A DNA stretch of 64,000 bases from NCBI RefSeq assembly GCF_014696105.1, contig NZ_JACJPO010000078.1, positions 1 through 64,000 on the forward strand, written 5' to 3'. Below the pieces are notes generated by a model. That model ran no database searches and was not told the origin of the DNA. It saw only the letters and a program-made list of their open reading frames with translations. Positions 1-64,000 of this stretch are shown here, one piece after another (the stretch's first letter is position 1; each line of letters begins with the position of its first letter). This DNA is from Microcoleus sp. FACHB-1515. Lineage in GTDB: Bacteria; Cyanobacteriota; Cyanobacteriia; Elainellales; Elainellaceae. A program made the position numbers and the translations under genes.

Positions 1-105
1 TCTCAAATTCATTGAGTACTTCAATTGCACGAGTGCAAAACCGTTCAACTGGAAGTTTGAAGGCTTCAAGGATGGCTAACAAGCTGGCTGCTTACTTTTG
101 CCAGC

Positions 106-507
106 TTGCACTACCTAGTCAAGCCGTTTGTGATGGCCGAACTGCTGGCGCGGCTGCGGGCACTCCAGCGGCGATCGCCCAGCCTGCAACCGCGATCGCT
201 CACGGTCGGAAGCTTGACTTTGGACTACGCCAACAACGCCTTGCAGCGGGAGCAAGATCCATCTCCGCAAACGATTCCGCTGACGGTCAAGGAATTTCAA
301 ATTCTGGCCTACCTGATGCAAAATCCCGATCGCATCCTGTCCGGCAGCAAGATTCGCCATCAGCTTTGGGACATGGACGAAGAGCCGATCAGCAACGTCG
401 TCGCCGCGCAGATGCGCTTGTTGCGCCGCAAGTTCGCCAGCTACGGCTGCGACTGCCCGATCGAAACGATTCCCGGTCAAGGCTATCGATTCAACACCGC
501 GTTGTGA
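106..507 (+). pseudogene. 5'-truncated OmpR-family response regulator
   Basis: The frame begins (TTG at 106) inside the end of a receiver domain: HYLVKPF followed by ELLARLRAL is the conserved lysine loop and alpha-5 region. It then carries a complete winged-helix DNA-binding domain ending in IPGQGYRF. The upstream 105 bases encode nothing like a receiver in any frame, so the phosphoacceptor aspartate is missing. It lies 9 bases before an intact histidine kinase, the order seen for RppA/RppB-type cyanobacterial two-component pairs. The break is visible; that the fragment is non-functional is inferred. A DNA-binding-only product from a TTG start is possible. On the minus strand, about 3-82 reads openly (LLAILEAFKLPVERFCTRA), perhaps the edge of another gene that truncated the regulator. 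Confidence 0.75.
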
Positions 508-516
508 AGCATCCCA

Positions 517-1905
517 ATGAACCGTCACCAGCTTTTTCGCCGCAGTCGCATTCGGTTCGCCCTGGGGTATGCCTTGGTCATGGGACTGATTTTGTGCCTG
601 TTTGGGCTGGGCATGTCTCGATCGCTGGTGCAGTCTAACTGGGCAGCAATGGAGCGCGAACTCGAATCGATCGCCGGAACCCTGCACGATAGCTTGGAGC
701 CAAGGCTGCCCGCGACTGCCGACCCCACGACTGTGCTGCGGCAGATTTTGCCAGAACTGTGTTTAGCAGGGCAAGCTTGCCCCGATCGCGCCACCTGGAT
801 TGAGCGGCACACGCTCGGCATTAGCGATCGCAGCACCTACTACATTCGGCTGTTCGATCATCAAGGCAAACTTCTAGCGTTTTCACCCCATCCGGCTTTG
901 CCGCTGCCAAACGCCTTCGACCCCGCACCCTGGCAAACTCGCACCGCTGAGGGCATTCGCTATCACCAGTTCACGACGATTTTGCACCCTGCCCATACCC
1001 ATCCGGTGTCACCTCAAAGTCACGCTCATGCGTCTTGGGGCTATCTGCAAATTGGCCGGACTCTCGAATCGTTTGATGCGCAAGTTAACCGCATGAAGTG
1101 GATTTTGATCGTTGGTTTTTTGATCGCCCTCAGCTTTATCGCCATTTCAAGCTGGTGGCTTTCGGGCTTGGCGATGCGACCGATTTATCAGTCTTACCAG
1201 CAACAGCAGCAGTTCACCGCCGATGCCGCGCACGAGCTGCGATCGCCGCTGGCTGCACTGTTAGCCACTGTCGAGGCGATTTTGCGAATGCCACGTCAAG
1301 GGACGGCGATCCAGCCGATGCTCCACACCATCGATCGACAGGGACGACGCTTGAGCCACCTAATTGCCGATCTGCTGCTGTTGAGCAGCCTGGAAGACAA
1401 TGCCGCAGCCAAGCCCGTTCACCTCTGCTGTCTCAACGATTTGATCAGTGATTTGAGCGAAGAATTTCTAGAGCTAGCCACCCGCGCTGAAATTCACCTG
1501 ATGCATCAAAGTCCTGACCGCGCCATTCTCGTGGCTGGAAACGAATCTCAGCTTTACCGATTGGTGTCCAACTTAATTGCCAATGCGATTCACTATACGC
1601 CCAGTGGCGGACAGGTGCGAATTTGCCTAACCGCCCGCGATCGCATGGCACTCATTACCGTGCAAGATACGGGCGTTGGCATTGCCCCCGACCAACACAC
1701 GCGCATTTTCGATCGCTTCTACCGCGTGGACGGTGATCGATCGCGGCAAACGGGCGGAGCCGGATTGGGACTAGCGATGGCTCAGGCGATCGCGCAAGCC
1801 CATCAGGGCAAGATTCAAGTGCAAAGCGACATGGGCAAAGGCAGCGTTTTCACAGTACACCTGCCTCTGAATTCAGCGTTAGCTCAGCATTCGGGAACTC
1901 AATGA
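517..1905 (+). CDS. Sensor histidine kinase, RppB/NrsS-like, His-rich sensor loop
   Basis: Membrane sensor kinase of 462 residues. Transmembrane helices at about 14-33 and 194-213 enclose a periplasmic region. That region has a histidine cluster, HPAHTHPVSPQSHAHA (157-172), and two cysteines (82, 88), suited to metal binding. The dimerisation motif is DAAHELRSPL with phospho-acceptor His239. The ATPase domain shows NLIANAIHYTP (N box), DTGVGIAPD and GGAGLGLAMA. The neighbours are a copper-type oxidase and an RND metal exporter, so it probably senses Cu, Ni or a similar cation; the ligand is inferred. Its cognate regulator just upstream has lost its receiver, so the kinase would need a partner encoded elsewhere. 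Confidence 0.9.
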   Translation: MNRHQLFRRSRIRFALGYALVMGLILCLFGLGMSRSLVQSNWAAMERELESIAGTLHDSLEPRLPATADPTTVLRQILPELCLAGQACPDRATWIERHTLGISDRSTYYIRLFDHQGKLLAFSPHPALPLPNAFDPAPWQTRTAEGIRYHQFTTILHPAHTHPVSPQSHAHASWGYLQIGRTLESFDAQVNRMKWILIVGFLIALSFIAISSWWLSGLAMRPIYQSYQQQQQFTADAAHELRSPLAALLATVEAILRMPRQGTAIQPMLHTIDRQGRRLSHLIADLLLLSSLEDNAAAKPVHLCCLNDLISDLSEEFLELATRAEIHLMHQSPDRAILVAGNESQLYRLVSNLIANAIHYTPSGGQVRICLTARDRMALITVQDTGVGIAPDQHTRIFDRFYRVDGDRSRQTGGAGLGLAMAQAIAQAHQGKIQVQSDMGKGSVFTVHLPLNSALAQHSGTQ

Positions 1906-2231
1906 GATTGAATTAGCAAATTTGACCGCTCAAGCTACTCAACACCTTAGCTATCTTCTGCGGTGGTTAAGCGCGATCGTGTCAATTAAGCGGTTAAGTT
2001 GCTGATTTTCGATGGATTGACAATTGGCACAAATGGAAGGGCAAAATGGCGATCGATCTGAGGCGATCGCGAACCCTTGAAACCAAGCATTCTTGTCAAT
2101 TTTGAATCAATGAAGCGGCAAGTTTCTTTCGCTTTGAGAAAGGTGTCAAACTTTTCAAAACCGAAAGATTTTTCATCTTCATTTCACTTTTGTGTTCCAG
2201 ACTACATAGGAAGTAGTTCAAGATTAATTTA
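1906..2231. other. Intergenic region with HIP1 sites and a promoter/operator
   Basis: There is no convincing gene between the kinase and the repeat protein. GCGATCGC-like sites are present, and the distal end contains the TTTCAT-N5-TTTCAC operator listed separately. The minus strand is open from about 2185 to 1951 but has no ATG, GTG or TTG start in that frame. Confidence 0.5.
2171..2187 (+). promoter_or_regulatory. Putative response-regulator operator TTTCAT-N5-TTTCAC
   Basis: A direct repeat of TTTCA(T/C) with 11-bp periodicity, the geometry expected for OmpR-family dimers. It lies 45 bp upstream of the GTG of the secreted repeat protein. The same motif recurs at 4666-4682 (second half TTTTAC) and 8806-8822. 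It resembles the CopR-type direct repeats described for copper regulation in Synechocystis (from memory). Binding is inferred. Confidence 0.55.
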
Positions 2232-2696
2232 GTGAATCACCTAACCCTTTCGATGTTGCTGTCTTTGACCCTTAGTAGTCTCTTTGCCGCAACTGCTCAG
2301 GCAGCCAATCCACCCTCAAATCACGTGAATTCATCTAATTTTGGCAGCCTGACTGCTGCTACTGATGACCCACTTGCTGACAGACCTGAAACCGCGATTC
2401 AGGTTGCTGGCTTGCCTCCTTCCGGTGACATGAATCCTGCGGATATGCAGAACTCTACGGTCGATACGAGCGAGGTGCTTTCTCATGAGGCTAGACCACA
2501 GAGAGACCGTCAAGCAGCCAATCCTCCTTCCGGTGACATGAATCCTGCGGATTTGGGAAATGCGGCTGTTGATACCAGCGAAGTGCTTTCTCACGAAGCC
2601 CGACCAACGGCTCGCCGCGCAGGTTTTCCGCCTTCGGGTGATATGAATCCTTCAGATCGAGCAAATAGAACTGTTGATACAAGCGAGATTGATTGA
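2232..2696 (+). CDS. Secreted protein with three GDMNP(A/S)D repeats
   Basis: A 154-residue protein with a clear signal peptide (hydrophobic 5-20, probable cleavage after TAQA at 24). The mature part contains three copies of a unit of about 27 residues beginning at 62, 98 and 133: PPSGDMNPADxxNxxVDTSEVLSHEARP. The last copy stops after VDTSEID. The GTG at 2232 is the only start that keeps the signal peptide. The Met/Asp/His content of the units would suit metal binding, and the gene sits between a metal-type sensor kinase and a multicopper oxidase behind the shared operator. I recognise no family. CopM-like periplasmic copper binders occupy a similar position in Synechocystis, but no sequence relationship is claimed. 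Confidence 0.75.
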   Translation: MNHLTLSMLLSLTLSSLFAATAQAANPPSNHVNSSNFGSLTAATDDPLADRPETAIQVAGLPPSGDMNPADMQNSTVDTSEVLSHEARPQRDRQAANPPSGDMNPADLGNAAVDTSEVLSHEARPTARRAGFPPSGDMNPSDRANRTVDTSEID

Positions 2697-3016
2697 CCAT
2701 TACTTCAGGCCACGTCAGTTTTAGTTTGAGTCCGCCCTAATTAGATTGGTGGACTTAAAGCAAAACTGCTTGGTGTTGAACCTCTAGGCAGTCTCGCTTG
2801 TGGGACTGTTACCTTCTTTTGAAGATAAACGCTGTAGCATTAAGCATTCAGCGTTTATTTCGTATTTCACAGCAATTTCATTTTCTTGCGTTTAGATAGA
2901 AGTTAAGTTCAGAAGCACTACAAAAAATAGACTTGACTATCTAGCTGACTGAAGCATTTAGGGCAATAGAACACTGAACTTGAGTTAACGCCTTATCGTA
3001 AACAGCAAGGGTCATT
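2697..3016. other. Intergenic region upstream of the multicopper oxidase
   Basis: Holds one hairpin (2825-2858) and AT-rich DNA preceding the oxidase. I see no gene and no clear second copy of the TTTCAT operator here, so the oxidase either has a different promoter or depends on read-through. Confidence 0.5.
2825..2858 (+). terminator. Hairpin downstream of the repeat protein
   Basis: ATAAACGCTG (2825-2834) pairs perfectly with CAGCGTTTAT (2849-2858) around a 14-base loop. The stem is followed by only a short T run, so termination is plausible but not strong. Confidence 0.5.
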
Positions 3017-4504
3017 ATGAAACTTCATCGTCGTCATTTTCTAGCGCTCAGTGTAGCGAGTGCAGGTGGCATTTTGCTTTCGCGCTGGGCAGTTGGACAA
3101 AACCAAACTCCTCATTCTGTGACGCTCTCTCCTGATGTGTACAAAAGCACCGGAGGACTGCTGGAACTGAGTCTGGAAGCTGGTAGCCAGAATTTTATCA
3201 TCGGCGATCGACAAGTCAGTTTACTGAGCTATAACGGTCAGGTTCCGGCTCCGCGCCTCGAAGCAAAACCCGGAGACACAGTACGAATTCATTTCACCAA
3301 CAAGCTTTCGCAGCCTACTAATCTTCACTATCACGGTCTACATGTTACACCAGCGGATAATGCAGACAATGTGTTTTTGAGCATTTCACCCAATGAGCAA
3401 CTAACCTACGAATTTCAAATCCCGCAAAACCATCCGGCTGGAACGTTCTGGTATCATCCTCATCGTCATGGCACAGTTGCAGAGCAGGTATTTGGTGGGT
3501 TGGCAGGGCTTTTCATTGTTCGAGGAGATCTAGATGAAATTCCAGAAGTGAAAGCGGCTCAGGAAGAGTTTTTAGTGCTTCAAGACTTTGACCCGAATGC
3601 TAGCGGTCAACCAAATGCTCCAGATCCAATGACACTGATGAGGGGACGCGAAGGCGCACTGATCACCGTCAACAGACAGGTAAACCCCACGCTTTCGATC
3701 GCCTCTGGTGGATTACTGCGCCTCCGGCTGCTAAACGCTTCTCCTTCTCGCTTTTACCGACTGGCATTAGAAAACCATCCGCTATATCTGATTGCCACAG
3801 ACGGCGGAGCCATTGCAAATCCGATTGAACTTGAAGAACTTCTGCTAGCTCCCGGAGAACGAGCTGAGGTTTTAGTCAGGGGCGATCGTCCGGTCAGGCA
3901 GTATCGGTTGCTGAACCTGCCCTACGATCGCGGCGGGATGGGTGGTATGACGATGCCCAACATGGCTAGCATGAGCGGCATGAACGGGATGAGCGGCATG
4001 ATGAACCCCAGTCAAAGCCAGCCGCCTCAAACTTCTCTGCCACTGGCAACTCTGACCTATCAGGGATCAACAGCTTCTCTGAAGTTGCCCGAAAAACTGA
4101 TTGAAGTTGAATCACTCCCAGAGCCGAGCAAAACTCGTCGAATTGAGCTATCGATGGCAATGGGCAACAAGATGTCATTTCTGTTCAACGGCAAAACGTT
4201 TGACCCAGAGCGGGTTGACGCCGATCCAAAACTTGGCACTGTAGAGGACTGGGAACTGGTAAACGTTGACCCCGATCGCATGGATCATCCATTCCACCTG
4301 CATGTCAATCCCTTTCAGGTCATTTCTCGCAACGGTCAACCGGAACCCGATCGCGCCTGGAAAGATACGGTGTTAGTGAAGGGTGGGGAAACAGTTCGGA
4401 TTCGGATTCCATTTAGAGACTTTGCCGGAAAGACGGTGTATCACTGCCACATTCTCGATCACGAAGATCTGGGAATGATGGGTCGTCTCGATATTCAGTC
4501 CTGA
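3017..4504 (+). CDS. Tat-exported multicopper oxidase with Met-rich loop
   Basis: A 495-residue cupredoxin-type multicopper oxidase, probably a periplasmic CueO-like cuprous oxidase. The N-terminus has a twin-arginine signal (RRHFLAL, 5-11). Copper ligands are visible in all four motifs: HYHGLH (104-109), WYHPHRHG (145-152), HPFHLH near 423, and HCHILDHEDLGMM near 475 with the type 1 Cys. A methionine-rich segment (GGMGGMTMPNMASMSGMNG and on, about 305-332) resembles the substrate-binding Met region of CueO. Its position beside a secreted repeat protein and a Cu/Ag-type RND exporter supports copper detoxification. Laccase-type activity on other substrates is possible. Confidence 0.93.
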   Translation: MKLHRRHFLALSVASAGGILLSRWAVGQNQTPHSVTLSPDVYKSTGGLLELSLEAGSQNFIIGDRQVSLLSYNGQVPAPRLEAKPGDTVRIHFTNKLSQPTNLHYHGLHVTPADNADNVFLSISPNEQLTYEFQIPQNHPAGTFWYHPHRHGTVAEQVFGGLAGLFIVRGDLDEIPEVKAAQEEFLVLQDFDPNASGQPNAPDPMTLMRGREGALITVNRQVNPTLSIASGGLLRLRLLNASPSRFYRLALENHPLYLIATDGGAIANPIELEELLLAPGERAEVLVRGDRPVRQYRLLNLPYDRGGMGGMTMPNMASMSGMNGMSGMMNPSQSQPPQTSLPLATLTYQGSTASLKLPEKLIEVESLPEPSKTRRIELSMAMGNKMSFLFNGKTFDPERVDADPKLGTVEDWELVNVDPDRMDHPFHLHVNPFQVISRNGQPEPDRAWKDTVLVKGGETVRIRIPFRDFAGKTVYHCHILDHEDLGMMGRLDIQS

Positions 4505-4641
4505 TCGGGTTCTCTCTTTAGTCAAACTGTTTTCCTGCTTCAGACTGTGCGTGAGACAGTTTCAAGGGTCGTCGAACCCTGAACTTGCTACCCTTCAGAT
4601 TCTCAAGCCTAACCTGGATGCTGCAATTGCAGAGGCATCTA

Positions 4642-4720
4642 AAGTGTCTGACCTCAACTGCAAAATTTCATCTTGATTTTACATTTGCAGGAGAATCTGG
4701 GTCTTACGCAAAAGCGGTGA
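4642..4720 (+). repeat. 79-bp direct repeat, left copy, with operator motif
   Basis: Matches 8782-8860 with 7 mismatches by eye. It contains TTTCAT-N5-TTTTAC at 4666-4682. No plus-strand gene follows: the next gene is the 3' end of minus-strand arsH. It is therefore an orphan promoter copy and one of the two repeats flanking the arsenic cassette. The 4505-4786 spacer otherwise shows nothing recognisable. Confidence 0.85.
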
Positions 4721-4786
4721 CATAGGTGCGATCGCCCTATTGCCAGAACCCGTAAGCTGAGCTTCTGTGCTGAATCTTGAGGGTTT

Positions 4787-5458
4787 CTACATTGCCTTCA
4801 GGTTCACTGGATTTACCGCTGCGTCCACTGTTTCCAACGCTGCTTTTGCTGCTTTTTCTTTACGCTCACTGTGGCGATCGGTTAGATAATCCACCTGATC
4901 GCGCAACAGCAGGGTGAATTTGTAAAGCTCCTCCATTACATCGATGACGCGATCGCGGTAAGCCGAATCTTTCATCGTGCCGTCTTCATTGAATTCCTGA
5001 TAGGCTTTCGCCACCGACGATTGATTGGGGATAGTGAACATCCGCATCCAGCGACCGAGCAGGCGCATGGTGTTGACGGCGTTGAACGATTGCGAACCGC
5101 CGCTCACCTGCATCACGGCCAGCGTTCTACCCTGCGTGGGGCGAACCGCTCCGATGCTCAACGGAATCCAGTCAATTTGGTTTTTCAGGATGCCCGTAAT
5201 CTGTCCGTGCATTTCGGGACTTGTCCACACTTGACCTTCTGACCATTGGCTGAGTTCTCGTAGCTCCTGCACTTTTGGATGCGTGTCCGGTACACTGCCG
5301 TAGATCGGCAATTCACGCGGGTCAAAGAATTTGACTTCAGCACCAAATTCTTGAATGATGCGGGCGGCTTCTTCGGCGAGCAAGCGGCTGTAAGAGCGAT
5401 CGCGCAACGAACCGTACAAAAACAGAATCCGAGGGGGATGATCAAATCTGCTTGCCAA
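4787..5458 (-). CDS. arsH: ArsH, FMN-dependent organoarsenical oxidase/reductase
   Basis: A 223-residue flavodoxin-fold protein with the ArsH signature: [20 protein letters not shown] at the FMN site, [20 protein letters not shown], and the C-terminal region ending in the [10 protein letters not shown] segment. ArsH proteins are NADPH:FMN oxidoreductases that oxidise trivalent organoarsenicals and can reduce metals or quinones. It is the last gene of the minus-strand arsenic cassette. Its start overlaps the end of the phosphatase gene by 17 bases, so it is probably translationally coupled. Confidence 0.93.
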
Positions 5459-5918
5459 ATGATTCTCCTGCTAACTGTTGTAGAAACGTGGTTTGGGCTG
5501 TTCGCAATTCAGCGTTAGGGTTAGCCGTTTGGATGATTTGCATGGCTTCCTCATACGATGTTCCGGTGCGAATTAGGTAAGCCGCCAGCATCGTTCCGGT
5601 GCGACGATTGCCGCTGGTGCAATGCACGGTGATCGCATTGCCAAGCTGATGTTGCTGCTCAACAAAGGCTTGAAGCTCCTGAATTTGTTCGAGCGTGGGA
5701 GCCGTGCCGCCCTTGGTGGGCAGCCAGCGGAAGGGAAGCTTAGCCTGTTCATATAGGTCAAGATTCGAGGAATCATCCATGACTGAGACGATCGCTCCAA
5801 CTCCTGCCGCCTGTAAATCAGCTAGCTCTTCCACTGTAGGTTTGCGAACTCCAGCGAGCTTGCCTGGAATCACCCACCACAGGTTTTTCGCGATCGGCTG
5901 TAGTTGCGGCTCACTCAT
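5442..5918 (-). CDS. Dual-specificity-type protein phosphatase in ars cassette
   Basis: About 158 residues from the chosen ATG at 5918, which overlaps the arsC stop by 8 bases (ATGAGTGA). A start 10 codons upstream is possible. It has the cysteine phosphatase loop HCTSGNRRT (CX5R) with a plausible general-acid region upstream ([12 protein letters not shown]). The start [15 protein letters not shown] resembles bacterial DSP-like proteins. Sandwiched between arsC and arsH, it may act on arsenylated or phosphorylated substrates, or be a second CX5R arsenate reductase; both roles are inference. It has no signal peptide and is probably cytoplasmic. Confidence 0.8.
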
Positions 5919-6336
5919 GCGACTTGCCGGACACGACAGGTTCAGCATCTAGGGAGGCAATCAAGTCAACTACCCGTTCTCGCACTTGATCGCGCACTCT
6001 GGGGAAGATTTCAGGTTGCTCAGCCGGATCGTCTAGCTGCCAGTCTTCAAAGACTTCGCGTGTGACCCATTCGGGCGGCAGGTTGACCCCGCAGCCACAC
6101 AGCGAAATGACGATATCGAAATCTGCTGGATCAAAGTCGCTTAACGGCTTAGAAGTTTTGCGGCTGATATCAACGCCCGCTTCTTGCATGGTGGCGATCG
6201 CTTCTGTCCGCACTTGACTCGCCTCTAATCCAGAACTAGTCACGTCGATTTTTCCGGCTCCCAAGTGCTTGGCGAATCCTTCGGCCATTTGCGATCGCGC
6301 CGAGTTCTTTTTGCACACAAACATTACTTTTTTCAT
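5911..6336 (-). CDS. arsC: ArsC, LMW-PTP-type arsenate reductase
   Basis: A 141-residue low-molecular-weight phosphatase-fold arsenate reductase. The P-loop is C8-KKNSA-R14, and a redox pair lies in SLCGCGV (C80, C82). The C8/C80/C82 arrangement is that of the Synechocystis-type enzyme, which uses glutathione/glutaredoxin. It converts arsenate to arsenite in the cytoplasm. No arsB or acr3 pump is encoded in the cassette, so arsenite would leave through the adjacent MIP channel or a pump elsewhere. Confidence 0.94.
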   Translation of the reverse strand: MKKVMFVCKKNSARSQMAEGFAKHLGAGKIDVTSSGLEASQVRTEAIATMQEAGVDISRKTSKPLSDFDPADFDIVISLCGCGVNLPPEWVTREVFEDWQLDDPAEQPEIFPRVRDQVRERVVDLIASLDAEPVVSGKSHE

Positions 6337-6363
6337 GTCAATTCCTCTGAAAGCTTGAACGGA

Positions 6364-7122
6364 TTAATCCAACGACTCCAACTCAATCCGGTCGAACGAC
6401 CCTTTGGCGAACAAGCGTTTGTAAACCAATACGGCAAGTTGCGCTCCGACGATCGGTGCGACCCAATACACCCAATGGTGCTGCCAGAGATTGCCGACGA
6501 AGGCAGGCCCTAGCGATCGCGCCGGATTCATGCTCGCTCCGGTGATTGGCCCCATGACAGCGGCTTCCAGTCCGACCGTCAGGCCGATCGCAATGCCAGC
6601 AAAGCCCATCAGTGCCCGCCGATCCAAGCCCGCCCCCAGAATCACCAGCATCAAAATGAACGTCAAAATGCCCTCCAGCACCAACGACTGAAGCCAGTTG
6701 TCTTGAAGCGGCAAGGTTGCACCGAGATTGGCGACAAACCCGAAGGACAACCACAGCACGAATGAAGCGGCGATCGCTCCAACCGACTGAGCAAAGATGT
6801 AGGGCAGCACTTGATGTCCAGGGAAGAAGCCACCGCTCCACACCGCTAATGTCACGGCGGGATTCAGGTGTGCCCCGCTAATGTGACCGAGCGTGTAGAT
6901 CAAAGCGGACACCACTGCCCCAAACACCAAACTGATCCCCAAATGCTTGATCGCGCCGTCTGTGATGTGGTTGACCATCACGGCTCCTGTGCCTGCAAAC
7001 ACCAGCACAAACGTTCCGATCGCTTCGGCAATCACAACGGCGGAAGTGAGTGGCTTAACGCCTCTGACCCAAACTTGGACAAGCGAGCGGGACTGCGAAT
7101 AGCGGCTGGATTTCAAGCTCAT
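6364..7122 (-). CDS. MIP-family channel (AqpS-like), arsenite exit candidate
   Basis: A 252-residue membrane channel with six predicted helices. Both half-helix signatures are present: SGAHLNPAVT (first NPA box) and TGASMNPARS (second). MIP channels embedded in ars operons (AqpS in Sinorhizobium) let arsenite flow out after arsenate reduction. Direct adjacency to arsC, with 27 bases between, supports that role. An ordinary water or glycerol channel cannot be excluded from sequence. The N-terminus carries a soluble stretch of about 25 residues, so a start a few codons later is possible. Confidence 0.92.
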   Translation of the reverse strand: MSLKSSRYSQSRSLVQVWVRGVKPLTSAVVIAEAIGTFVLVFAGTGAVMVNHITDGAIKHLGISLVFGAVVSALIYTLGHISGAHLNPAVTLAVWSGGFFPGHQVLPYIFAQSVGAIAASFVLWLSFGFVANLGATLPLQDNWLQSLVLEGILTFILMLVILGAGLDRRALMGFAGIAIGLTVGLEAAVMGPITGASMNPARSLGPAFVGNLWQHHWVYWVAPIVGAQLAVLVYKRLFAKGSFDRIELESLD

Positions 7123-7154
7123 CTTCGAGTGCAGTAGGTGGACAGCGATCGGGG

Positions 7155-8210
7155 TTAGAACGTCCGCTCTTTGCGGAGAACTTCTTCAATCGTGAGGTTG
7201 GGCTGCGGTTTGCCTTCGTAGGCACTGCCCACTTCTCCTTGATAAAAATGCACCTGGTTGATGTCGTAAGCTTCCTGCGGCAGCGGAATGTAGTCAACCG
7301 ACTCGATCACAGTGATGGCGTCCTTCAGGTAGAACTCGACAAAATCACGCAGGGCTGGATTCTCTTGCGAGGCTTGGGCGTTGACGTAGATGAATAGCGG
7401 ACGCGAGAGCGGCTGATACTTGGCATCCTCGACCGTTTGACGAGAGGGTGCAACCGCTCCGCTGCCGTTATCGATCGCCAGCGCTTTGAGTTGGTTTTGA
7501 TTGGTTTCAAAGTAGGAGAACCCAAAGTAGCCCAAAGCATTCGGGTCGCGGCTCACGCCTTGAACCAGAACATTATCGTCTTCGCTCGCAGTGTAGTCGC
7601 GACGGGTATTGGCCTCGCCTGTGATCACTTCGGCAAAGTAGTCATACGTGCCCGAATCTGTCCCCGCGCCATATAAGCGCAGCGGTCGGTTGGGAAATGT
7701 CGATCGAATCTGATTCCAGTTGGTGATTTTGCCTTCAGCCGCAGCTTCCCAAGCTCGCTTTAATTCTTCGACCGTCAACTCCTGCGCCCAGTCGTTCTGC
7801 GGATTGACGGCGATCGTCAGGGCGTCAAAGGCGATCGGCAGTTCGAGAAAGCGAATCCCCGCGCGGTTGCAAGCGGCCATCTCCTCGGTTGAAATCGGAC
7901 GAGAGGCATCGTTGATGTCGGTTTCCCCTGCACAGAATTTGCGGAAGCCGCTGCTGGTTCCAGAAAATGCCGCCGTCACTTCCACATCGCTACGTCGATC
8001 GCGAAACGCTTTCACGACCGCTTCGGTGATGGGATAGACGGTGCTGGAGCCGTCAATTTCGATCGCCTCGGTCGCGGCAGCAGTCGTGGCACTTTGAGGC
8101 TGAACCTGGTTGGGGCTTGAGGTTTGGGTTGGTGCGCTACAGGCGGTGAACAGCAGGAGCGTCGCGATACCAGTCAGAGCCGTTCGTTGAGTTCGGATCG
8201 CACAAGCCAT
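7155..8210 (-). CDS. sphX: SphX/PstS-like phosphate-binding lipoprotein
   Basis: A 351-residue periplasmic binding lipoprotein with lipobox LLLFTAC near residue 24. The PBP fold starts at IEIDGSSTVYPITEAV and includes the anion-binding FSGTSSGFRKFCAGE and YGAGTDSGTYDYF. It is closest by eye to cyanobacterial SphX/PstS proteins. No pstCAB transporter follows. Its place as first gene after arsR suggests it binds arsenate or phosphate in the periplasm when arsenic is present, for discrimination or scavenging; this is inference. The ArsR-type operator lies 77 bases upstream of the start. Confidence 0.9.
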   Translation of the reverse strand: MACAIRTQRTALTGIATLLLFTACSAPTQTSSPNQVQPQSATTAAATEAIEIDGSSTVYPITEAVVKAFRDRRSDVEVTAAFSGTSSGFRKFCAGETDINDASRPISTEEMAACNRAGIRFLELPIAFDALTIAVNPQNDWAQELTVEELKRAWEAAAEGKITNWNQIRSTFPNRPLRLYGAGTDSGTYDYFAEVITGEANTRRDYTASEDDNVLVQGVSRDPNALGYFGFSYFETNQNQLKALAIDNGSGAVAPSRQTVEDAKYQPLSRPLFIYVNAQASQENPALRDFVEFYLKDAITVIESVDYIPLPQEAYDINQVHFYQGEVGSAYEGKPQPNLTIEEVLRKERTF

Positions 8211-8286
8211 AGATCTCCTTTACGAAGGATTTGCACCTATCGGAGTGTTGAGGTGGTCTTCGTGTCATATCTAAAAATATTGATAC

Positions 8287-8302
8287 ATCAAAATATGTTG
8301 AT
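8287..8302. promoter_or_regulatory. Putative ArsR operator ATCAA-N6-TTGAT
   Basis: A perfect inverted repeat, ATCAA-AATATG-TTGAT. An overlapping dyad TTGAT-AC-ATCAA lies at 8280-8291. It is located between arsR and sphX, in the promoter of the minus-strand arsenic operon. The form matches SmtB/ArsR-family operators. Confidence 0.65.
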
Positions 8303-8383
8303 GAGTCAAGTAGCTAGACGGACTGCATCACACCTTGTCAACAAAGATTTAGACTTCGATTCTAAAAAAACTTGATGAAAAGT

Positions 8384-8707
8384 TCAGTCGTTACAAGGAC
8401 GAGCAGGTGCAATTGGACTGAAGCGGCGGTATTCCGCCAAATACTGCTCCAGCACCACAAATTGCGGTAGATTCAGGCTGTAGTAAATCCAGCGTCCTGC
8501 TTGGCGCGATCGCACCAACTCGGCTTCCCGCAACACTTTGAGATGAAACGACAGCTTCGACTGCGGCAGGTTCAAGACCTCACACAAATCGCACACGCAC
8601 AGTTCCTTGGTTCGCAGCAGATCCAGGACTTGCACACGCAGCGGTTCCGAGAGCGCATGAAAGCCAGCAGCAATTGAATTGGATGCGAGGGTGGACTGCT
8701 TTAACAT
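8384..8707 (-). CDS. arsR: ArsR/SmtB-family repressor
   Basis: 107 residues from the ATG at 8707; a TTG one codon earlier is also in frame. Winged-helix repressor with the metalloid site ELCVCDLC in alpha-3 and a recognition helix region LPQSKLSFHLKVLREAELV. A further Cys lies in the C-terminal PARPCND. It should release DNA on arsenite or antimonite binding. It is transcribed toward sphX but separated by about 170 bases that carry an operator, so the structural genes may have their own promoter. A second operator-like site covers its start codon, indicating autoregulation. Confidence 0.93.
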   Translation of the reverse strand: MLKQSTLASNSIAAGFHALSEPLRVQVLDLLRTKELCVCDLCEVLNLPQSKLSFHLKVLREAELVRSRQAGRWIYYSLNLPQFVVLEQYLAEYRRFSPIAPARPCND

Positions 8708-8721
8708 CAACTTTTTTTGAA
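8706..8721. promoter_or_regulatory. Second ArsR operator-like site at arsR start
   Basis: ATCAA-CTTTTT-TTGAA, one mismatch from the ATCAA-N6-TTGAT dyad at 8287-8302. It overlaps the arsR start codon, as expected for an autoregulatory site. Confidence 0.5.
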
Positions 8722-8781
8722 ATGCAATTCATCCAGTATAGAACGCGGACGAATTGGACGCATTGAAGGACAGTCCGCTTG

Positions 8782-8860
8782 AAGTGTCTAACCTCAACTG
8801 CAAAATTTCATCTTGATTTCACATTTGCATGAGAATCTGGGTTTGACGCAAAAGCAGCGA
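8782..8860 (+). repeat. 79-bp direct repeat, right copy, with operator motif
   Basis: The counterpart of 4642-4720, about 91% identical by eye. It contains TTTCAT-N5-TTTCAC at 8806-8822. Here it is followed on the same strand by the RND efflux operon and is probably its working promoter/operator. Confidence 0.85.
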
Positions 8861-8867
8861 TTTTAGC

Positions 8868-9053
8868 TTGCTTCATAGATTTATTTCGATAACAATCCTT
8901 CTGACCCTTCTGATTTCATTCCAAAGTGCCCATGCTTCAAGTACTTTCACGTGCGGCTCGATCGAACTCGGCTTGGTGTTTCTTGGGTCTACTCCTGAGT
9001 TTGCTGTTGATCCCTTCGATCGCGGCGATCGCACATCCGGGGCATGGCAATGA
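8868..9053 (+). CDS. Possible small signal-peptide ORF overlapping adaptor gene
   Basis: A 61-codon frame from TTG 8868 whose first 25 residues look like a signal peptide (ISITILLTLLISFQSAHAS). The rest reads out of frame through the start of the efflux adaptor gene. It may be the remnant of a secreted protein like the one at 2232, left behind the shared operator, or a translated leader. Chance cannot be excluded. Confidence 0.3.
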   Translation: MLHRFISITILLTLLISFQSAHASSTFTCGSIELGLVFLGSTPEFAVDPFDRGDRTSGAWQ

Positions 9054-10587
9054 GTTCGAGGACAGTGGAACTGCTGCGACCGCCGAATCGATTCAGGTGG
9101 ATGAAACGACGGCTGAACGGTTGGGAATCGAAGTCGAAGTGGTGGAGCCGCAGCGCCTCGCGGTGGGCATCGAAACGACGGGGCAGGTGGAAGCCTTGCC
9201 AAATCAGCAAGCAAAAGTCACGGCTCCGGTCGGTGGAACGGTTGTGCGCCTGCTGGTGGAACCGGGCGATCGCGTCCGGGCGGGTCAGGCGGTTGCGCTG
9301 ATGACCAGTCCAGATTTAGCCAGCTTGCGAACTGAAGCGCTCGATCGCCGCACGGATGCAGTGGGCAGTGTGCAGAGTGCTGAGGCCGATTTGCGACTGG
9401 CGCAACAAACCTATGCGCGACAACAGCAAATTGCCGCTGCCGAAATTCAAGAAGCGCAAGCCGCCTTCAATCTTGCTCAGGAACGCCACGATCGCAACCG
9501 CGAACTCGCTGCCCAAGGAGCGATTCCGCAGCAGCAGGTGATGGAATCAGAAGCCGAGCGAGCGACTGCCAGAGCCGCCCTGACTTCTGCCCAAAGTCGG
9601 CTGTCCGTTTCGGAAGCGGCGGCAGCACTGGAACGGGCGCGATCGCAAGTGCAGGTCGCCCAGTCTCGCCTGCAACTAAGCGACGATGCCTATCAAACTC
9701 GCTTGCGTCAGTTGGGCGTTCAGCCGCACAGTGACGGGCTGATTACGATCGTCGCTCCGATCGCTGGCACTGTTGCGGAACCGATGATTACGGCAGGGGA
9801 ATCGATCGATGCCGCAGGTGCGGTGCTAATGACGCTGCTCGACGGGCAGGGCGTTTGGGCAACCGCGAATGTGTTTGAGAAGGATTTGCCAAAAATCTCG
9901 ATGGGTCAGTCGGTGCGGGTGCGAGTGGCCGGATCGGACAAGACCTTTACGGGCAACATTGCCTTTATTGGCTCAACCGTGCAGGGTGACAGCCGCGTGG
10001 TTCCGGTGCGGGCGGAGTTGAACAATCCCAACGGCATCCTCAAACCGGGCATGTTTGCCGAACTAGAATTGCTCACGGGTCAAACTTCCGATCGCGTGTT
10101 GAGCCTTCCGGCAACGGCGATCGTCGATGCCAACGGGCGCAAGCTGGTCTACGTCCAGAACGGGCAGAATTTTGAGCCGACCGATGTGGAACTGGGGCGC
10201 ACGGATGGCGATCGCGTCGAAATCAAAAGCGGCCTGTTTGAAGGCGATCGCGTTGTCATTCAGGGTGCACCGATGCTCTACGCCCAATCCTTACGCGGCG
10301 GCAGTGCAAACGCTGAGGCAGACCATTCCGAACCCGCTCCAGCCGCGACCGTGCAGGCGAGCAGTGCCAGCGGCGCAGCAATTCCCTGGTGGGCGATGGG
10401 ATTGGGCGGCGGCGCGATCGCGCTGAGTACCTTTGCAGCAGGCATGGCGCTGGCAACGCATCGCAGCCGCAAAACGATCGCGCTGAGTGCTGCGGCACTT
10501 CAGACGGCCAGCCACTCTAACGGCTCGACTCCGCGTTTGAGCGAGCAAACGGGCGATGCCGCGTCGTCGCAACGGCCTCACCTGTAG
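8932..10587 (+). CDS. RND efflux periplasmic adaptor (CusB/NrsB-like)
   Basis: Membrane-fusion protein of about 551 residues from ATG 8932; a GTG two codons earlier is in frame. It has an N-terminal hydrophobic anchor, then AHPGHGNEFEDSG, a His-containing start typical of metal adaptors. A lipoyl/barrel-sandwich half (VTAPVGGTVVRLLVEPGDRV) follows, then a long coiled-coil hairpin, the second lipoyl half (IVAPIAGTVAEPMITAGESI) and the beta-barrel (VWATANVFEKDLPKI). Unusually, the C-terminus has another hydrophobic segment (IPWWAMGLGGGAIALSTFAAGMALA) and a short basic tail, suggesting a second membrane anchor. It links the RND pump to an outer-membrane channel; no TolC-type gene is in the window. 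Confidence 0.9.
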   Translation: MLQVLSRAARSNSAWCFLGLLLSLLLIPSIAAIAHPGHGNEFEDSGTAATAESIQVDETTAERLGIEVEVVEPQRLAVGIETTGQVEALPNQQAKVTAPVGGTVVRLLVEPGDRVRAGQAVALMTSPDLASLRTEALDRRTDAVGSVQSAEADLRLAQQTYARQQQIAAAEIQEAQAAFNLAQERHDRNRELAAQGAIPQQQVMESEAERATARAALTSAQSRLSVSEAAAALERARSQVQVAQSRLQLSDDAYQTRLRQLGVQPHSDGLITIVAPIAGTVAEPMITAGESIDAAGAVLMTLLDGQGVWATANVFEKDLPKISMGQSVRVRVAGSDKTFTGNIAFIGSTVQGDSRVVPVRAELNNPNGILKPGMFAELELLTGQTSDRVLSLPATAIVDANGRKLVYVQNGQNFEPTDVELGRTDGDRVEIKSGLFEGDRVVIQGAPMLYAQSLRGGSANAEADHSEPAPAATVQASSASGAAIPWWAMGLGGGAIALSTFAAGMALATHRSRKTIALSAAALQTASHSNGSTPRLSEQTGDAASSQRPHL

Positions 10588-10636
10588 TCATGCCCTCTTC
10601 CCGTCCCGCTGGATTCCACCTTAATTTTTTTAACCG

Positions 10637-13600
10637 ATGCTAAGCGCTATTGTTCGGTGGGTGATCGATCGCCGCTGGCTGGTTCTGATTGCCACAATTC
10701 TGATTTCGCTGTGGACGGTGCGAGCCATTCCGCAGATGCCGCTGGATGTCTTTCCGGCTTTTGCGCCGCCGCAGGTTGAGATCGAAACCGAGTCGCCCGG
10801 TTTAGCCCCGGAAGAGGTCGAGTCGCTGGTGACGCTGCCGATCGAAAGCGCCATCAACGGGACACCGGGCGTAACGGCGGTGCGATCGTCCTCGGCTACC
10901 GGGGTTTCGGTTGTCGAAGTGGTGTTTGAGTGGGGAACCAATATTTTTCAGGCGCGGCAGCTTGTCACCGAACGCTTGCAGCAGGTGCAGGGCAATTTAC
11001 CTGAAGGCGTTGAAGTGCCGCTCGTCTCGCCGCCCAGTTCCCCGATCGGCACGATCTTAAAGTTTGCGCTGACGATCGATCCGACCGTTCCCGTCGAGGG
11101 TAGCCCGACTTCTTTGATGGAACTGCGCCGCATCGTCGATTGGAAGATTTCTAATCGGCTGCTGGCCGTGCCGGGAGTCAGTCAGCTTGCCGTTTATGGT
11201 GGCGATGTCAAGCAGTATCAGGTACTTGCTGATCCCGCCAGACTCGCAGCGTTCAACGTCTCGCTCGATCAGGTGACACAAGCTGCTGCTGGAGCCAATC
11301 TCAATGCTCCAGGCGGGTATTTGATCACGCCCGATCGCGAACAAATCATTCGCGGGATTGGGCGGATTGAATCGATCGAGGATCTGGGCGCTTCGACGGT
11401 CGATGCTCGGCAGGGAACTCCGGTGCGGCTCTCGGACGTGGCTGAGGTGCAAATTGGCGCGGGCGTTAAGCGCGGCGATGGCAGCGTCAACGGTCAACCC
11501 GCCGTCATCATCATGGTCAGCAGACAGCCCCAGGGTGACACGCCAACGGTGACTCGTGCGGTTGAAGCGGCGATGGCGGAAACTCAGGTCGGACTGCCCC
11601 AGGATGTGAAGGTGGATGTCACCTTTCGGCAAGAGAGCTACATCGAATCCTCAGTTGACAATGTGCGATCGGCCTTGATTGAAGGCAGCATCATTGTCGC
11701 CGCCGTTCTGATTCCGTTTTTGATGAACTGGCGCACCCTAACCGTTTGCCTGCTCGACTTTTTCTTGACGCTGCTGTTTTCCCTGCTGGTGGCCGATCTA
11801 ATCGGCTTGGGACTCAACACGATGACGCTGGGCGGTTTAGCCATTGCGATCGGCACAGCAGTCGATGATGCGATCGTCTATGGCGAAAACACCTATCGCC
11901 GCCTGCGCGAAAATCGATTTTCCGATCGCCCGCAGTCGCCCCTAGAAATCATCTTTGAGGGCAGTCAGGAAGTCCGCGAATCGCTATTGGGCGCAATGCT
12001 GATCGGTATCGTCGTGTTCTCTCCGATTTTCACGCTCTCCGGCGTGGAGGGGCGAATTTTTACGCCGATGGGAATTGCCTATTTGATCGTCGTCGTCGTG
12101 TCGAGTCTCGAATCGCTGCTCGTCTCTCCGGCTTTGTGTGCGCTCTTGCTGCCGCACGGACGCATGGCCGTTGAAGAACCCTGGGTGGCTCGCTTTTTCA
12201 AACGTCGCTATCAGCCGTTTTTGCTGTTTTCGATGCGGCGATCGACCCTAGTGATGGGCTTTGCCGCCGCCGCAATGGTCGCAGCCTTGGTAATCACGCC
12301 GAACTTGGGGCGCAGCTTTCTACCGGAATTTCAAGAGCAAACCCTGGTCAACACCATCACGCTCTATCCTGGCACTTCACTGGCCGCCACCAATCGGGCG
12401 GGTCACGCGCTGGAACTCGCCTTAAAAGACGATCCGCGCTTCACCTACATTCAAACTCGCTCTGGTCGTGCCCCCGGTGATGGCGATGCGGGCGGCGTCA
12501 ATTTTGCTCACGTAGACGTGACGCTGAGCGAGGCAGGTTTGGAGAATCGACCCGCCACGATCGAAAAGCTGCGCGAAGAATTCACCAAACTTCCCGGCGT
12601 TGCCAGCGGCATTGGCGGCTTCATTTCGCACCGCATGGATGAAGTTTTGTCGGGCGTGAGAAGCCAAATTGCCGTCAAAGTGTTTGGCTCAGAGCTAGAC
12701 GAACTGCGATCGATCGGTGAGCAGATTGAAGCGCAAATGCAAACGGTCGCAAACATTGTGGACTTGCAGCTAGAGCCGCAGGTGCCGATCGATCAAATTC
12801 AAATTGCCTTCGACAGGCAGGCTGCCGCCCGCTACGGCCTGACGGTGGGCAGTCTCGCCGAAGTGGTTGAAACGGCTCTCAACGGCAAAGTCGTCTCGCA
12901 GGTACTCGACAGCCAGCAAACCTTTGATCTCGTCGTCTGGCTCGATGAGCGCGATCGCAACAACCTCAGCACGATCGAAAACCTCTTAGTAGACACACCT
13001 GCCGGACAAAAAATTCCGCTCGGACAGGTTGCCACGATTCGCAACGGCACAGGGCCAAACACGATCAACCGCGAAAATGTCTCGCGTCGCATTGTGGTTT
13101 CCGCCAACGTCAGCGGTCGCGATTTGCGATCGGTGGTCAACGAAATCCAAGCCAAAGTCAAGGAAAATGTGACTGTGCCATCCGGCTATTTCATTCAGTA
13201 CGGCGGCCAGTTTGAAGCAGAAGAGCGAGCCACGCAAAACATTTTGGTGTTCAGCCTGATCGCCGCTGTCGTGATCACCGTGCTGATGTATCTGTCCGTC
13301 AAGTCGATCGCCTCCACCCTCATGATCATGATCAACCTGCCGATCGCCTTGGTCGGCGGTGTGATCTCGGTTGCGCTCACGGGCGGCGTGCTTTCGGTTG
13401 CGTCTCTAGTCGGCTTCGTCACCCTGTTTGGCGTCGCCACCCGCAACGGCCTCCTGCTGGTGGATAACTACAACACCAAATTCGCTGCCGGAATCCCGCT
13501 GCGCGAAACCTTGATCACTGGCTCAATGGAACGGCTCAACGCCATTTTGATGACGGCTTTTACCTCAGCTTTGGGACTGCTTCCCCTCACCTTGAGCGAC

Positions 13601-13795
13601 GGCCCCGGACGCGAAATTCTGCGACCGCTGGCGATCGTCGTTTTGGGCGGGCTGTTCACCTCGACGGCACTCACCTTGCTGATCATTCCCGCCCTCTACT
13701 CGCGGTTTGGCAAATACCTGATTCCCAACCACCAACCCGCCGCCGCACCCGCTGAAACTTCCGTACCCGAAACGGTCGGAACTGCCGAAGTCTAA
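10637..13795 (+). CDS. HME-RND heavy-metal efflux pump (CusA/CzcA-like)
   Basis: A 1052-residue RND transporter with 12 expected helices and two large periplasmic loops. The start MLSAIVRWVIDRRWLV and the conserved PGxxPEEVE...PIExxxNG region (SPGLAPEEVESLVTLPIESAING) are typical of CzcA/CusA. The TM4 proton/metal motif near residues 399-418 reads GTAVDDAIVYGEN, nearer the monovalent-cation (Cu/Ag) HME type than the CzcA DFGxxxDGA form. It is proton-driven and works with the adaptor upstream, separated by 49 bases. Copper or silver is the best guess because of the oxidase and Met-rich neighbours. Ni/Co as in NrsA is the alternative. Confidence 0.94.
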   Translation: MLSAIVRWVIDRRWLVLIATILISLWTVRAIPQMPLDVFPAFAPPQVEIETESPGLAPEEVESLVTLPIESAINGTPGVTAVRSSSATGVSVVEVVFEWGTNIFQARQLVTERLQQVQGNLPEGVEVPLVSPPSSPIGTILKFALTIDPTVPVEGSPTSLMELRRIVDWKISNRLLAVPGVSQLAVYGGDVKQYQVLADPARLAAFNVSLDQVTQAAAGANLNAPGGYLITPDREQIIRGIGRIESIEDLGASTVDARQGTPVRLSDVAEVQIGAGVKRGDGSVNGQPAVIIMVSRQPQGDTPTVTRAVEAAMAETQVGLPQDVKVDVTFRQESYIESSVDNVRSALIEGSIIVAAVLIPFLMNWRTLTVCLLDFFLTLLFSLLVADLIGLGLNTMTLGGLAIAIGTAVDDAIVYGENTYRRLRENRFSDRPQSPLEIIFEGSQEVRESLLGAMLIGIVVFSPIFTLSGVEGRIFTPMGIAYLIVVVVSSLESLLVSPALCALLLPHGRMAVEEPWVARFFKRRYQPFLLFSMRRSTLVMGFAAAAMVAALVITPNLGRSFLPEFQEQTLVNTITLYPGTSLAATNRAGHALELALKDDPRFTYIQTRSGRAPGDGDAGGVNFAHVDVTLSEAGLENRPATIEKLREEFTKLPGVASGIGGFISHRMDEVLSGVRSQIAVKVFGSELDELRSIGEQIEAQMQTVANIVDLQLEPQVPIDQIQIAFDRQAAARYGLTVGSLAEVVETALNGKVVSQVLDSQQTFDLVVWLDERDRNNLSTIENLLVDTPAGQKIPLGQVATIRNGTGPNTINRENVSRRIVVSANVSGRDLRSVVNEIQAKVKENVTVPSGYFIQYGGQFEAEERATQNILVFSLIAAVVITVLMYLSVKSIASTLMIMINLPIALVGGVISVALTGGVLSVASLVGFVTLFGVATRNGLLLVDNYNTKFAAGIPLRETLITGSMERLNAILMTAFTSALGLLPLTLSDGPGREILRPLAIVVLGGLFTSTALTLLIIPALYSRFGKYLIPNHQPAAAPAETSVPETVGTAEV

Positions 13796-13822
13796 CCAAC
13801 AACTCTAAACCAGGAGACACCC

Positions 13823-14308
13823 ATGCCCCTCAAAACAACCGTCGCGCTACTGAGTGGAATCGCCTTGCTTACCCTGAGCGCCTGCAACTCAACTTCACCC
13901 GCCCCGACAGAAACACCCGCCGCTTCTGCCTCTGCACCCGCCGCCAGCCCTGCACCCACTACCGCAACTTCAGCAGATACCGCTCAAACCACTGCTCAAA
14001 ATGGCGGCCAGGTCGTTGAAGTGGGCGACTATCATCTAGAACTGCTCGCCGCCCCAGAAGGAGACGGCCTGCACGTTGATTTTTGGCTTCAAACTGGCTC
14101 TGACCATGCCAGCATTTCAGACGCAGAAGTAACGGCTAATATTCAATTCCCAGACGGCACAAGTAAACCCGTTGATCTGACCTACGATGCTGCTGGCGAA
14201 CACTACAAAGCGTTTGTTTCTGGCTTTGCTGCTGGCGAATATCGAGTTGTCGTGCAGACAGATATTGATGGCGAAAAGGTGAATGGACGGTTCAATTTCA
14301 ATCTGTAA
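13823..14308 (+). CDS. Lipoprotein of the efflux operon
   Basis: A 161-residue lipoprotein (lipobox LTLSAC, Cys21). An Ala/Pro/Thr-rich linker to about 58 leads to a compact beta domain starting GGQVVEVGDYHLEL and containing FWLQTGSDHASISDAEVTANI. A GGxVxExGxYHxEL start is common in small proteins or adaptor tails of metal RND operons, so it may handle the metal in the periplasm; the function is not established. A good ribosome site (CCAGGAGA) precedes the ATG, 27 bases after the pump stop, so it is in the same operon. Confidence 0.8.
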   Translation: MPLKTTVALLSGIALLTLSACNSTSPAPTETPAASASAPAASPAPTTATSADTAQTTAQNGGQVVEVGDYHLELLAAPEGDGLHVDFWLQTGSDHASISDAEVTANIQFPDGTSKPVDLTYDAAGEHYKAFVSGFAAGEYRVVVQTDIDGEKVNGRFNFNL

Positions 14309-14343
14309 CCACAATCAACGATTCCATTTTTCTTAACGCTGCG

Positions 14344-14781
14344 ATGTTGAATTCACCGGAATGGAACATTAGCCTATTTTCATTTCTGCTGTCTTTCGTT
14401 TGGGAGATTCAGCAGATGCCATTCTACCGAATATCTCCTACTCTTTCTTGCTTCGATATGAATCGAAATTGTACGCTGGCAACCGTTGGTGATGTTGGAA
14501 TTTCGCTGGTCTCTTTCTGGGTAGTGGCAGCCTTATTAAACTCGCGGCGATGGGTTCGTCAACCGAGTCGCTGGCAAGTTAATGTTTTCATTCTGGTCGG
14601 AGTTCTAATCACGATCGCTTTTGAAGCCTTAGCAACGCAATCGCTCGGAATCTGGTCATATGCTGACTCCATGCCATCAGTTCCGATATTGGGAACCGGA
14701 CTGCTGCCGCTACTTATGTGGCTGGTCATTCCACCCGTGACTCTCTGGCTCGTCAAACGTCAACTTCGGGCAGCGAACTGA
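14344..14781 (+). CDS. Hypothetical four-helix membrane protein
   Basis: 145 residues with about four hydrophobic segments (ISLFSFLLSFVWE, VGISLVSFWVVAALL, VFILVGVLITIAFEAL, LLPLLMWLVIPPVTLWLV). A loop contains CFDMNRNC, two cysteines that could bind metal or form a disulfide. No family is recognised. It is the last gene of the RND operon, 35 bases after the lipoprotein and directly before a strong hairpin, so it probably belongs to the same metal response. Confidence 0.7.
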   Translation: MLNSPEWNISLFSFLLSFVWEIQQMPFYRISPTLSCFDMNRNCTLATVGDVGISLVSFWVVAALLNSRRWVRQPSRWQVNVFILVGVLITIAFEALATQSLGIWSYADSMPSVPILGTGLLPLLMWLVIPPVTLWLVKRQLRAAN

Positions 14782-14783
14782 GT

Positions 14784-14818
14784 AACCAGTCGATCGCGCT
14801 ACGGTCGATCGACTGGTT
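14784..14818 (+). terminator. Strong hairpin at end of RND operon
   Basis: AACCAGTCGATCG (14784-14796) and CGATCGACTGGTT (14806-14818) form a perfect 13-bp stem with a 9-base loop, starting 3 bases after the stop codon. The T tract is poor, so it may work as an RNA-stabilising 3' end as well as a terminator. Confidence 0.7.
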
Positions 14819-15251
14819 GACTGATTGTATTACCTGGCGGTCGCAGAATAATTCTTCAAAAACTGAACAAATTCGCAAAGCTTTCATAAAGGCTGCCGCT
14901 ACTAATTTTTTAGACACTATTAAATTGATAGATTGTGAAAGAAGTCGGGAATACTTTCGTTAGTGAATCCCGAAGAAATAGTCTCATCTTCTCTGCTCTA
15001 TGGAAGCGATTGAAAAAATATTATGAACAACGCTTGACAACTTTGTAATACTCGAATGGGTTAAAGTTTTCGCATTTTAAAGCGAAATTAGTCGCAACAC
15101 AAGAAAGCACAATCTGATTTAGACAAAAGGCAGGCTTCAAGCAATTCTTCACGGTTTGATGAGAGAAATGTATCTCGATCGCTGCTTTTTCGACTTCACA
15201 ATTCCACAGCTTTGAATTGAAACTTTCTAACCACAGGAGTCCTTAAACCCC
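14819..15251. other. Intergenic, promoter region of acyltransferase
   Basis: About 430 bases without a supportable gene. A TTGACA hexamer (15034-15039) could be a -35 element, but no clear -10 is spaced from it. A purine-rich ribosome site (CAGGAG) lies just before the ATG at 15252. Confidence 0.4.
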
Positions 15252-15977
15252 ATGAACTCACCTTCTTTTGTTTCTCGTGTGCAGAAATATTGGAAAGAGT
15301 ATTTGATCACTGGAATGTTTGGAGGAATTTCAACGCCGATCGGTCAGCTTTTCCGCAATTCTGTTTACCGCTTCATCCTTAGCAAGATGGGCAAATCGGT
15401 TTGCATTTTGCCCAACGTTCGCCTGATTGGTACAAGTCACATTGCAATTGGCGATCGCGTCAAACTGCAACCCAGCGCATATCTTCACACGCACGGAAAC
15501 CCGATTCATCTAGGCAATCACGTTGTACTTGATCAGGGCGTAAACATTCGGGCAGGCGGCGGCGAAATGGGCGTCTACACTGACGGCATCTCGATCGGAG
15601 AAAACACTTACATCAGCGCTTATGCGTTTATTGCAGGTCCCGGTTCTGTTCGCATTGGGCGCGACTGCCTGATTGCGTCTCACTGCTCAATTTACGCGAG
15701 CAACCATATTTTTGCTGATCGAAATACGCCCATTCACGCGCAAGGATTAACCATGAAAGGCGTGACGATCGAAGATGACTGCTGGCTCGGTTCAGGTGTC
15801 CGAGTCCTCGATGGCGTCACGATTGGCCGAGGCAGCGTAATTGGTGCAGGAGCCGTCGTCACCAAAAGCATTCCGCCCTTTTCGATCGCGGTGGGCGTAC
15901 CTGCCAAAGTCATTGGCACACGAGGTTCTGACGATCGCAGTGCAGCTTTAGAAAAAGCGCTGGCACTACAGAATTAG
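15252..15977 (+). CDS. Hexapeptide-repeat acyltransferase
   Basis: A 241-residue left-handed beta-helix acyltransferase. Hexapeptide turns run from about residue 50 to 225 (IAIGDRV, ISIGENTYI, VRIGRDCLI, VTIEDDCWLGSG, VTIGRGSVIGAGAVV), ending in the typical PPFSIAVGVPAKVIG. The catalytic-type His lies in YASNHIFADRNTPI, like WcaF/NodL/maltose acetyltransferases. It probably transfers an acetyl group to a sugar of a surface polysaccharide; the substrate is unknown. It stands alone, with its own ribosome site and no glycosyltransferase nearby. Confidence 0.88.
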   Translation: MNSPSFVSRVQKYWKEYLITGMFGGISTPIGQLFRNSVYRFILSKMGKSVCILPNVRLIGTSHIAIGDRVKLQPSAYLHTHGNPIHLGNHVVLDQGVNIRAGGGEMGVYTDGISIGENTYISAYAFIAGPGSVRIGRDCLIASHCSIYASNHIFADRNTPIHAQGLTMKGVTIEDDCWLGSGVRVLDGVTIGRGSVIGAGAVVTKSIPPFSIAVGVPAKVIGTRGSDDRSAALEKALALQN

Positions 15978-16183
15978 CCCTTTTGTACTCCTTACTTTCT
16001 CATCATCTCAAATAGCAATCATGCGCCTATCGAGTGGCGGATAAATGGCGACGGAAGAATTTTAGCTACGGGCGGAAATGAAATTGCAGTACCTTTTTCC
16101 TCAACCTCTGAGAAGGCGAGAAAGAGCAAAGTAACGCGCAGTATTGTTACGCTGTAACTTTTGATACTAGCATTCTTGCAATA

Positions 16184-17593
16184 TTATCTGTTCCAAGTCA
16201 CACTCTGGCGCAAGCCGCTAGAAGTTTTGCGCTCGACATAAAGCAGCCTTCTAACTTTTCCTGTACGAGTTGCAATCACGCGGCCTTCGTGCAATCCGTT
16301 CCGCTGTACTAGCCTTCCAGAATTGTTGTAAACATCATCCAAACCAGATGGCAAAGCAAGATCGTTTTCTAACTTTAGATACTGCTCGGATAGAGTATTG
16401 CTAAAAACATCGATGACTGTTGTATGAGCTTTCGTAGCCCCTAAATTGGCCGCTCCATTATATTGAACCAACAGCGAATCTGCTGCCGTGCCTGCTTGGG
16501 TGTTGTCTCCAGCAATTGAGTCACTGGAGGGAAACTCATCTTCAACCACTAAAGCGATCGATCGCTTTGCTACGGCTTTGAGGTCCGATGCTTTTTGGTC
16601 GCCGGGTTCATTTCCGTTCAGATCATACTGGTCAGCCGGAAAAGCTGGATCTAGCGCCACAAGTTGATCAACCCCTCTGAACTCTCGACCGATTTCAGCA
16701 CTCACATAAGCACCTAAGCTATGACCAAAGACAGTAATCTTATTTCTAGTCAATCCCAAATTCTTTAGCGTTTGCGTTGCCCACTGAGCAACAGGCGTAA
16801 TAGAACGAGCCGCCGTAAACGGTACAGGAATTGGATCGTTGGCTGGTTCTCTCCAATCGAGAGCGAGTACCTGATAATCTTGGTTTTCATACAGTCTTGC
16901 CGTCGTCTGTAATAGCTTTCTAATTCGGCTACCCTCGCTGCTATCGCCGCGACCATGAACTACAACAACTGTTTTCTTGCTGGGGTCAATTCCAATATTT
17001 GTTCTACCGTTCTTAGTATATCGGTAGAGGTTGACGCCATTCTCGTAGTTCAGGTCGGGATAGTTTTGAAGAAATGAAAGCCCTTTGTTTTCAATATTAC
17101 CGACTAGACTGACAGGTTCTAACCGCAGATTATATCTGGCTCTACCAGTCGTTTGATTGACTTGAATATAGTAAGTGCCTGGATTCAAAATTCGGGTATA
17201 TCCGATCGATTGCTTCGCTTCAGCTAGCTTAGAGTTGTTGCGAAAGAGGTTGCTGCCGTTTACACCGAAAAGCCTTAGATTGGGGCCAGAGCTTACCCCG
17301 GACAGAACAGCTTTGAGGTTACTTCGAGTACCAACTGTGAACGTGTAATAGTCGTTCCGATCAGCCCTGCCCACTTCATCTCTGAAGCGGTAGGGTCGGT
17401 TGTCTGTTAGAGTGCCGATTTGTTTCGCTGAGTTTCTGTTATTTCCTGCCGAATCACGCGATCGCCTTGCAATGCTTCGCACCGCAACTATGTGCGTCAA
17501 GTTGTTTCCCTGAACGGCTGCATCGCCTAAATCACCTGCTAGCTTTAGAGAAGAATTTGCGTTTTGAGAACGCTTCTTAAATTGAATTCCCAT
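16184..17593 (-). CDS. PPC-domain plus lipase-like alpha/beta hydrolase
   Basis: About 469 residues from the chosen ATG at 17593; an upstream start adding 18 residues exists but adds nothing recognisable. In the longer numbering, residues 75-178 look like a bacterial pre-peptidase C-terminal (PPC) domain (DYYTFTV...NPGTYYIQV...ARYNLRL). From about 205 a lipase-type hydrolase follows: VVVVHGRGD (oxyanion region), GHSLG (Ser310), ALDPAFP (Asp333) and KAHTTVI (His408). The LDPAxP motif resembles pancreatic-type lipases. PPC domains are usually secreted, yet no classical signal peptide is visible, so export would be by another route. It is isolated between unrelated genes. Confidence 0.82.
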   Translation of the reverse strand: MGIQFKKRSQNANSSLKLAGDLGDAAVQGNNLTHIVAVRSIARRSRDSAGNNRNSAKQIGTLTDNRPYRFRDEVGRADRNDYYTFTVGTRSNLKAVLSGVSSGPNLRLFGVNGSNLFRNNSKLAEAKQSIGYTRILNPGTYYIQVNQTTGRARYNLRLEPVSLVGNIENKGLSFLQNYPDLNYENGVNLYRYTKNGRTNIGIDPSKKTVVVVHGRGDSSEGSRIRKLLQTTARLYENQDYQVLALDWREPANDPIPVPFTAARSITPVAQWATQTLKNLGLTRNKITVFGHSLGAYVSAEIGREFRGVDQLVALDPAFPADQYDLNGNEPGDQKASDLKAVAKRSIALVVEDEFPSSDSIAGDNTQAGTAADSLLVQYNGAANLGATKAHTTVIDVFSNTLSEQYLKLENDLALPSGLDDVYNNSGRLVQRNGLHEGRVIATRTGKVRRLLYVERKTSSGLRQSVTWNR

Positions 17594-18017
17594 GATGCTG
17601 CTTTGTGGTGACTGCTCAAATAACTGGCAATTTAGCAGATAGCTCACTTAGCCAGAGTCGCCTGTCACGACCAACAGAAGCCATCATTCATACCGTGAAT
17701 TATAGTTTGCTGCAATTTTCGGCAAAACCACTCTGAAGGCGGATTTAGGGCTTTCTCCCACCCAATGACATACTCTTATATTCAGCAGTGAGCCGAGCCA
17801 AAAAACGGGAGTCGATCGCTCCTCCTCGACCTGTCCCTTAAGAATTGCGCCGGAATTACGATATCGCGCCCATCGATCGCGCCTCAGTGTCGTCGGGTTT
17901 CTGGTTTGGTTTCGCATAGATAGTAGACGCGATCGAAATTCGTCTTAGATTTTTATATTCAAGATAATGTTCGTTATCTTGAATTAGCACGGCGCGATCG
18001 AACTACCCCAAGCTACT
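17594..18017. other. Intergenic region with hairpin
   Basis: No convincing gene. A 77-codon minus-strand frame (17684-17917) has no recognisable features. The only structure seen is the inverted repeat at 17957-17984. Confidence 0.4.
17957..17984 (-). terminator. Hairpin downstream of AddA-like gene
   Basis: ATTCAAGATAA and TTATCTTGAAT form a perfect 11-bp stem with a 6-base loop. It sits 34 bases beyond the 3' end of the minus-strand helicase gene. There is no T run on the minus side, so termination is likely but not certain. Confidence 0.55.
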
Positions 18018-21000
18018 TTAACCGCTGCCTACCTGATGCTGGCAGACTTCACCATAAGGGCAACCCTGGCAGCTTATAGGCGTTGGATTTGCAGGATATC
18101 GTCCGCTGATGATGCCCTGCACGATCGCTTCAGATGCCAGTCCAACCTTTTCGAGATCGGCTGCTGTCCACGAGTGCAGGCGATCGTGTCGCAAATAAGC
18201 AATGTGAGCAGTCGATCGATTCAATGCTCGCGCATATGCCCAAAGCTGAAAGCGGTGATGGGCTGGGGCAACAATGCGATCGGTCTTGAAGTCCAAAATC
18301 CAATCTGTCCCGACTAAATCTACGATTCCCCGGAGCCTGAGTTTGCCTATTTTCCAGGAAATTGACTGTTCTCGCTCGATCGCAGTCGATCGCAAGGCTG
18401 CAAATGCCGCCGCTTGATCGAAGCGTTTCGCCAGCGCGATCGCCTCATCGACCAGCAGTTGAGCGGCAGTTGGGTCAAACTGGGCGAGGGCGATCGGATC
18501 GCGGATATCTAGCTCTAGGGCTTTGTGGGTTAGTGTGCCGACGCGACGAGCCGCGCTGCTGCCTTCTCCTGCACCCGGATGTCCGTCCACATAGCGAAAC
18601 TGGAAGCGCTTGGGGCAGAGTGCGTAGTCGCTGAGCGCAGTGACGGGCAGGTCAGACAAGCCCGGAGCGATCGCGCCGAGCAGCAGTTGTGTTGGCTGGG
18701 CGGGTGGAAGCGGGTCGGGTGGCAAAACGGGCAGGGCTGCTTCAGCCGAGAAGGGAACTGCAACAATTTCAATACCTGCCACAGCCAAGCCGGGACGCAG
18801 AATTTCTAGTCCGCCGCCTGTGCTATCTGCTGCCGTCAGGAGCAGGTGATCTCTGGCTCTGGTGAGGGCGACATAAAGGACTCGCTTGGCTTCTGCCGCT
18901 TCGCGCTGCTGTCTTAACTGCTTGAGGTGGCGGTAAAGGACGGGCTGTGAATCTTCTGTCTCTAGCGCTTTTAAAGCCACACCGACTTTCGGGTCAAAGT
19001 AGATGGCAGGCGAATCGGAGGCGGCAGCGCGAGTCAAGTCGGGCACTACGACGATCGGCCATTCCAGCCCCTTTGCGGCGTGGATAGTCATCAGTGCGAC
19101 AGCTTGCGCTTCTAGTGTCGGGCGGGGCACTTCGATCGCGGCTTGAACAAGCTGTTTGCACTGGCGCACCACGCCAAACAAATCGAGATTGCGGCGCTCT
19201 AGTTTGCCAACGAGTTCTCGCAGTCCGCGCCAGTCGGCCAAACGACGATCGCCCCCGCTCAAGTTGGTAATCACGGCAGTATAGCCCGTGAGCCGATCGG
19301 CAATTTGCAGCAGGCGGCTGGGCGATTCTGCTTGTCGATCGCCCAATAGCTGACTGAACACTCGAATCGGGAAAGCGAGTTCGGGCGCATGGCTTGATCG
19401 AATTCGCTGCCACCAAACAGCGTTCGACGTTCTCTCAGCCTGCATCACCTCAAACAGCAGGCGATCGCTGATCGCGAAAAACGGACTGCGGAGGACAGCA
19501 ATCAGCGCCAAATCGTCTTTCGGATCGGCTAAAAACCGCAGCAGTGCGAGTCCATCTTTGGCCGTGCGCGTTGCCAGCAAATCGCCGCCTCCCGTTTCAA
19601 CAGCGGGAATTCCCAGCGCTTGTAGCGTTTCGCCATACAGTGCCAGCGGTTCGCGAGTGCGTGACAAAATCGCAATGTCTCGGTATTCGACTGGACGCAG
19701 GCGATCGCTGGCTTTGTCGTGAATCATTGTGCCGCGATCGAGCATTTGCCTGAGCGTTTGGGCAATGTGGAGCGCTTCGGCCTGCTGACGCTGCGGCTTG
19801 TTGATTGCTGGCTCAGCCTGAATTGCGAAAACGCGCAGATGCGGTGCAAGGTGAGGAACTTGCTGACGGTGGGCGGTGAGGTTTTGGTGCAGGTTCGCTA
19901 GAACGGGCGCAAAGATTTGGTTAACCTGACCAATCAGGCCGTGATGGGTGCGGAAGCTTTGCGCCAAACCGACTGCCAAACCATCCCCTGAAACGATGCG
20001 ATCGCGAAACTGCTGAAACACCTCGACATCCGCTCGCCGAAATCCGTAGATCGACTGTTTAACATCGCCCACGATTGTCAAATAGGTGGCAGCGGTCGAG
20101 ATTTGCAGCAGTTCGGCCTGAACCGGATTGGTGTCTTGAAACTCGTCAATCAAAAAGACTTTCCAGCGGCGGGCGTAGTAGTCACGAACTTGAGGATTCC
20201 GCAGGGCTTTGAGCGCTCCCACTTCGAGATCGGCAAAAGTGAGAATGCGCCTGCGCTGCTTTGCCGCATTGAGAAAATTCTGCACAAGCTGAAAGGCTTG
20301 CCGCAGTGCGGACAGACAGATTGATAAGCGATCGTCTGCTTCTCCTAATTGCAGCGTAATCAATTGACGCTCCAGCGTTTTTTGAACAAGAGTTTTGAGC
20401 GCCTTTAGGCTTTCCTGCACAAATGCCTGTGGGCCCGCCTGCCAGTTTTTCGCACTGCCTTTGGAGCGCAAATTCAGGTCTCGAATCGTCTGCAAGCTGA
20501 ATTCAATTTGGCTGGACTGCTCGATCGATTCGATCGCCCCAACTGCAAGTCTACGATTGTTCTCTAGACTGTCACCTGCTGCACCTTCATGAGCGTTAAG
20601 CGTTGATTTTGCCGAGCGCCAGACGGAATGATGCCGCAGTTCCATCAGCGCATTTTGGCGTATTTGCGCGGCGAGATCTGCCCAAGTGCTGCAATCGTGC
20701 TTCAAGGCATATTCAGCCGCGATCGGATCGTCGAGCATTGCCTGTAGCGCTTCTGCCATCTGCGAATGAGGAATCTGGGCATAAAGTTCAAGCGGCAATC
20801 GATCGAGGGCGATCGCAAGCTGTTCGGCCTGCCAAAGCTGGCTGTCGATTTCATCGAGCATTCCAAAGCTGAAAGGGACGCTGGCGGCTGTGGGATGTTC
20901 GCGGCAGACACGAGCGGCGATCGCGTGGAGTGTGGTAATTTGGGCGGCTTCTAGCTCAGCGAGCAAATCCGATCGCTGCGGTAGCTGCTGAGCAACCAAG

Positions 21001-21200
21001 GCTCGAATGCGCGATCGCAATTCGGAGGCGGCTTTTTCGGTGAAGGTTGCTGCCACAATTTCGAGCGGCCTGTAGCCCTGCCGCAGATGAAACAAATAGC
21101 GCTCGGCGAGCATATGCGTTTTGCCCGTGCCTGCTCCGGCTGTGACGGCCACACTTGCTTCCGCATGAGCGGCTTGCTGCTGCTGTTCAGTCAGGCTCAT
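18018..21200 (-). CDS. AddA-like UvrD helicase with C-terminal nuclease
   Basis: A 1060-residue SF1A helicase-nuclease. Walker A is AGAGTGKT (21-28). Other helicase motifs include TFTEKAASEL, DEFQDTNPVQAELL (Walker B), GDVKQSIYGFRRAD (motif III) and MTIHAAKGLEWPIVVVPD (motif V). The C-terminus has a RecB-type nuclease with GIVDLVGTDWILDFKTD. Cysteines in ALCPKRFQFRY and CQGCPYGEVC could hold an iron-sulfur staple. With its partner it should unwind and resect double-strand ends for recombination. Its ATG overlaps the end of the partner gene in ATGA, so the two are coupled. Confidence 0.9.
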   Translation of the reverse strand: MSLTEQQQQAAHAEASVAVTAGAGTGKTHMLAERYLFHLRQGYRPLEIVAATFTEKAASELRSRIRALVAQQLPQRSDLLAELEAAQITTLHAIAARVCREHPTAASVPFSFGMLDEIDSQLWQAEQLAIALDRLPLELYAQIPHSQMAEALQAMLDDPIAAEYALKHDCSTWADLAAQIRQNALMELRHHSVWRSAKSTLNAHEGAAGDSLENNRRLAVGAIESIEQSSQIEFSLQTIRDLNLRSKGSAKNWQAGPQAFVQESLKALKTLVQKTLERQLITLQLGEADDRLSICLSALRQAFQLVQNFLNAAKQRRRILTFADLEVGALKALRNPQVRDYYARRWKVFLIDEFQDTNPVQAELLQISTAATYLTIVGDVKQSIYGFRRADVEVFQQFRDRIVSGDGLAVGLAQSFRTHHGLIGQVNQIFAPVLANLHQNLTAHRQQVPHLAPHLRVFAIQAEPAINKPQRQQAEALHIAQTLRQMLDRGTMIHDKASDRLRPVEYRDIAILSRTREPLALYGETLQALGIPAVETGGGDLLATRTAKDGLALLRFLADPKDDLALIAVLRSPFFAISDRLLFEVMQAERTSNAVWWQRIRSSHAPELAFPIRVFSQLLGDRQAESPSRLLQIADRLTGYTAVITNLSGGDRRLADWRGLRELVGKLERRNLDLFGVVRQCKQLVQAAIEVPRPTLEAQAVALMTIHAAKGLEWPIVVVPDLTRAAASDSPAIYFDPKVGVALKALETEDSQPVLYRHLKQLRQQREAAEAKRVLYVALTRARDHLLLTAADSTGGGLEILRPGLAVAGIEIVAVPFSAEAALPVLPPDPLPPAQPTQLLLGAIAPGLSDLPVTALSDYALCPKRFQFRYVDGHPGAGEGSSAARRVGTLTHKALELDIRDPIALAQFDPTAAQLLVDEAIALAKRFDQAAAFAALRSTAIEREQSISWKIGKLRLRGIVDLVGTDWILDFKTDRIVAPAHHRFQLWAYARALNRSTAHIAYLRHDRLHSWTAADLEKVGLASEAIVQGIISGRYPANPTPISCQGCPYGEVCQHQVGSG

Positions 21201-23824
21201 GCGAATTCTCCTTTGCGCTTAATTCTGCTGCCGCCCCGACAGGCCAAATCCATCGAGCAGTATTTGCAGGCGGCTCGATCGCGATCGGGGTGGACGGGGT
21301 AGTGTCCCTGCTGCAAGTGCTGTTTGACGCGATCGACAAATGCTTGCAGTGCAGGTTCATCGATCGTGACGCGCTGCAAGGTTTTTCCCTTGGTGAGCGA
21401 GTAGTAGTAGGCGTGATGCGGCGATCGATCGGGAAACAGCGAGGCGGCAGCTTGAACGTAGAGCGGTAATTGCAGGTCGAACGTTGCCTTGCCTGCGGCA
21501 TCTTTGGCTCCGATCGGCGGGCTGGAACTTGTTTTGTAGTCGAGAAAAATCAGACCGTTTTCGCTCTCATCAACGCGATCGATCACGCCTTGAACATTGA
21601 GGCCGAACCAGGTTGCGGTGAAAGCTTGCTCCTGGGCAATCACGGTTGCGTCTGGATGTAGAAAATCTGAAGCCGCGATCGCCCGTCGCAGCTTGATTAG
21701 ATGTTCCTGCCTGCGGGCAGACCAAGCTGGAAGGGGAGGGAGCGAAACTTCAATCTCGGCAGCTTCAAAAGCGGCATCGAGGCGATCGAGGATCTGCTGG
21801 CGAACATCACCAGCTTCGATCGGCTGGCGAAACGCAACTTCGAGCGCTTTGTGATACAGCCGTCCGCGCAGAGAAGGACTGAGTTCTGTTTCTGCTTCCT
21901 CTGCGTCTCGCAGCTTCAGCAGGTAGCGAGTAAACCACTTGAATGGGCAGTGTCCCAAAGCTGTTAGTTGAGAAGCGCTAAACACCCAATCGGCAGGATC
22001 GATCGCCTGCCCCACAATGCCGTCAAATTCATCCCATGTGGTCGATCGCTCTCGCCGCTGCTCAACTGTCCACGCACGGATTGCACTGGGTAAAACGTCA
22101 TCTTCGAGTAAGTTGCCGTGCTGAAGCTGGATCGATCGCATCTCTTCGCGGCTGGCAATTGGTAGGCTAGAACGTGATGGCTGGAGTTTGAGCCGAGCTA
22201 GATAGGGACTGGGCAGAACTGCCGCGTCTTCAATCAGCTTGGGGTAAGAAAGCGTTAGCCTGTCGATCGCCGTTCCCAGCAGGGCATAAAAAGACAGCGT
22301 TTCTCGTCGGGCAGTTGCGGCAGCATCGTCGAAGCGGAACCCCTGCGCGATCAGTTGTTGACGCTCATAGAAGTCCAGCACCGGATCATCTCGCACGATC
22401 GCAGGCAGCATTCCTTCTGCCATGCCCAACACAAACACGTGACGATACTGAGCGCCCATGACTGAAAGAGGAGTGTGCAGTTCAACGCCGCCTCGTCCCG
22501 GTTGGGCTGGAACGGTGAGCAGCGAAAGCAAGATGGCAATTTCTTCTGTAAATTCGATTAGCGTCAGGCGATCGGCTTCTGGCTGAGCCAGTTCGACAAG
22601 TCCAGCTTGCAGCTTGTAATAGGCCAGCATTTCACGCGGCCATCGCCTGCACCGCTGCCGCAAGTTAAACGCTTTTAGGGCAAGTTGCAGTCGCTCTACC
22701 CAGTTTTCGCGAGTGTCTTGCCGCTGCCAATCGAGCATGGTCAAATCGACGCCGCACCGTTCCCAGGCCGATCGCCCCTGCGGATGGCTGCGTCTGGCGA
22801 TCGCCCAAGTCTCATCCGGCAGCGCTTCAGACAAGACGTGGTTCAGCAGCTTTGCGGTTGCTTCAAAAGCAAAATCGCTCTGCACAACTTCAATCAGCAG
22901 TTGCAGCCACGCACCCAAACGAGTTTCGTGCAGAGGCACAGCGTACAGCGCCCGAATTGGAATTTCATATTCCCAAGCAACATCCAACAGCGTCGAGCCG
23001 TAAAAGGCATCATCTCGCGCCACCAGCACGATGTCAGCCGCCGCGCCACCTTGATGCAGAAGCTGTTTCACCTGCGCCAAGGCACCGCGCACTTCTGCTT
23101 CGAGATTGTCGTAGACCTGAGCTTGAATGGCGGCCAACGGCATATCCGTTTGCTGCAAAAAACGCTGCTGAGCCGGAGTGCTTGTTGCTCCCGAAAGCGG
23201 TTCGATCGCCCAGCCCCGCTGCTGTAACCAGGCGATTGTCTGCTGATTGTCCACATCACTCGATCCGGCACAAGGTAAAAACAGGACGCTACCGTCAGCG
23301 GCGATCGCATCGAGAAACGCCAGTTCGTCCCAGCGCGGCTGCACATAGCCGTAGACGCAAATTTGCTGGCAATCCTGCTCTTGTATGAGATCAGTCGCTC
23401 GCCAAAGTAGTTCTGCTGGATCGATCAGGCTAGCTGCTTGGAGTTGAGCTTGATAGGCAATCGCCAATTCTGCCAGCGATCGAATGCGCTCAGAAGTTCT
23501 TGCTGCAAGCGCTTGAAGTGAAACTCCAGAGCGCAAAATGGTGGCGATCGCTGGCTGGATGCGCTCAGCCATGCCTGCCACGTCGATCGTGGGTGACTGC
23601 TTGCGGATAGTGCTGCTTAAACTGCGATGGCTGGCGATCGCGGAGGCAATATGCAGCCCGTGCCGCTGACAAATTTCTTGCGCGAGTTGCTTAAGGCTGC
23701 AATGCGGCTGATCAAATAGTCGAGCCGCTTGGGGAGTTGCCGTAACGCTTCTCAAATTCGGCGCTGCCGCAATTTCTCGTACTGCATCGCTAAATGCTGA
23801 AGTGAGGTACAAAGTCCGGCTCAT
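21197..23824 (-). CDS. AddB-like nuclease subunit with FeS cysteines
   Basis: 875 residues. There is no Walker A at the N-terminus (MSRTLYLTSAFSDAVREIAA), consistent with an inactivated helicase-like half as in AddB. The C-terminal RecB-type nuclease shows GVIDRVDESENGLIFLDYKTS and a following Q-rich motif (FDLQLPLYVQAA). Four cysteines for an iron-sulfur cluster are visible: LGHCPFKWF plus CKYCSMDLAC. Middle motifs such as HTPLSVMGAQYRHVFVLGMAEG match the AddB arrangement. It forms a two-gene operon with the AddA-like gene. Length is somewhat short of Bacillus AddB (about 1160). Confidence 0.87.
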   Translation of the reverse strand: MSRTLYLTSAFSDAVREIAAAPNLRSVTATPQAARLFDQPHCSLKQLAQEICQRHGLHIASAIASHRSLSSTIRKQSPTIDVAGMAERIQPAIATILRSGVSLQALAARTSERIRSLAELAIAYQAQLQAASLIDPAELLWRATDLIQEQDCQQICVYGYVQPRWDELAFLDAIAADGSVLFLPCAGSSDVDNQQTIAWLQQRGWAIEPLSGATSTPAQQRFLQQTDMPLAAIQAQVYDNLEAEVRGALAQVKQLLHQGGAAADIVLVARDDAFYGSTLLDVAWEYEIPIRALYAVPLHETRLGAWLQLLIEVVQSDFAFEATAKLLNHVLSEALPDETWAIARRSHPQGRSAWERCGVDLTMLDWQRQDTRENWVERLQLALKAFNLRQRCRRWPREMLAYYKLQAGLVELAQPEADRLTLIEFTEEIAILLSLLTVPAQPGRGGVELHTPLSVMGAQYRHVFVLGMAEGMLPAIVRDDPVLDFYERQQLIAQGFRFDDAAATARRETLSFYALLGTAIDRLTLSYPKLIEDAAVLPSPYLARLKLQPSRSSLPIASREEMRSIQLQHGNLLEDDVLPSAIRAWTVEQRRERSTTWDEFDGIVGQAIDPADWVFSASQLTALGHCPFKWFTRYLLKLRDAEEAETELSPSLRGRLYHKALEVAFRQPIEAGDVRQQILDRLDAAFEAAEIEVSLPPLPAWSARRQEHLIKLRRAIAASDFLHPDATVIAQEQAFTATWFGLNVQGVIDRVDESENGLIFLDYKTSSSPPIGAKDAAGKATFDLQLPLYVQAAASLFPDRSPHHAYYYSLTKGKTLQRVTIDEPALQAFVDRVKQHLQQGHYPVHPDRDRAACKYCSMDLACRGGSRIKRKGEFA

Positions 23825-23855
23825 GCTTGGGAATGCTGTGAGTTTGGTAGGCGAT

Positions 23856-24104
23856 CTACTTCAAGCATTCCCAAAATTTCTTCAAACTCCCGGAGGACGA
23901 GTCTGTCCCTATCGAAGCAATATGTAGTTCACTGGCCTGCTTGATGATTGCTTCAAAGTTGAGGGATGCGATCGCACTTGAAAGCCCCATTTCGTTTGGC
24001 GATTGAGTAGGAGTGATTGGATGATTGATGCTAATTTCGATCGCTGCTTCAGAAATTTCACTATTGTGGTTCCTCGTTCGGGTATAACTATAATTTGAAT
24101 TCAC
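23856..24104 (-). CDS. Doubtful small ORF upstream of addB-like gene
   Basis: 82 codons from a GTG just beyond the palindrome at 24107-24126, ending 31 bases before the AddB-like start. The sequence (Ser/Asn/Ile-rich; SIGTDSSSGSLKKFWECLK at the end) matches nothing I know. It could be a small first gene of the addBA operon or chance. Confidence 0.3.
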   Translation of the reverse strand: MNSNYSYTRTRNHNSEISEAAIEISINHPITPTQSPNEMGLSSAIASLNFEAIIKQASELHIASIGTDSSSGSLKKFWECLK

Positions 24105-24106
24105 GT

Positions 24107-24126
24107 TACGTCCAACGTTGGACGTA
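24107..24126. promoter_or_regulatory. 20-bp perfect palindrome upstream of parA (parS/operator)
   Basis: TACGTCCAACGTTGGACGTA is a perfect palindrome 37 bases before parA and just before the divergent minus-strand genes. A copy with two changed bases lies inside parB (25349-25368). Location and recurrence fit a centromere (parS) or a Par operator. Confidence 0.7.
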
Positions 24127-24163
24127 GCTGCCCCAGTCGGTAGTTTTAGCTGGAGCGCACCGC

Positions 24164-24772
24164 ATGATTATTACGACTGCCTCGATGAAAGGCGGTGTTG
24201 CCAAGACGACTACGGCGATTCATCTTGCCGCCTACCTGCAACTACAAGGAACAACACTATTGATTGATGGAGACCCCAACCGCTCGGCAACGCGCTGGGC
24301 AGAACGAGGCATGGAGCAAGATGGGCTTCCCTTCAAAGTGGTTGGTGTCAATCAGGCTGCGCGATATAGCCGAGGAATCGAGCATTTTGTAATTGATACC
24401 GAGGCGAGCGCGGAGGAAGAGGAAATGAAGGAAATTGTAGACGGTTGCGACGTGCTGGTTCTGCCAACCACGCCTGACTCACTCTCGCTCGACGCGCTGA
24501 TTCAGACTGTCGAGTTACTCAAGAAACTGAAAGCCGACAAGTATTGTGTTCTGCTTACGCGCATTCATCCCCCTCCTCGACGCGAAGGCGAAGAAGCACG
24601 GGAGTTTCTTGAACAAATGGAATTTCCGCTGTTCAAGGGCAAGATCCGAGAGGCGGTCGCTTTCCAGAAGGCGGCCAATCAGGGCACGATTGTCAAGAAC
24701 GTGAAAGACCAGCGAGCAAAGACGGCTTGGAAAGACTACTGTGATATTGGCAAGGAGATTTACGGTGGCTGA
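24164..24772 (+). CDS. parA: ParA-family partition ATPase
   Basis: 202 residues with the deviant Walker A MKGGVAKTTTA (Lys9, Lys14) and Walker A' in LLIDGDPNRSATRW. The switch segment is HFVIDTEAS, with VLPTTPDSLSLDAL downstream. The length and lack of an N-terminal helix-turn-helix mark it as a small type Ib-like ParA, not a P1-type autorepressor. It uses the nucleoid as a matrix to distribute plasmid copies through its ParB partner. The parB start GTG overlaps its stop in GTGGCTGA. Confidence 0.93.
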   Translation: MIITTASMKGGVAKTTTAIHLAAYLQLQGTTLLIDGDPNRSATRWAERGMEQDGLPFKVVGVNQAARYSRGIEHFVIDTEASAEEEEMKEIVDGCDVLVLPTTPDSLSLDALIQTVELLKKLKADKYCVLLTRIHPPPRREGEEAREFLEQMEFPLFKGKIREAVAFQKAANQGTIVKNVKDQRAKTAWKDYCDIGKEIYGG

Positions 24773-25781
24773 CATCAAAAAACCAAATCGCTTCAGCGGC
24801 TTGATGCAGACGATTCGCAAAGAGTCGGAGGCGGTGTCTGTTGAGCCTGCTGCCTTGCCCGCTCCGCTTCCTCAAGCGATCGCTTCCCCAGATCCGATCG
24901 CTCCCCCAGATCTGATCGCCGCTCCCAGCCAAGCTGAAGTACTTTGGGTGGCACGCACTAAAATCCACCGTGATCTCGACCAAGACCGCCGCTACTTTGA
25001 TGAAACCGAACTAGACAACATGGCTGCGTCCATGCGATCGGTTGGCATGATCGATCCGTTATCCGTTCGTAGGCGGCCTGGAACAGTGGACGAGTATGAT
25101 CTGCTCGCGGGCGAAAAGCGTCATCGAGCGGCTGAACGAGCAGAACTTGACTTGGTTCTGGTACGAATTTTTGAAATTGATGACCAGACAGCCGATGATA
25201 TCAAATCGATCAGCAACCTTCAGCGCAGCGACCTGAATGCTTGGGAAGAAACGGCTGCGATGATGAAAATGCTGATGAGGCATTTGGGGCGATCGCAAGC
25301 CGAAGTCGTCAGCCTGCTCAATCAGGCAGCAAATGAGAAGCGCGGCCTTACGTCCAACGTTGTCCGTAAAGAAGATTGGGCAATTGTAGAAGACGTCTTT
25401 GAGATTGCTGGACGACTTTCGCCAGAAAGTTTCCGCAAGCATCGTCTGCCTTTGCTGCGGCTACCTGACGAGGTGCAAACTGTCTTACAGCAAGGCAAAC
25501 TGCACTATACTAAAGTCAATGAAATTCTCAAAGTGAAGGATGCCGACTTGCAGCAACAACTGTTGCAAGAGGCAACCGAGCAGGAACTATCTTTCGATCA
25601 GCTTCAAGAAAAAGTTAAGGCTCTGCGGCCTGTGCGAATTGAGAAACCGATCGATTTGCCGCAACGTCTGGTCGCGGTGCCCAGGCAGTTGAAGCAGGCT
25701 AAGGTCTGGACTGATCCAGGCAAACGCAAAAAGCTCGAAAAACTGCTAGCTGAGATGGAGCGATTGCTTGAAAAAGGCTAG
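24765..25781 (+). CDS. parB: ParB-family centromere-binding protein
   Basis: 338 residues from the GTG at 24765, chosen because AAGGAG sits 9 bases upstream and it overlaps the parA stop. The N-terminal ParB/sulfiredoxin domain spans about 50-140, with the CTP-site motif LLAGEKRHRAAERA (canonical GERRxRA). A helix-turn-helix region follows (SDLNAWEETAAMMKMLMRHLGRSQAEVVSLLN), then a charged C-terminus. It should bind the palindrome upstream of parA; the near-copy inside this gene is a second candidate site. Confidence 0.92.
   Translation: MADIKKPNRFSGLMQTIRKESEAVSVEPAALPAPLPQAIASPDPIAPPDLIAAPSQAEVLWVARTKIHRDLDQDRRYFDETELDNMAASMRSVGMIDPLSVRRRPGTVDEYDLLAGEKRHRAAERAELDLVLVRIFEIDDQTADDIKSISNLQRSDLNAWEETAAMMKMLMRHLGRSQAEVVSLLNQAANEKRGLTSNVVRKEDWAIVEDVFEIAGRLSPESFRKHRLPLLRLPDEVQTVLQQGKLHYTKVNEILKVKDADLQQQLLQEATEQELSFDQLQEKVKALRPVRIEKPIDLPQRLVAVPRQLKQAKVWTDPGKRKKLEKLLAEMERLLEKG
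25349..25368 (+). promoter_or_regulatory. Near-copy of the par palindrome within parB
   Basis: Matches the 20-bp palindrome at 24107-24126 in 18 of 20 positions; only the GA at positions 15-16 is changed to TC. It falls in the codons for LTSNVVRK of ParB. An intragenic parS is known in some plasmid partition loci. Confidence 0.6.
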
Positions 25782-25881
25782 GCGAAGTGCGACTACCTGA
25801 TTGATTTCGATCGCGGTCCCTATCAACTCCCGCTGCAAAATCAGCAAATTGAGAACACTCTTTCAATAACCAGTCCTCATT

Positions 25882-26874
25882 ATGCCTTTACCTGATCCGG
25901 TTCCTCGTCTTATCCATCCGCTTCCTACTTCTGCCTCGCAAGCTCGATCGAAGCCCATACTGCCAACAGATTTAAGGCAGCTTCGGGTTGACGAATTTCT
26001 TCAGGCGCGATCGCTCAACCCCCACAGCCGAAGAGCCTATCGGCAAGACTTGCAGTGCTTCCTTGACTGGACACCAATCGCTTGGGTAGACCTGACCCCT
26101 CGACTGATCGCCCAGTACAAAACCTATTTGCTGAGAATCAACGGCGAAACCGGAGAGCGCTACTACTCGGATGCTACGGTTGTCCGCAAGCTGGGCACAC
26201 TCAAAACCTTTTTCGGATGGCTGGTAAACTGCCGATACATCGAGTTTGATCCCACCCTGGAAGTGCAAGTGCCGAAGCTGCCAGAGCCGAAGGCAGACAA
26301 CCTGAGCGATGAGCTTGTCTCGCAGCTTTACACTTGGGCCGCGACGAGTTCGCTACCGGAGCGCAACATCGCTTTGCTCTCAGTTCTGGGGCAAGGTTTA
26401 CGTGCTAGTTCCGTCTCGCGTCTTGACCTGCAAGACTACGATGGCAAGCGGCTTACGGTTGAACACGACAAGCGCGATACGAGTCGATCGGTTCCGCTCT
26501 ACCCGCATACGCAAACTCACCTGAACAACTATTTGGAATGGCGATCGCACCAAGGGGAGGCATTGCAACCCGATCGTCCTTTGTTTCTATCACACTCGCG
26601 GCGCAATGCAGGCGATCGCTTGAGCTATGCCGGAATTCACAGCGTTATGCAGGCGATCGAGCGGGACACGGGCATCAAAGTTCATGCCCACCAATTGCGG
26701 CACACCTTTGGCACGAACCTCGTAGCACAGCGCCTCAATCCTTATCATGTCAAGACCATCATGGGCATTAAGTCTGATGCAGTTCTGCACCGCTACACTC
26801 AGGCTGCCGAAGCCCAAGCTGCTGAAACGGAATTTTGGGAGCTTGCCTGCAAGCAGCAGCCTCCAACCGAGTGA
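25882..26874 (+). CDS. Tyrosine recombinase (plasmid resolvase/integrase)
   Basis: 330 residues. A SAM-like core-binding domain (about 30-130) precedes the catalytic domain. Visible catalytic residues are Arg174 (GQGLRASSVSRL), the HxxR box His270-Arg273 (HAHQLRHTFG) and nucleophile Tyr305 (HRYTQAA). The usual second His/Trp position (LGHxx) reads MGIKS, so one member of the pentad is atypical. Position after parAB suggests dimer resolution or integration/excision of the plasmid. A palindromic hairpin lies 49 bases downstream. Confidence 0.9.
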   Translation: MPLPDPVPRLIHPLPTSASQARSKPILPTDLRQLRVDEFLQARSLNPHSRRAYRQDLQCFLDWTPIAWVDLTPRLIAQYKTYLLRINGETGERYYSDATVVRKLGTLKTFFGWLVNCRYIEFDPTLEVQVPKLPEPKADNLSDELVSQLYTWAATSSLPERNIALLSVLGQGLRASSVSRLDLQDYDGKRLTVEHDKRDTSRSVPLYPHTQTHLNNYLEWRSHQGEALQPDRPLFLSHSRRNAGDRLSYAGIHSVMQAIERDTGIKVHAHQLRHTFGTNLVAQRLNPYHVKTIMGIKSDAVLHRYTQAAEAQAAETEFWELACKQQPPTE

Positions 26875-26922
26875 AACTCAATGCCCGGTTAAGATATTTG
26901 CATGGTCTAGTGGCTACACTTG

Positions 26923-26940
26923 AGCATTCGGTCGAATGCT
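26923..26940. repeat. Palindrome downstream of the recombinase gene
   Basis: AGCATTCG-GT-CGAATGCT, a perfect 8-bp dyad flanked by CTAG on both sides (CTAG at 26907-26910 and in GGACTAG after it). It may be the gene terminator or a recombinase binding site. The 2-base centre is too short for a typical tyrosine-recombinase crossover region. Confidence 0.45.
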
Positions 26941-27109
26941 GGACTAGATGCAGCTTGCGCCCAAAGGCAGCGTATCGCTGCTTCTCAATACTGCCGCAAT
27001 TTGCTTGCTTATTCGGCTTTTGCCATAGATTTTCCTATAGATTGCCGAAAATTTCCTATTTTGCCTCACCACAGTCTTAACGTGAAACGCGAGGTTGACA
27101 TGGAAAGCT
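26941..27109. other. Spacer before decayed regulator
   Basis: No gene. Several short overlapping frames are present without recognisable products, consistent with decaying DNA linking the partition module to the redox island. Confidence 0.35.
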
Positions 27110-27611
27110 GAAAGTGGCTGAGGCTGTACGACTGAGCGATCGCTGATGACCTCAAGGACTTTGTACGGCAAATCGGAATTGAACCGAGCAAAATCAAAGA
27201 GCTAAACAAGCTGAGTGCTGAAGCTCTCAATTTGGATGAGCCAACCGCCCAGTAGGTGCGACTGCAAACAGCCCAAAAGGTTACATGCAGCTTGACCCAG
27301 GACTGATCGAAAAGGCGCTTAGCGCATAGCGCAACTCCGAAGGGATCGCCTTCACCCAAACAGTAGAACCGTCACCCGCTTGTCTCCTGCCGGAACTGAC
27401 AGGATTAACCGCTCGCGAACGCGAAGTTTTGAGCCTGATTGTCGCGGGGCAAGCAATCGAGAGATTGGGGAAAGGCTCTACATCTCAGGACGAACAGCGA
27501 ACCGTGAAAAATCACATCACGCATATTCTCAAGCAGTTGAGTGTGCGCGATCGCACTCAAGCAGCCGTGTTCGCCAACGCTTTCTTACCTTTGCTAGAAC
27601 GGCTTAAATGA
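27110..27611 (+). pseudogene. Decayed LuxR/NarL-type regulator gene
   Basis: One frame reads DDLKDFVRQIGIEPSKIKEL, a stop (TAG at about 27254), QLDPGLIEKALSA, a second stop, then ELTGLTAREREVLSLIVAG. The next part, ASNREIGERLYISGRT, continues in another frame, and VKNHITHILKQLSVRDRTQAAVFANAFL returns to the first. One G appears lost at 27446-27449. A 7-base duplication (CGAACAG/CGAACCG, 27491-27504) restores frame. Together these make a complete GerE-type helix-turn-helix broken by two stops and two shifts. The short frames over this stretch are therefore fragments of one dead gene. Confidence 0.8.
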
Positions 27612-27698
27612 CCGCGATTAGCGCAATGCACGAAAGAAAATTGGACAGATCGAGGATCGTTTGCCTCTGATTCTAAAACGATTTATCGTTGGTGCAAA

Positions 27699-28466
27699 TC
27701 AAATCGACTGACCGCCAGAAACTTCAATTCTTTGGGCGTTTACCCATCGATTGTCGTCTGATAGCAAAGCGGCGATCGCACCGCCAATATCATCCGGCTC
27801 ACCCACGCGACCTAAAGCCGTTTGTGACGCAATAAACTTGTTAACTTCTGGATTGTCTCGCACCACGCCACCCCCAAAATCAGTGGCGATCGCCCCTGGA
27901 GCAATCACGTTCGCTGTGATTTGCCGCTGTCCCAACTCTTTCGCCAGGTATCGAGTCAAAACCTCGATCGCGCCCTTCATGCTGGCATACGCTGAGTAGC
28001 CCGGTAGCGTAAATCGCGCCAGACCCGACGAGAGATTTACAATCCGTCCGCCGTCTTTGATCAAGGGCAGGAGCTTCTGGGTGAGGAAGAAAACGCCCTT
28101 GAATTGAATATTCATCAACTGATCAAAGTCTTCCTCAGTCGTTTCGGCAAACGGCTTATTAATCCCAATGCCCGCATTATTGATGAGAAAATCAAATTGC
28201 TCAGTCTGCCAGGTCGTTTGGAGTGACTGCTTGAGTTGTTCAACAAAGCGATCGAAGCTTTTAATATCTGACACATCGAGTGGCAGTGTAACGGCTTGAC
28301 TGCCCATTTCGGTAATCGCAGCAACAACGCTGTTTGCTTCCGCCTCATTGCTGCGATAGGTCACGATCACACCGACCCCTTTTTTGGCTAACGCCAGAGC
28401 AGTATTTTTGCCCAGTCCTCGGCTCGATCCGGTCACTAGCGCAATCTTTGCGTTGTCTTGTGTCAT
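27699..28466 (-). CDS. SDR-family NAD(P) oxidoreductase
   Basis: 255 residues, classical short-chain dehydrogenase. The nucleotide site is TGSSRGLG (13-20), NNAG follows, catalytic Ser is in NLSSG, and the YSAYASMKGA box gives Tyr and Lys. The end DDNRWVNAQRIEVSGGQSI is typical of FabG-like SDRs. An NADP preference is likely from TYRSNEAEA after beta-2. It is the last gene of the seven-gene minus-strand redox operon, 44 bases after the aldo/keto reductase. The substrate is unknown. Confidence 0.9.
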   Translation of the reverse strand: MTQDNAKIALVTGSSRGLGKNTALALAKKGVGVIVTYRSNEAEANSVVAAITEMGSQAVTLPLDVSDIKSFDRFVEQLKQSLQTTWQTEQFDFLINNAGIGINKPFAETTEEDFDQLMNIQFKGVFFLTQKLLPLIKDGGRIVNLSSGLARFTLPGYSAYASMKGAIEVLTRYLAKELGQRQITANVIAPGAIATDFGGGVVRDNPEVNKFIASQTALGRVGEPDDIGGAIAALLSDDNRWVNAQRIEVSGGQSI

Positions 28467-28510
28467 TGCTTTATCCTTTCAGCTTTGTGTTTCAGAACGA
28501 TAGGTGTCGT

Positions 28511-29527
<1,017 letters not shown>

Positions 29528-29537
29528 TTAGATCGGC

Positions 29538-30446
<909 letters not shown>

Positions 30447-30455
30447 TCATCGTTG

Positions 30456-31100
30456 TTAGTCGTTTTCGCTGCGATCGCGGCTCATTTCAGGGTCATCAAT
30501 GCCGGATTGAGCGGTCTTATGACCCCAGCGAGGCCACAGATAAAAGAGGTTGAGGACGATGAAGAGCAGCACTGCCAGCCAGGGAAAGACCAGCGCGATT
30601 AGAGTGGCGATCGCGTAAGTAATTGGCCCAATCAGAAACTGCCGATCGAGTTTCTGTATCTTGGTTGCCGTGATGTGGGGACTGAGCAATTGACCGTCAC
30701 GCGCCGCATACCGCCACATGACATTGACGAAGATACCGAGGACAGTCAAGATGCCACCGTAGAACGCAGCGGCGATCGACTCGTCCACGCCCCGGTGAAA
30801 CGCTTCAGCGAGGACAGCAGTGGGGAACGGCAGAAATGCAATCAGCATCAGGTTGAGGATGTTCAGCAGCAGCAGCGTTCCATCCACGCGGACGATGTGG
30901 TGGAACATGGCGTGATGGTTGATCCAGATTGCGCCGATCACCAGGAAGCTCACCACGTAGGCAAGGTAGGACGGCCAGAGCTGGAGAAGTTCCGCCCCAA
31001 GCACTGTGTCGGGTGGCGGCACTTTGATTTCGAGGACTAGCAGAGTGATGGCGATCGCAAAGACACCATCACTGAACGCTTCTAAGCGGGCGGTATTCAC
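30456..31100 (-). CDS. TMEM175-family (DUF1211) potassium channel
   Basis: 214 residues with about six hydrophobic helices. The N-terminus MNTARLEAFSDGVFAIAITLLVLEIKVP carries the FSDG motif diagnostic of TMEM175/DUF1211. WINHHAMFHHIVRVDG follows helix 2. Bacterial members are homotetrameric K+ leak channels. It is unusual in an oxidoreductase operon. Potassium flux as a response to electrophiles (compare Kef) would be an attractive link but is only inference. Confidence 0.9.
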   Translation of the reverse strand: MNTARLEAFSDGVFAIAITLLVLEIKVPPPDTVLGAELLQLWPSYLAYVVSFLVIGAIWINHHAMFHHIVRVDGTLLLLNILNLMLIAFLPFPTAVLAEAFHRGVDESIAAAFYGGILTVLGIFVNVMWRYAARDGQLLSPHITATKIQKLDRQFLIGPITYAIATLIALVFPWLAVLLFIVLNLFYLWPRWGHKTAQSGIDDPEMSRDRSEND

Positions 31101-31138
31101 ACTTCCTCTCCTACGAATCGTTCTTCGAGTCCTCCCAG

Positions 31139-32188
31139 TTATGCAGATTTGAGAGAGGCCATATCGATCGAAAAGCGGTACTTCACATCAGATTTGAGGA
31201 GGCGATCGTAGGCTTCGTTCACCTGCTGAATCGGAATGACTTCGACATCAGCGGTGATGTTGTGTTCGCCGCAAAAGTCAAGCATCTCCTGCGTTTCCGC
31301 AATGCCGCCAATGTTTGAGCCAGAGAGCGATCGACGCCCTATGATCAAGCTAAATGCCGCGACCTCCAGCGGCTTCGGGGGTGCGCCGACCAGGGTAAGA
31401 TTCCCGTCACGAGCCAGTAGATTGAGATAGGCGTTGATGTCGTGATCGGCAGCAACCGTATCGAGAATGAAGTCGAAACTACCCATGTGCTGCTGCATCT
31501 CATCGGGATTGCGGGAAACCACGACTTCGTGAGCACCAATGCGGAGTGCGTCTTCCTTCTTGCCCTCAGACGTAGTGAAGACAACCACGTGCGCTCCCAT
31601 TGCATGAGCTAACTTCACGCCCATGTGCCCTAAACCGCCAAGACCAACTACGCCGACCTTCTTACCTTCGATGGCTCCCCAGTGACGCAGCGGCGAATAC
31701 GTGGTGATGCCTGCACACAACAGCGGTGCAACGCCAGCCAGATCGAGATTCGGGGGAACGCGCAGCACAAAGCGCTGATCGACAACGACGCTATCCGAGT
31801 AGCCGCCATAGGTGACGCCGCCCAAGTGCTTATCTGGGGAGTTGTAGGTGAGGGTCATGTTCGGGCAGAACTGCTCAAACCCTTCTTTGCACTGGCGACA
31901 GGTTCCATCCGAATCGACCATGCAGCCCACTCCGACTTGATCGCCGAACTTGAACTTCGTCACTGCTGAACCGACTTGTGTGACGCGACCGACGATTTCA
32001 TGACCGGGCACGATCGGGTAAACCGCGCCGCCCCACTCGTCTCGCACCATATGCAGGTCAGAATGACAGATGCCGCAGAAGAGGATTTCGATTTGAACAT
32101 CGGTTTCGGTTAAATCGCGCCGCTCGATCGAGTCAGCCGCGAGTGGTGCGGTCGCACTGGCAGCAGAGTAAGCTTTGGCGTTGTACAT
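31139..32188 (-). CDS. Zinc NAD(P)-dependent alcohol dehydrogenase (YahK-like)
   Basis: 349 residues, medium-chain dehydrogenase. Catalytic zinc ligands are in CGICHSDLH and GHEIVGRV. The structural zinc site is CMVDSDGTCRQCKEGFEQFC. The cofactor site is GLGGLGHMGVKLAHAMGA. It is closest to the cinnamyl-alcohol/YahK type, which reduce diverse aldehydes with NADPH. It lies 28 bases from the SDR gene upstream and 38 from the channel gene downstream, in one operon. Confidence 0.93.
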   Translation of the reverse strand: MYNAKAYSAASATAPLAADSIERRDLTETDVQIEILFCGICHSDLHMVRDEWGGAVYPIVPGHEIVGRVTQVGSAVTKFKFGDQVGVGCMVDSDGTCRQCKEGFEQFCPNMTLTYNSPDKHLGGVTYGGYSDSVVVDQRFVLRVPPNLDLAGVAPLLCAGITTYSPLRHWGAIEGKKVGVVGLGGLGHMGVKLAHAMGAHVVVFTTSEGKKEDALRIGAHEVVVSRNPDEMQQHMGSFDFILDTVAADHDINAYLNLLARDGNLTLVGAPPKPLEVAAFSLIIGRRSLSGSNIGGIAETQEMLDFCGEHNITADVEVIPIQQVNEAYDRLLKSDVKYRFSIDMASLKSA

Positions 32189-32216
32189 GGATTGATGCTC
32201 CTAAATGATGAGTGTG

Positions 32217-33053
32217 CTAGAAATTTCCGTCTGTAGACTTGGAAAGCGCCTCGTGGTCTTTGATCTCTTGCAGGCGGGACTCTAGAGCTGGCTTGATCGA
32301 TGCGACAGCATCACTGCCCGCATAGAACTGCTTTGGCGGGTTCGGCAGGGCTGCAATTTTGACGAGAGCCTCGCCCAGCTTCGCTGGGTCGCCCTGCTGC
32401 GTGCCGTTGTAGACTGACCACGTCTCTTGGGCGTTGGCTTCGTCGGCATAATCTTCGATCGCCTGGCTAGACCATTTGGCGTTCTGCGCGTCCAGCAGTT
32501 CGGTGCGGAAGAAGCCCGGTTCAACCAGCGTGATCTTGATACCGAAGCGCTCAACCTCTGGTGCGACTGACAGCGAAAGTCCCTCGATCGCGAACTTCGA
32601 TGCGGCGTAGGCGGCGCAGTGCTTGAACCCGATCACGCCCGCCATCGAGCTGAGGTTGATGATGTGACCCGATCGCTGCTGACGCATGATCGGCAGCACG
32701 GCGCGCATCACGTACACCACGCCGTAGAAGTTTGTAGACATTTGGCTGTCGATGTCGGCCATAGTCATCTCTTCAAAATTACCCAGCAGGCTGTAGCCCG
32801 CATTGTTCACCAACACGTCAATGCGATCGAACTGTTTCACTGCCGCTTCGATCGCCGTTTTCGCCTGTCTCTCGTCGGCAACGTCCAACTGGACAAAGGC
32901 AAGATTCTCGCTAGCAACATCGCTTAAGGCACTTCGCACTTTGTCGAGGTTTCTTCCAGTTGCAACAACACGATCACCCGCTTTCAATGCTGCCTTGGCG
33001 ATTCCGGTGCCGATCCCGCTGCCAGCGCCTGTAATGAACCAAACTTTATTCAT
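32217..33053 (-). CDS. SDR-family oxidoreductase
   Basis: 278 residues, classical SDR with TGAGSGIGTGIA, the TGRNLDKVR segment suggesting NADP, NNAGYSLLG, NLSSMAG and YAASKFAIEGLS. The C-terminal half (FFRTELLDAQNAKW) matches the group often annotated as oxidoreductase of the DltE/YbbO type. It is the second gene of the minus-strand redox operon. Confidence 0.9.
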   Translation of the reverse strand: MNKVWFITGAGSGIGTGIAKAALKAGDRVVATGRNLDKVRSALSDVASENLAFVQLDVADERQAKTAIEAAVKQFDRIDVLVNNAGYSLLGNFEEMTMADIDSQMSTNFYGVVYVMRAVLPIMRQQRSGHIINLSSMAGVIGFKHCAAYAASKFAIEGLSLSVAPEVERFGIKITLVEPGFFRTELLDAQNAKWSSQAIEDYADEANAQETWSVYNGTQQGDPAKLGEALVKIAALPNPPKQFYAGSDAVASIKPALESRLQEIKDHEALSKSTDGNF

Positions 33054-33107
33054 AGTTGCATTCCTTACCTTTGGTTTTTATGCTGATTTTCATCTTGTCT
33101 GCTTGAG

Positions 33108-33515
33108 TCAATACTCAGATCGGCCTTCGTACTGCTCGTCGCTGACCTGTTCCAGCCAATCTACGGGTTTGCCGTCGATCGCTTCTTGAATGGCAATGTG
33201 CGTCATGGCTGTCGTCGGTGTGGCTCCGTGCCAATGCTTTTCACCGGGCGCAAACTGAATCACGTCTCCCGGTCGAATTGGCTCGATCGATCCACCCCAA
33301 CGCTGTACCAGGCCACAGCCCGCCGTCACGATCAGAGTCTGTCCCAACGGGTGAGTGTGCCATGCGGTTCTCGCCCCTGGCTCAAACGTGACCAGAGCGC
33401 CAGAGCTGCGGGCTGGATCATGCGCCTGGAATAACGGGTCAATGCGAACCGTGCCCGTGAAATAGTCGATCGATCCTTTGGTAGAAGGCTGGGAGCCACT
33501 TCGTTTGATGTCCAT
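33108..33515 (-). CDS. Small cupin-domain protein
   Basis: 135 residues with a single cupin barrel: [20 protein letters not shown] (motif 1, metal His pair and Gln) and [17 protein letters not shown] (motif 2). It is similar to carboxymuconolactone-associated and YhhW-type cupins that accompany SDR/AKR genes. It is the first gene of the redox operon, facing the divergent AraC gene, so its promoter lies in 33516-33815. Confidence 0.87.
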
Positions 33516-33815
33516 TTTCTTGACTCATACCAGTGAGGTTTGATCATCCCGTTGTAGAAGCTGGGCAGCGATCGCTTGCTCTATCGATCGGGACAGGAAT
33601 TTTTCAGGAACTAGGGTTAGCCTTGATGTCATTGTGGGTTGTCAGTCGGCAAGACGCTCGCTGAATTAACCGGACTTTACTTCTTGTATAAAAGTCTAGA
33701 AAGTTTGCAAAAAATTGGTATCGTTCCTCACTGCTTTAGTTTCATGTTAGAGACTTTTACGGGCAAGTCATAGAACGATCGTCTAGGATCGTTGTACAAT
33801 CCTGCAAACTTATCG
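33516..33815. other. Divergent promoter region of redox operon and araC-type gene
   Basis: About 300 bases between the cupin gene (minus) and the AraC regulator (plus). AT-rich DNA (33660-33740) would suit promoters and regulator sites. No perfect repeat is seen. Confidence 0.45.
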
Positions 33816-34793
33816 ATGAATGCTGCAAAACCCAGTGAAATGTTCGATCGAGATTTCACCCACGACCCGCAGGCCAAGCGCGAGGCAGACAGAGCGCAAG
33901 CCAACCGAGACGAACTGATCGAATGCATTGCCCAGGCGATCGGTCAAGATGGCACAATCGAGCCGCTCAAAGGGCTGCACTTTAACCGCTTCTCCTCGCC
34001 TTCGGAATGCCTGCATAGTGTCTCTATCCCTGCTTTTTGTGTGATTGCTCAGGGCAGCAAAGAAGTTCTTCTAGGGGGCGATCGCTACCAGTACGACCCG
34101 ATGCACTATCTGCTGGCAACGGTTGAACTGCCGATCGCCAGCCAAATCCTGGAAGCGTCCCCGGCGCAACCGTTCCTCAGCCTGCGCTTCGATCTCGACC
34201 CTACTCTGGTTGGCTCAGTCATGGTGGAGGCGGGGCATTTTTCGTCTCGCAGTCGCGCCACTGTAAAAGCGATCGATGTGAGTCCGCTGGATGCCAATCT
34301 GCTGGATGCTGTGGTGCGGCTCGTCCGGCTGCTCGATTCTCCTGCTGAAGCTCATGTGCTCGCACCGCTGATTAAGCGGGAAATCATTTACCGACTGCTG
34401 ATCGGAGCGCAAGGAGATCGACTGCGTCAGATTGCCGTTCTGGGTGGCTACACTCACCATATTGCGAGAGCGATCGATCGACTTCGCAAAGAGTTCAATC
34501 AGCCGCTTCGCATTGAAACGATCGCACGTGAGCTTGGCATGAGCGTCTCAGGCTTCCACCATCACTTCAAGTCGGTCACGGCCATGAGTCCCTTACAGTT
34601 CCAGAAGCAACTGCGGCTCCAAGAAGCGCGTCGGCTGATGCTGGGGGAAAACCTGGACGCAACCACTGCGGCTTACCGTGTCGGTTATGACGACGCCTCG
34701 CACTTCAACCGAGAATACAAGCGGCTGTTTGGTGCGCCACCGATTCGCGATGTGGAGCGACTGCGAGAAGCGGCTGTTGAACAGGGAACGTGA
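33816..34793 (+). CDS. AraC-family regulator with AraC_N domain (YqhC-like)
   Basis: About 325 residues from ATG 33816; an earlier non-ATG start adds 8. The N-terminal AraC_N effector domain (about 55-190; SVSIPAFCVIAQGSKEVLLGG) precedes two helix-turn-helix motifs (RIETIARELGMSVSGFHHHFKSV and DATTAAYRVGYDDASHFNREYKRLFG). Proteins with this N-terminal domain, such as YqhC, often activate adjacent aldehyde reductase genes in response to aldehydes. It is divergent from the seven-gene redox operon and is its likely activator. Confidence 0.92.
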   Translation: MNAAKPSEMFDRDFTHDPQAKREADRAQANRDELIECIAQAIGQDGTIEPLKGLHFNRFSSPSECLHSVSIPAFCVIAQGSKEVLLGGDRYQYDPMHYLLATVELPIASQILEASPAQPFLSLRFDLDPTLVGSVMVEAGHFSSRSRATVKAIDVSPLDANLLDAVVRLVRLLDSPAEAHVLAPLIKREIIYRLLIGAQGDRLRQIAVLGGYTHHIARAIDRLRKEFNQPLRIETIARELGMSVSGFHHHFKSVTAMSPLQFQKQLRLQEARRLMLGENLDATTAAYRVGYDDASHFNREYKRLFGAPPIRDVERLREAAVEQGT

Positions 34794-34800
34794 GGAATAT

Positions 34801-34902
34801 ATGACTGCGAATACGACTCAATCATTTATGGCAATTCTGACTTTTCAAACGTCCTTTCAAGCAGCTTCCTCAAATGATGACAGCAAATTCATTCAACACT
34901 AG
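34801..34902 (+). CDS. Possible 33-codon leader ORF
   Basis: ATG at 34801 follows GAGGAATAT, a good ribosome site, and reads MTANTTQSFMAILTF to a stop overlapping the next gene start. Its first codons resemble those of the following AraC gene (MTANSFNT). It could be a coupling leader or a local duplication. Confidence 0.3.
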   Translation: MTANTTQSFMAILTFQTSFQAASSNDDSKFIQH

Positions 34903-35725
34903 AGTTTGGCGATCGCAGCATCTGCAATCGATCGAGCTGGTACATGGTGTTTCTAAAGACTATTCACTGCCCCGACATTTTCACGAAGAACTAGAGCTTG
35001 GCATTCGGCAGGGTGACGGCTGGCAGTTTAACTACCGGGGCGAAACGCATAGTGTTCCATCGGACATCTTGGTGGTGACGCAACCTGGAGAAGCACATGA
35101 CGCTAATTCTTCAAGCACTCAAGACTGCACATTTCGAGGCTTACGAATTGGTGCAGATTTACTGCAACAGGTCGCGATCGAAGTGGCAGGACACCAAATT
35201 GATCTTCCATTTTTTCCGCTGCCGCTAGTCCACAACTCTGCCTTGAATACACAAATTATTCAAGTTCATCAAGCCTTAGAGCAACCCATTTCTCAGCTTG
35301 AACAACAAGCATTAATGCTGGATTTTTTAGCACAATTAATTCTGCGCTGTGCAGAGAATCCACCTGGCTTGATCAAGCTAGGAGAAGAACGTCAGCCTGT
35401 CGATCGCGTTCGAGCCTATTTAGAAGATCATTACGATCAAGAGATCTCATTGAAGCAGTTAGCACGGGTCGCAAACTTGAGTTCCTTTCATCTCAATCGA
35501 TCGTTTCGCAAAATATTTGGAATGCCGCCGCACGCCTATCAGATTCAAGTCCGAATTTTGCGGGCAAAGCGGCTGCTCAGAAGGCAGTGGTCGATCGAGC
35601 AAGTCGCGATTGAAACTGGGTTTGCGAGTCAAAGCCACTTCGGTTCACACTTCAAGCGATTAGTCCGTGTGACTCCGAGGCAATACATTCAAGACAGCAA
35701 GAACATGATAAATTCTCATCCTTAA
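34874..35725 (+). CDS. AraC-family regulator with cupin-type N-domain
   Basis: 283 residues. The N-terminal AraC-binding cupin (LPRHFHEELELGIRQGDGWQFNYRG; VTQPGEAHDA) is followed by a double helix-turn-helix (ISLKQLARVANLSSFHLNRSFRKIFG and WSIEQVAIETGFASQSHFGSHFKRLVRVTPRQY). The ligand is unknown. It is in tandem with the first AraC gene and upstream of the NmrA-like reductase and cupin on the same strand, which it may control. Codons and base composition look more AT-rich than the first regulator. Confidence 0.92.
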   Translation: MMTANSFNTRVWRSQHLQSIELVHGVSKDYSLPRHFHEELELGIRQGDGWQFNYRGETHSVPSDILVVTQPGEAHDANSSSTQDCTFRGLRIGADLLQQVAIEVAGHQIDLPFFPLPLVHNSALNTQIIQVHQALEQPISQLEQQALMLDFLAQLILRCAENPPGLIKLGEERQPVDRVRAYLEDHYDQEISLKQLARVANLSSFHLNRSFRKIFGMPPHAYQIQVRILRAKRLLRRQWSIEQVAIETGFASQSHFGSHFKRLVRVTPRQYIQDSKNMINSHP

Positions 35726-35858
35726 ATTGATTAAGCTCTAGATAGGCGAAGATGATTGATCTTTTGGTGGCGACATTTACTGTTGCATCCCCTTAAAAAA
35801 GCAGATTTCTCAAGCCACAATCGTTCATCCAATACAAAGCTTAAATAAGCAGAACATT

Positions 35859-36749
35859 ATGAAACCAACAGTTTTAGTCGCAGGCGGAACAGGTAATCTT
35901 GGCGAACGCATCATCAAAGCACTAATCGCAAGAGGGGCAGAAGTTCGGGCGATCGTCCGTAAAGGTAGCAAACCGGAAAAAGTCGAATACCTGACGGAAC
36001 TCGGCGCGAAGGTCATTACAGTTGATCTGTCGAATGCCGAGGAGCTTAAACAAGCTTGTCAAGGTGCATCATGCGTGGTTTCAGCTTTGGCAGGACTACA
36101 CGATGTCATCGTTGATTCGCAAACCAAACTGCTTGATGCCGCGATCGCAGCCAATGTCCCACGCTTTATTCCCTCAGACTATTCTTCTGACTTTACCAAA
36201 CTGCCTGAAGGTGAAAACAGAAACTTCGATTTGAGAAAAGAATTCCATCAATATCTGGATCAATCGCCGATCGCTGCCACTTCGATCTTAAATGGAGCTT
36301 TTGCCGATATTTTGAGCTACGGTACGCCGCTTTATAGTGTGAAAAATTATAGCGTTGGTTATTGGGGAGACAAATCTGACTGGAAGATAGACTTTACGAC
36401 GATGGACAACACAGCCGATTACACTGCCGCTGCTGCGATCGATCCCTCAATTCCAAAGATTCTGCGGATTGCCAGCTTCCAAATTAGTCCGAACGAATTA
36501 GTTTCTGTTGGCAAAGACGTTAAACAGCAAGAATTCAAACTCGTCCCGATGGGAAGTCTAGAAGATTTTTCCGCTTCAACTAAAGAGGAGCGGGCGGCTA
36601 ACCCTGAAGGAGAAAAAGAATTGTATCCAAGCTGGCAAGGCAAACAGTATTTACACAGCATGTTCAGCGTTCAAAATACACCGCTTGATAACAATCGGTA
36701 TCCTGATGTGCAGTGGACGAGCGCGATCGAGGTGATTTCCAAAATTTAG
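35859..36749 (+). CDS. NmrA/isoflavone-reductase-like NAD(P)-binding protein
   Basis: 296 residues with Rossmann start VLVAGGTGNLGERIIKAL and AIVRKGSKPEK, an NADP-type second strand. The catalytic-type Lys and substrate region resemble atypical SDRs of the NmrA/phenylcoumaran reductase group (FIPSDYSSDFTKLP). It may be a reductase or a redox sensor. It is separated by 133 bases from the AraC gene, so a separate promoter is likely. Confidence 0.88.
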   Translation: MKPTVLVAGGTGNLGERIIKALIARGAEVRAIVRKGSKPEKVEYLTELGAKVITVDLSNAEELKQACQGASCVVSALAGLHDVIVDSQTKLLDAAIAANVPRFIPSDYSSDFTKLPEGENRNFDLRKEFHQYLDQSPIAATSILNGAFADILSYGTPLYSVKNYSVGYWGDKSDWKIDFTTMDNTADYTAAAAIDPSIPKILRIASFQISPNELVSVGKDVKQQEFKLVPMGSLEDFSASTKEERAANPEGEKELYPSWQGKQYLHSMFSVQNTPLDNNRYPDVQWTSAIEVISKI

Positions 36750-37058
36750 TTGCAACTCAACTGATGATTGAATTGCGATCGCACTAGAGCTGAGCTATTG
36801 GTCTTAGCTCAGTCCGCATTGCCTATTCGATTTATCTCACAGACAACTCGACAACCAAGACTAATGTAGCTGCTGTCAGAGAAATAGAGGTGGCGATTTG
36901 CAGAACGGCAATCTCGTAAAGGTCGCAAGCGATCGCGGCAAAGACCAAAATTTCTAAAGAAAATAAGGTTCACACCAAACTCATCAAAAAGGCGAACTCG
37001 ATCGAGAAAATCAATCGGCGATCGCGCTGTCATTGTCAGCTTAAGTAAAAGAGTCAAA
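36750..37058. other. Intergenic region, no gene seen
   Basis: About 310 bases between the NmrA-like gene and the cupin gene. Only HIP1 sites and short meaningless frames on both strands. The cupin promoter is presumably here. Confidence 0.4.
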
Positions 37059-37571
37059 ATGAGCGTACAAAACAAACCACAAGCTTTTGAAGTCAACAAT
37101 ACTGAAGCTCGCATATATTGGGGCATGGGCATTCTTTGGATCATGCTGGCAACTGCCGAAGATACCAGTGGAGCGTATTCCTGTATCGAAGAATTGATCC
37201 CACAAGGGCCAGCAGCACCGCCTCACATTCATGAGGCCGCAGATGAAACTTTTTATATTCTGGAAGGCGAAGCAACCTTCTTTGTGGAAGATCAGCCAAT
37301 TAAGGCAACTGCCGGATCGTTTGTGTCGATTCCACGAGGCACGAAACATGCTTTTCAAATCGATTCTGAAACGGTACGACTCCTCAATACCTATGTGCCC
37401 GCAGGGTTTGAGCAGATGATTATGGCAACGACTGTGCCCGCAGAGGCACGTACACTGCCTTCCGCTTCGATGTCTTTGCCTGAGCGAGAACAGTCCGATC
37501 GCACAATGGAGCAAATCCTTCAGAAGTATCCTGCGGCTAAAACCAACTTTCTAAGAGGGTATGAAGGTTAA
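37059..37571 (+). CDS. Cupin-domain protein
   Basis: 170 residues. Cupin motif 1 is PPHIHEAADETFYILEGEATF and motif 2 is GSFVSIPRGTKHAFQ; a C-terminal helix tail ends in KTNFLRGYEG. It resembles quercetin 2,3-dioxygenase-like small cupins; whether it is an enzyme or binding protein is unknown. It follows the NmrA-like gene on the same strand in the redox island. Confidence 0.87.
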   Translation: MSVQNKPQAFEVNNTEARIYWGMGILWIMLATAEDTSGAYSCIEELIPQGPAAPPHIHEAADETFYILEGEATFFVEDQPIKATAGSFVSIPRGTKHAFQIDSETVRLLNTYVPAGFEQMIMATTVPAEARTLPSASMSLPEREQSDRTMEQILQKYPAAKTNFLRGYEG

Positions 37572-37648
37572 ATGACCCAGCAGGTTATCGTCTCTATTCC
37601 ACCAAGTCGATCGCTCAGATTTTGACAATCCCTAGGGCGAGGCAAACG

Positions 37649-38761
37649 TCAGTTAACGCTGGCTGCGGTAGTCAGCAGCGGCAATTGCACTCGAAACGTT
37701 GTTCCGACACCAAGTTCACTTTCGACTTCAACTTGTCCTTGATGCAGCTCGACAATGCGCTTGACTACGACCAATCCTAAGCCTGAGCCGTGACGCCGCA
37801 GTCGCCGCGACTGCTCGGAGCGCCAAAAGCGATCGAACACGAAGGGCAAATCCTCCGGAGCGATGCCGATGCCCGTATCGCTGATTGCCACCCAGACTTC
37901 TTGCTGGTGCTGGCAAACGCGAATTGTGACTTGTCCTTGCGGCGTATAGGCGATCGCATTGTGAATCAAGTTGATAAATACCTGCTCTAATCCATCCACA
38001 TCGGCTAGCACCACGATCGCGTCGGGGTGCGGATCAAGACAGGACAGATTTAGCCGTAGTGTGAGCCTCTCAGCAGGAATATGTGGCTGTAGCGTTTTGA
38101 CGATGAATCTCAGCAGATCAATCAGCTTGACCTCTTGGAGATGAAGTGCTAATGGTGCTTCCATGCGTGTGAGCTGTTGTGTTGTCTTCAACAGGCGCAT
38201 CAGGCGATTGACTTCATAGCTGAGCGTTCGTCCAACTTCTGGCGTGTACGGCTCGATACCATCTTCGATCGGTTCGACATAGCCCTGCATAATCGCGACT
38301 GGTGTACTGAGTTCATGCACCAGTTCTCCCATCACCTGGCGTTTTTGCTGATCCGCATCTTGCAAGCTCAAAACCATGCAATTGAGCTGCGTAACCAATC
38401 GATCGACTTCCGGCAGCAAACTGGGACTCACTCGCACTCGCAAGTTGCCTGCTGCGATTTGCTGCATGGCTGCTTCTATCTGTAACAAAGGCTCGGTGAT
38501 CAATTGGGACATCCACAGCGCTAGGACAACAATGACGGCAAGACTGCAAACGAGTGCTAGCCCTGTGCCCTGGTTGTTGATGTGATGAAACTGCTCGACG
38601 ATTTGATCGGTTGATACCGAATTCTGGCTAGGAGCTGAATTTAGACCCTGTGCGATCGCCCAAGCTCCATATTGGTAGGCAATCGCAGTCGGTAGCCCGA
38701 CCCCAAAAATCGCTCCGGCTACATAGGTCACAAACAGCCAAGCTCGTAAAGTTAATCGCAT
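37649..38761 (-). CDS. Sensor histidine kinase (HAMP-HisKA-HATPase)
   Basis: About 370 residues from MRLTLRAWLFVTYVAG (38761), preferred over a 17-codon longer frame. Two membrane helices flank a short periplasmic loop (about 40 residues). A HAMP domain (LLQIEAAMQQIAAGNLRVRV) follows, then phospho-acceptor helix MGELVHELSTPVAIMQGYVE, N box NLIHNAIAYTP, and GIAPEDLPFVFDRFWR, GSGLGLVVVK. It resembles BaeS/cyanobacterial ManS-type kinases. It is divergent from the response regulator at 38942, with the intervening 180 bases holding both promoters. Confidence 0.92.
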   Translation of the reverse strand: MRLTLRAWLFVTYVAGAIFGVGLPTAIAYQYGAWAIAQGLNSAPSQNSVSTDQIVEQFHHINNQGTGLALVCSLAVIVVLALWMSQLITEPLLQIEAAMQQIAAGNLRVRVSPSLLPEVDRLVTQLNCMVLSLQDADQQKRQVMGELVHELSTPVAIMQGYVEPIEDGIEPYTPEVGRTLSYEVNRLMRLLKTTQQLTRMEAPLALHLQEVKLIDLLRFIVKTLQPHIPAERLTLRLNLSCLDPHPDAIVVLADVDGLEQVFINLIHNAIAYTPQGQVTIRVCQHQQEVWVAISDTGIGIAPEDLPFVFDRFWRSEQSRRLRRHGSGLGLVVVKRIVELHQGQVEVESELGVGTTFRVQLPLLTTAASVN

Positions 38762-38941
38762 TCTCACCACACTGCTCGACGGCCACAACGACGCTTCAAA
38801 CAAAATGTTCACCCTTAACCTATTCTAGAAGGCGCGATCGTCAACCGTTAAAACTTGTTAATGTCATTCAAATTAGTTTGAAGAACGCTCTCTATCTTGA
38901 GTAGGATGGAAAAACTGCTTTCTCTTGAACTTTGCTTAGTC

Positions 38942-39658
38942 ATGCCCGACATTTTGATCATTGAAGACGAAGACGAGATCGCCAAGTCGATCGCACTGTA
39001 TCTAGATCGCGAGAGCTATCACACCCAGCGCTGTCGCGACGGAGTGACGGCATTGACCTTGGCCCAGCAGATGCAGCCGGATTTAATTGTGCTGGATTTG
39101 ATGCTGCCGGGAATCAATGGGCTAGAGGTGTGTGCCCGCATTCGTCAGATGCCGAAGGTGAAAGACCCGTATATTTTGATGCTGACCTCGAAGGGCGAAG
39201 AAGTCGATCAGCTCATTGGTCTCTCGACCGGAGCGGATGACTATGTGGCGAAGCCCTGTAGCTACAAGATGCTGGTGACGCGCATTCAAACGCTGCTGCG
39301 GCGATCGCTCAGGCAGGGCGGCAAAACGGCTAGCTATCGCACCCAGCACTTCACCGCCGACCTCGATCGCCGCATCCTCTACCGCCATCTGCACTCGGAG
39401 CGCGAGGAAATTACGCTCACCAGTTTAGAATTTGAGCTGATGGCAACATTTATGAGCTACCCAGGGCGTGTTTGGACTCGCGCTCAACTGATCGAGAAGC
39501 TGTGGGGTGACGATTACTTTGGCGACGATCGCGTGGTGGATACGCACGTTGCTCGCCTGCGGAAGAAAATTGAGGCAGACTCGGCTAATCCCGTCTTTGT
39601 GCAGACGCTCATTGGCATTGGCTACAAGTTTGAAGACAGCAAGCTTTCAGCAGCTTGA
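38942..39658 (+). CDS. OmpR-family response regulator
   Basis: 238 residues from ATG 38942 (MPDILIIEDEDEIAKS); a 15-codon upstream extension is in frame but unlikely. Receiver: acidic pair EDED, phospho-Asp in LIVLDLMLPG, Thr in MLTSKG and Lys in DDYVAKPCS (Cys instead of the usual Phe after Pro). The winged helix ends in VDTHVARLRKKI...TLIGIGYKFED. It is the partner of the divergent kinase. The signal is unknown. Confidence 0.93.
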   Translation: MPDILIIEDEDEIAKSIALYLDRESYHTQRCRDGVTALTLAQQMQPDLIVLDLMLPGINGLEVCARIRQMPKVKDPYILMLTSKGEEVDQLIGLSTGADDYVAKPCSYKMLVTRIQTLLRRSLRQGGKTASYRTQHFTADLDRRILYRHLHSEREEITLTSLEFELMATFMSYPGRVWTRAQLIEKLWGDDYFGDDRVVDTHVARLRKKIEADSANPVFVQTLIGIGYKFEDSKLSAA

Positions 39659-39847
39659 AGGGTGGGACTGGTAGGGCAAAAGTGCTTGTCACATCAATAT
39701 TCGTCCATAGGTAGGAAATGAGACTGTCTGGTTCATTGTGAACGATCTTCTGCTTCTTAGCAGTTAGCACTGCTGACAAGATTGGAGGACAATTTATCTA
39801 TCATTACCCTCCAAATTAGTCGGATGAAACACGAATGGCTGACATAA

Positions 39848-39890
39848 GCAACTACTATCAGACGTTCTGTGAAAGCCTGATAGTAGTTGC
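39848..39890. terminator. 14-bp hairpin between convergent genes
   Basis: GCAACTACTATCAG (39848-39861) and CTGATAGTAGTTGC (39877-39890) pair perfectly with a 15-base loop, 37 bases from the end of the minus-strand endonuclease gene and about 190 from the regulator stop. Probably a bidirectional transcription barrier. A weaker 7-bp stem (TTGGAGG/CCTCCAA) lies at 39783-39815. Confidence 0.6.
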
Positions 39891-39926
39891 GAACACAAAA
39901 TTCGATCGCTGGTACTTCTTTGCTCT

Positions 39927-41060
39927 TTACTCGTAGGCTATCAGCTCTTGAAGAAAATTCTTGGCTTGCTCAACGTTGATATTTTCGTAATGGTCAGGTG
40001 AAAATATGAACGACAAATCTCCAGTAAGTTGTGTGACGCCTCTAGAATTTCTTCCTGCCCAATGAAACTGAATTCTAGTTGAGTTGAGGACAGAAGAATC
40101 TAATGCGGAGATTAAACGAGTAGAAACAGCTTGCCCTTCAAGACTCAACCCAATGAAGAAAAAGCAAAACACGGTGTTCCCAGTTCCTAAGATTTTAAGA
40201 GCTTTGTCGATGTTGTAACCTTTTGGGCTAGAAGCAAGCGTCAGAATTTTTGTTTTAATGTCAATTAATACTCTTGATCCAAAGCTCAAAGTATAACTTA
40301 GATCTTCAACTCCATGAAAGTTTGCTGCGTTGGTAACAATCTGTTCAATTTGATTGCCACGCACATTAACATTGTTGATTCTACCTGCCTCTAAAATTGC
40401 TGTTTTATTTTCTTCTACAAGTTGGTTCAGAGTTGTACCGAGAGAGATGTACTCAGAATTGCTTGAGAGCATGTGAGCTAGATCAGCAGACGCGAGAATG
40501 TTGCTTTTCTCTTGAGGCGTTGGTGTGTAGCGACTTCCTGTTGGCACAATGTTATTAGTCGCTTCAACTAATCTAGCTAGATTTTCTTCCCAGGTGAACT
40601 CTTGGTGAATCAAAAATAACTGCTCAAAATTCTGAGGAATATTTGCAATGCCTTCATATTTTCGTAGAATATCGTGACCTAAAAAACTACCACATACATT
40701 ATCAAATCGTAGTCTTTGAGAGCTATGGCTAATTTTTTTGAGAAAAGTAGAATTTGCCAAAAGTAATTCAATATCTTCAGGTCTCACAACACAAACAAAA
40801 AAAGGAAGCTGATCGTAAAGCCTTAGCCTTGAAAGTCCCGCGATCGTATTTGAAAAGGAAGAGCCGCTTGCTGCGGAGAAACGAATTGCAAAGCGATCGT
40901 TGTAGTAAACAGATCTATTTTTTCTCAAATTAAATTTCTCTGTCGTTGCAGAAACAACAGCGTCCTTCGAGAAGCTAGAGCGCTGTTGTTTATACTGTTC
41001 AAAGAATGCAATCAGTTCAGAGATTGAGGAGATGTAGCTGCTCTCGACTGGGCTTGGCAT
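39927..41060 (-). CDS. Type II restriction endonuclease (possibly ApaLI-like)
   Basis: About 377 residues from MPSPVESSYISS (41060); an upstream frame adds 31 residues inside the methylase gene. A likely PD-(D/E)XK centre is visible: DLSYTLSFGSRVLIDIKTK. Segments such as FFVCVVRPEDIELLLANSTFLKKISHSS recall the ApaLI endonuclease family, but this is from memory and unsure. It overlaps the methylase end by 44 bases, the usual tight coupling of restriction-modification pairs. The region looks more AT-rich than its surroundings, consistent with transfer. Confidence 0.7.
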   Translation of the reverse strand: MPSPVESSYISSISELIAFFEQYKQQRSSFSKDAVVSATTEKFNLRKNRSVYYNDRFAIRFSAASGSSFSNTIAGLSRLRLYDQLPFFVCVVRPEDIELLLANSTFLKKISHSSQRLRFDNVCGSFLGHDILRKYEGIANIPQNFEQLFLIHQEFTWEENLARLVEATNNIVPTGSRYTPTPQEKSNILASADLAHMLSSNSEYISLGTTLNQLVEENKTAILEAGRINNVNVRGNQIEQIVTNAANFHGVEDLSYTLSFGSRVLIDIKTKILTLASSPKGYNIDKALKILGTGNTVFCFFFIGLSLEGQAVSTRLISALDSSVLNSTRIQFHWAGRNSRGVTQLTGDLSFIFSPDHYENINVEQAKNFLQELIAYE

Positions 41061-42030
41061 GACTGGCTGCTCCTTTTTGCTGAATGGAGAGCGTATTGCG
41101 CTCCCAGAAGACGCCGTCTGAAAAGCCTTGGATTTCAGGCTCGGATTCTGCAAGCTCTAGTCTTCGCTCCGCAAGCAAGCTATATTCTTCGTCCAACTCA
41201 ATGCCCAAATACTTCCTCCCAAGCTTCTTCGCAACGACTGAAGTTGTGCCACTGCCAAGAAATGGATCGAGAACAAAATCACCAGAATTCGTGCTTGCTA
41301 GAACCAATTTTGCAATTAGCTTTTCGCTTTTCTGCGTTGGATGATCCGTGTTCTCTGGCATTGACCAAAATGGAATGGTGATGTCTGTCCAGATGTTAGA
41401 AGGATGAGTATCTCGGAAGTTACCATCATCCGTTGCCTGCCAATCTTTCGGTGTGCCGTCTCCATTTCGATAAGGCGCAATCACTTTTCGACGCAGCTTA
41501 ACTGCGTCAACGTTGAAGGTGTAATTTTCTGACATTGTGCAGAACCAAATATCTTCACTGGAGTTTTTCCAGTTCGATTTGGCTCCTCGCCCTTTTTCTC
41601 GCTCCCAGGTGATTCGATTCTGTACAAAAAAGTGTGACGAAGCAACGGTGAATATTGAGGCAGAGGAAAGCCAGTCGCCGCAGATGTAGATAGATGCCGT
41701 TTGCTTTAACAAAGGCTTAAGTGTGCAAATCACCTCATCTAGCCAAGTCGAGTAATCATCAACCGTTCGTCTTGAGAATTTGCGCCCGTTGAAACTCTTA
41801 TTGAGATTGTAGGGCGGATCAAGAACGAGCAAATCTACAAACTGTTGAGGGAGCAGCTTAGCAACCTCAAGACAATCGCCTTGGATTGTGCCGATCGGTA
41901 AAGGGGAAGCAGAAGCAAGATCTTTTAGAAGTCGAGGAGCTAATCTGGCTCTATCTTGATCATCCAAGCTGAGAGTGCGGTTCATGGGTGCGCGTTGCTT
42001 TCCCTGTGTAGCTTGAATAAAGTTAGACAT
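41017..42030 (-). CDS. Type II DNA methyltransferase (beta class, N6A/N4C)
   Basis: About 337 residues from MSNFIQATQGK (42030). The catalytic DPPYNL box (about 71-76 from this start) comes before the AdoMet box DPFLGSGTTSVVAKKLGRKYLGIEL, so it is beta class. The target loop region contains WEREKGRGAKSNWKNSSEDIWF and NTDHPTQKSEKL, the latter conserved in this class. It should modify adenine or N4-cytosine at the site cut by the downstream endonuclease. The HIP1 palindrome GCGATCGC is abundant in the window, so that is not the cut site unless protected. Confidence 0.92.
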   Translation of the reverse strand: MSNFIQATQGKQRAPMNRTLSLDDQDRARLAPRLLKDLASASPLPIGTIQGDCLEVAKLLPQQFVDLLVLDPPYNLNKSFNGRKFSRRTVDDYSTWLDEVICTLKPLLKQTASIYICGDWLSSASIFTVASSHFFVQNRITWEREKGRGAKSNWKNSSEDIWFCTMSENYTFNVDAVKLRRKVIAPYRNGDGTPKDWQATDDGNFRDTHPSNIWTDITIPFWSMPENTDHPTQKSEKLIAKLVLASTNSGDFVLDPFLGSGTTSVVAKKLGRKYLGIELDEEYSLLAERRLELAESEPEIQGFSDGVFWERNTLSIQQKGAASHAKPSREQLHLLNL

Positions 42031-42097
42031 TATAGTCCTCCATCGAATTTTGCTGAGGTCTTGCTTAAATTTCACTCAGGTAGTCTGTTTGTATAGT

Positions 42098-42131
42098 ACA
42101 AACGATCTGACAGCGTTGCTAGATCGTTTGT
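42098..42131. promoter_or_regulatory. Inverted repeat upstream of restriction-modification genes
   Basis: ACAAACGATCT (42098-42108) and AGATCGTTTGT (42121-42131) form a perfect 11-bp dyad with a 12-base centre, 68 bases upstream of the methylase start. It could be an operator controlling the R-M operon or a terminator of the gene upstream. The rest of 42031-42326 holds nothing firm; a 101-codon minus frame there is doubtful. Confidence 0.45.
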
Positions 42132-42326
42132 GGTTTAAGCGAGTTAGCAGCCTGCTCGCAGAATTATACACACCTTCCTCTGAAAAAGACGGGCGATCGC
42201 AAATCATTCCAATCGCTGTAAAGATCGAGTCATTCACTTTGACAAACTTATAGGATGCGAAGATAAACCAATTTCGCCCACCACGCTGCGCTCTCAGCCA
42301 CAACCAATTGTTTCGATGCGGTTGCA

Positions 42327-43196
42327 CTAGGAGCAGCGATATTGGGCGACCTGCTGCGGTATCACTCGCTGCTGTAGCCACTCGACGATGTCGTCACTGC
42401 CGACGATTGCCGTGTTGGGTAAAGTCAAGATCGGCCAAATTTGGTCGAGAAAATACACCGATCGCTCCACCTCTAGGTATCGATTTCGCTGCCGAGAACG
42501 GTAATGCGTTTGAACATCGAGCGGATGCGATCGATAGTCCCAGCTCCAATCTTCACCCGTTGTCCCATCAACGTTACGTTGACCCACTTCAAAGATGACT
42601 CGTCCTTCATCCAGGTTGCTGCGCCAAGCTTGAGACTTCCCTTTCTGAATGGCGATCGCAGTCGGTAAGGCATCGGCTACCTGAAGCTGAACATTGTGTG
42701 CGATCGAAGCAGGCAGATTGGGCTGGGCAACGTCACACCAGCCCTGAATTCCAAATCCTTGTGGCAACAGTTCTGCGTAGTAAAAACAGTAGGTCTGGTT
42801 GTCCCATTGCAGTTGAAACGGGCAGCGATCGCCAATGAGGGTAGCAATCTTCTCAAAGCTCACTAGCGACTGGTTCAGCCTTTCTAGTGGCTCTGCTAGG
42901 TCAAACCAAACTGCGGATTGCGACTGCATCAGGTCATGTAGCTGCCTTAGCTCAAGAAGCGACAGCATCGACTGAGCCACCTTGAGCGCATGAGCGATCG
43001 CCTGCTGCTGCTCTTTGCTCGGTGGCCGCGTCACCACGAGTTCACGCTGCGCCAAAGCGGTGAAGTAGCGCTGCAAATTAGCGACCTGCCCTCGACAATA
43101 GCCAGCAGCGATCGCATCGTCGTAGAGCTGCGCCTTCACTGTTGCATCGTCAAACGTCAGCGCCAGTCGCGGATCGTCCCGGTTAAATCGTGCCAT
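42327..43196 (-). CDS. Hypothetical protein, unrecognised
   Basis: About 289 residues from MARFNRDDPRLAL (43196), chosen over a 26-codon longer frame that begins in the hairpin-proximal spacer. The N-terminal part is mostly helical (AIAHALKVAQSMLSLLELRQLHDLMQ). The C-terminal part looks like a beta-rich domain with WDNQTYCFYYAELLPQGFGIQGW and RSHPLDVQTHYRSRQRNRYLEVERSVYFL. That layout is reminiscent of WYL-type domains but not clear enough to call. It ends 297 bases before the methylase start and may be unrelated to it. Confidence 0.7.
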   Translation of the reverse strand: MARFNRDDPRLALTFDDATVKAQLYDDAIAAGYCRGQVANLQRYFTALAQRELVVTRPPSKEQQQAIAHALKVAQSMLSLLELRQLHDLMQSQSAVWFDLAEPLERLNQSLVSFEKIATLIGDRCPFQLQWDNQTYCFYYAELLPQGFGIQGWCDVAQPNLPASIAHNVQLQVADALPTAIAIQKGKSQAWRSNLDEGRVIFEVGQRNVDGTTGEDWSWDYRSHPLDVQTHYRSRQRNRYLEVERSVYFLDQIWPILTLPNTAIVGSDDIVEWLQQRVIPQQVAQYRCS

Positions 43197-43322
43197 CGTG
43201 CTGCGTGACCAATCTAGAGTCGTACCATATACTTGCAAAAAGTGTATGATACACGCGAAAAAGCTTGCATTCATACCGTAGCACTTGCCTATCTAGCCTT
43301 TGAGGGGTAAGCGCAAATTGAG

Positions 43323-43375
43323 TGGTTAGGGTGCAAATCGATTCGTGAACACAGGATTCTTTTGCGCCCTAACCA
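43323..43375. repeat. TTAGGGTGCAAA hairpin repeat, copy A
   Basis: TGGTTAGGGTGCAAA (43323-43337) pairs with TTTGCGCCCTAACCA (43361-43375), a 15-bp stem with one G-T wobble and a 23-base loop. The arms match those of copies at 50988-51035 and 51133-51180. It lies 9 bases upstream of the next gene start. Confidence 0.8.
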
Positions 43376-43383
43376 TTACGCCA

Positions 43384-43785
43384 ATGCCTCGACGTACTTC
43401 CAATGAACCGAATGAGCGCCCCCAAAACGTCAACCGAGCGGTTGAGCGCTTGTTCAACTTGGCGCTTGACGAACTATCGAAAGCTGAGCAGGAAGACTTG
43501 GGGAATGCTCTGCTTGCCAATCTATGGGCGGAACGGCTAGAGCAAGAACGAGCGATCGAAGCACAACAGCGAGCGATCGCAGCGAACAAGGGAAAATCGA
43601 GTCGTGATGGCGGCGGCTATTTTGAAGACAAGCTGGTCTACAACACTAAAAAGGGCAAGCGCTATGGGCCGTATGGTCCCTATCGCTACTTACGCTTTCG
43701 ATCGCGAGGCAGCTTGCGAAGTTTGTACCGAGGTAAGCCTCCGCAAGGCGATCGCGATGATCCACCAACTGATCAGCCGCCTTGA
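43384..43785 (+). CDS. Small plasmid hypothetical (GPYRYLR motif)
   Basis: 133 residues from MPRRTSNEPNE (43384). The first half is helical and charged (NRAVERLFNLALDELSKAEQEDLGNALLANL). The second half carries YFEDKLVYNTKKGKRYGPYGPYRYLRFRSRGSLRSLYRGK, a compact basic Gly/Tyr/Arg segment that recurs in small cyanobacterial plasmid or phage proteins (DUF6788-like, uncertain). It may bind nucleic acid. The gene is followed after 18 bases by the ParB-fold-like gene, probably one operon. Confidence 0.7.
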   Translation: MPRRTSNEPNERPQNVNRAVERLFNLALDELSKAEQEDLGNALLANLWAERLEQERAIEAQQRAIAANKGKSSRDGGGYFEDKLVYNTKKGKRYGPYGPYRYLRFRSRGSLRSLYRGKPPQGDRDDPPTDQPP

Positions 43786-43803
43786 AACTCAAGAGGCGCT
43801 AGA

Positions 43804-44430
43804 ATGCCAAACAGTATTAGCCTCGACAATATGGCCTCGTTTTGTCAGCAGTGGCAGATTGCCCCCACTCAGCCTGATCCGGCTCAGCTTGCTGCGATCG
43901 TCTCGCGGCTACAGCAAAATCGCGCTGTGGCGGCTGAAGTGCTGCCTTGCCTCTGTCGAGGTCATGAAGCGATCGCTTACAGTCCGCTGCTGACTTGTCC
44001 AATTCCGGTTGAACAAGTTCTGGTCGAATCAAGGGATCACGATCGGCTGCATGAGTGTCGATCGCTGCTGGCTCAAGGCAAGATTCCCCCTTCCATTGAA
44101 GCGTCAATTTACCTACTGCACGGCATAAGCTGGTTCATTGTAAGCGACGGCATCCACCGCACCGTTGCTGCTTATGAAGCCGGAAACCCAAAGATCGAAG
44201 CGCGGCTGAGTAGCGTCAACTATTGCCGCCCAGAGCAATACCGCTTGGTTAAGGATCAGTTTGTTCAAATTGAGCAAGTTGCAGCGGACGGAATCGTTTC
44301 CACTGCGACAATCTCCCGCCGAGTTTCTCCCGCCGAGCGATCGCTGCTGCTGAAAATTGGCATCCAGACTGAAACTCGACTGAGCGGTTTCCAAATTCCG
44401 ATCGCTGCGATCGTGCCCAGCAGCTTGTAG
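43804..44430 (+). CDS. Orphan protein with ParB/sulfiredoxin-like motif
   Basis: 208 residues. The centre reads WFIVSDGIHRTVAAYEAGNPKIEARL, which resembles the GxHRxxAA loop of ParB/Srx-fold domains, including nucleotide-binding members. N- and C-terminal parts are unrecognised. It is encoded far from parAB next to a small basic protein, so a role in DNA maintenance or as a ParB-like nuclease/regulator is possible, not shown. Confidence 0.65.
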   Translation: MPNSISLDNMASFCQQWQIAPTQPDPAQLAAIVSRLQQNRAVAAEVLPCLCRGHEAIAYSPLLTCPIPVEQVLVESRDHDRLHECRSLLAQGKIPPSIEASIYLLHGISWFIVSDGIHRTVAAYEAGNPKIEARLSSVNYCRPEQYRLVKDQFVQIEQVAADGIVSTATISRRVSPAERSLLLKIGIQTETRLSGFQIPIAAIVPSSL

Positions 44431-44587
44431 CCATCTGTATTTTGCGAGTAAAGCGCATGGTGTCAGCGCAACGTTCGGCGATCACCAGACGCATATAACC
44501 TTTGCAATTCAACCGACCCTGTTGAAGCGTTCCGATGCAGCACAGTTGTTATATTGCTGTTAGAGTGTCGCAGTTGATTCCTGTTAC

Positions 44588-45529
44588 TTACGTAATAGCA
44601 GATGATTCACTTCGATAATTTTCCAGCAATTCACCTTGCTCAAGCATTAATCCCAGCCAGATAAACTGCGGAACCCAATGGGAGATAAGCTCAAAGCTAC
44701 CTCTCCATTGGTCAGGCTGTGATAAGATTCCCTCCAATCCCTTGAAAAATCTACTGCTGCCACCTTTGCTCGGACTGTCAAGAGCGTAAGGCCACAATCG
44801 AACGACATTTATTCCCGCCTGGTGACAATTTTTGAAGCTGAGGTTTTGGTTTAATTGTGGTGTCGCATCATCGCAGTAGGAAAAGATTTTCTCACTTGGT
44901 TCCTTCGTTTGGTCAACCAAGAATAAAATCGCTGGGAGATAAAAGGAGTCAGATTCTTCTGCTTGTGTGGTGGTGATAGTTTCCCTGACATTTTCGATTT
45001 GGGGTCGTAGCGCCTCAAGCCTGTGGAGCGTTTCAAGTTTGGGCTGGCTCAATTGAAGCAAAAGAAAAATAAAAAGCCATGGTTGATAAGCGCCGTTCAA
45101 AATAACTTTGTCCGATGCACTGTTTTTCTCCAACCAAAGAGTGAGTTGCTGTTCAAGTTCTTCTCGAAAAGAATCTAAGAGCAAGTAGTTACTCTCCTCA
45201 TACTTAGACAATTCAGCCAGCATGAGCAACAACCAAGCTCTGCCATAAGGCATCTCGAATCCAAGATTTTCTACATCGTTGAGAAATGTTCGCTCTGCTT
45301 CAATGTTTTCGGGTGTCAGGCGAGACAAAAGTTTACGCTGAAGCGGCACGTCGTGAGTGAGACGCGCCATCGACAAAAGCGCCCAGTGCGCGTGAACACT
45401 CGAATGCCAATCAAAGCTTCCTGTGAAGACTGCTCCTGCTCCTACGCCTGTAAAACAGTGAGGCTCCACACGCACTAAGTCAGCATAAATGATGCGTTTT
45501 AGTTCATCAACAACCCTATTTCTATTCAT
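44588..45529 (-). CDS. DUF2891-like protein
   Basis: About 313 residues from MNRNRVVDEL (45529). Conserved-looking motifs FTGSFDWHSSVHAHWALLSMARL and MPYGRAWLLLMLAEL match my recollection of DUF2891, an alpha/alpha-barrel-type family of unknown, perhaps glycan-related, function. No signal peptide. It is somewhat AT-richer than the replication genes next to it and on the opposite strand, so it is probably an independent cargo gene. Confidence 0.65.
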   Translation of the reverse strand: MNRNRVVDELKRIIYADLVRVEPHCFTGVGAGAVFTGSFDWHSSVHAHWALLSMARLTHDVPLQRKLLSRLTPENIEAERTFLNDVENLGFEMPYGRAWLLLMLAELSKYEESNYLLLDSFREELEQQLTLWLEKNSASDKVILNGAYQPWLFIFLLLQLSQPKLETLHRLEALRPQIENVRETITTTQAEESDSFYLPAILFLVDQTKEPSEKIFSYCDDATPQLNQNLSFKNCHQAGINVVRLWPYALDSPSKGGSSRFFKGLEGILSQPDQWRGSFELISHWVPQFIWLGLMLEQGELLENYRSESSAIT

Positions 45530-45710
45530 GAATATGAGTATTACGCACATTCACGCTGCGCGTAGCAAGATAATAACCTGCTCACAAGCGAGTTGTTTGA
45601 AGCTGTGATTGCTACAAAGCTTTCGGCTACAAAAACCGAGCTTTGCCAGAGATAACACCATCCCTGTCGCTATCGCGCTGGGGGAGCGTGATTGTTTTTC
45701 TGCTCAAGCG

Positions 45711-47087
45711 ATGTCATCCACTTTCAAACCTTTCGCTCCTTCTTTGCCTGCTCTTCAACTCGATCGCACCTTTCCCTTCAGCACTCAGCAGCACTTGGCC
45801 TTGGCTGCGATCGAGCAGTTCTTGAATATGCCAGAGCGCAAACTTTTCCTGCTCAAAGGCTTTGCGGGAACTGGCAAATCAACCGTGCTGTGCTTGCTGA
45901 TGCAGCATCTGCGACAGCACGGCTGGAGGATTGCCATGACTGCTCCCACAAACAAAGCCGTCAACGTGCTGCGCCAGATGGCGGCTCAGGTGCAGCTACA
46001 GGGCGTTGACTTCATGACAATCCATCAGCTTTTGGGGCTATCGCTCAAAAGCAGCGGTGGCGAAAAGCGACTGGAGCCAACCGGACAGCCCTTGACGCGA
46101 CTGTACCATCTAGTTGTGATTGATGAATGCTCGATGATCGGAACGGCGCTGTGGGCAGAAATTGCCAAGCTCGATTCGCCCCTGCTGCCCACAAAGATCG
46201 TTTTGATGGGCGATCCGGCTCAACTCAATCCAGTCGGTGAAGCAAAATCGCCGAGCTTTCGCGTACCGCTGGCGGCAACCCTAACCCAGGTGGTGCGCCA
46301 GCATCAGGGTAGTCCACTGGCCGAGTATATTGCGGACTGTCGGCGCAGCGTGACGCGCAGTCAAGCACCGTTTCAGCCGTACTCCCATCATCGTCAGGGG
46401 CAAGGCGTGTTTCGAGTTAGCCAAGCAAAGCTGCTCGATTACGCCTGCCACACGATCGCCCGCCAGTTCGAGCAAGCGCCAGATTGCTTTCGCATCCTTT
46501 GTTTCACGAACCGCCAGGTCGATTATTACAACCAAATTGTGCGGCAGGCGTATTATGGCACTGCTGCGCCGCGATTTGTCGTGGGAGAGCGCCTGATTAC
46601 CCGCGACCCGATTATTGGGGCAGACAAGAAAACCATCGTCGTGCCAACCGCGACTGAAATTGTCGTGCAAGGCGTAGAGCTTGACGACTACTGCGGCTAC
46701 TCGGTGTGGCGCTTACAAATCGAAATCGATCGAGACAGCAAGCAAATCTATGTGCTGCACGAGTCGGAGCAAGACCGCTTCGATCGCGAAACAATTCGTC
46801 TTCAAGCAGCGGCAAAGCGCAATCCGTATCTGTGGCATGTTTACTACAAGCACCTGGAAACCTTTGCCCAGGTCAGACCGTGCTTTGCCCTGACGATTCA
46901 CAACGCTCAAGGCTCGACATTTGCTGAAGTCGGCATTGATGCCAACGACATTCTCAAGCGGCTTGCCCATACGAACGAAGATCGATCGAGCCGCCTCAAA
47001 GAATACAACCGCCTCCACTATGTCGCTGCCTCCCGTGCCCAGCGCCGCGTTCTCGTCGTTTACTCACGCCGTCCCGTTGCGAATTGA
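45711..47087 (+). CDS. SF1B DNA helicase, Dda/RecD2-like
   Basis: 458 residues from ATG 45711 (MSSTFKPFAPSLP); a 34-codon extension is in frame. Motifs: Walker A KGFAGTGKST, Ia MTAPTNKAVNVL, Walker B VVIDECSM, motif III MGDPAQLNPVGE, motif IV LCFTNRQVDYYN, motif V LTIHNAQGSTF, motif VI YVAASRAQRRVLVVYS. The layout is that of phage Dda and RecD2, 5'-3' helicases that help forks pass proteins. It is the first gene of a plus-strand cluster with dnaN, dnaX and holA, so a replication role is likely. Its last codons lie in a perfect 30-bp tandem duplication. Confidence 0.92.
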   Translation: MSSTFKPFAPSLPALQLDRTFPFSTQQHLALAAIEQFLNMPERKLFLLKGFAGTGKSTVLCLLMQHLRQHGWRIAMTAPTNKAVNVLRQMAAQVQLQGVDFMTIHQLLGLSLKSSGGEKRLEPTGQPLTRLYHLVVIDECSMIGTALWAEIAKLDSPLLPTKIVLMGDPAQLNPVGEAKSPSFRVPLAATLTQVVRQHQGSPLAEYIADCRRSVTRSQAPFQPYSHHRQGQGVFRVSQAKLLDYACHTIARQFEQAPDCFRILCFTNRQVDYYNQIVRQAYYGTAAPRFVVGERLITRDPIIGADKKTIVVPTATEIVVQGVELDDYCGYSVWRLQIEIDRDSKQIYVLHESEQDRFDRETIRLQAAAKRNPYLWHVYYKHLETFAQVRPCFALTIHNAQGSTFAEVGIDANDILKRLAHTNEDRSSRLKEYNRLHYVAASRAQRRVLVVYSRRPVAN

Positions 47088-47120
47088 GCCTACTCACGCC
47101 GTCCCGTTGCGAATTGAGCC
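47061..47120 (+). repeat. Perfect 30-bp tandem duplication at helicase 3' end
   Basis: Positions 47061-47090 are repeated exactly at 47091-47120. The unit includes the final codons and stop of the helicase gene, so the second copy encodes a duplicated tail outside the frame. Probably a recent slippage event. Confidence 0.9.
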
Positions 47121-47166
47121 ATCGCTGCTATCGCAGCCTTCTCGCACCGTTATTCTCCCTTGATTC

Positions 47167-48522
47167 ATGCCAACAATTGCTTCTCCCCCGATCGCCGAAC
47201 CCGAATCGACATCAACGACGAAATCTAAGCGTCGTCAGAAACAAACGATCGAAGAGCGATCGCGCCAATCTACGAAGTCAAAATCCGCCTCAACCCCTGA
47301 ACCTGCTTCGATTGAGGTTGATACAGCGCTGCGGTTGCACTGCTCCAGTTCATATCTCGGCACAGCGCTCGACATCGCGCTAGCGGCGGTGGCAGGCAAA
47401 CCCACTCAGCCAATTTTGAGCAACGTTCGGCTGGTTACCACAGGCAAAACGCTGGTTCTTACGACAACCGATATGGCGTTTACGATCGAAGTCACGCTGC
47501 CAGCCACAATTGCAGCGTCTGGAGCAATCACCGTTCCCGCCAAGCTGCTGCGCGACACGGTCGATCGCGCCCCCAAAGGTGACATTTCCTTAGCCGCACA
47601 AGACACGGATTTGACGCTGACCGATGTTCAAGACGGCGATTACTTGCTGCGCGGCCTCAGCGCCGAAGATTTCCCTGCTACTGTGCCATTGGGTGACTCC
47701 AAGTTCACGCATCGTGTCGCTGCGAAACGCTTGCAGGCCGTTTTGACGGGCACAGCCTTTGCTGCCAGCAGCGATGAGCAGAAGAAGATTCTAACCGCAG
47801 TGCGCTGGCAAATTGACGCAGACCAGCTCAACTGTCACGCGACTGACGGCCATCGGGTCGCTACCACAACGATCGCTGCGAATCCCTCCAAACGGCGCAA
47901 GGCGGCTGAGGCTGACTCGATCGCCTGGTTGCTGCCAGTCAAAGTCGTGCAGCACCTAATGTCGCTGATCGACAAGATGGGCGTTGAGCAAATGGTGAGC
48001 TTGGAGTATGCCGCCGCGACCAATCAGGTTTGCTTCAAGCTGACTGTCGATGAATTGGAAGTCAAGCTCTCGTGCATCTGCATGGACTTGACGCTCTACC
48101 CGAACGTGCAAACGGTCTTGGCAAACTTTGACTACCCCCACGAAGTTTTAGTCGAGCGCCGCGATTTGATCGCCAAAATTGAGCGGCTACTGCCAATTTT
48201 GGGCACAGGTAAAAGCCGGACGATCGAATTGCGCTTTGATGCCCAAGCCCGCTGTATTCATCTTGCCAGCGAGAATGACGCGATCGGGCGATCGACGCAA
48301 CGCCTCCAGTCGCTCTCAATGTCTGCCGATCTGCATGACCAGTGCTGGCTGATCGATGCTGCCTTGGCGCTGACGATTCTCAAAGCTGGCATCACAACCG
48401 GGACTCGTTTGCGGTTGGGACTGCCTTCGACGGCGATCGAGTTCAACCTGGCTGGCGACTCGGAACAGCCGGATTTGCAGCTTGAAGCGACCTACTATCT
48501 GATGCCGATGAGCCGCGAATAG
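47167..48522 (+). CDS. dnaN: DNA polymerase III beta sliding clamp (plasmid-borne)
   Basis: 451 residues. The first 50 are a Ser/Thr/Lys-rich extension absent from ordinary beta clamps. The three-domain clamp then runs from about 52 (ALRLHCSSSYLGTALDIALAAV, KPTQPILSNVRL, ITVPAKLLRDTVDRAP, HATDGHRVATT) to the end YYLMPMSRE, where the conserved MPM signature of DnaN is retained. It should form the dimeric ring holding a polymerase on DNA. Core length fits (about 370-400). A second, diverged dnaN on a plasmid is unusual; the extension may set partner choice. Start ATG 47167 lies 79 bases after the helicase stop. Confidence 0.92.
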   Translation: MPTIASPPIAEPESTSTTKSKRRQKQTIEERSRQSTKSKSASTPEPASIEVDTALRLHCSSSYLGTALDIALAAVAGKPTQPILSNVRLVTTGKTLVLTTTDMAFTIEVTLPATIAASGAITVPAKLLRDTVDRAPKGDISLAAQDTDLTLTDVQDGDYLLRGLSAEDFPATVPLGDSKFTHRVAAKRLQAVLTGTAFAASSDEQKKILTAVRWQIDADQLNCHATDGHRVATTTIAANPSKRRKAAEADSIAWLLPVKVVQHLMSLIDKMGVEQMVSLEYAAATNQVCFKLTVDELEVKLSCICMDLTLYPNVQTVLANFDYPHEVLVERRDLIAKIERLLPILGTGKSRTIELRFDAQARCIHLASENDAIGRSTQRLQSLSMSADLHDQCWLIDAALALTILKAGITTGTRLRLGLPSTAIEFNLAGDSEQPDLQLEATYYLMPMSRE

Positions 48523-48621
48523 CATTTCAGGTTCGCTGCTCATTTGTGCGACGTTGCACCGTTTGCTCTGGCTAACTGCCGGGGCAAACGGTGCTTTTCC
48601 CTTGTCTATTCATCCAACTCC

Positions 48622-50043
48622 ATGCCGAAAACTCAATCTCTATCCAACTCTGCTGCCGAATCGATCGCGACCGCAACTGTCTCGCTTGCCCTCAAGTACC
48701 GCCCCCAAACGCTCAATCAGGTAGTCGGACAATCGGCGTTGCGACAAACGATCGCCAACGCCATTGACCTCAACCAAATCCACAAAGCCTATTTGTTCTA
48801 CGGCCATCGAGGAACGGGCAAAACTTCAACCGCCCGCATCCTTGCCAAGTCGCTCAACTGTCTGGAGTTCGATCGTCCCACTAACCGACCTTGCGGAGTT
48901 TGCGTGTCCTGCCGAAGCATCCAAGATAGTTCCAGTCTGGATGTTGAAGAAATCAACTGCGGCGACCACAACGGCGTCGATCACGCCCGTGAACTGATCC
49001 AGCACGCGCATTTGACTCCGGCGATCGGGCGGTTTCGCGTCTTCATCTTGGACGAAGCGCACTGCCTCACCGCCAACGCTGCCAGTGCTCTGCTCAAAAT
49101 CTTGGAAGAGCCGCCGCGCCATGTCGTATTCATTCTTTGTACGACAGATGCCCACAAGCTGCTGCCCACGATCGTCTCGCGCTGTCAGCGATTCGAGTTT
49201 CGCCGCCCCACTCCGAATCAGGTGGCCGCTTACCTAGAGCGCATCTGCAACCGTGAGCAGATTCCAACTGAAGCGGGTGCGCTACATGCGATCGCACAGG
49301 CGGCAAACTGCGGACTGCGCGACAGTATTGAACTGCTCGACCTGCTGCGCCTCACCTATCCCCAAGAGGCAATTACGATCGATCAGGTAGCCGCTCAAGT
49401 CGGCGCTTTGAGCGAATCGCAACTGCTGCCGCTGATCCAGGCACTCTCAGGCCGCAGCGTGTTTGCCGTGCTGCGCGAAGTGCGAATCCTCGTCGAGCAG
49501 CAGGTTGAGCCAAGCATTATTTTGATGCACCTGCTTCAGTGCTGGCGCGATCTACTGCTGCTGAAAACCGCTGATGCGAGCGAGCAGTGGTTACGTGGCC
49601 TGATTCGACCGGACAAGCTTAAAGCGATCGCAACGAGTTGGACGATCGCCGATCTCAATGCCAGCCTCGATCGCCTCCATCAGCTTGAAACCTGGCTGCG
49701 CCACACGGCTCAAGATAGCCGCAATGCCGAGGTTTACCTGGAAACTGCCCTGATCATGATGATGCAGGATCGATCGGAGCGATCGATCGGCGCACGGAAG
49801 CGATCGCAACCCACAGCCGCCCAGCGCTGGCAGCAGGCGATCGACACCGCGCCTCCCAAACTCAAGCTGCTGCTGCAAGCGGCTCAGTTCACTCAGTACC
49901 AAGACAATAAAGCCGTTTTGCGGGTTGCGCCCGATCAGGTGGCTCGCTACCAGCGGCATCAAGCTCGAATTGAGCAATTTCTGATGCAAGCGCTTGGGCA
50001 AGAGGATTTACAGCTTGTGATTCGCGGGGTGAAATCATCATGA
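48622..50043 (+). CDS. dnaX: DNA polymerase III gamma/tau clamp-loader subunit
   Basis: 473 residues from ATG 48622; the longer 48544 frame lacks support. AAA+ motifs: SLALKYRPQTLNQVVGQ, Walker A GHRGTGKTS, zinc cysteines (NCLEF...CGVCVSC), Walker B ILDEAHCLT, ALLKILEEPP and sensor SRC in TIVSRCQRFEF. Domain III follows with ALSGRSVFAVL. The length is close to E. coli gamma (431) and well short of tau, so a tau-type polymerase-binding tail is mostly missing. It ends in ATGA overlapping holA, giving translational coupling. It provides the ATPase motor to load the adjacent clamp. Confidence 0.95.
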   Translation: MPKTQSLSNSAAESIATATVSLALKYRPQTLNQVVGQSALRQTIANAIDLNQIHKAYLFYGHRGTGKTSTARILAKSLNCLEFDRPTNRPCGVCVSCRSIQDSSSLDVEEINCGDHNGVDHARELIQHAHLTPAIGRFRVFILDEAHCLTANAASALLKILEEPPRHVVFILCTTDAHKLLPTIVSRCQRFEFRRPTPNQVAAYLERICNREQIPTEAGALHAIAQAANCGLRDSIELLDLLRLTYPQEAITIDQVAAQVGALSESQLLPLIQALSGRSVFAVLREVRILVEQQVEPSIILMHLLQCWRDLLLLKTADASEQWLRGLIRPDKLKAIATSWTIADLNASLDRLHQLETWLRHTAQDSRNAEVYLETALIMMMQDRSERSIGARKRSQPTAAQRWQQAIDTAPPKLKLLLQAAQFTQYQDNKAVLRVAPDQVARYQRHQARIEQFLMQALGQEDLQLVIRGVKSS

Positions 50044-50981
50044 GCATCTTAATTTTGGTAGGAGACGATACTCAGGCGATCGAGCAGGCGATCGAGCAAG
50101 CGCAGCACAAACTTGATCCAGCTTGGCGATCGCTCAACTTCCATCGCTTTCCAGATGGCAACTTGGCGGCTGCGATCGCCACAGTCCGCACCCTGCCCTT
50201 GTGCGACACGCGCAAAGTCGTGGTGATTGATTGTGTTCTGCGGCAGTGGAATGAGGAAGAGTTTGCCCTGCTCGATCAGCTTCCCCGCATTGCCCTTAAC
50301 CATACGCTAATTGTCGTCACGCCCGCATTCGACAAGCGGTTAAAAGTTGCTAAAGCGCTGCTGCGCTACGGAACGCTGCAAGAGTTTTGGCTAACTCCCC
50401 CTTGGCGGCTTGATCTGATTGAGCAGGCGATCGCACGACAGGCGCGATCGAAGCGGCTGAAGCTGTCAGCGGCCATGCTTGCCTACCTTGCAACTGCGAT
50501 CGGCAACGATACGGTTCGTGCCGCAACTGAACTGGACAAACTCAAGCTCTACACTCAGCGATCGACTTTGACACTATCGGTCGTCAAATCGCTAGTGCCC
50601 ATACTCACGCACACAAGCTTGCAACTGGCGGCAGCAGTGCGCGACCATCAAACGATCAGAGCGATCGAACTTTTAGAAGCGCTGCGGCAGCGCGGCGACT
50701 CGCCCCAAGTCATTTGCGCCACGCTGATCACCCAGTTTCGCCTGTGGCTCTCGGTGAAAGCGGCGATCGCCCATCGCACTTGCGATCGCGACATTGCCAA
50801 CTTCTGCAATCTGACCAACCCCAACCGCCTGTACTACCTCAAGCAAGAAATTCAAGCGATATCGCTGCGATCGCTAACGCAAACGCTGCACCAACTGGTC
50901 ATGCTTGACGTAGCGCTGCGGCAGGGACAGGTCGATCGGCTAGAAACAGCGATCGTTCGCCTCAGCGGTAGAGCGGCTTAA
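50040..50981 (+). CDS. holA: DNA polymerase III delta subunit
   Basis: 313 residues (usual about 340). The start SILILVGDDTQAIEQAI matches the DnaX-like fold without an active Walker A. The FPDGNLAAAIATVRTLPLCDTRKVVVID stretch (compare phase of HolA: ...sLFs.rRlVvl) and the C-terminal collar helices (AVRDHQTIRAIELLEALRQRGDSPQVICATLITQF) are typical of delta. Delta is the wrench that opens the beta ring. No delta-prime (holB) is present in the window, so a host subunit would have to complete the loader. Start overlaps dnaX stop by 4 bases. Confidence 0.9.
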   Translation: MSILILVGDDTQAIEQAIEQAQHKLDPAWRSLNFHRFPDGNLAAAIATVRTLPLCDTRKVVVIDCVLRQWNEEEFALLDQLPRIALNHTLIVVTPAFDKRLKVAKALLRYGTLQEFWLTPPWRLDLIEQAIARQARSKRLKLSAAMLAYLATAIGNDTVRAATELDKLKLYTQRSTLTLSVVKSLVPILTHTSLQLAAAVRDHQTIRAIELLEALRQRGDSPQVICATLITQFRLWLSVKAAIAHRTCDRDIANFCNLTNPNRLYYLKQEIQAISLRSLTQTLHQLVMLDVALRQGQVDRLETAIVRLSGRAA

Positions 50982-50987
50982 TTGTGG

Positions 50988-51035
50988 TTAGGGTGCAAAC
51001 TAACACGGTTTTTCAGGACATAGTTTGCACCCTAA
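50988..51035. repeat. TTAGGGTGCAAA hairpin repeat, copy B
   Basis: TTAGGGTGCAAACTA (50988-51002) pairs perfectly with TAGTTTGCACCCTAA (51021-51035) around an 18-base loop. It begins 7 bases after the holA stop and is followed by GAAAAG. It may terminate the replication operon. It is related to copies at 43323 and 51133. Confidence 0.85.
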
Positions 51036-51132
51036 GAAAAGCGATTGCCTTGGTGCAGCTTTCCGGCTTGCAATTCATCCAATCTCTAGCACTGTGGGAG
51101 CGATCGCCCTTCAGCAAGCTGCTTCCACTTTC

Positions 51133-51180
51133 TTAGGGTGCAATTTGATTGCCAATTCTGGAAATAATCTTGCACCCTAA
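51133..51180. repeat. TTAGGGTGCAAA hairpin repeat, copy C
   Basis: TTAGGGTGCAA (51133-51143) pairs with TTGCACCCTAA (51170-51180), an 11-bp stem with a longer loop. Outer bases show it is inverted relative to copy B: CTTTC precedes it and CCATAA follows. Between copies B and C (51036-51132) no gene is seen. Confidence 0.8.
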
Positions 51181-51253
51181 CCATAATCGCTCGAACGACG
51201 GGCGAAGTAAGAGCCAAGCTGCCTGACTTCGACAGTGTCAGGATCGCGCATCT

Positions 51254-51481
51254 TCAGCGTTCTTCGTAGATAATTCTTCGCTTCCCAGGCTTCTGGGACT
51301 GAACCGATCGCTCCGGTAACGGTGGTGCAGGCTGCTTTGGCTCAGCACTGGCAACGGGTAATGAGCTTTGGGGTGGCAGAGTGGCCTTTTGCGATCGCAG
51401 TTCTTGCCTCAACTGCTCAAGCAAACGGCGATGCCGGAATTGCTCTTGCGCTTCCCAGTCTGCTGAAAAATCTGAACTCAC
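51254..51481 (-). CDS. Small Pro/Gln-rich hypothetical
   Basis: 75 residues from a GTG at 51481 (MSSDFSADWEAQEQFRHRRLLEQLRQELRSQ begins it). A charged helix is followed by a Pro/Ser-rich stretch and a basic end KPGKRRIIYEER. No family recognised. It is located just beyond the hairpin pair, antisense to the replication operon direction. Reasonable amino-acid composition supports it moderately. Confidence 0.5.
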   Translation of the reverse strand: MSSDFSADWEAQEQFRHRRLLEQLRQELRSQKATLPPQSSLPVASAEPKQPAPPLPERSVQSQKPGKRRIIYEER

Positions 51482-51602
51482 GCTCTACGCCACCCACTTT
51501 TGCTTCTGCATCATAGCGCGGCGAGATTCACCCCGAATCTTCACGGTTTGGGGCGGTTGTGCCTTCGTCGCCTCAAGCTTTGCAACGAAAAGGAATTCAC
51601 CC

Positions 51603-51866
51603 ATGACTTTGACCCCTGAGCAACTGGCAGAGTGCGAAAACCTGTGGAACCAGGCGATCGCCGCTGCCCAATCACAAGACCCGCCTCAACTAGATATACT
51701 GCTCAATCGGCTCACTCAGTCTCAAGCCAACTACTTTGCCGATCGCCTCGATGATTGGCTCTCAACTGAGCAAGTTAAGCAGCTCACGCCCGAAGCACTC
51801 ACAACACTGCAACAAATCGATCGCCGTTTGGACAATCTGGAAATTTTGCTGAAGTGGGAATGGTAG
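51603..51866 (+). CDS. Small acidic helical hypothetical
   Basis: 87 residues from ATG 51603, preceded by AAAGGAA. The longer frame from 51381 has no upstream ribosome site. Sequence: LTPEQLAECENLWNQAIAAA, then LLNRLTQSQANYFADRLDDWLSTEQVKQL, wholly alpha-helical and acidic, ending in KWEW. Unrecognised; a small plasmid regulator or adaptor is possible. Confidence 0.65.
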   Translation: MTLTPEQLAECENLWNQAIAAAQSQDPPQLDILLNRLTQSQANYFADRLDDWLSTEQVKQLTPEALTTLQQIDRRLDNLEILLKWEW

Positions 51867-51893
51867 CAATCACTTCCAGCGGTTGCCTGGATG

Positions 51894-52361
51894 TCACCGC
51901 AGTGCAACTTGCTCAAAGAGATGGGCTTGAATAATTTCCGTTGCGGTCTGAGCGATTTGCTGCCAGTCAGCTTGGTCGAGCAATGAACAAAGCTCCTGTC
52001 GCAGCGATCGCGCCTCAGTTGAGCTTGAATCCTCTGCAATTAGCGCTTTGAAATACTGATGTTGCTCTGGCGTCAACTGCTGAAGTCTTGCTCGAATCCG
52101 TCGTCGTCCCTCGGTAAACGCAGCTTCCATGCCAGCTCCCAAATCTGCTTCGACTAGCAGCGCACGCAGTTCCCCAAATACCAAAGACTGAAGGTTTACT
52201 TGGATGAGCTGGGTCTGAAGATGGCTAGGCTCGATCGCCCGAATCGAGGCATTTGCTGCCTTGCTGCCGATTTGGATATCACAACTCGCCTCCGCTTCAA
52301 GCTGCACCGCCTCTCGTAACCAGAGTGCATCGTAGGTGAAGTTTTCCCAGTCAAATGACAT
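51894..52361 (-). CDS. Hypothetical protein
   Basis: 155 residues from MSFDWENFTYDALWLRE (52361); the start overlaps the stop of the small frame upstream (ATGTCATTTGA), suggesting coupling. The first half is a compact alpha/beta-looking region. The second is helical (FTEGRRRIRARLQQLTPEQHQYFKAL and SLLDQADWQQIAQTATEIIQAHLF). No family recognised. Confidence 0.65.
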   Translation of the reverse strand: MSFDWENFTYDALWLREAVQLEAEASCDIQIGSKAANASIRAIEPSHLQTQLIQVNLQSLVFGELRALLVEADLGAGMEAAFTEGRRRIRARLQQLTPEQHQYFKALIAEDSSSTEARSLRQELCSLLDQADWQQIAQTATEIIQAHLFEQVALR

Positions 52362-52575
52362 CCTCATCCTCCTCACGTCTTGGCGGATTCAACGGTTCAT
52401 ATCCAAAATAGACTGTCTCTCGATCGGGATTGTAATCAAAATTGAGCAGATTGCGAGCTTCATATCGCTTTTGTCTGTGGAAATAAGAGATGATTCGTGA
52501 AGTTGGAGCAGAAATTGTTTTGGAGTAGAACAGAAATAGATTGCGTCTTGCTTGTTTGACTGGTTGACGAGGTGA
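52351..52575 (-). pseudogene. Small open frame without a normal start (remnant?)
   Basis: The minus strand stays open upstream of 52361 and reads FHRQKRYEARNLLNFDYNPD, then TVYFGYEPLNPPRREEDEDVI, stopping at 52351-52353. This looks like real protein and overlaps the next gene start. No ATG or GTG occurs in the frame, and the only TTG is near its end. It may be a gene that lost its 5' end to the divergent gene at 52579, or one using a rare start codon. The upstream limit given is approximate. Confidence 0.35.
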
Positions 52576-52578
52576 AGA

Positions 52579-53994
52579 ATGACAAATTTTGAGCGAATGC
52601 AGTGGCTTTATCGTTCGCTAAACCAGCGCAGACGACCGGAAGATGTGGCAGATCATATTCTTGAGCTATCGAAAGATCAGCTCGATCGAGCAGAACGCGA
52701 TCGGTTGCAAAAAGTAGCAAAAGGCTCGTTGCGGCAAAGCTTCTTCGGCTACACCTCAATGCTCGAAGAATTTGCTCAGCCTGTGGACTTGCAGCGTCAG
52801 GTTGCCAAAGCGATCGAGCTATTCACCACCGCTCATCCGCTCGAGGCGCAATTGTGCGATCAGCCAGATGCCGTCGAGCAATTCATTCGGCATATCAGCC
52901 AGGAGATTCATAAGTCGTTTGGCCGCAACGACTTCAAAGCCGATCGCCTCAATCGGCAGATGCGCCATGAGCGCGGCATGGATATTTCTAAGCGGCGCTA
53001 CAACAAGCTGTTTCGCCATCTCACGCGCATGGAAGCCAAGCTCACTAAGCTCATTGGTGAGTTGAAAAAGCTGATGTTTACCAAAGTGGGTAAGTCGGGG
53101 TTAGCGCACAGACTGTCGTGGGAAGACTTCTCTGCGGATCAAAATAGCGCCTGTTTCATTGCTTACTACACGGCGCAATCGAACTTGAGAAGCGAATTCA
53201 CCATTTACGGCCAGCAGCGTCCCTATGATGAAATTGCTGACTTGCTGTTTCGTCGTTGCCGCAATCGAGCAACGACGAACTGGTGGGCGATCGCACAGGT
53301 TTATCCCACTCAGGAAGTTTTGGCGCACTTGAGCGACAGCCAGAAGGGAGAACTGCTGGGGCAGTGGTACGGCATTCTTCAAGAAATTGCTCAACTGCTC
53401 CAGCAGGTGTGGGAGCGATCGAACATCAACCGAGCCACGATGGTTGTGCGGCGGGGCAACGACTCTAGCACCTGGAACAATACAGCGAGTGCCTGGAATA
53501 CCGCGAGAAATCACTGGATTTCCCTGCTGTATGCGATGGGAGCCGAAGGCATTCTTGAGACGATTTGCTTTGGCAAAGTGCTGCGGCTGATGGCAGCGGA
53601 TGTCGTGGCATGGCACTACCGCGCGGGCGGACAGCTCGACCCCGACACCGCGATTTGGAATGAGCTGCCGCTGCCCTGGGAAGTTTTATCCGGCCAACAT
53701 TCCTGCAACCTCGCGCTGGTTGAATCAGTTTGTCGCAAACATAACGTCGATCCGGTGCAGAAGGGCTGGACGGTTCCGCGCCCGACAGGTCAGCCTGTGC
53801 CGTTCACGCCAACGCCCGAATTGGTGCATGGCGTTTCCGTTACCAATCCGATGCTTGCTGAGGCGTTGCGACAGGCAGGATTCTTCTCTGGCAAAGCAAC
53901 GAAGCGATCGATTCCCCTGGCCGCTGAGATTCATCACAGTACGTTGCAGGAACATCATGAACGCTTGCTCGACCAAAACGATCGAGTAGAATAG
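52579..53994 (+). CDS. Large hypothetical plasmid protein
   Basis: 471 residues, unrecognised. N-terminal helical region with many charged residues. A basic segment (FGRNDFKADRLNRQMRHERGMDISKRRYNKLFRHLTRMEAKL, about 114-155) could bind nucleic acid. The middle is Trp-rich (TNWWAIAQVYPTQE; STWNNTASAWNTARNHWISLLYAMGAEG). The tail has a Pro-rich stretch (GWTVPRPTGQPVPFTPTPEL). The protein ends 2 bases before a tRNA-like gene. Position after the clamp/clamp-loader operon suggests plasmid maintenance, not shown. Confidence 0.75.
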   Translation: MTNFERMQWLYRSLNQRRRPEDVADHILELSKDQLDRAERDRLQKVAKGSLRQSFFGYTSMLEEFAQPVDLQRQVAKAIELFTTAHPLEAQLCDQPDAVEQFIRHISQEIHKSFGRNDFKADRLNRQMRHERGMDISKRRYNKLFRHLTRMEAKLTKLIGELKKLMFTKVGKSGLAHRLSWEDFSADQNSACFIAYYTAQSNLRSEFTIYGQQRPYDEIADLLFRRCRNRATTNWWAIAQVYPTQEVLAHLSDSQKGELLGQWYGILQEIAQLLQQVWERSNINRATMVVRRGNDSSTWNNTASAWNTARNHWISLLYAMGAEGILETICFGKVLRLMAADVVAWHYRAGGQLDPDTAIWNELPLPWEVLSGQHSCNLALVESVCRKHNVDPVQKGWTVPRPTGQPVPFTPTPELVHGVSVTNPMLAEALRQAGFFSGKATKRSIPLAAEIHHSTLQEHHERLLDQNDRVE

Positions 53995-53996
53995 GA

Positions 53997-54068
53997 CACA
54001 GGGTAGCTCAGCGGTAGAGCAGTCGGCTCGTTTCCGACCGGACGCAGGTTCGAGCCCTGCCCCTACAA
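53997..54068 (+). tRNA. tRNA-Thr(CGT)-like gene, defective acceptor stem
   Basis: D arm GCTC-AGCGGTA-GAGC (54006-54020), anticodon arm GTCGG-CTCGTTT-CCGAC with anticodon CGT, five-base variable region, and T arm GCAGG-TTCGAGC-CCTGC (54044-54060) are all well formed. The acceptor 3' strand CCCTACA pairs with the 5' strand CACAGGG in only the four inner pairs; the outer three do not match. Loop position 37 is T rather than a purine. It is a real tRNA relic or a tRNA-like element; function as Thr-tRNA is doubtful. Confidence 0.7.
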
Positions 54069-54144
54069 TCTTCCAAACCATCACGAACGGCAATTGACAC
54101 AATAGCTTCTATACTAGGGTGCTACTGTTTCGTGCTTGCCTGTT

Positions 54145-54534
54145 ATGAGAGCCACACTTCCCTCAATTATTCCTACTACGCGCACGGGTCGGCCTTTGGC
54201 AAAATGGCTTGATCCGGGCAAAATCCTGATGGTGCGCGATCGCACGATCAACCTGCAAGAGTGCCAAGTTGTGCTGCATCCCACGCGCTTAAGCATCATT
54301 CCCGATGATGACGCGATCGTCTCCACCCAATTTTGGTTTCGTCATCCGGTCGTCGATGGCATCCTCTACCGCTTCGACCTCGCAACACAGATGCTCCAGC
54401 CAGTTCAGCCTGATGAGGATCTTCGTGCGATCGCCCCGCAGCATTTGCTGTGGCTGATTCAGTTTACTGGCAAGCCTGCGTTGGCTGTACGTCGTCTACT
54501 GAGTCAGTTCCAGGTTGAGGAGTCCATCTTTTGA
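54145..54534 (+). CDS. Hypothetical protein
   Basis: 129 residues from ATG 54145 (MRATLPSIIPTTRTGRPLAKWL); a TTG three codons earlier is in frame. Beta-rich first two thirds (ILMVRDRTINLQECQVVLHPTRLSIIPDDD; TQFWFRHPVVDGILYRFDLATQ) and a helical end. No family recognised. It follows the tRNA-like gene on the same strand. Confidence 0.6.
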   Translation: MRATLPSIIPTTRTGRPLAKWLDPGKILMVRDRTINLQECQVVLHPTRLSIIPDDDAIVSTQFWFRHPVVDGILYRFDLATQMLQPVQPDEDLRAIAPQHLLWLIQFTGKPALAVRRLLSQFQVEESIF

Positions 54535-54556
54535 ATTTGAGTAGGTAAAACGACAA

Positions 54557-55129
54557 TCACCAGAACGTATTGAGGCGAAGAATAAATCCAGGCAACAGGT
54601 TTTCACCAGACAAAGTAGCCGGAGATTCTAATATTTCTTTTGCTTGATTCGATCGATAGATTTCAACTTGTCGATCTTGGTGATTGAGCAGCCAGCCGAG
54701 CCGTGCGCCGTTATCAAGGTATTCTTGCATCTTCTCTTGCAGCGGCTTAAGTGAGTCACTAGGAGAACGAAGCTCAAGGACAAAATCAGGACAAATTGGC
54801 GGAAACTTTTCTTGCTGTTCTGATGTTAGTTGATTCCATCTTTCTGATATGACCCAAGCCGCATCGGGCGATCGATCTGCTCCGTTGGGCAATCGAAAAC
54901 CGCCAGATGAATCAAACACTTCTCCTAGTTTTGCTTGTTCGTTCCACAACCAAAGCTGCGCGTTGAGGTTGGAGTTGCGCTTGCTTGTGTTTCCTCCAGT
55001 CGGCGGCATGATCAGCAGTTCTCCAGTTGCAGTGCGCTCAATTCTCAAGTCTCGATTGGCCTGACAAATTTCGTAGAACTGCTGGTCGGTCAGTTTAGCA
55101 GAGACAGGAACATTCAAAGTCAGAGTCAT
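54557..55129 (-). CDS. Uma2-family (DUF820) endonuclease-like protein
   Basis: 190 residues with the Uma2 layout. Start LTDQQFYEICQANRDLRIERTATGELLIMPPTGG leads to the restriction-like core SPDAAWVISERW and FVLELRSPSDSLKPLQEKMQEYLDNGARLGWLL, whose D-(x)n-ELR and QEKMQEY elements correspond to the PD-(D/E)XK core of the family. These are abundant in cyanobacteria and of unclear role. It stands alone. Confidence 0.92.
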   Translation of the reverse strand: MTLTLNVPVSAKLTDQQFYEICQANRDLRIERTATGELLIMPPTGGNTSKRNSNLNAQLWLWNEQAKLGEVFDSSGGFRLPNGADRSPDAAWVISERWNQLTSEQQEKFPPICPDFVLELRSPSDSLKPLQEKMQEYLDNGARLGWLLNHQDRQVEIYRSNQAKEILESPATLSGENLLPGFILRLNTFW

Positions 55130-55333
55130 AGAAATGCTAGGTATTACGTTATCGGCATTACAAAGTTACTCTACCTGCTAGATATCCTATCTCAAGCTTC
55201 GATCGGAATCTTTCAACTGAACTGTAGGCTTACTTGATTCGATTACAAGACAAGCAACCAACTGATTAGAGCATTTTTGTTTCTGTTCCTGACTGCTAAT
55301 GCCGATTGGTATTTCTATTTCGCGTATTATTTC

Positions 55334-57259
55334 TTAGTTTGGGGGTGTGGTCTTCGAGAAACCGGGGAACTGATATTTGTATTTGTCTCGCATTGAGTCC
55401 AGCACATCGATCGAACCTGTCTGTCCGCTTCCCCCAGTTGCCTGCTGCATCGTCGTTTCATTTGGTAGCGGCAGCAGTTGCTCAGCGAGTTCCATGCGAT
55501 CATAAAGCGCCTGCGTTAAAGCTTGGTTGTGCGGATCGTCCACGCTGCGATAGCGTGAATCGACGCGCAATTCGAGGCTGGGCATTACGTGCGATTCCCA
55601 AAGCTGCTCAGAGTCTTTGCGGCGCTGTTTGTCCGACTTGGAAACTGGAATTCGTACCGGAAAGGGAATTGACCCTTCACCGCCTGAGCTGTAGCCGGGA
55701 TTGGTGATCACACACTTGCCAGCCGGAAAGCGCAAAATTTGGTCTACGGTAAACAGCGGCAGACGCTGAAGCGATTCGTTGAAGCTGGTCGAAACACTCG
55801 ACTGCGCCCCACTCGATCGACTAGTGGACTTGCTTTTGATTAGCACTTCTTTTTCCCCGTAGCGCTTCGAGTATTCTTCTGCTGTTTTCGGTTCGCCTGG
55901 ATTGAACAAGATATGTGTGCTGCACGCGCTGGCGATCGCTGCCCCCATCTTCTCGCCATACGTTTCGTAAAGCTGGTTGAGCGATTGCGCCCCCAGAATG
56001 AAGCAGCCGCCGTTCGATCGATACTCGTTGATTTTCTTCTCGAACCCGTCGAACTTGAGCGAGGGAAATTCATCGAGAAACACAGCTAGCGGGTCAGGCC
56101 GGGGCGTACTCAAATTTGACACGATGCACAGGTGAATAGCTGCTGCGAGCAGTGGACCAACAACCGTGCGCCGCGCATCATCGAGCTTGAAGAAGATTAC
56201 CTGCTTGCCCGTGATCCGGCGAGGAATGTTCGATGGTCCCAAAAACGCCCGCAGCAAATCGGCCTGGATGAATGACGAGAACGTTCCGGCGGCGGTGGTT
56301 AAAATTCCCGACACCGTTTTTTCGGCTTCTTTGGAAGCGAGAAACTGGTTGAAGCTGGCGGCCACCCAAGGCTCGATCGATCGACTTTGCACCGCATGGT
56401 CGATGCGCTTGACGAGCTGCGGAAGCTGCATGACGGCGTACAGCATTGCCATGTCGCAATACTCCGCTGAGGGCATTCCTTTGACAAGCTGCAACAGGGC
56501 TTTTGCCAGCATATCTCCAGCTTTTGAGAAGAATTCATCAGTCTTGCCGCCGCTCGAAGCGTTGCGGTTAATCACCTGTCCAATTTCTCCAGCCATGACC
56601 GAATCTTGCTCATCTTTGAGATAGTCGAGCGGATTGATCACGCCGCTGAACGATTCTCCTGGCGCAAACACAAATACCTCATAGCCGTAGCGCGAGGCGA
56701 GCGGCGCGTGCAGGCGCATCTGGTCGCCCTTCTTGTCATAGATTAAGCAGGGCACACCTTGCTGAAAGGCACTTTCGATCGCCGGGTCAATCACGCTAAA
56801 CGTCTTTCCTGATCCGGGCGCACCCAGCACAAGGGCACTGCGCTGAGCATCCGGCAGCCACACGGTCGGCATTGCGCCCAAGAGCGTTTGGGCGATCGCG
56901 ATCGCCTCATGTCCCCAGCCCTGCCGCCAGTATTGCGGCGTTCCACACCACAGCGTTAGCTCGTTGTGCTTGGGGCGGGGGCGCTGGGCGAACTGTTCGG
57001 GATGCCGCTGGAACTGCCGCAGTGTGCGAATGTTTTGCACCTGCCGCAGTGCCTGCCGAGTTGCAGCTACCTTCTCGATCGAGCCGCAAAGCTTGCCCGT
57101 CGAAATCTTGCCGCCGCCTGTTCCTGCTCCTTGCGACAGCACCACCATCAGCACCAGTCCGCCAATCAGCAAGTAGCCTTGGAGATTGTTGAACTGACCT
57201 AGCAGGCCACCGATATCGACAGAACCCAAAACCCAACACATTTTCCCTATCGCCCACAA
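55334..57259 (-). CDS. Type IV coupling protein (VirD4/TraD-like)
   Basis: 641 residues. An N-terminal membrane helix (LQGYLLIGGLVLMVVL, about 27-42), Walker A VLGAPGSGKTFSV and Walker B LAVFLDEFPSLK, then motif GGCFILGAQSLNQLYETYG and the C-terminal TraG/TraD region. It forms the hexameric inner-membrane pump that passes relaxase-bound DNA into a type IV secretion channel. No relaxase or VirB4/VirB6-like gene is recognised in the window, so the rest of the transfer system must be outside it, or the plasmid is mobilised by others. It is divergent from the gene at 57384. Confidence 0.93.
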   Translation of the reverse strand: MWAIGKMCWVLGSVDIGGLLGQFNNLQGYLLIGGLVLMVVLSQGAGTGGGKISTGKLCGSIEKVAATRQALRQVQNIRTLRQFQRHPEQFAQRPRPKHNELTLWCGTPQYWRQGWGHEAIAIAQTLLGAMPTVWLPDAQRSALVLGAPGSGKTFSVIDPAIESAFQQGVPCLIYDKKGDQMRLHAPLASRYGYEVFVFAPGESFSGVINPLDYLKDEQDSVMAGEIGQVINRNASSGGKTDEFFSKAGDMLAKALLQLVKGMPSAEYCDMAMLYAVMQLPQLVKRIDHAVQSRSIEPWVAASFNQFLASKEAEKTVSGILTTAAGTFSSFIQADLLRAFLGPSNIPRRITGKQVIFFKLDDARRTVVGPLLAAAIHLCIVSNLSTPRPDPLAVFLDEFPSLKFDGFEKKINEYRSNGGCFILGAQSLNQLYETYGEKMGAAIASACSTHILFNPGEPKTAEEYSKRYGEKEVLIKSKSTSRSSGAQSSVSTSFNESLQRLPLFTVDQILRFPAGKCVITNPGYSSGGEGSIPFPVRIPVSKSDKQRRKDSEQLWESHVMPSLELRVDSRYRSVDDPHNQALTQALYDRMELAEQLLPLPNETTMQQATGGSGQTGSIDVLDSMRDKYKYQFPGFSKTTPPN

Positions 57260-57383
57260 TCCGTCACTCGCGATTGTTGGGGAGGTTTGTGGCGTCGTTG
57301 TGGCATCCTCATTGCCCTGGGTGACACCTCCAATTCGTGCCTATCGGCACGGCAGCACCGCTGATTTACAAGGACTTTGCCGC

Positions 57384-58460
57384 ATGGCTATCTCCACCCC
57401 ACCCAACACCCGCACGGCCACTGCTTCGCGCCCTCGCAAGCCGGAGCGATCGCCCGTTGCGCCAACCGAAGAGACAGAAGACCTCAGCCCCGATGAGGTT
57501 GAGCGGCTGCGTACCTGGGTCGATCCCGAAATGCTTGATGCGCGTTATGACCAGATGCGCCGCCGTCCGATTCCCAGCGGCATTGTCGTCAACGATGATC
57601 CAGCAGGCATCTTGATTCCAGTTGACCAGCTTAAAGCCTGTGGCTGGCAGCCCAAAGTGACCAAGAAGCAGTTGCACACCTATCGTCCTAAGAAAGAGCC
57701 GATCACCGGATTGTTGCTGATGCAGGTGCGGATGCTGATCTTGGGACACACCGAGCTATTTGTTGAGCGCAAGCGCCGCGCTGAAGGCAAACGCACGATT
57801 CTTGGCTGGGCTAGCGAGATTGGCGATCGCTTCAACAAGCGCACCATGAGCTTGTGCCGCTCCTACTTGATGGTGTTTCTCGATGAAAACAACCAGCCGC
57901 TGCACACCACACCTCTAAAGGTGACGTTTAAGAACGTTGCTCGCGTCAACCTGGAAATTGCCCTGGAGAAATACTACGGAGCCGCCGAAGCGATCACCGC
58001 CAAGCTTTACCCCAATGCCGCCGAATCGCGTACACAGGGAAAAAGCGACACTTGGCGATCGCATGTCGTAATTGAACTTGAATTCAAGCCGGAGTACGAA
58101 GGCAAACAAGACCAAAGCTTGTGCTGCAAAGTCGGGCAGATGACGCGCATCACTGGACGCAACTATGACCAGTACCTGCTGGGTGACAGCATAGGGATGG
58201 CGCAGGTCAAAGTGATTCGAGGCACGATCGCCGATATCTTGGGCAACCTCGATGCGCTGCCTGCGATCGCCGAGGCGCAATCAGCCAAGGCGCTGCCGAC
58301 TGCTGCCGCTAATGCTGCTGATGAAGCTGGGGATGCGATCGACGTGGAAGCGGTGGATGTAGAGGTTGAGGACGACGTAGACGACTTCACGGCTGATGAT
58401 GAGCGTGAAGACGAGGACGACTTCGATCTCGAAGACGAAGACGAGGACGACCTCGACTAA
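57384..58460 (+). CDS. Plasmid protein with acidic tail (DUF5895-like?)
   Basis: 358 residues from ATG 57384, chosen because ACAAGGAC lies about 10 bases upstream; a 28-codon extension is open. The core (about 60-290) includes FVERKRRAEGKRTILGW and RSHVVIELEFKPEYEGKQDQSLCCKVGQM. The C-terminus is a long Asp/Glu tail (DEREDEDDFDLEDEDEDDLD). An acidic C-terminal tail on a plasmid protein recalls single-strand DNA-binding proteins. I recall similar cyanobacterial plasmid proteins as DUF5895, but this is unsure. The 3' end overlaps the convergent gene by 4 bases. Confidence 0.7.
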   Translation: MAISTPPNTRTATASRPRKPERSPVAPTEETEDLSPDEVERLRTWVDPEMLDARYDQMRRRPIPSGIVVNDDPAGILIPVDQLKACGWQPKVTKKQLHTYRPKKEPITGLLLMQVRMLILGHTELFVERKRRAEGKRTILGWASEIGDRFNKRTMSLCRSYLMVFLDENNQPLHTTPLKVTFKNVARVNLEIALEKYYGAAEAITAKLYPNAAESRTQGKSDTWRSHVVIELEFKPEYEGKQDQSLCCKVGQMTRITGRNYDQYLLGDSIGMAQVKVIRGTIADILGNLDALPAIAEAQSAKALPTAAANAADEAGDAIDVEAVDVEVEDDVDDFTADDEREDEDDFDLEDEDEDDLD

Positions 58461-59122
58461 TCATCCGGCGGCAGTTCGTATAGACGACTTTCGACGATCT
58501 CGTAGTGGCTGCCGTCAAACGCCCAGTCGATCGATCGCAGTCGATCGCCCTCGCTCTGCCAAACGCGCAGACAGGGGCGATCCGAATCGCACTGGCGCTC
58601 CTCAAACAGCGGTTTATCGGGTGGCAGGGCAGGATCAAAATATTGGTTCAGCACTGCCTGCATCTGATCGCCCTGCTGCCAATATCCCAAGTAGAGACAG
58701 CCTGCCGCACCACACAAGCCCGCGTCATTAAAATCGAAGATGAGCAGCCTGCCGCCACGAGCGGGAACGCGCCATACCCGCAGGTGCTTGAGTTCCGCTG
58801 TCGTCTCTTGTTGAGTGAATGAGCTATTTTCGGTCACGATCGTTGTGAGAAATTCGTGCTTCAGTCCAATCGCCGTTGCCGATTGCCAAGGCACAGTTGA
58901 CGCATTCGATCGACTACAGCCCATCGACCCTAACAGCAGTGAAACGAAGAGAAATAGGCCAAAGCCGACTCGAAACCATTTTGCGGCTCGCTTTAACCAC
59001 AGCGGCGGTGGCGGCAAATCTGCGTCGAGTCGGGGTTTCGCAGGTGGAGAGGCAGACACGGCGATCGCGCCCGTCTCAGCCTCTTCAACTGCTGGAGGAG
59101 CGCTCGATTCTATTCGGTTCAT
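58457..59122 (-). CDS. Membrane-anchored hypothetical in transfer region
   Basis: 221 residues. A Pro/Ala-rich cytoplasmic start leads to one membrane segment (RVGFGLFLFVSLLLGSMGC, about 51-69), where GSMGC is lipobox-like but too far from the N-terminus for a standard lipoprotein. A periplasmic domain with several cysteines (GLCGAAGCLYLGYW; QCDSDRPCLRVW) follows. No family recognised. Its ATG overlaps the upstream gene stop by 4 bases, so it is the distal member of the operon 62424-58457. Confidence 0.7.
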   Translation of the reverse strand: MNRIESSAPPAVEEAETGAIAVSASPPAKPRLDADLPPPPLWLKRAAKWFRVGFGLFLFVSLLLGSMGCSRSNASTVPWQSATAIGLKHEFLTTIVTENSSFTQQETTAELKHLRVWRVPARGGRLLIFDFNDAGLCGAAGCLYLGYWQQGDQMQAVLNQYFDPALPPDKPLFEERQCDSDRPCLRVWQSEGDRLRSIDWAFDGSHYEIVESRLYELPPDD

Positions 59123-59673
59123 CGCTGCACACCTCCCGACTGGGGAGCAACCCGCACATTTGCAGGCAGTCTCAAGCCGAGCTGCCGAATTGCCCAGACT
59201 TCTTCATCCGGCCAAGTCACCACGCCTTGAGCATCGGCGGCGAGATCATCAATGGTTTGCTGGACGTGCGATCGTCCCACCTGAGCAATTTCACGCTGAT
59301 ACGCTTGCAGCGTGAGTTGACGCGCCGCCGCTTGCGGAATCGCGCTCGACAGTGACCCACCTTCACCGCTGGGATCGAAGTAGCGCTCTCGACAGCGTTG
59401 ATTTGCAACTGAGATGACCAGGGTGTCGGCAAATTCCGGTGCGGTTTCACCTTGCTCAAAGGTTTCTAGCAGGTAGAACGTTTCTCCTGCTACCTGCGTT
59501 GTGCCGATCAAGCTGTATCGAGCCACAAAGGTTGAGTTGATGCACGATCGCGCTACAGCCGGAAGCGGTGTCTGCGCTGATTGCGATCGGGCAAGCTGCG
59601 GCGTCATTAGCACGATCGCGCAGGTGGCGATCGCGCTGGCAATTCTCAAACTCCACTTGAACTTCATCATCAA
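59119..59673 (-). CDS. Exported hypothetical protein
   Basis: 184 residues with a signal peptide (MMMKFKWSLRIASAIATCAIVLMT... cleaved near ARS, 30). The mature part has two cysteines (RSCINSTF, NQRCRERYF) and a C-terminal helix bundle (AARQLTLQAYQREIAQVGRSHVQQTIDDL). It is placed between the peptidoglycan hydrolase and the membrane-anchored protein with overlapping or near-contiguous genes, suggesting one envelope-spanning complex. Unrecognised family. Confidence 0.7.
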   Translation of the reverse strand: MMMKFKWSLRIASAIATCAIVLMTPQLARSQSAQTPLPAVARSCINSTFVARYSLIGTTQVAGETFYLLETFEQGETAPEFADTLVISVANQRCRERYFDPSGEGGSLSSAIPQAAARQLTLQAYQREIAQVGRSHVQQTIDDLAADAQGVVTWPDEEVWAIRQLGLRLPANVRVAPQSGGVQR

Positions 59674-59680
59674 TTTCTCC

Positions 59681-62104
59681 TTAAGGACGAATGTAGGGCA
59701 TGGGGTTGACGGGGGTTCCAGACACGACTCCCGCTTGAGCGTTACGGCGCACCTCGAAGTGCAGGTGTGGTCCGGTTGAACCGCCTGTGCTGCCGACTTG
59801 GGCGATCGTCTGTCCCTGGCTCACCGTTTGACCGACTCGTACCTGGATGCCGCCGTCGCGGATGTGGGCATAGCGCGTTTGAAGGCCGTTGCCGTGATCG
59901 AGGATGACAATGTTGCCATAGCCGCGCATTCGACCTGCATAGATCACGCGCCCGCCGTCTGCGGCTCGAATGGGTGTGCCTTGAGGAGCGGGAAAGTCTT
60001 GTCCGGCGTGCATCCGGCGATCGCCGTAAATCGGGTGGACGCGCCAGCCGAACGGACTGCCCGTGCGTGTGCCCGGAAGCGGATGAATCATGCGGCCATG
60101 TGCAACGCCATCGCCGTTTGTCGTGGCAGAGTTTGTGCCGCCCGGTGCTGTGCAAGCGCTGCCCGGAGCGCCAAGGCTACCGCTGGCACTGCTGGAAACT
60201 GCCCCGCCGCCTGATTCATAGTTTTGTCGGGCGCGAACTCCGTATTGGTACGTGGTGATGTTGCCATCTGAAGCGCGACTGTCGATGCGTGAATACGCGC
60301 CGCCATGATGCATCTGAGCAATCCGCTCGACCAAGCGCCCGCTCGTAAACGGTCTACCCGTTGTTGGATCGATTTGACGGCTTGCTCGTTGCGCCAAAGC
60401 GCTCAGCGAATTGCGAAAGGCTTGCTCCTGGTCAGCGGGCGGAAAGAACTGCATCATCTCAGCTTGCGTCGGACGCTGACCCGATCGCACCCGATCGAGA
60501 AACGCTTGCCCGCCAGATTTCCGGGCGATCGTCTGGGCAGCAAACTCGTTGTAGTTCATAAACTGGTAGCGCCCTAGCCCGCGCCCGCAGTTGCGCCCAC
60601 CATCCGCACAGCCGTAAGGACCAACGGCGTTGTAGTTGCCGCCGCTCTCGATCGCTTGAATTGCCCGCGCCATGCGATCGATGTCCACCCCCTGCACGGT
60701 TCCACCCGCTACGGGAGCGGACTGCGTCGGCTGTCCGTTCGCATCGTAGCAATCGATCGCACTGGGATCGTAGCTGCCGTAGCGACCCGGATCGCCGTTG
60801 CGTTGCGCTCCCGTTGGCGTAGAGGTGTCGATTTCTGAATTAAGCTGTGTGAGCAATCCGACAAACATCTTGGCGTTGACTCGGTAGGTGAAGAATGGAA
60901 TTGGGCCGATGATGTAGGGCGTACATCCAGACGAACCCCCACAGGCGCGAAAGAACAGCGCGGTATCGACGCTATCTTGCGTTTCATCTGGCTCCATCAC
61001 CACAACTTTGAACAGCGATCCAAACGGTAAGCGCCCCGTCGGTTCTTTGCCGCCACCCACTGCTGTGAGCAGACCATGCCCACCGTTGACTTCTTGATAT
61101 TTACCGGACACCCACTGTTTGCCTTCGATCGCGCCGCGAACGCTGCGCCCCTCGTTTTCGAGATCATCGAGTTCAATATAGGCACAGTCTCGAACCTGAC
61201 AGGGAACGGCAAAGCCATCCACGTCCGACCCGGAAATTGTGGTTTGACGATGGTTCTCGGCCACGTTGTAAATCATGTCAATCCGCATCACGATTCCGGC
61301 GACATCCACGCCCATCGGTCGGGGAAATTGTCCAAGCGGCACGGCAGCAAGGCCAGGAACTTCTTGAACAAAGCTGGACTGCCACTGATCGAACTGCTGA
61401 AGTTGCACACCCGAAAGGTTCGGCAGGTCGGCCACTTGAAATCCAAATAGTTCAGTGTCGCCTAGAAAGCGCTGCCCCAATTCCGGGTAGCGATCGATCG
61501 CCTCTGCAATCGTCAAACTGCCAAAATCAGAAATCTTCTCACTTAACGCTTCCGCTACACCATCGACGAGGTTCTGACCTGTAAACAGTGCCAGGATTGG
61601 CTTGACCGTTGTGACCAAGCGGTTGCCCAAATCCGGCACAATCTCAACTAGGTGCGCGATCGTTTGGTTAGCCGCGAGGTGAAAGTCTGCGAGCGAAGCC
61701 TGCTCTAAAGTTTTACCCAGAACTGAACCAATTGATTCAAGCGAAAACAGTTCTGGGCGCAGCGCAGCGGCAATGTCACCCAGCTTGAGAAATTCGTCAG
61801 GCGTTTGTCCAGCTCGCCAAACCCGGCTGATGTCATAGCCGATCTGCTCGCTCCACGCTTTCCCATCGATCGCTCCGTCAGTTGCGATTGCGGGAAGCTG
61901 GTTGAACGCAATTTGGTTCCAATCGGGGAGCAACACCTCCGCTTGATCATTGCCCGCCTGCATTTGCTCCAGGCGCGTGGGCAATCGCACCTCATCCGCC
62001 CATGCGCTGGTTGGCATCATGAGCCAGCAGCTTAGCAGCCATAGCAGCAGCACAACCAGGCGCAGTCCGCGCTGCTGCCAGCTTCGACTCGATCGCATCT
62101 TCAT
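59681..62104 (-). CDS. Lysozyme-like/M23 peptidoglycan hydrolase
   Basis: About 807 residues from MKMRSSRSWQQRGLRLVVLL (62104), which gives a good signal peptide; a 16-codon extension is in frame. The first 430 residues are unrecognised. From about 500 (longer numbering) a lysozyme-like transglycosylase region runs IDRMARAIQAIESGGNYNAVGPYG...GLGRYQFMNYNEFAAQT, with the Glu of AIESGG as likely catalyst. The C-terminus is a LytM/M23 endopeptidase: GSPFGWRVHPIYGDRRMHAGQDF and HGNGLQTRYAH, ending STGPHLHFEVRRN (zinc ligands His, Asp, His). Two activities in one protein suit opening the cell wall for a conjugation channel. Confidence 0.9.
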   Translation of the reverse strand: MKMRSSRSWQQRGLRLVVLLLWLLSCWLMMPTSAWADEVRLPTRLEQMQAGNDQAEVLLPDWNQIAFNQLPAIATDGAIDGKAWSEQIGYDISRVWRAGQTPDEFLKLGDIAAALRPELFSLESIGSVLGKTLEQASLADFHLAANQTIAHLVEIVPDLGNRLVTTVKPILALFTGQNLVDGVAEALSEKISDFGSLTIAEAIDRYPELGQRFLGDTELFGFQVADLPNLSGVQLQQFDQWQSSFVQEVPGLAAVPLGQFPRPMGVDVAGIVMRIDMIYNVAENHRQTTISGSDVDGFAVPCQVRDCAYIELDDLENEGRSVRGAIEGKQWVSGKYQEVNGGHGLLTAVGGGKEPTGRLPFGSLFKVVVMEPDETQDSVDTALFFRACGGSSGCTPYIIGPIPFFTYRVNAKMFVGLLTQLNSEIDTSTPTGAQRNGDPGRYGSYDPSAIDCYDANGQPTQSAPVAGGTVQGVDIDRMARAIQAIESGGNYNAVGPYGCADGGRNCGRGLGRYQFMNYNEFAAQTIARKSGGQAFLDRVRSGQRPTQAEMMQFFPPADQEQAFRNSLSALAQRASRQIDPTTGRPFTSGRLVERIAQMHHGGAYSRIDSRASDGNITTYQYGVRARQNYESGGGAVSSSASGSLGAPGSACTAPGGTNSATTNGDGVAHGRMIHPLPGTRTGSPFGWRVHPIYGDRRMHAGQDFPAPQGTPIRAADGGRVIYAGRMRGYGNIVILDHGNGLQTRYAHIRDGGIQVRVGQTVSQGQTIAQVGSTGGSTGPHLHFEVRRNAQAGVVSGTPVNPMPYIRP

Positions 62105-62115
62105 GGCTGGCTTGG

Positions 62116-62424
62116 CTAACGTTCCCAATCCGACGCGGTGCGATCGCCCCAAGCCTCGCCGCCCGTGTCGAAGCTGTACCCCAACCCCTCACTCGTTGGG
62201 CTGTGTGGATTTGGATTGCTGGGCGTCTCGTTAAAAGGCGTATCAAAGATCGAGTCAGCGGCGTAGAGATTTTCCTGGAGCGGATTGCTGATGTGGTCTA
62301 CTTGCCAGGGGTTATCTCCCGCGCCGAGGGACACATTCGCCTCGCTGCCCCAACCACTCGCTTCTGAGCCACACACGCCCTGTGCATAGCCGTCAGTGCC
62401 GTAACCGTTTTCTTCAGGTTCCAT
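62116..62424 (-). CDS. Small Gly/Asn/Ser-rich hypothetical
   Basis: 102 residues, acidic and low-complexity (MEPEENGYGTDGYAQGVCGSE and so on), with no predicted helix or signal. It ends 11 bases before the hydrolase start and is probably the first gene of that operon. Unrecognised. Confidence 0.55.
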   Translation of the reverse strand: MEPEENGYGTDGYAQGVCGSEASGWGSEANVSLGAGDNPWQVDHISNPLQENLYAADSIFDTPFNETPSNPNPHSPTSEGLGYSFDTGGEAWGDRTASDWER

Positions 62425-62430
62425 TGTTCA

Positions 62431-62610
62431 ATGCCAATGCCAATGTTGCTGTACGGCCTCGATCCTGTCGATGCGCCGTGTCAGCTCGATGACGTGCGAG
62501 TGGCATCTTCAGCCACAGGCTCAGGTAGATCAAAACGGGCAAAACCTAAAGTGAACGCCGATGGAATTCAGGTGCAGCTTTCAACTCTAGATCAGCAAAG
62601 CTGGCTGTGA
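62431..62610 (+). CDS. 59-residue hypothetical, divergent small ORF
   Basis: ATG at 62431 (further in-frame ATGs at 62437 and 62443) reads MPMPMLLYGLDPVDAPCQLDDV, then a Ser/Lys-rich linker SGRSKRAKPK, to a stop at 62608-62610. Composition is protein-like and it begins 6 bases from the divergent minus-strand gene. No family recognised. 62611-62757 shows no gene. Confidence 0.45.
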   Translation: MPMPMLLYGLDPVDAPCQLDDVRVASSATGSGRSKRAKPKVNADGIQVQLSTLDQQSWL

Positions 62611-62757
62611 AGCTTGCAAAACGGTTTTATGTCAGTCTGGAGGACGATCGGCTGTCCTAGCAGTCGTGAGAGAGCAGAAATAGTGGATGAAGCATTGACC
62701 ATAAGTGACTTCATGCAATAGAACTGATGCATGTAAATATCGCCGCTATAGCTAAAA

Positions 62758-63753
62758 ATGCAAGACCTTATCTATTACCCTGGTTTTGAGATTCAGAATC
62801 CAGATTGGCTGAAGTTTGCCTTGTTGTATCTAGATAAGTTGAATCCAATTATTCCTAAAACTGGCGATCAATATTTGAGTTCACTATTCCAAAGGTTGAA
62901 AGACGAAACTGATTTAATTGAAATGCATAGACCAAGAGATGACGAAGGATTTCGAGCAACACTTGATGCCATTGAAGAAATTGAGAAGGTTCTCAGCAAC
63001 CCCTATCGCTATGCGGAAGTATTTCATAGAGAAGACGTTGATCAGATCTGGAAAGATTCAACGAGTTGGCGAGCTACTCTATTTAGAGACAAATACACTG
63101 GTGTTTTTGAAAAGTTTTGTATTCAGAACAAGTTAGGAAAACCTTGCCAAAATGGGCTTCAATTGCATCGCGACGTATTATGGATTTACATGACCATTCT
63201 TTCACAAGTAATTGCTGACGCAAGAGGGATCTCTGCTATCACAGATAATCCGTTTCTTGATAAATTCTCTATTTTTGCGCGAAAGGCCAATGTTACGGAC
63301 GAACATGTTGTTGAAGCGGCTCAATGCGTTCTAAATTTGAAGCTTCCAGCAAACCTGAGTAGTTTAAGTCTAGAAGACATAATTCGCCATCGCAATAGAT
63401 CAGGATTTAGAGAGAAGCAAAAAGCTTTTCATCTTGAATTAAATAATTTCTTATCTAGCGTTGAAGCTGGTAATCTCGAACGGTTTTCAGAGTCTCCTGA
63501 TAATATATTGAAAGACTTTGCTGACGATATTCTGCTACTCAGTACTGGTGTTTTATCATTCGGCGCAGGGGTTTGGGTAGCAGTACAATCTCCTCTAACA
63601 GTAGGTGTAGGGGTAGCGATGATTGCACAGGGGTTGGATCAGACTGCGAACAGGTATGTATCGATTAAAAGCACTTGGAAAAATACTAAGTCTAAAAGGT
63701 TTGCGCGTCGATATTTATCTGACTTATCAACTTTGAAACCCGCTCACTTTTAA
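62758..63753 (+). CDS. Hypothetical protein (DUF6236-like?)
   Basis: 331 residues. The start IYYPGFEIQNPDWLKFALLYLDKLNPIIP is reminiscent of DUF6236-type proteins (from memory, unsure). The middle is helical and charged. A hydrophobic segment at about 258-290 (DILLLSTGVLSFGAGVWVAV...VGVGVAMIAQGL) could be membrane-active, followed by a basic tail (KNTKSKRFARRYLSDL). The gene is clearly AT-richer than the conjugation genes, suggesting separate acquisition. A defence or toxin cargo is possible but not shown. Confidence 0.65.
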   Translation: MQDLIYYPGFEIQNPDWLKFALLYLDKLNPIIPKTGDQYLSSLFQRLKDETDLIEMHRPRDDEGFRATLDAIEEIEKVLSNPYRYAEVFHREDVDQIWKDSTSWRATLFRDKYTGVFEKFCIQNKLGKPCQNGLQLHRDVLWIYMTILSQVIADARGISAITDNPFLDKFSIFARKANVTDEHVVEAAQCVLNLKLPANLSSLSLEDIIRHRNRSGFREKQKAFHLELNNFLSSVEAGNLERFSESPDNILKDFADDILLLSTGVLSFGAGVWVAVQSPLTVGVGVAMIAQGLDQTANRYVSIKSTWKNTKSKRFARRYLSDLSTLKPAHF

Positions 63754-63843
63754 GGCAGCAATACAGATGAACTTCTACATACGCCAGCCTGCAAAAGATA
63801 ATTTGAAGCACAATTCCTATCGAAGCGCGATCAGTTATCTTGT

Positions 63844-63999
63844 GTGACAAGCGATCGCGCTTGGGAATTCACGATAGATGCCCTAGATGGCAACGGGGTG
63901 TTAATTGAGTTCGGCTCTAACCTTTCAAGGCTATCTGCTGCCAAACTTGAAGTTCATGCAGCGACGATTTCTTTCATCGCCACACACCAGCACAGATGA
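63844..63999 (+). CDS. Possible 51-residue ORF at window end
   Basis: GTG at 63844 reads VTSDRAWEFTIDALDGNGVLI to a TGA at 63997-63999. Plausible beta-type composition, weak ribosome site. 63754-63843 has only a short frame (MNFYIRQPAKDN). Low confidence. Confidence 0.3.
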   Translation: MTSDRAWEFTIDALDGNGVLIEFGSNLSRLSAAKLEVHAATISFIATHQHR

Positions 64000-64000
64000 A

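Follow-up and report, generated by a model that had tools for sequence, protein, structure and literature searches.

A cyanobacterial plasmid probably encodes its own elongation replisome core, with a Pol III-type clamp and loader and a family-A polymerase

Plasmids are generally thought to supply initiation factors and to borrow the elongation machinery of their host. In bacteria, the tau tail ties the clamp loader to Pol III alpha and DnaB. The replisome of phage T4 comprises the gp43 polymerase, the gp45 clamp, the gp44/62 loader, the gp32 SSB and the Dda helicase, and T7 DNA polymerase has a docking spot for thioredoxin, its processivity factor. PolA2/APEX of Actinobacteria is called, in PMC12926913, the first bacterial family-A polymerase with an identified beta-clamp motif; its 3'-5' exonuclease is inactivated and the clamp motif lies in an exonuclease loop. 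Among the MGE-encoded A-family Pol-SSB primase pairs, characterised by primer-independent synthesis with a partner SSB, a model in PMC10061031 places docking at the tip of the thumb; that text contains neither 'cyanobacteri' nor 'sliding clamp'. PMC10899382, on CyRepA/CyRepX, mentions neither clamp nor dnaN nor DNA polymerase, and a term search of the text of PMC8600333 gave no matches. No description of the plasmid-encoded replisome core presented here was found in the literature searched (one paper library).

The gene set described below resembles the T4 replisome in that a putatively clamp-docked polymerase, a loader, a gp32-like acidic-tailed SSB candidate and a Dda-like SF1B helicase are all borne by the element. 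It differs in that the clamp and loader are bacterial DnaN, DnaX and HolA, the polymerase is of family A and a plasmid carries the set; neither a primase nor a hexameric helicase was recognised among the contig ORFs scanned. The T4-type family-B polymerase with a C-terminal clamp motif is not a feature of this element, but of its sister plasmids. DnaN, DnaX and HolA belong to the same curated families as the bacterial Pol III clamp and loader, but the set is plasmid-borne, tau-less and apart from the chromosomal copies. The plasmid PolA resembles PolA2/APEX (PMC12926913) in being a bacterial polymerase of family A with a candidate motif for the beta clamp; it differs in that this motif lies in a thumb insertion, the exonuclease residues are largely kept, and the gene accompanies those for clamp and loader on cyanobacterial plasmids. 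With the Pol-SSB primase pairs (PMC10061031) the set shares a family-A polymerase and a putative SSB on a mobile element. It shares a concern with plasmid replication in cyanobacteria with CyRepA/CyRepX, which differ in being Rep proteins (PMC10899382).

The window is a stretch of 64,000 nucleotides from Microcoleus sp. FACHB-1515. The features that matter here, the last of them beyond the window, are the following.

24164..25781, + strand: ParA-like and ParB genes (plasmid partition)
45711..47087, + strand: SF1B helicase (RecD/Dda-like), 458 aa, ATG start
47167..48522, + strand: plasmid DnaN (beta clamp), 451 aa, TIGR00663
48616..50043, + strand: plasmid DnaX, gamma-length, 475 aa, ATG start, TIGR02397
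50040..50981, + strand: plasmid HolA (delta), TIGR01128
55334..57259, - strand: type IV secretion coupling protein (T4CP), a conserved neighbour
57384..58460, + strand: DUF5895 protein with acidic C-terminal tail, in a GTG frame from 57300
59681..62152, - strand: M23 peptidase-domain protein, conserved backbone
C76:67237-69045 (L010:3237-5045), + strand: family-A polymerase with 3'-5' exonuclease, same contig, beyond the 64-kb window

The cassette is carried by a 79.4-kb open contig with plasmid features, which is probably part of a large cyanobacterial plasmid. Its ends have no terminal overlap, and circularity of the contig was rejected. An AddA/AddB-like pair is also present. No PF03432 relaxase was found on the open contig, and Pfam recognised no Rep/initiator, primase, holB or Pol III C-family alpha among the contig ORFs that it was run on.

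The original prediction described a helicase-dnaN-dnaX-holA row, and curated models and coordinates showed this to be real. The SF1B helicase, DnaN, tau-less DnaX and HolA are encoded consecutively on one strand, with an ATGA overlap between dnaX and holA; since these are consecutive same-strand replication genes that recur on other plasmids, the row is not a matter of chance. The helicase (alternatively a longer TTG frame from 45609) was rightly called Dda-like: it matched Pfam AAA_30 at 4.7e-24, and RecD and Dda (3upu, E 1e-8) were among its 7 PDB matches. Its RecD2 match was partial and far under the cut-off (78 vs 500 bits). Relatives of the helicase lie 5' of dnaN at 4 of the 7 named holA loci of PolA-lineage plasmids (L013, L015, L048 and L049, with an IS intervening in L015).

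DnaN scored 143.1 bits against a TIGR00663 cut-off of 137.65. The N-terminal extension of about 50 residues that had been noticed is real, as the TIGR00663 match begins at residue 57. Pfam sees domains I and II, not III, and the alignment extends to the C-terminal MPM. The core of the peptide-binding pocket is all kept (E. coli L155, T172, H175, P242, M362 and P363), and the clamp rim differs from that of the host protein. DnaX (342.5 bits, TIGR02397 cut-off 250; alternative TTG frame from 48544) has intact Walker A (GHRGTGKT), Walker B (DEAH), SRC and Zn-Cys4 motifs. It is indeed of gamma length: the C-terminal tau region is missing, and the protein has 475 aa vs 634 for the host frame. This holds more widely, with 432-555 residues in 44 of 47 plasmid frames and 586-921 in 24 of 26 chromosomal frames, some genes being counted twice; the shorter plasmid frames are L161 (cut at the locus end), L024 and L147 (not cut), and L177 and L180 are cut chromosomal frames. 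HolA scored 161.8 bits (TIGR01128 cut-off 80).

The host has separate copies of dnaN on C3 (30% identity to the plasmid protein), dnaX on C52 (44%) and holA on C11 (36%), along with a delta-prime candidate on C13. The element carries its own clamp and loader core, as had been proposed, and the separate host copies, together with the recurrence on plasmids, rule out a chromosomal-only set. In trees of the protein sequences, plasmid DnaN, DnaX and HolA are placed outside the sampled host orthologues. The HolA tree, whose bootstrap had not settled, had 17 PolA-lineage rows on one side (95/99) and 9 PolB-lineage rows together (100/100). A quick DnaX tree grouped 26 plasmid rows (SH-aLRT 98) apart from 26 chromosomal rows, and a quick DnaN tree gave plasmid groups of 9 and 9 rows (99 each); long branches meet in both, and the PolB-lineage DnaN joins the long branch of E. 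coli. In the delta loop that presumably contacts the clamp, identified from E. coli, F-G is present in all 22 chromosomal HolA rows and in 3 of 17 rows of the PolA lineage; the loop is host-like in 6 of 8 PolB-lineage rows. The loop of this plasmid differs from the host's, and its divergence in the PolA lineage suggests a private clamp-delta pairing.

The original prediction further held that the element still borrows delta-prime, polymerase and primase. For the polymerase this was wrong or incomplete, as the contig itself encodes a family-A polymerase, 16 kb past holA and beyond the end of the 64-kb window. Borrowing of host delta-prime and primase is consistent with the absence of a recognised holB or primase among the ORFs scanned on this open contig. 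The earlier interpretation is supported for the clamp and loader core, and not supported for the borrowed polymerase.

In this polymerase the Exo I DxE and Exo III motifs are kept; at the Exo II aspartate this copy has E, whereas Planktothrix has D. A candidate clamp-binding motif, QLSLV, lies in its thumb insertion. Taken from this contig alone it is weak evidence, because it ends in V and its count matches the expectation from shuffled ORFs (1 seen vs 1.11 expected); a pattern restricted to terminal F or L has no match in this contig, and 454 of 20000 PolA shuffles had one motif. Across the closest PolA class, Q[LMI]SL[FLV] stands at one alignment position in 43 of 44 rows, this one included, where many rows are near-copies and L081 and L082, pieces of one broken gene, are both counted. 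The alignment leaves out three fragments <340 aa and one duplicate. After filtering to <75% identity the motif was seen in 7 of 8 sequences, and it was absent from all 6 chromosomal-type Pol I, the host's own included. More distant rows had the pattern (7 of 15), QLDIL (3 of 15) or neither (5 of 15, four without the Q). The model of a relative places the motif (residues 237-241) between helices 204-227 and 253-262. The insertion is near the processivity-factor docking site of T7 polymerase.

The cassette is not a one-off, as its genes are found on many cyanobacterial plasmids, where they are annotated singly; NC_019765 is among the plasmid records with a listed DnaN match. HolA relatives occur on at least 36 cyanobacterial plasmid records, not counting Enterococcus, three weak Leptolyngbya boryana matches and 3 unlisted records. 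The conserved gene order that had been proposed as a check was found, with dnaN, dnaX and holA together at 10 of 12 opened plasmid loci; L156 and L047 have dnaX-holA without dnaN within the stretch seen. The sister plasmids carry a family-B polymerase ending in QLSLF in 25 of 25 cases (matches <200 bits dropped; the L016 entry is a C-terminal fragment), and in them a single gene cluster encodes the polymerase together with clamp, gamma, delta and delta-prime. HolB was found at 20 of 23 PolB-lineage loci, with L125 and L138 excluded as DnaX cross-matches. Among the matches listed (60 of 128; 60 of 62), which also define polymerase absence, 31 of the 36 holA records carry PolA (13) or PolB (18), which again speaks against a borrowed polymerase; none carries both, and 5 carry neither. 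All 18 cyanobacterial PolB records listed carry holA, and 10 of 23 cyanobacterial records with this PolA have no holA among the matches listed. By genome, PolA >400 bits accompanied HolA >200 bits in 8 of 8 cases vs 15 of 195 (raw counts, kinship ignored; 2 of the 8 have the longer PolA form only).

DUF5895 is present in both PolA- and PolB-lineage plasmids, and T4CP is found at 28 of 31 DUF5895 loci having at least 4 kb upstream. Three of the 41 PolA-lineage frames in the survey of its acidic tail were too short to judge. The DUF5895 model matched gp32 cores with best Z scores of 5.8, 5.6 and 5.5, all <8; the match to the T4 gp32 core (Z 5.8) had an rmsd of 4.6 over 161 aligned residues. Foldseek against the PDB gave no match at E<=0.001. 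From this weak model match, DUF5895 is predicted to be a gp32/OB-like ssDNA-binding protein.

We propose, with a probability of roughly 0.68, that the plasmid carries the genes for an elongation replisome core of its own, a clamp and loader of Pol III type working with the plasmid's family-A polymerase. The plasmid would then probably extend its own DNA with a private machine that is not wholly the host's. This reading is based on genes, motifs, synteny, trees and co-occurrence, from which we infer the interactions, the part of host delta-prime, the SSB role and the timing of action. Together with delta-prime from the host, the plasmid's gamma and delta would load the plasmid beta clamp, which would hold the family-A polymerase via the short thumb-insertion motif. 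The gp32-like DUF5895 protein would coat single strands, and the SF1B helicase may assist. A tau-less DnaX fits a loader for a separate polymerase, since it has no tie to host Pol III alpha or DnaB. This machine would likely serve to replicate the plasmid and/or to make the second strand after conjugation. At slightly better than even odds, we also read the large cyanobacterial plasmids as a class of replicons that encode their own elongation replisome: the fixed core would be a captured bacterial clamp with its gamma/delta loader, the plug-in polymerase would be of family A (docked by the thumb motif) or family B (docked by the C-terminus), never both on a plasmid and not Pol III alpha, and both kinds would share a gp32-like SSB.

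PolA-type enzymes usually act in repair, and a repair or tolerance toolbox would agree with this, with the AddA/AddB-like pair and with the 10 of 23 polymerase records lacking a listed holA. In such a toolbox the plasmid's clamp and polymerase would close gaps or carry synthesis past damage, on plasmid DNA or after transfer, and bulk replication would fall to host Pol III. We consider it unlikely, as a separate loader and clamp are hard to explain if copying is left to the clamp and Pol III of the host, and as the sister plasmids cluster the polymerase with clamp, gamma, delta and delta-prime. The replisome core has its own difficulties: the motif is weak evidence in this contig alone and is patchy among the more distant PolAs, some listed records have this PolA without holA or holA without either polymerase, the PolB-lineage delta loop is mostly host-like, the polymerase gene is 16 kb away from holA, its Exo II aspartate is replaced by E, the gp32 matches of DUF5895 do not reach Z 8, and the ORFs scanned on the open contig gave neither an initiator nor a primase.

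Less probable still is that the plasmid's beta, gamma and delta enter mixed assemblies with subunits of the host, so that host Pol III copies the plasmid or scarce factors are supplemented. The three proteins do belong to host families with core motifs kept, no holB was recognised among the contig ORFs scanned, and the delta loop is host-like in most PolB-lineage rows; however, the plasmid DnaX frames lack the tau tail, the clamp rim and this plasmid's delta loop are unlike the host's, and the plasmid carries its own polymerase. That the genes are captured chromosomal ballast without a dedicated role is very improbable: the partial sets at L156 and L047 would suit it, but the plasmid clades are separate from host genes, the gene order recurs, and catalytic and clamp motifs are kept across deep divergence.

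If the replisome-core reading is true, plasmids that bring clamp, loader, SSB and polymerase themselves would break the rule of borrowed elongation, which may matter for host range and for how many large plasmids coexist per cell. They would offer a natural experiment in which one clamp is served by exchanged polymerase families, as well as a family-A polymerase whose clamp motif lies near T7's thioredoxin spot. For DUF5895 and for an unnamed ~230-aa QxxLF family, too, this reading points to a role.

The Enterococcus holA plasmid match was dropped, as it adjoins comEC and rpsT and resembles a chromosomal stretch. In the 1227- and 1208-aa proteins of Planktothrix, no Rep was recognised by NCBIfam or Pfam. 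Two scans of viral_contigs found no relative. DnaN had phage matches in 23 records, 2 covering >80% of the query and nine being Nodularia phages, and the PolA phage matches were 26-32% identical (15 listed of 3859 records), where PolA3 is marked by phage homologues that are closely related. The cassette contig has no recognised copy of the ~230-aa protein seen in other plasmids; elsewhere, 44 of its 55 frames have a C-terminal QxxLF.

The four genes of the cassette (helicase, dnaN, dnaX and holA) lie at 45711-50981 of contig C76, as originally predicted, with their motifs intact and the ATGA overlap present. We observed that this contig, 79,444 bases long in a genome of 5.79 Mb in 96 contigs and covered by the window over bases 1-64000, also encodes ParA/ParB and an integrase, together with a T4SS coupling protein and accessory genes. 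A terminal overlap was sought at the contig ends and a PF03432 relaxase along the contig, and neither was found. The assignment of C76 as a plasmid rests on this gene content and on synteny with named plasmids, the contig being unclosed. Elsewhere on it, at 18018-23824 (minus strand), a UvrD-type helicase/nuclease overlaps by 4 bases with another PD-(D/E)XK protein, as an AddA/AddB-like recombination pair, and multicopper oxidase and RND efflux genes at 3017-13795 are perhaps metal resistance cargo. A lone tRNA-Thr gene (CGT anticodon) is present at 53997-54068 (plus strand), in the stretch that separates the cassette from the coupling protein gene.

The cassette is a recurrent plasmid module. 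Searches with HolA (tblastn) matched 43 plasmid records, of which 28 were typed as conjugative; DnaN matched 69. Ten of the 12 cyanobacterial holA loci that we opened had dnaN, dnaX and holA; L047 and L156 had dnaX and holA only. In Gloeocapsa, Oscillatoria and Planktothrix the three genes were consecutive and dnaX overlapped holA by 4 bases; other genes separated dnaN from dnaX in Nostoc C057 and Anabaena pANACY.01, and dnaX from holA in Leptolyngbya BL0902. Gloeocapsa pGLO7428.02 showed the C76 order for the shared genes: helicase, dnaN, dnaX, holA, coupling protein, DUF5895, M23, methyltransferase, the family-A polymerase PolA, AAA.

The view that the element still borrows its polymerase from the host was wrong or incomplete, since C76 encodes one:

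C76, 67237-69045: PolA, family-A polymerase of 602 aa with a 3'-5' exonuclease domain and without a 5' nuclease domain

This subfamily was found on the same kind of plasmids as the cassette, and PolA was downstream of DUF5895 in 28/30 genome loci having at least 8.5 kb downstream. In the closest PolA class, Q[LMI]SL[FLV] occurred in 43/44 aligned rows, within an insertion missing from chromosomal-type Pol I; the host's own Pol I lacked both insertion and motif. The QLSLV of the window element alone is no more than chance expectation; the weight of the motif comes from its conservation across the class and not from the single copy. A relative's PolA model (mean pLDDT 84) matched Klenow (Z 35.6) and T7 polymerase (Z about 31). 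Its motif, residues 237-241 (local confidence about 62), lay in a stretch with short helical turns flanked by helices 204-227 and 253-262. This thumb site probably coincides with the thioredoxin site of T7 polymerase. PMC10061031 likens the thumb tip to the way in which thioredoxin is bound by T7 polymerase. Longer PolA relatives (812-844 aa frames; L062, L063, L065, L074-L078, L080) had QLDLL/QLDIL at the same thumb position, and some genomes carried one alongside a shorter PolA.

A second lineage, represented by Trichormus variabilis plasmid C, by Nostoc pC052_E and by genome loci, had a cluster of DUF5895-like, dnaN, dnaX, a ~605-aa family-B polymerase (PolB), holA, holB and a ~224-aa protein. 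At 23 such genome loci, DnaN was present in 22, PolB in 21 and HolA in 21 over the stretch seen. PolB ended in QLSLF in 25/25 examined, and three more ended in QLSLF or QLTLL. In Trichormus variabilis plasmid C, the polymerase gene was split by an IS5-like element (L016:8300-11005). For polymerase counts we used 36 cyanobacterial records, a subset of the 40 listed among the 43 HolA-matching records: by the polymerase matches listed, 13 had PolA, 18 PolB, five neither and none both. Among these listed matches, holA was present in 18/18 PolB records and 13/23 PolA records. On the favoured reading, the plasmid encodes a replisome core whose polymerase can be exchanged, with predicted interactions and function.

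The claim of a private clamp system was borne out by separate host copies and by the trees. One further dnaN, dnaX and holA each were found in the host genome (30, 44 and 36% identity to the plasmid copies, respectively), and weaker DnaX matches there included a likely holB on contig C13. Plasmid HolA, DnaX and DnaN sat in plasmid clades and not with the host copies; the HolA tree joined the clade of the PolA lineage to four chromosomal rows of another family via long branches. DnaX frames were 432-555 residues in 44/47 plasmid rows (the other three shorter) and 586-921 in 24/26 chromosomal rows (the other two cut). Plasmid DnaN kept the core of the clamp pocket, with a rim unlike the chromosomal pattern. 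The delta loop differed from the chromosomal form in 14/17 PolA-lineage rows versus 2/8 PolB-lineage rows.

A predicted SSB role is likely for DUF5895. Its 24-row model (mean pLDDT 68; blocks mostly 80-94 from about residue 61 to 260) best matched gp32 cores (Z 5.5-5.8), followed mostly by OB-fold ssDNA binders, and the top viral match by Foldseek was an iridescent virus DUF5895 protein. An acidic tail was present in 38/41 PolA-lineage frames, the other three being too short to judge, and in 0/22 PolB-lineage frames. A ~230-aa family occurred in both lineages, with a QxxLF C-terminal end in 44/55 frames; its L050 copy had no Pfam match. Members (L083-L153) were located upstream of PolA or after holB, and some had a peptide similar to QxxLF near the start.
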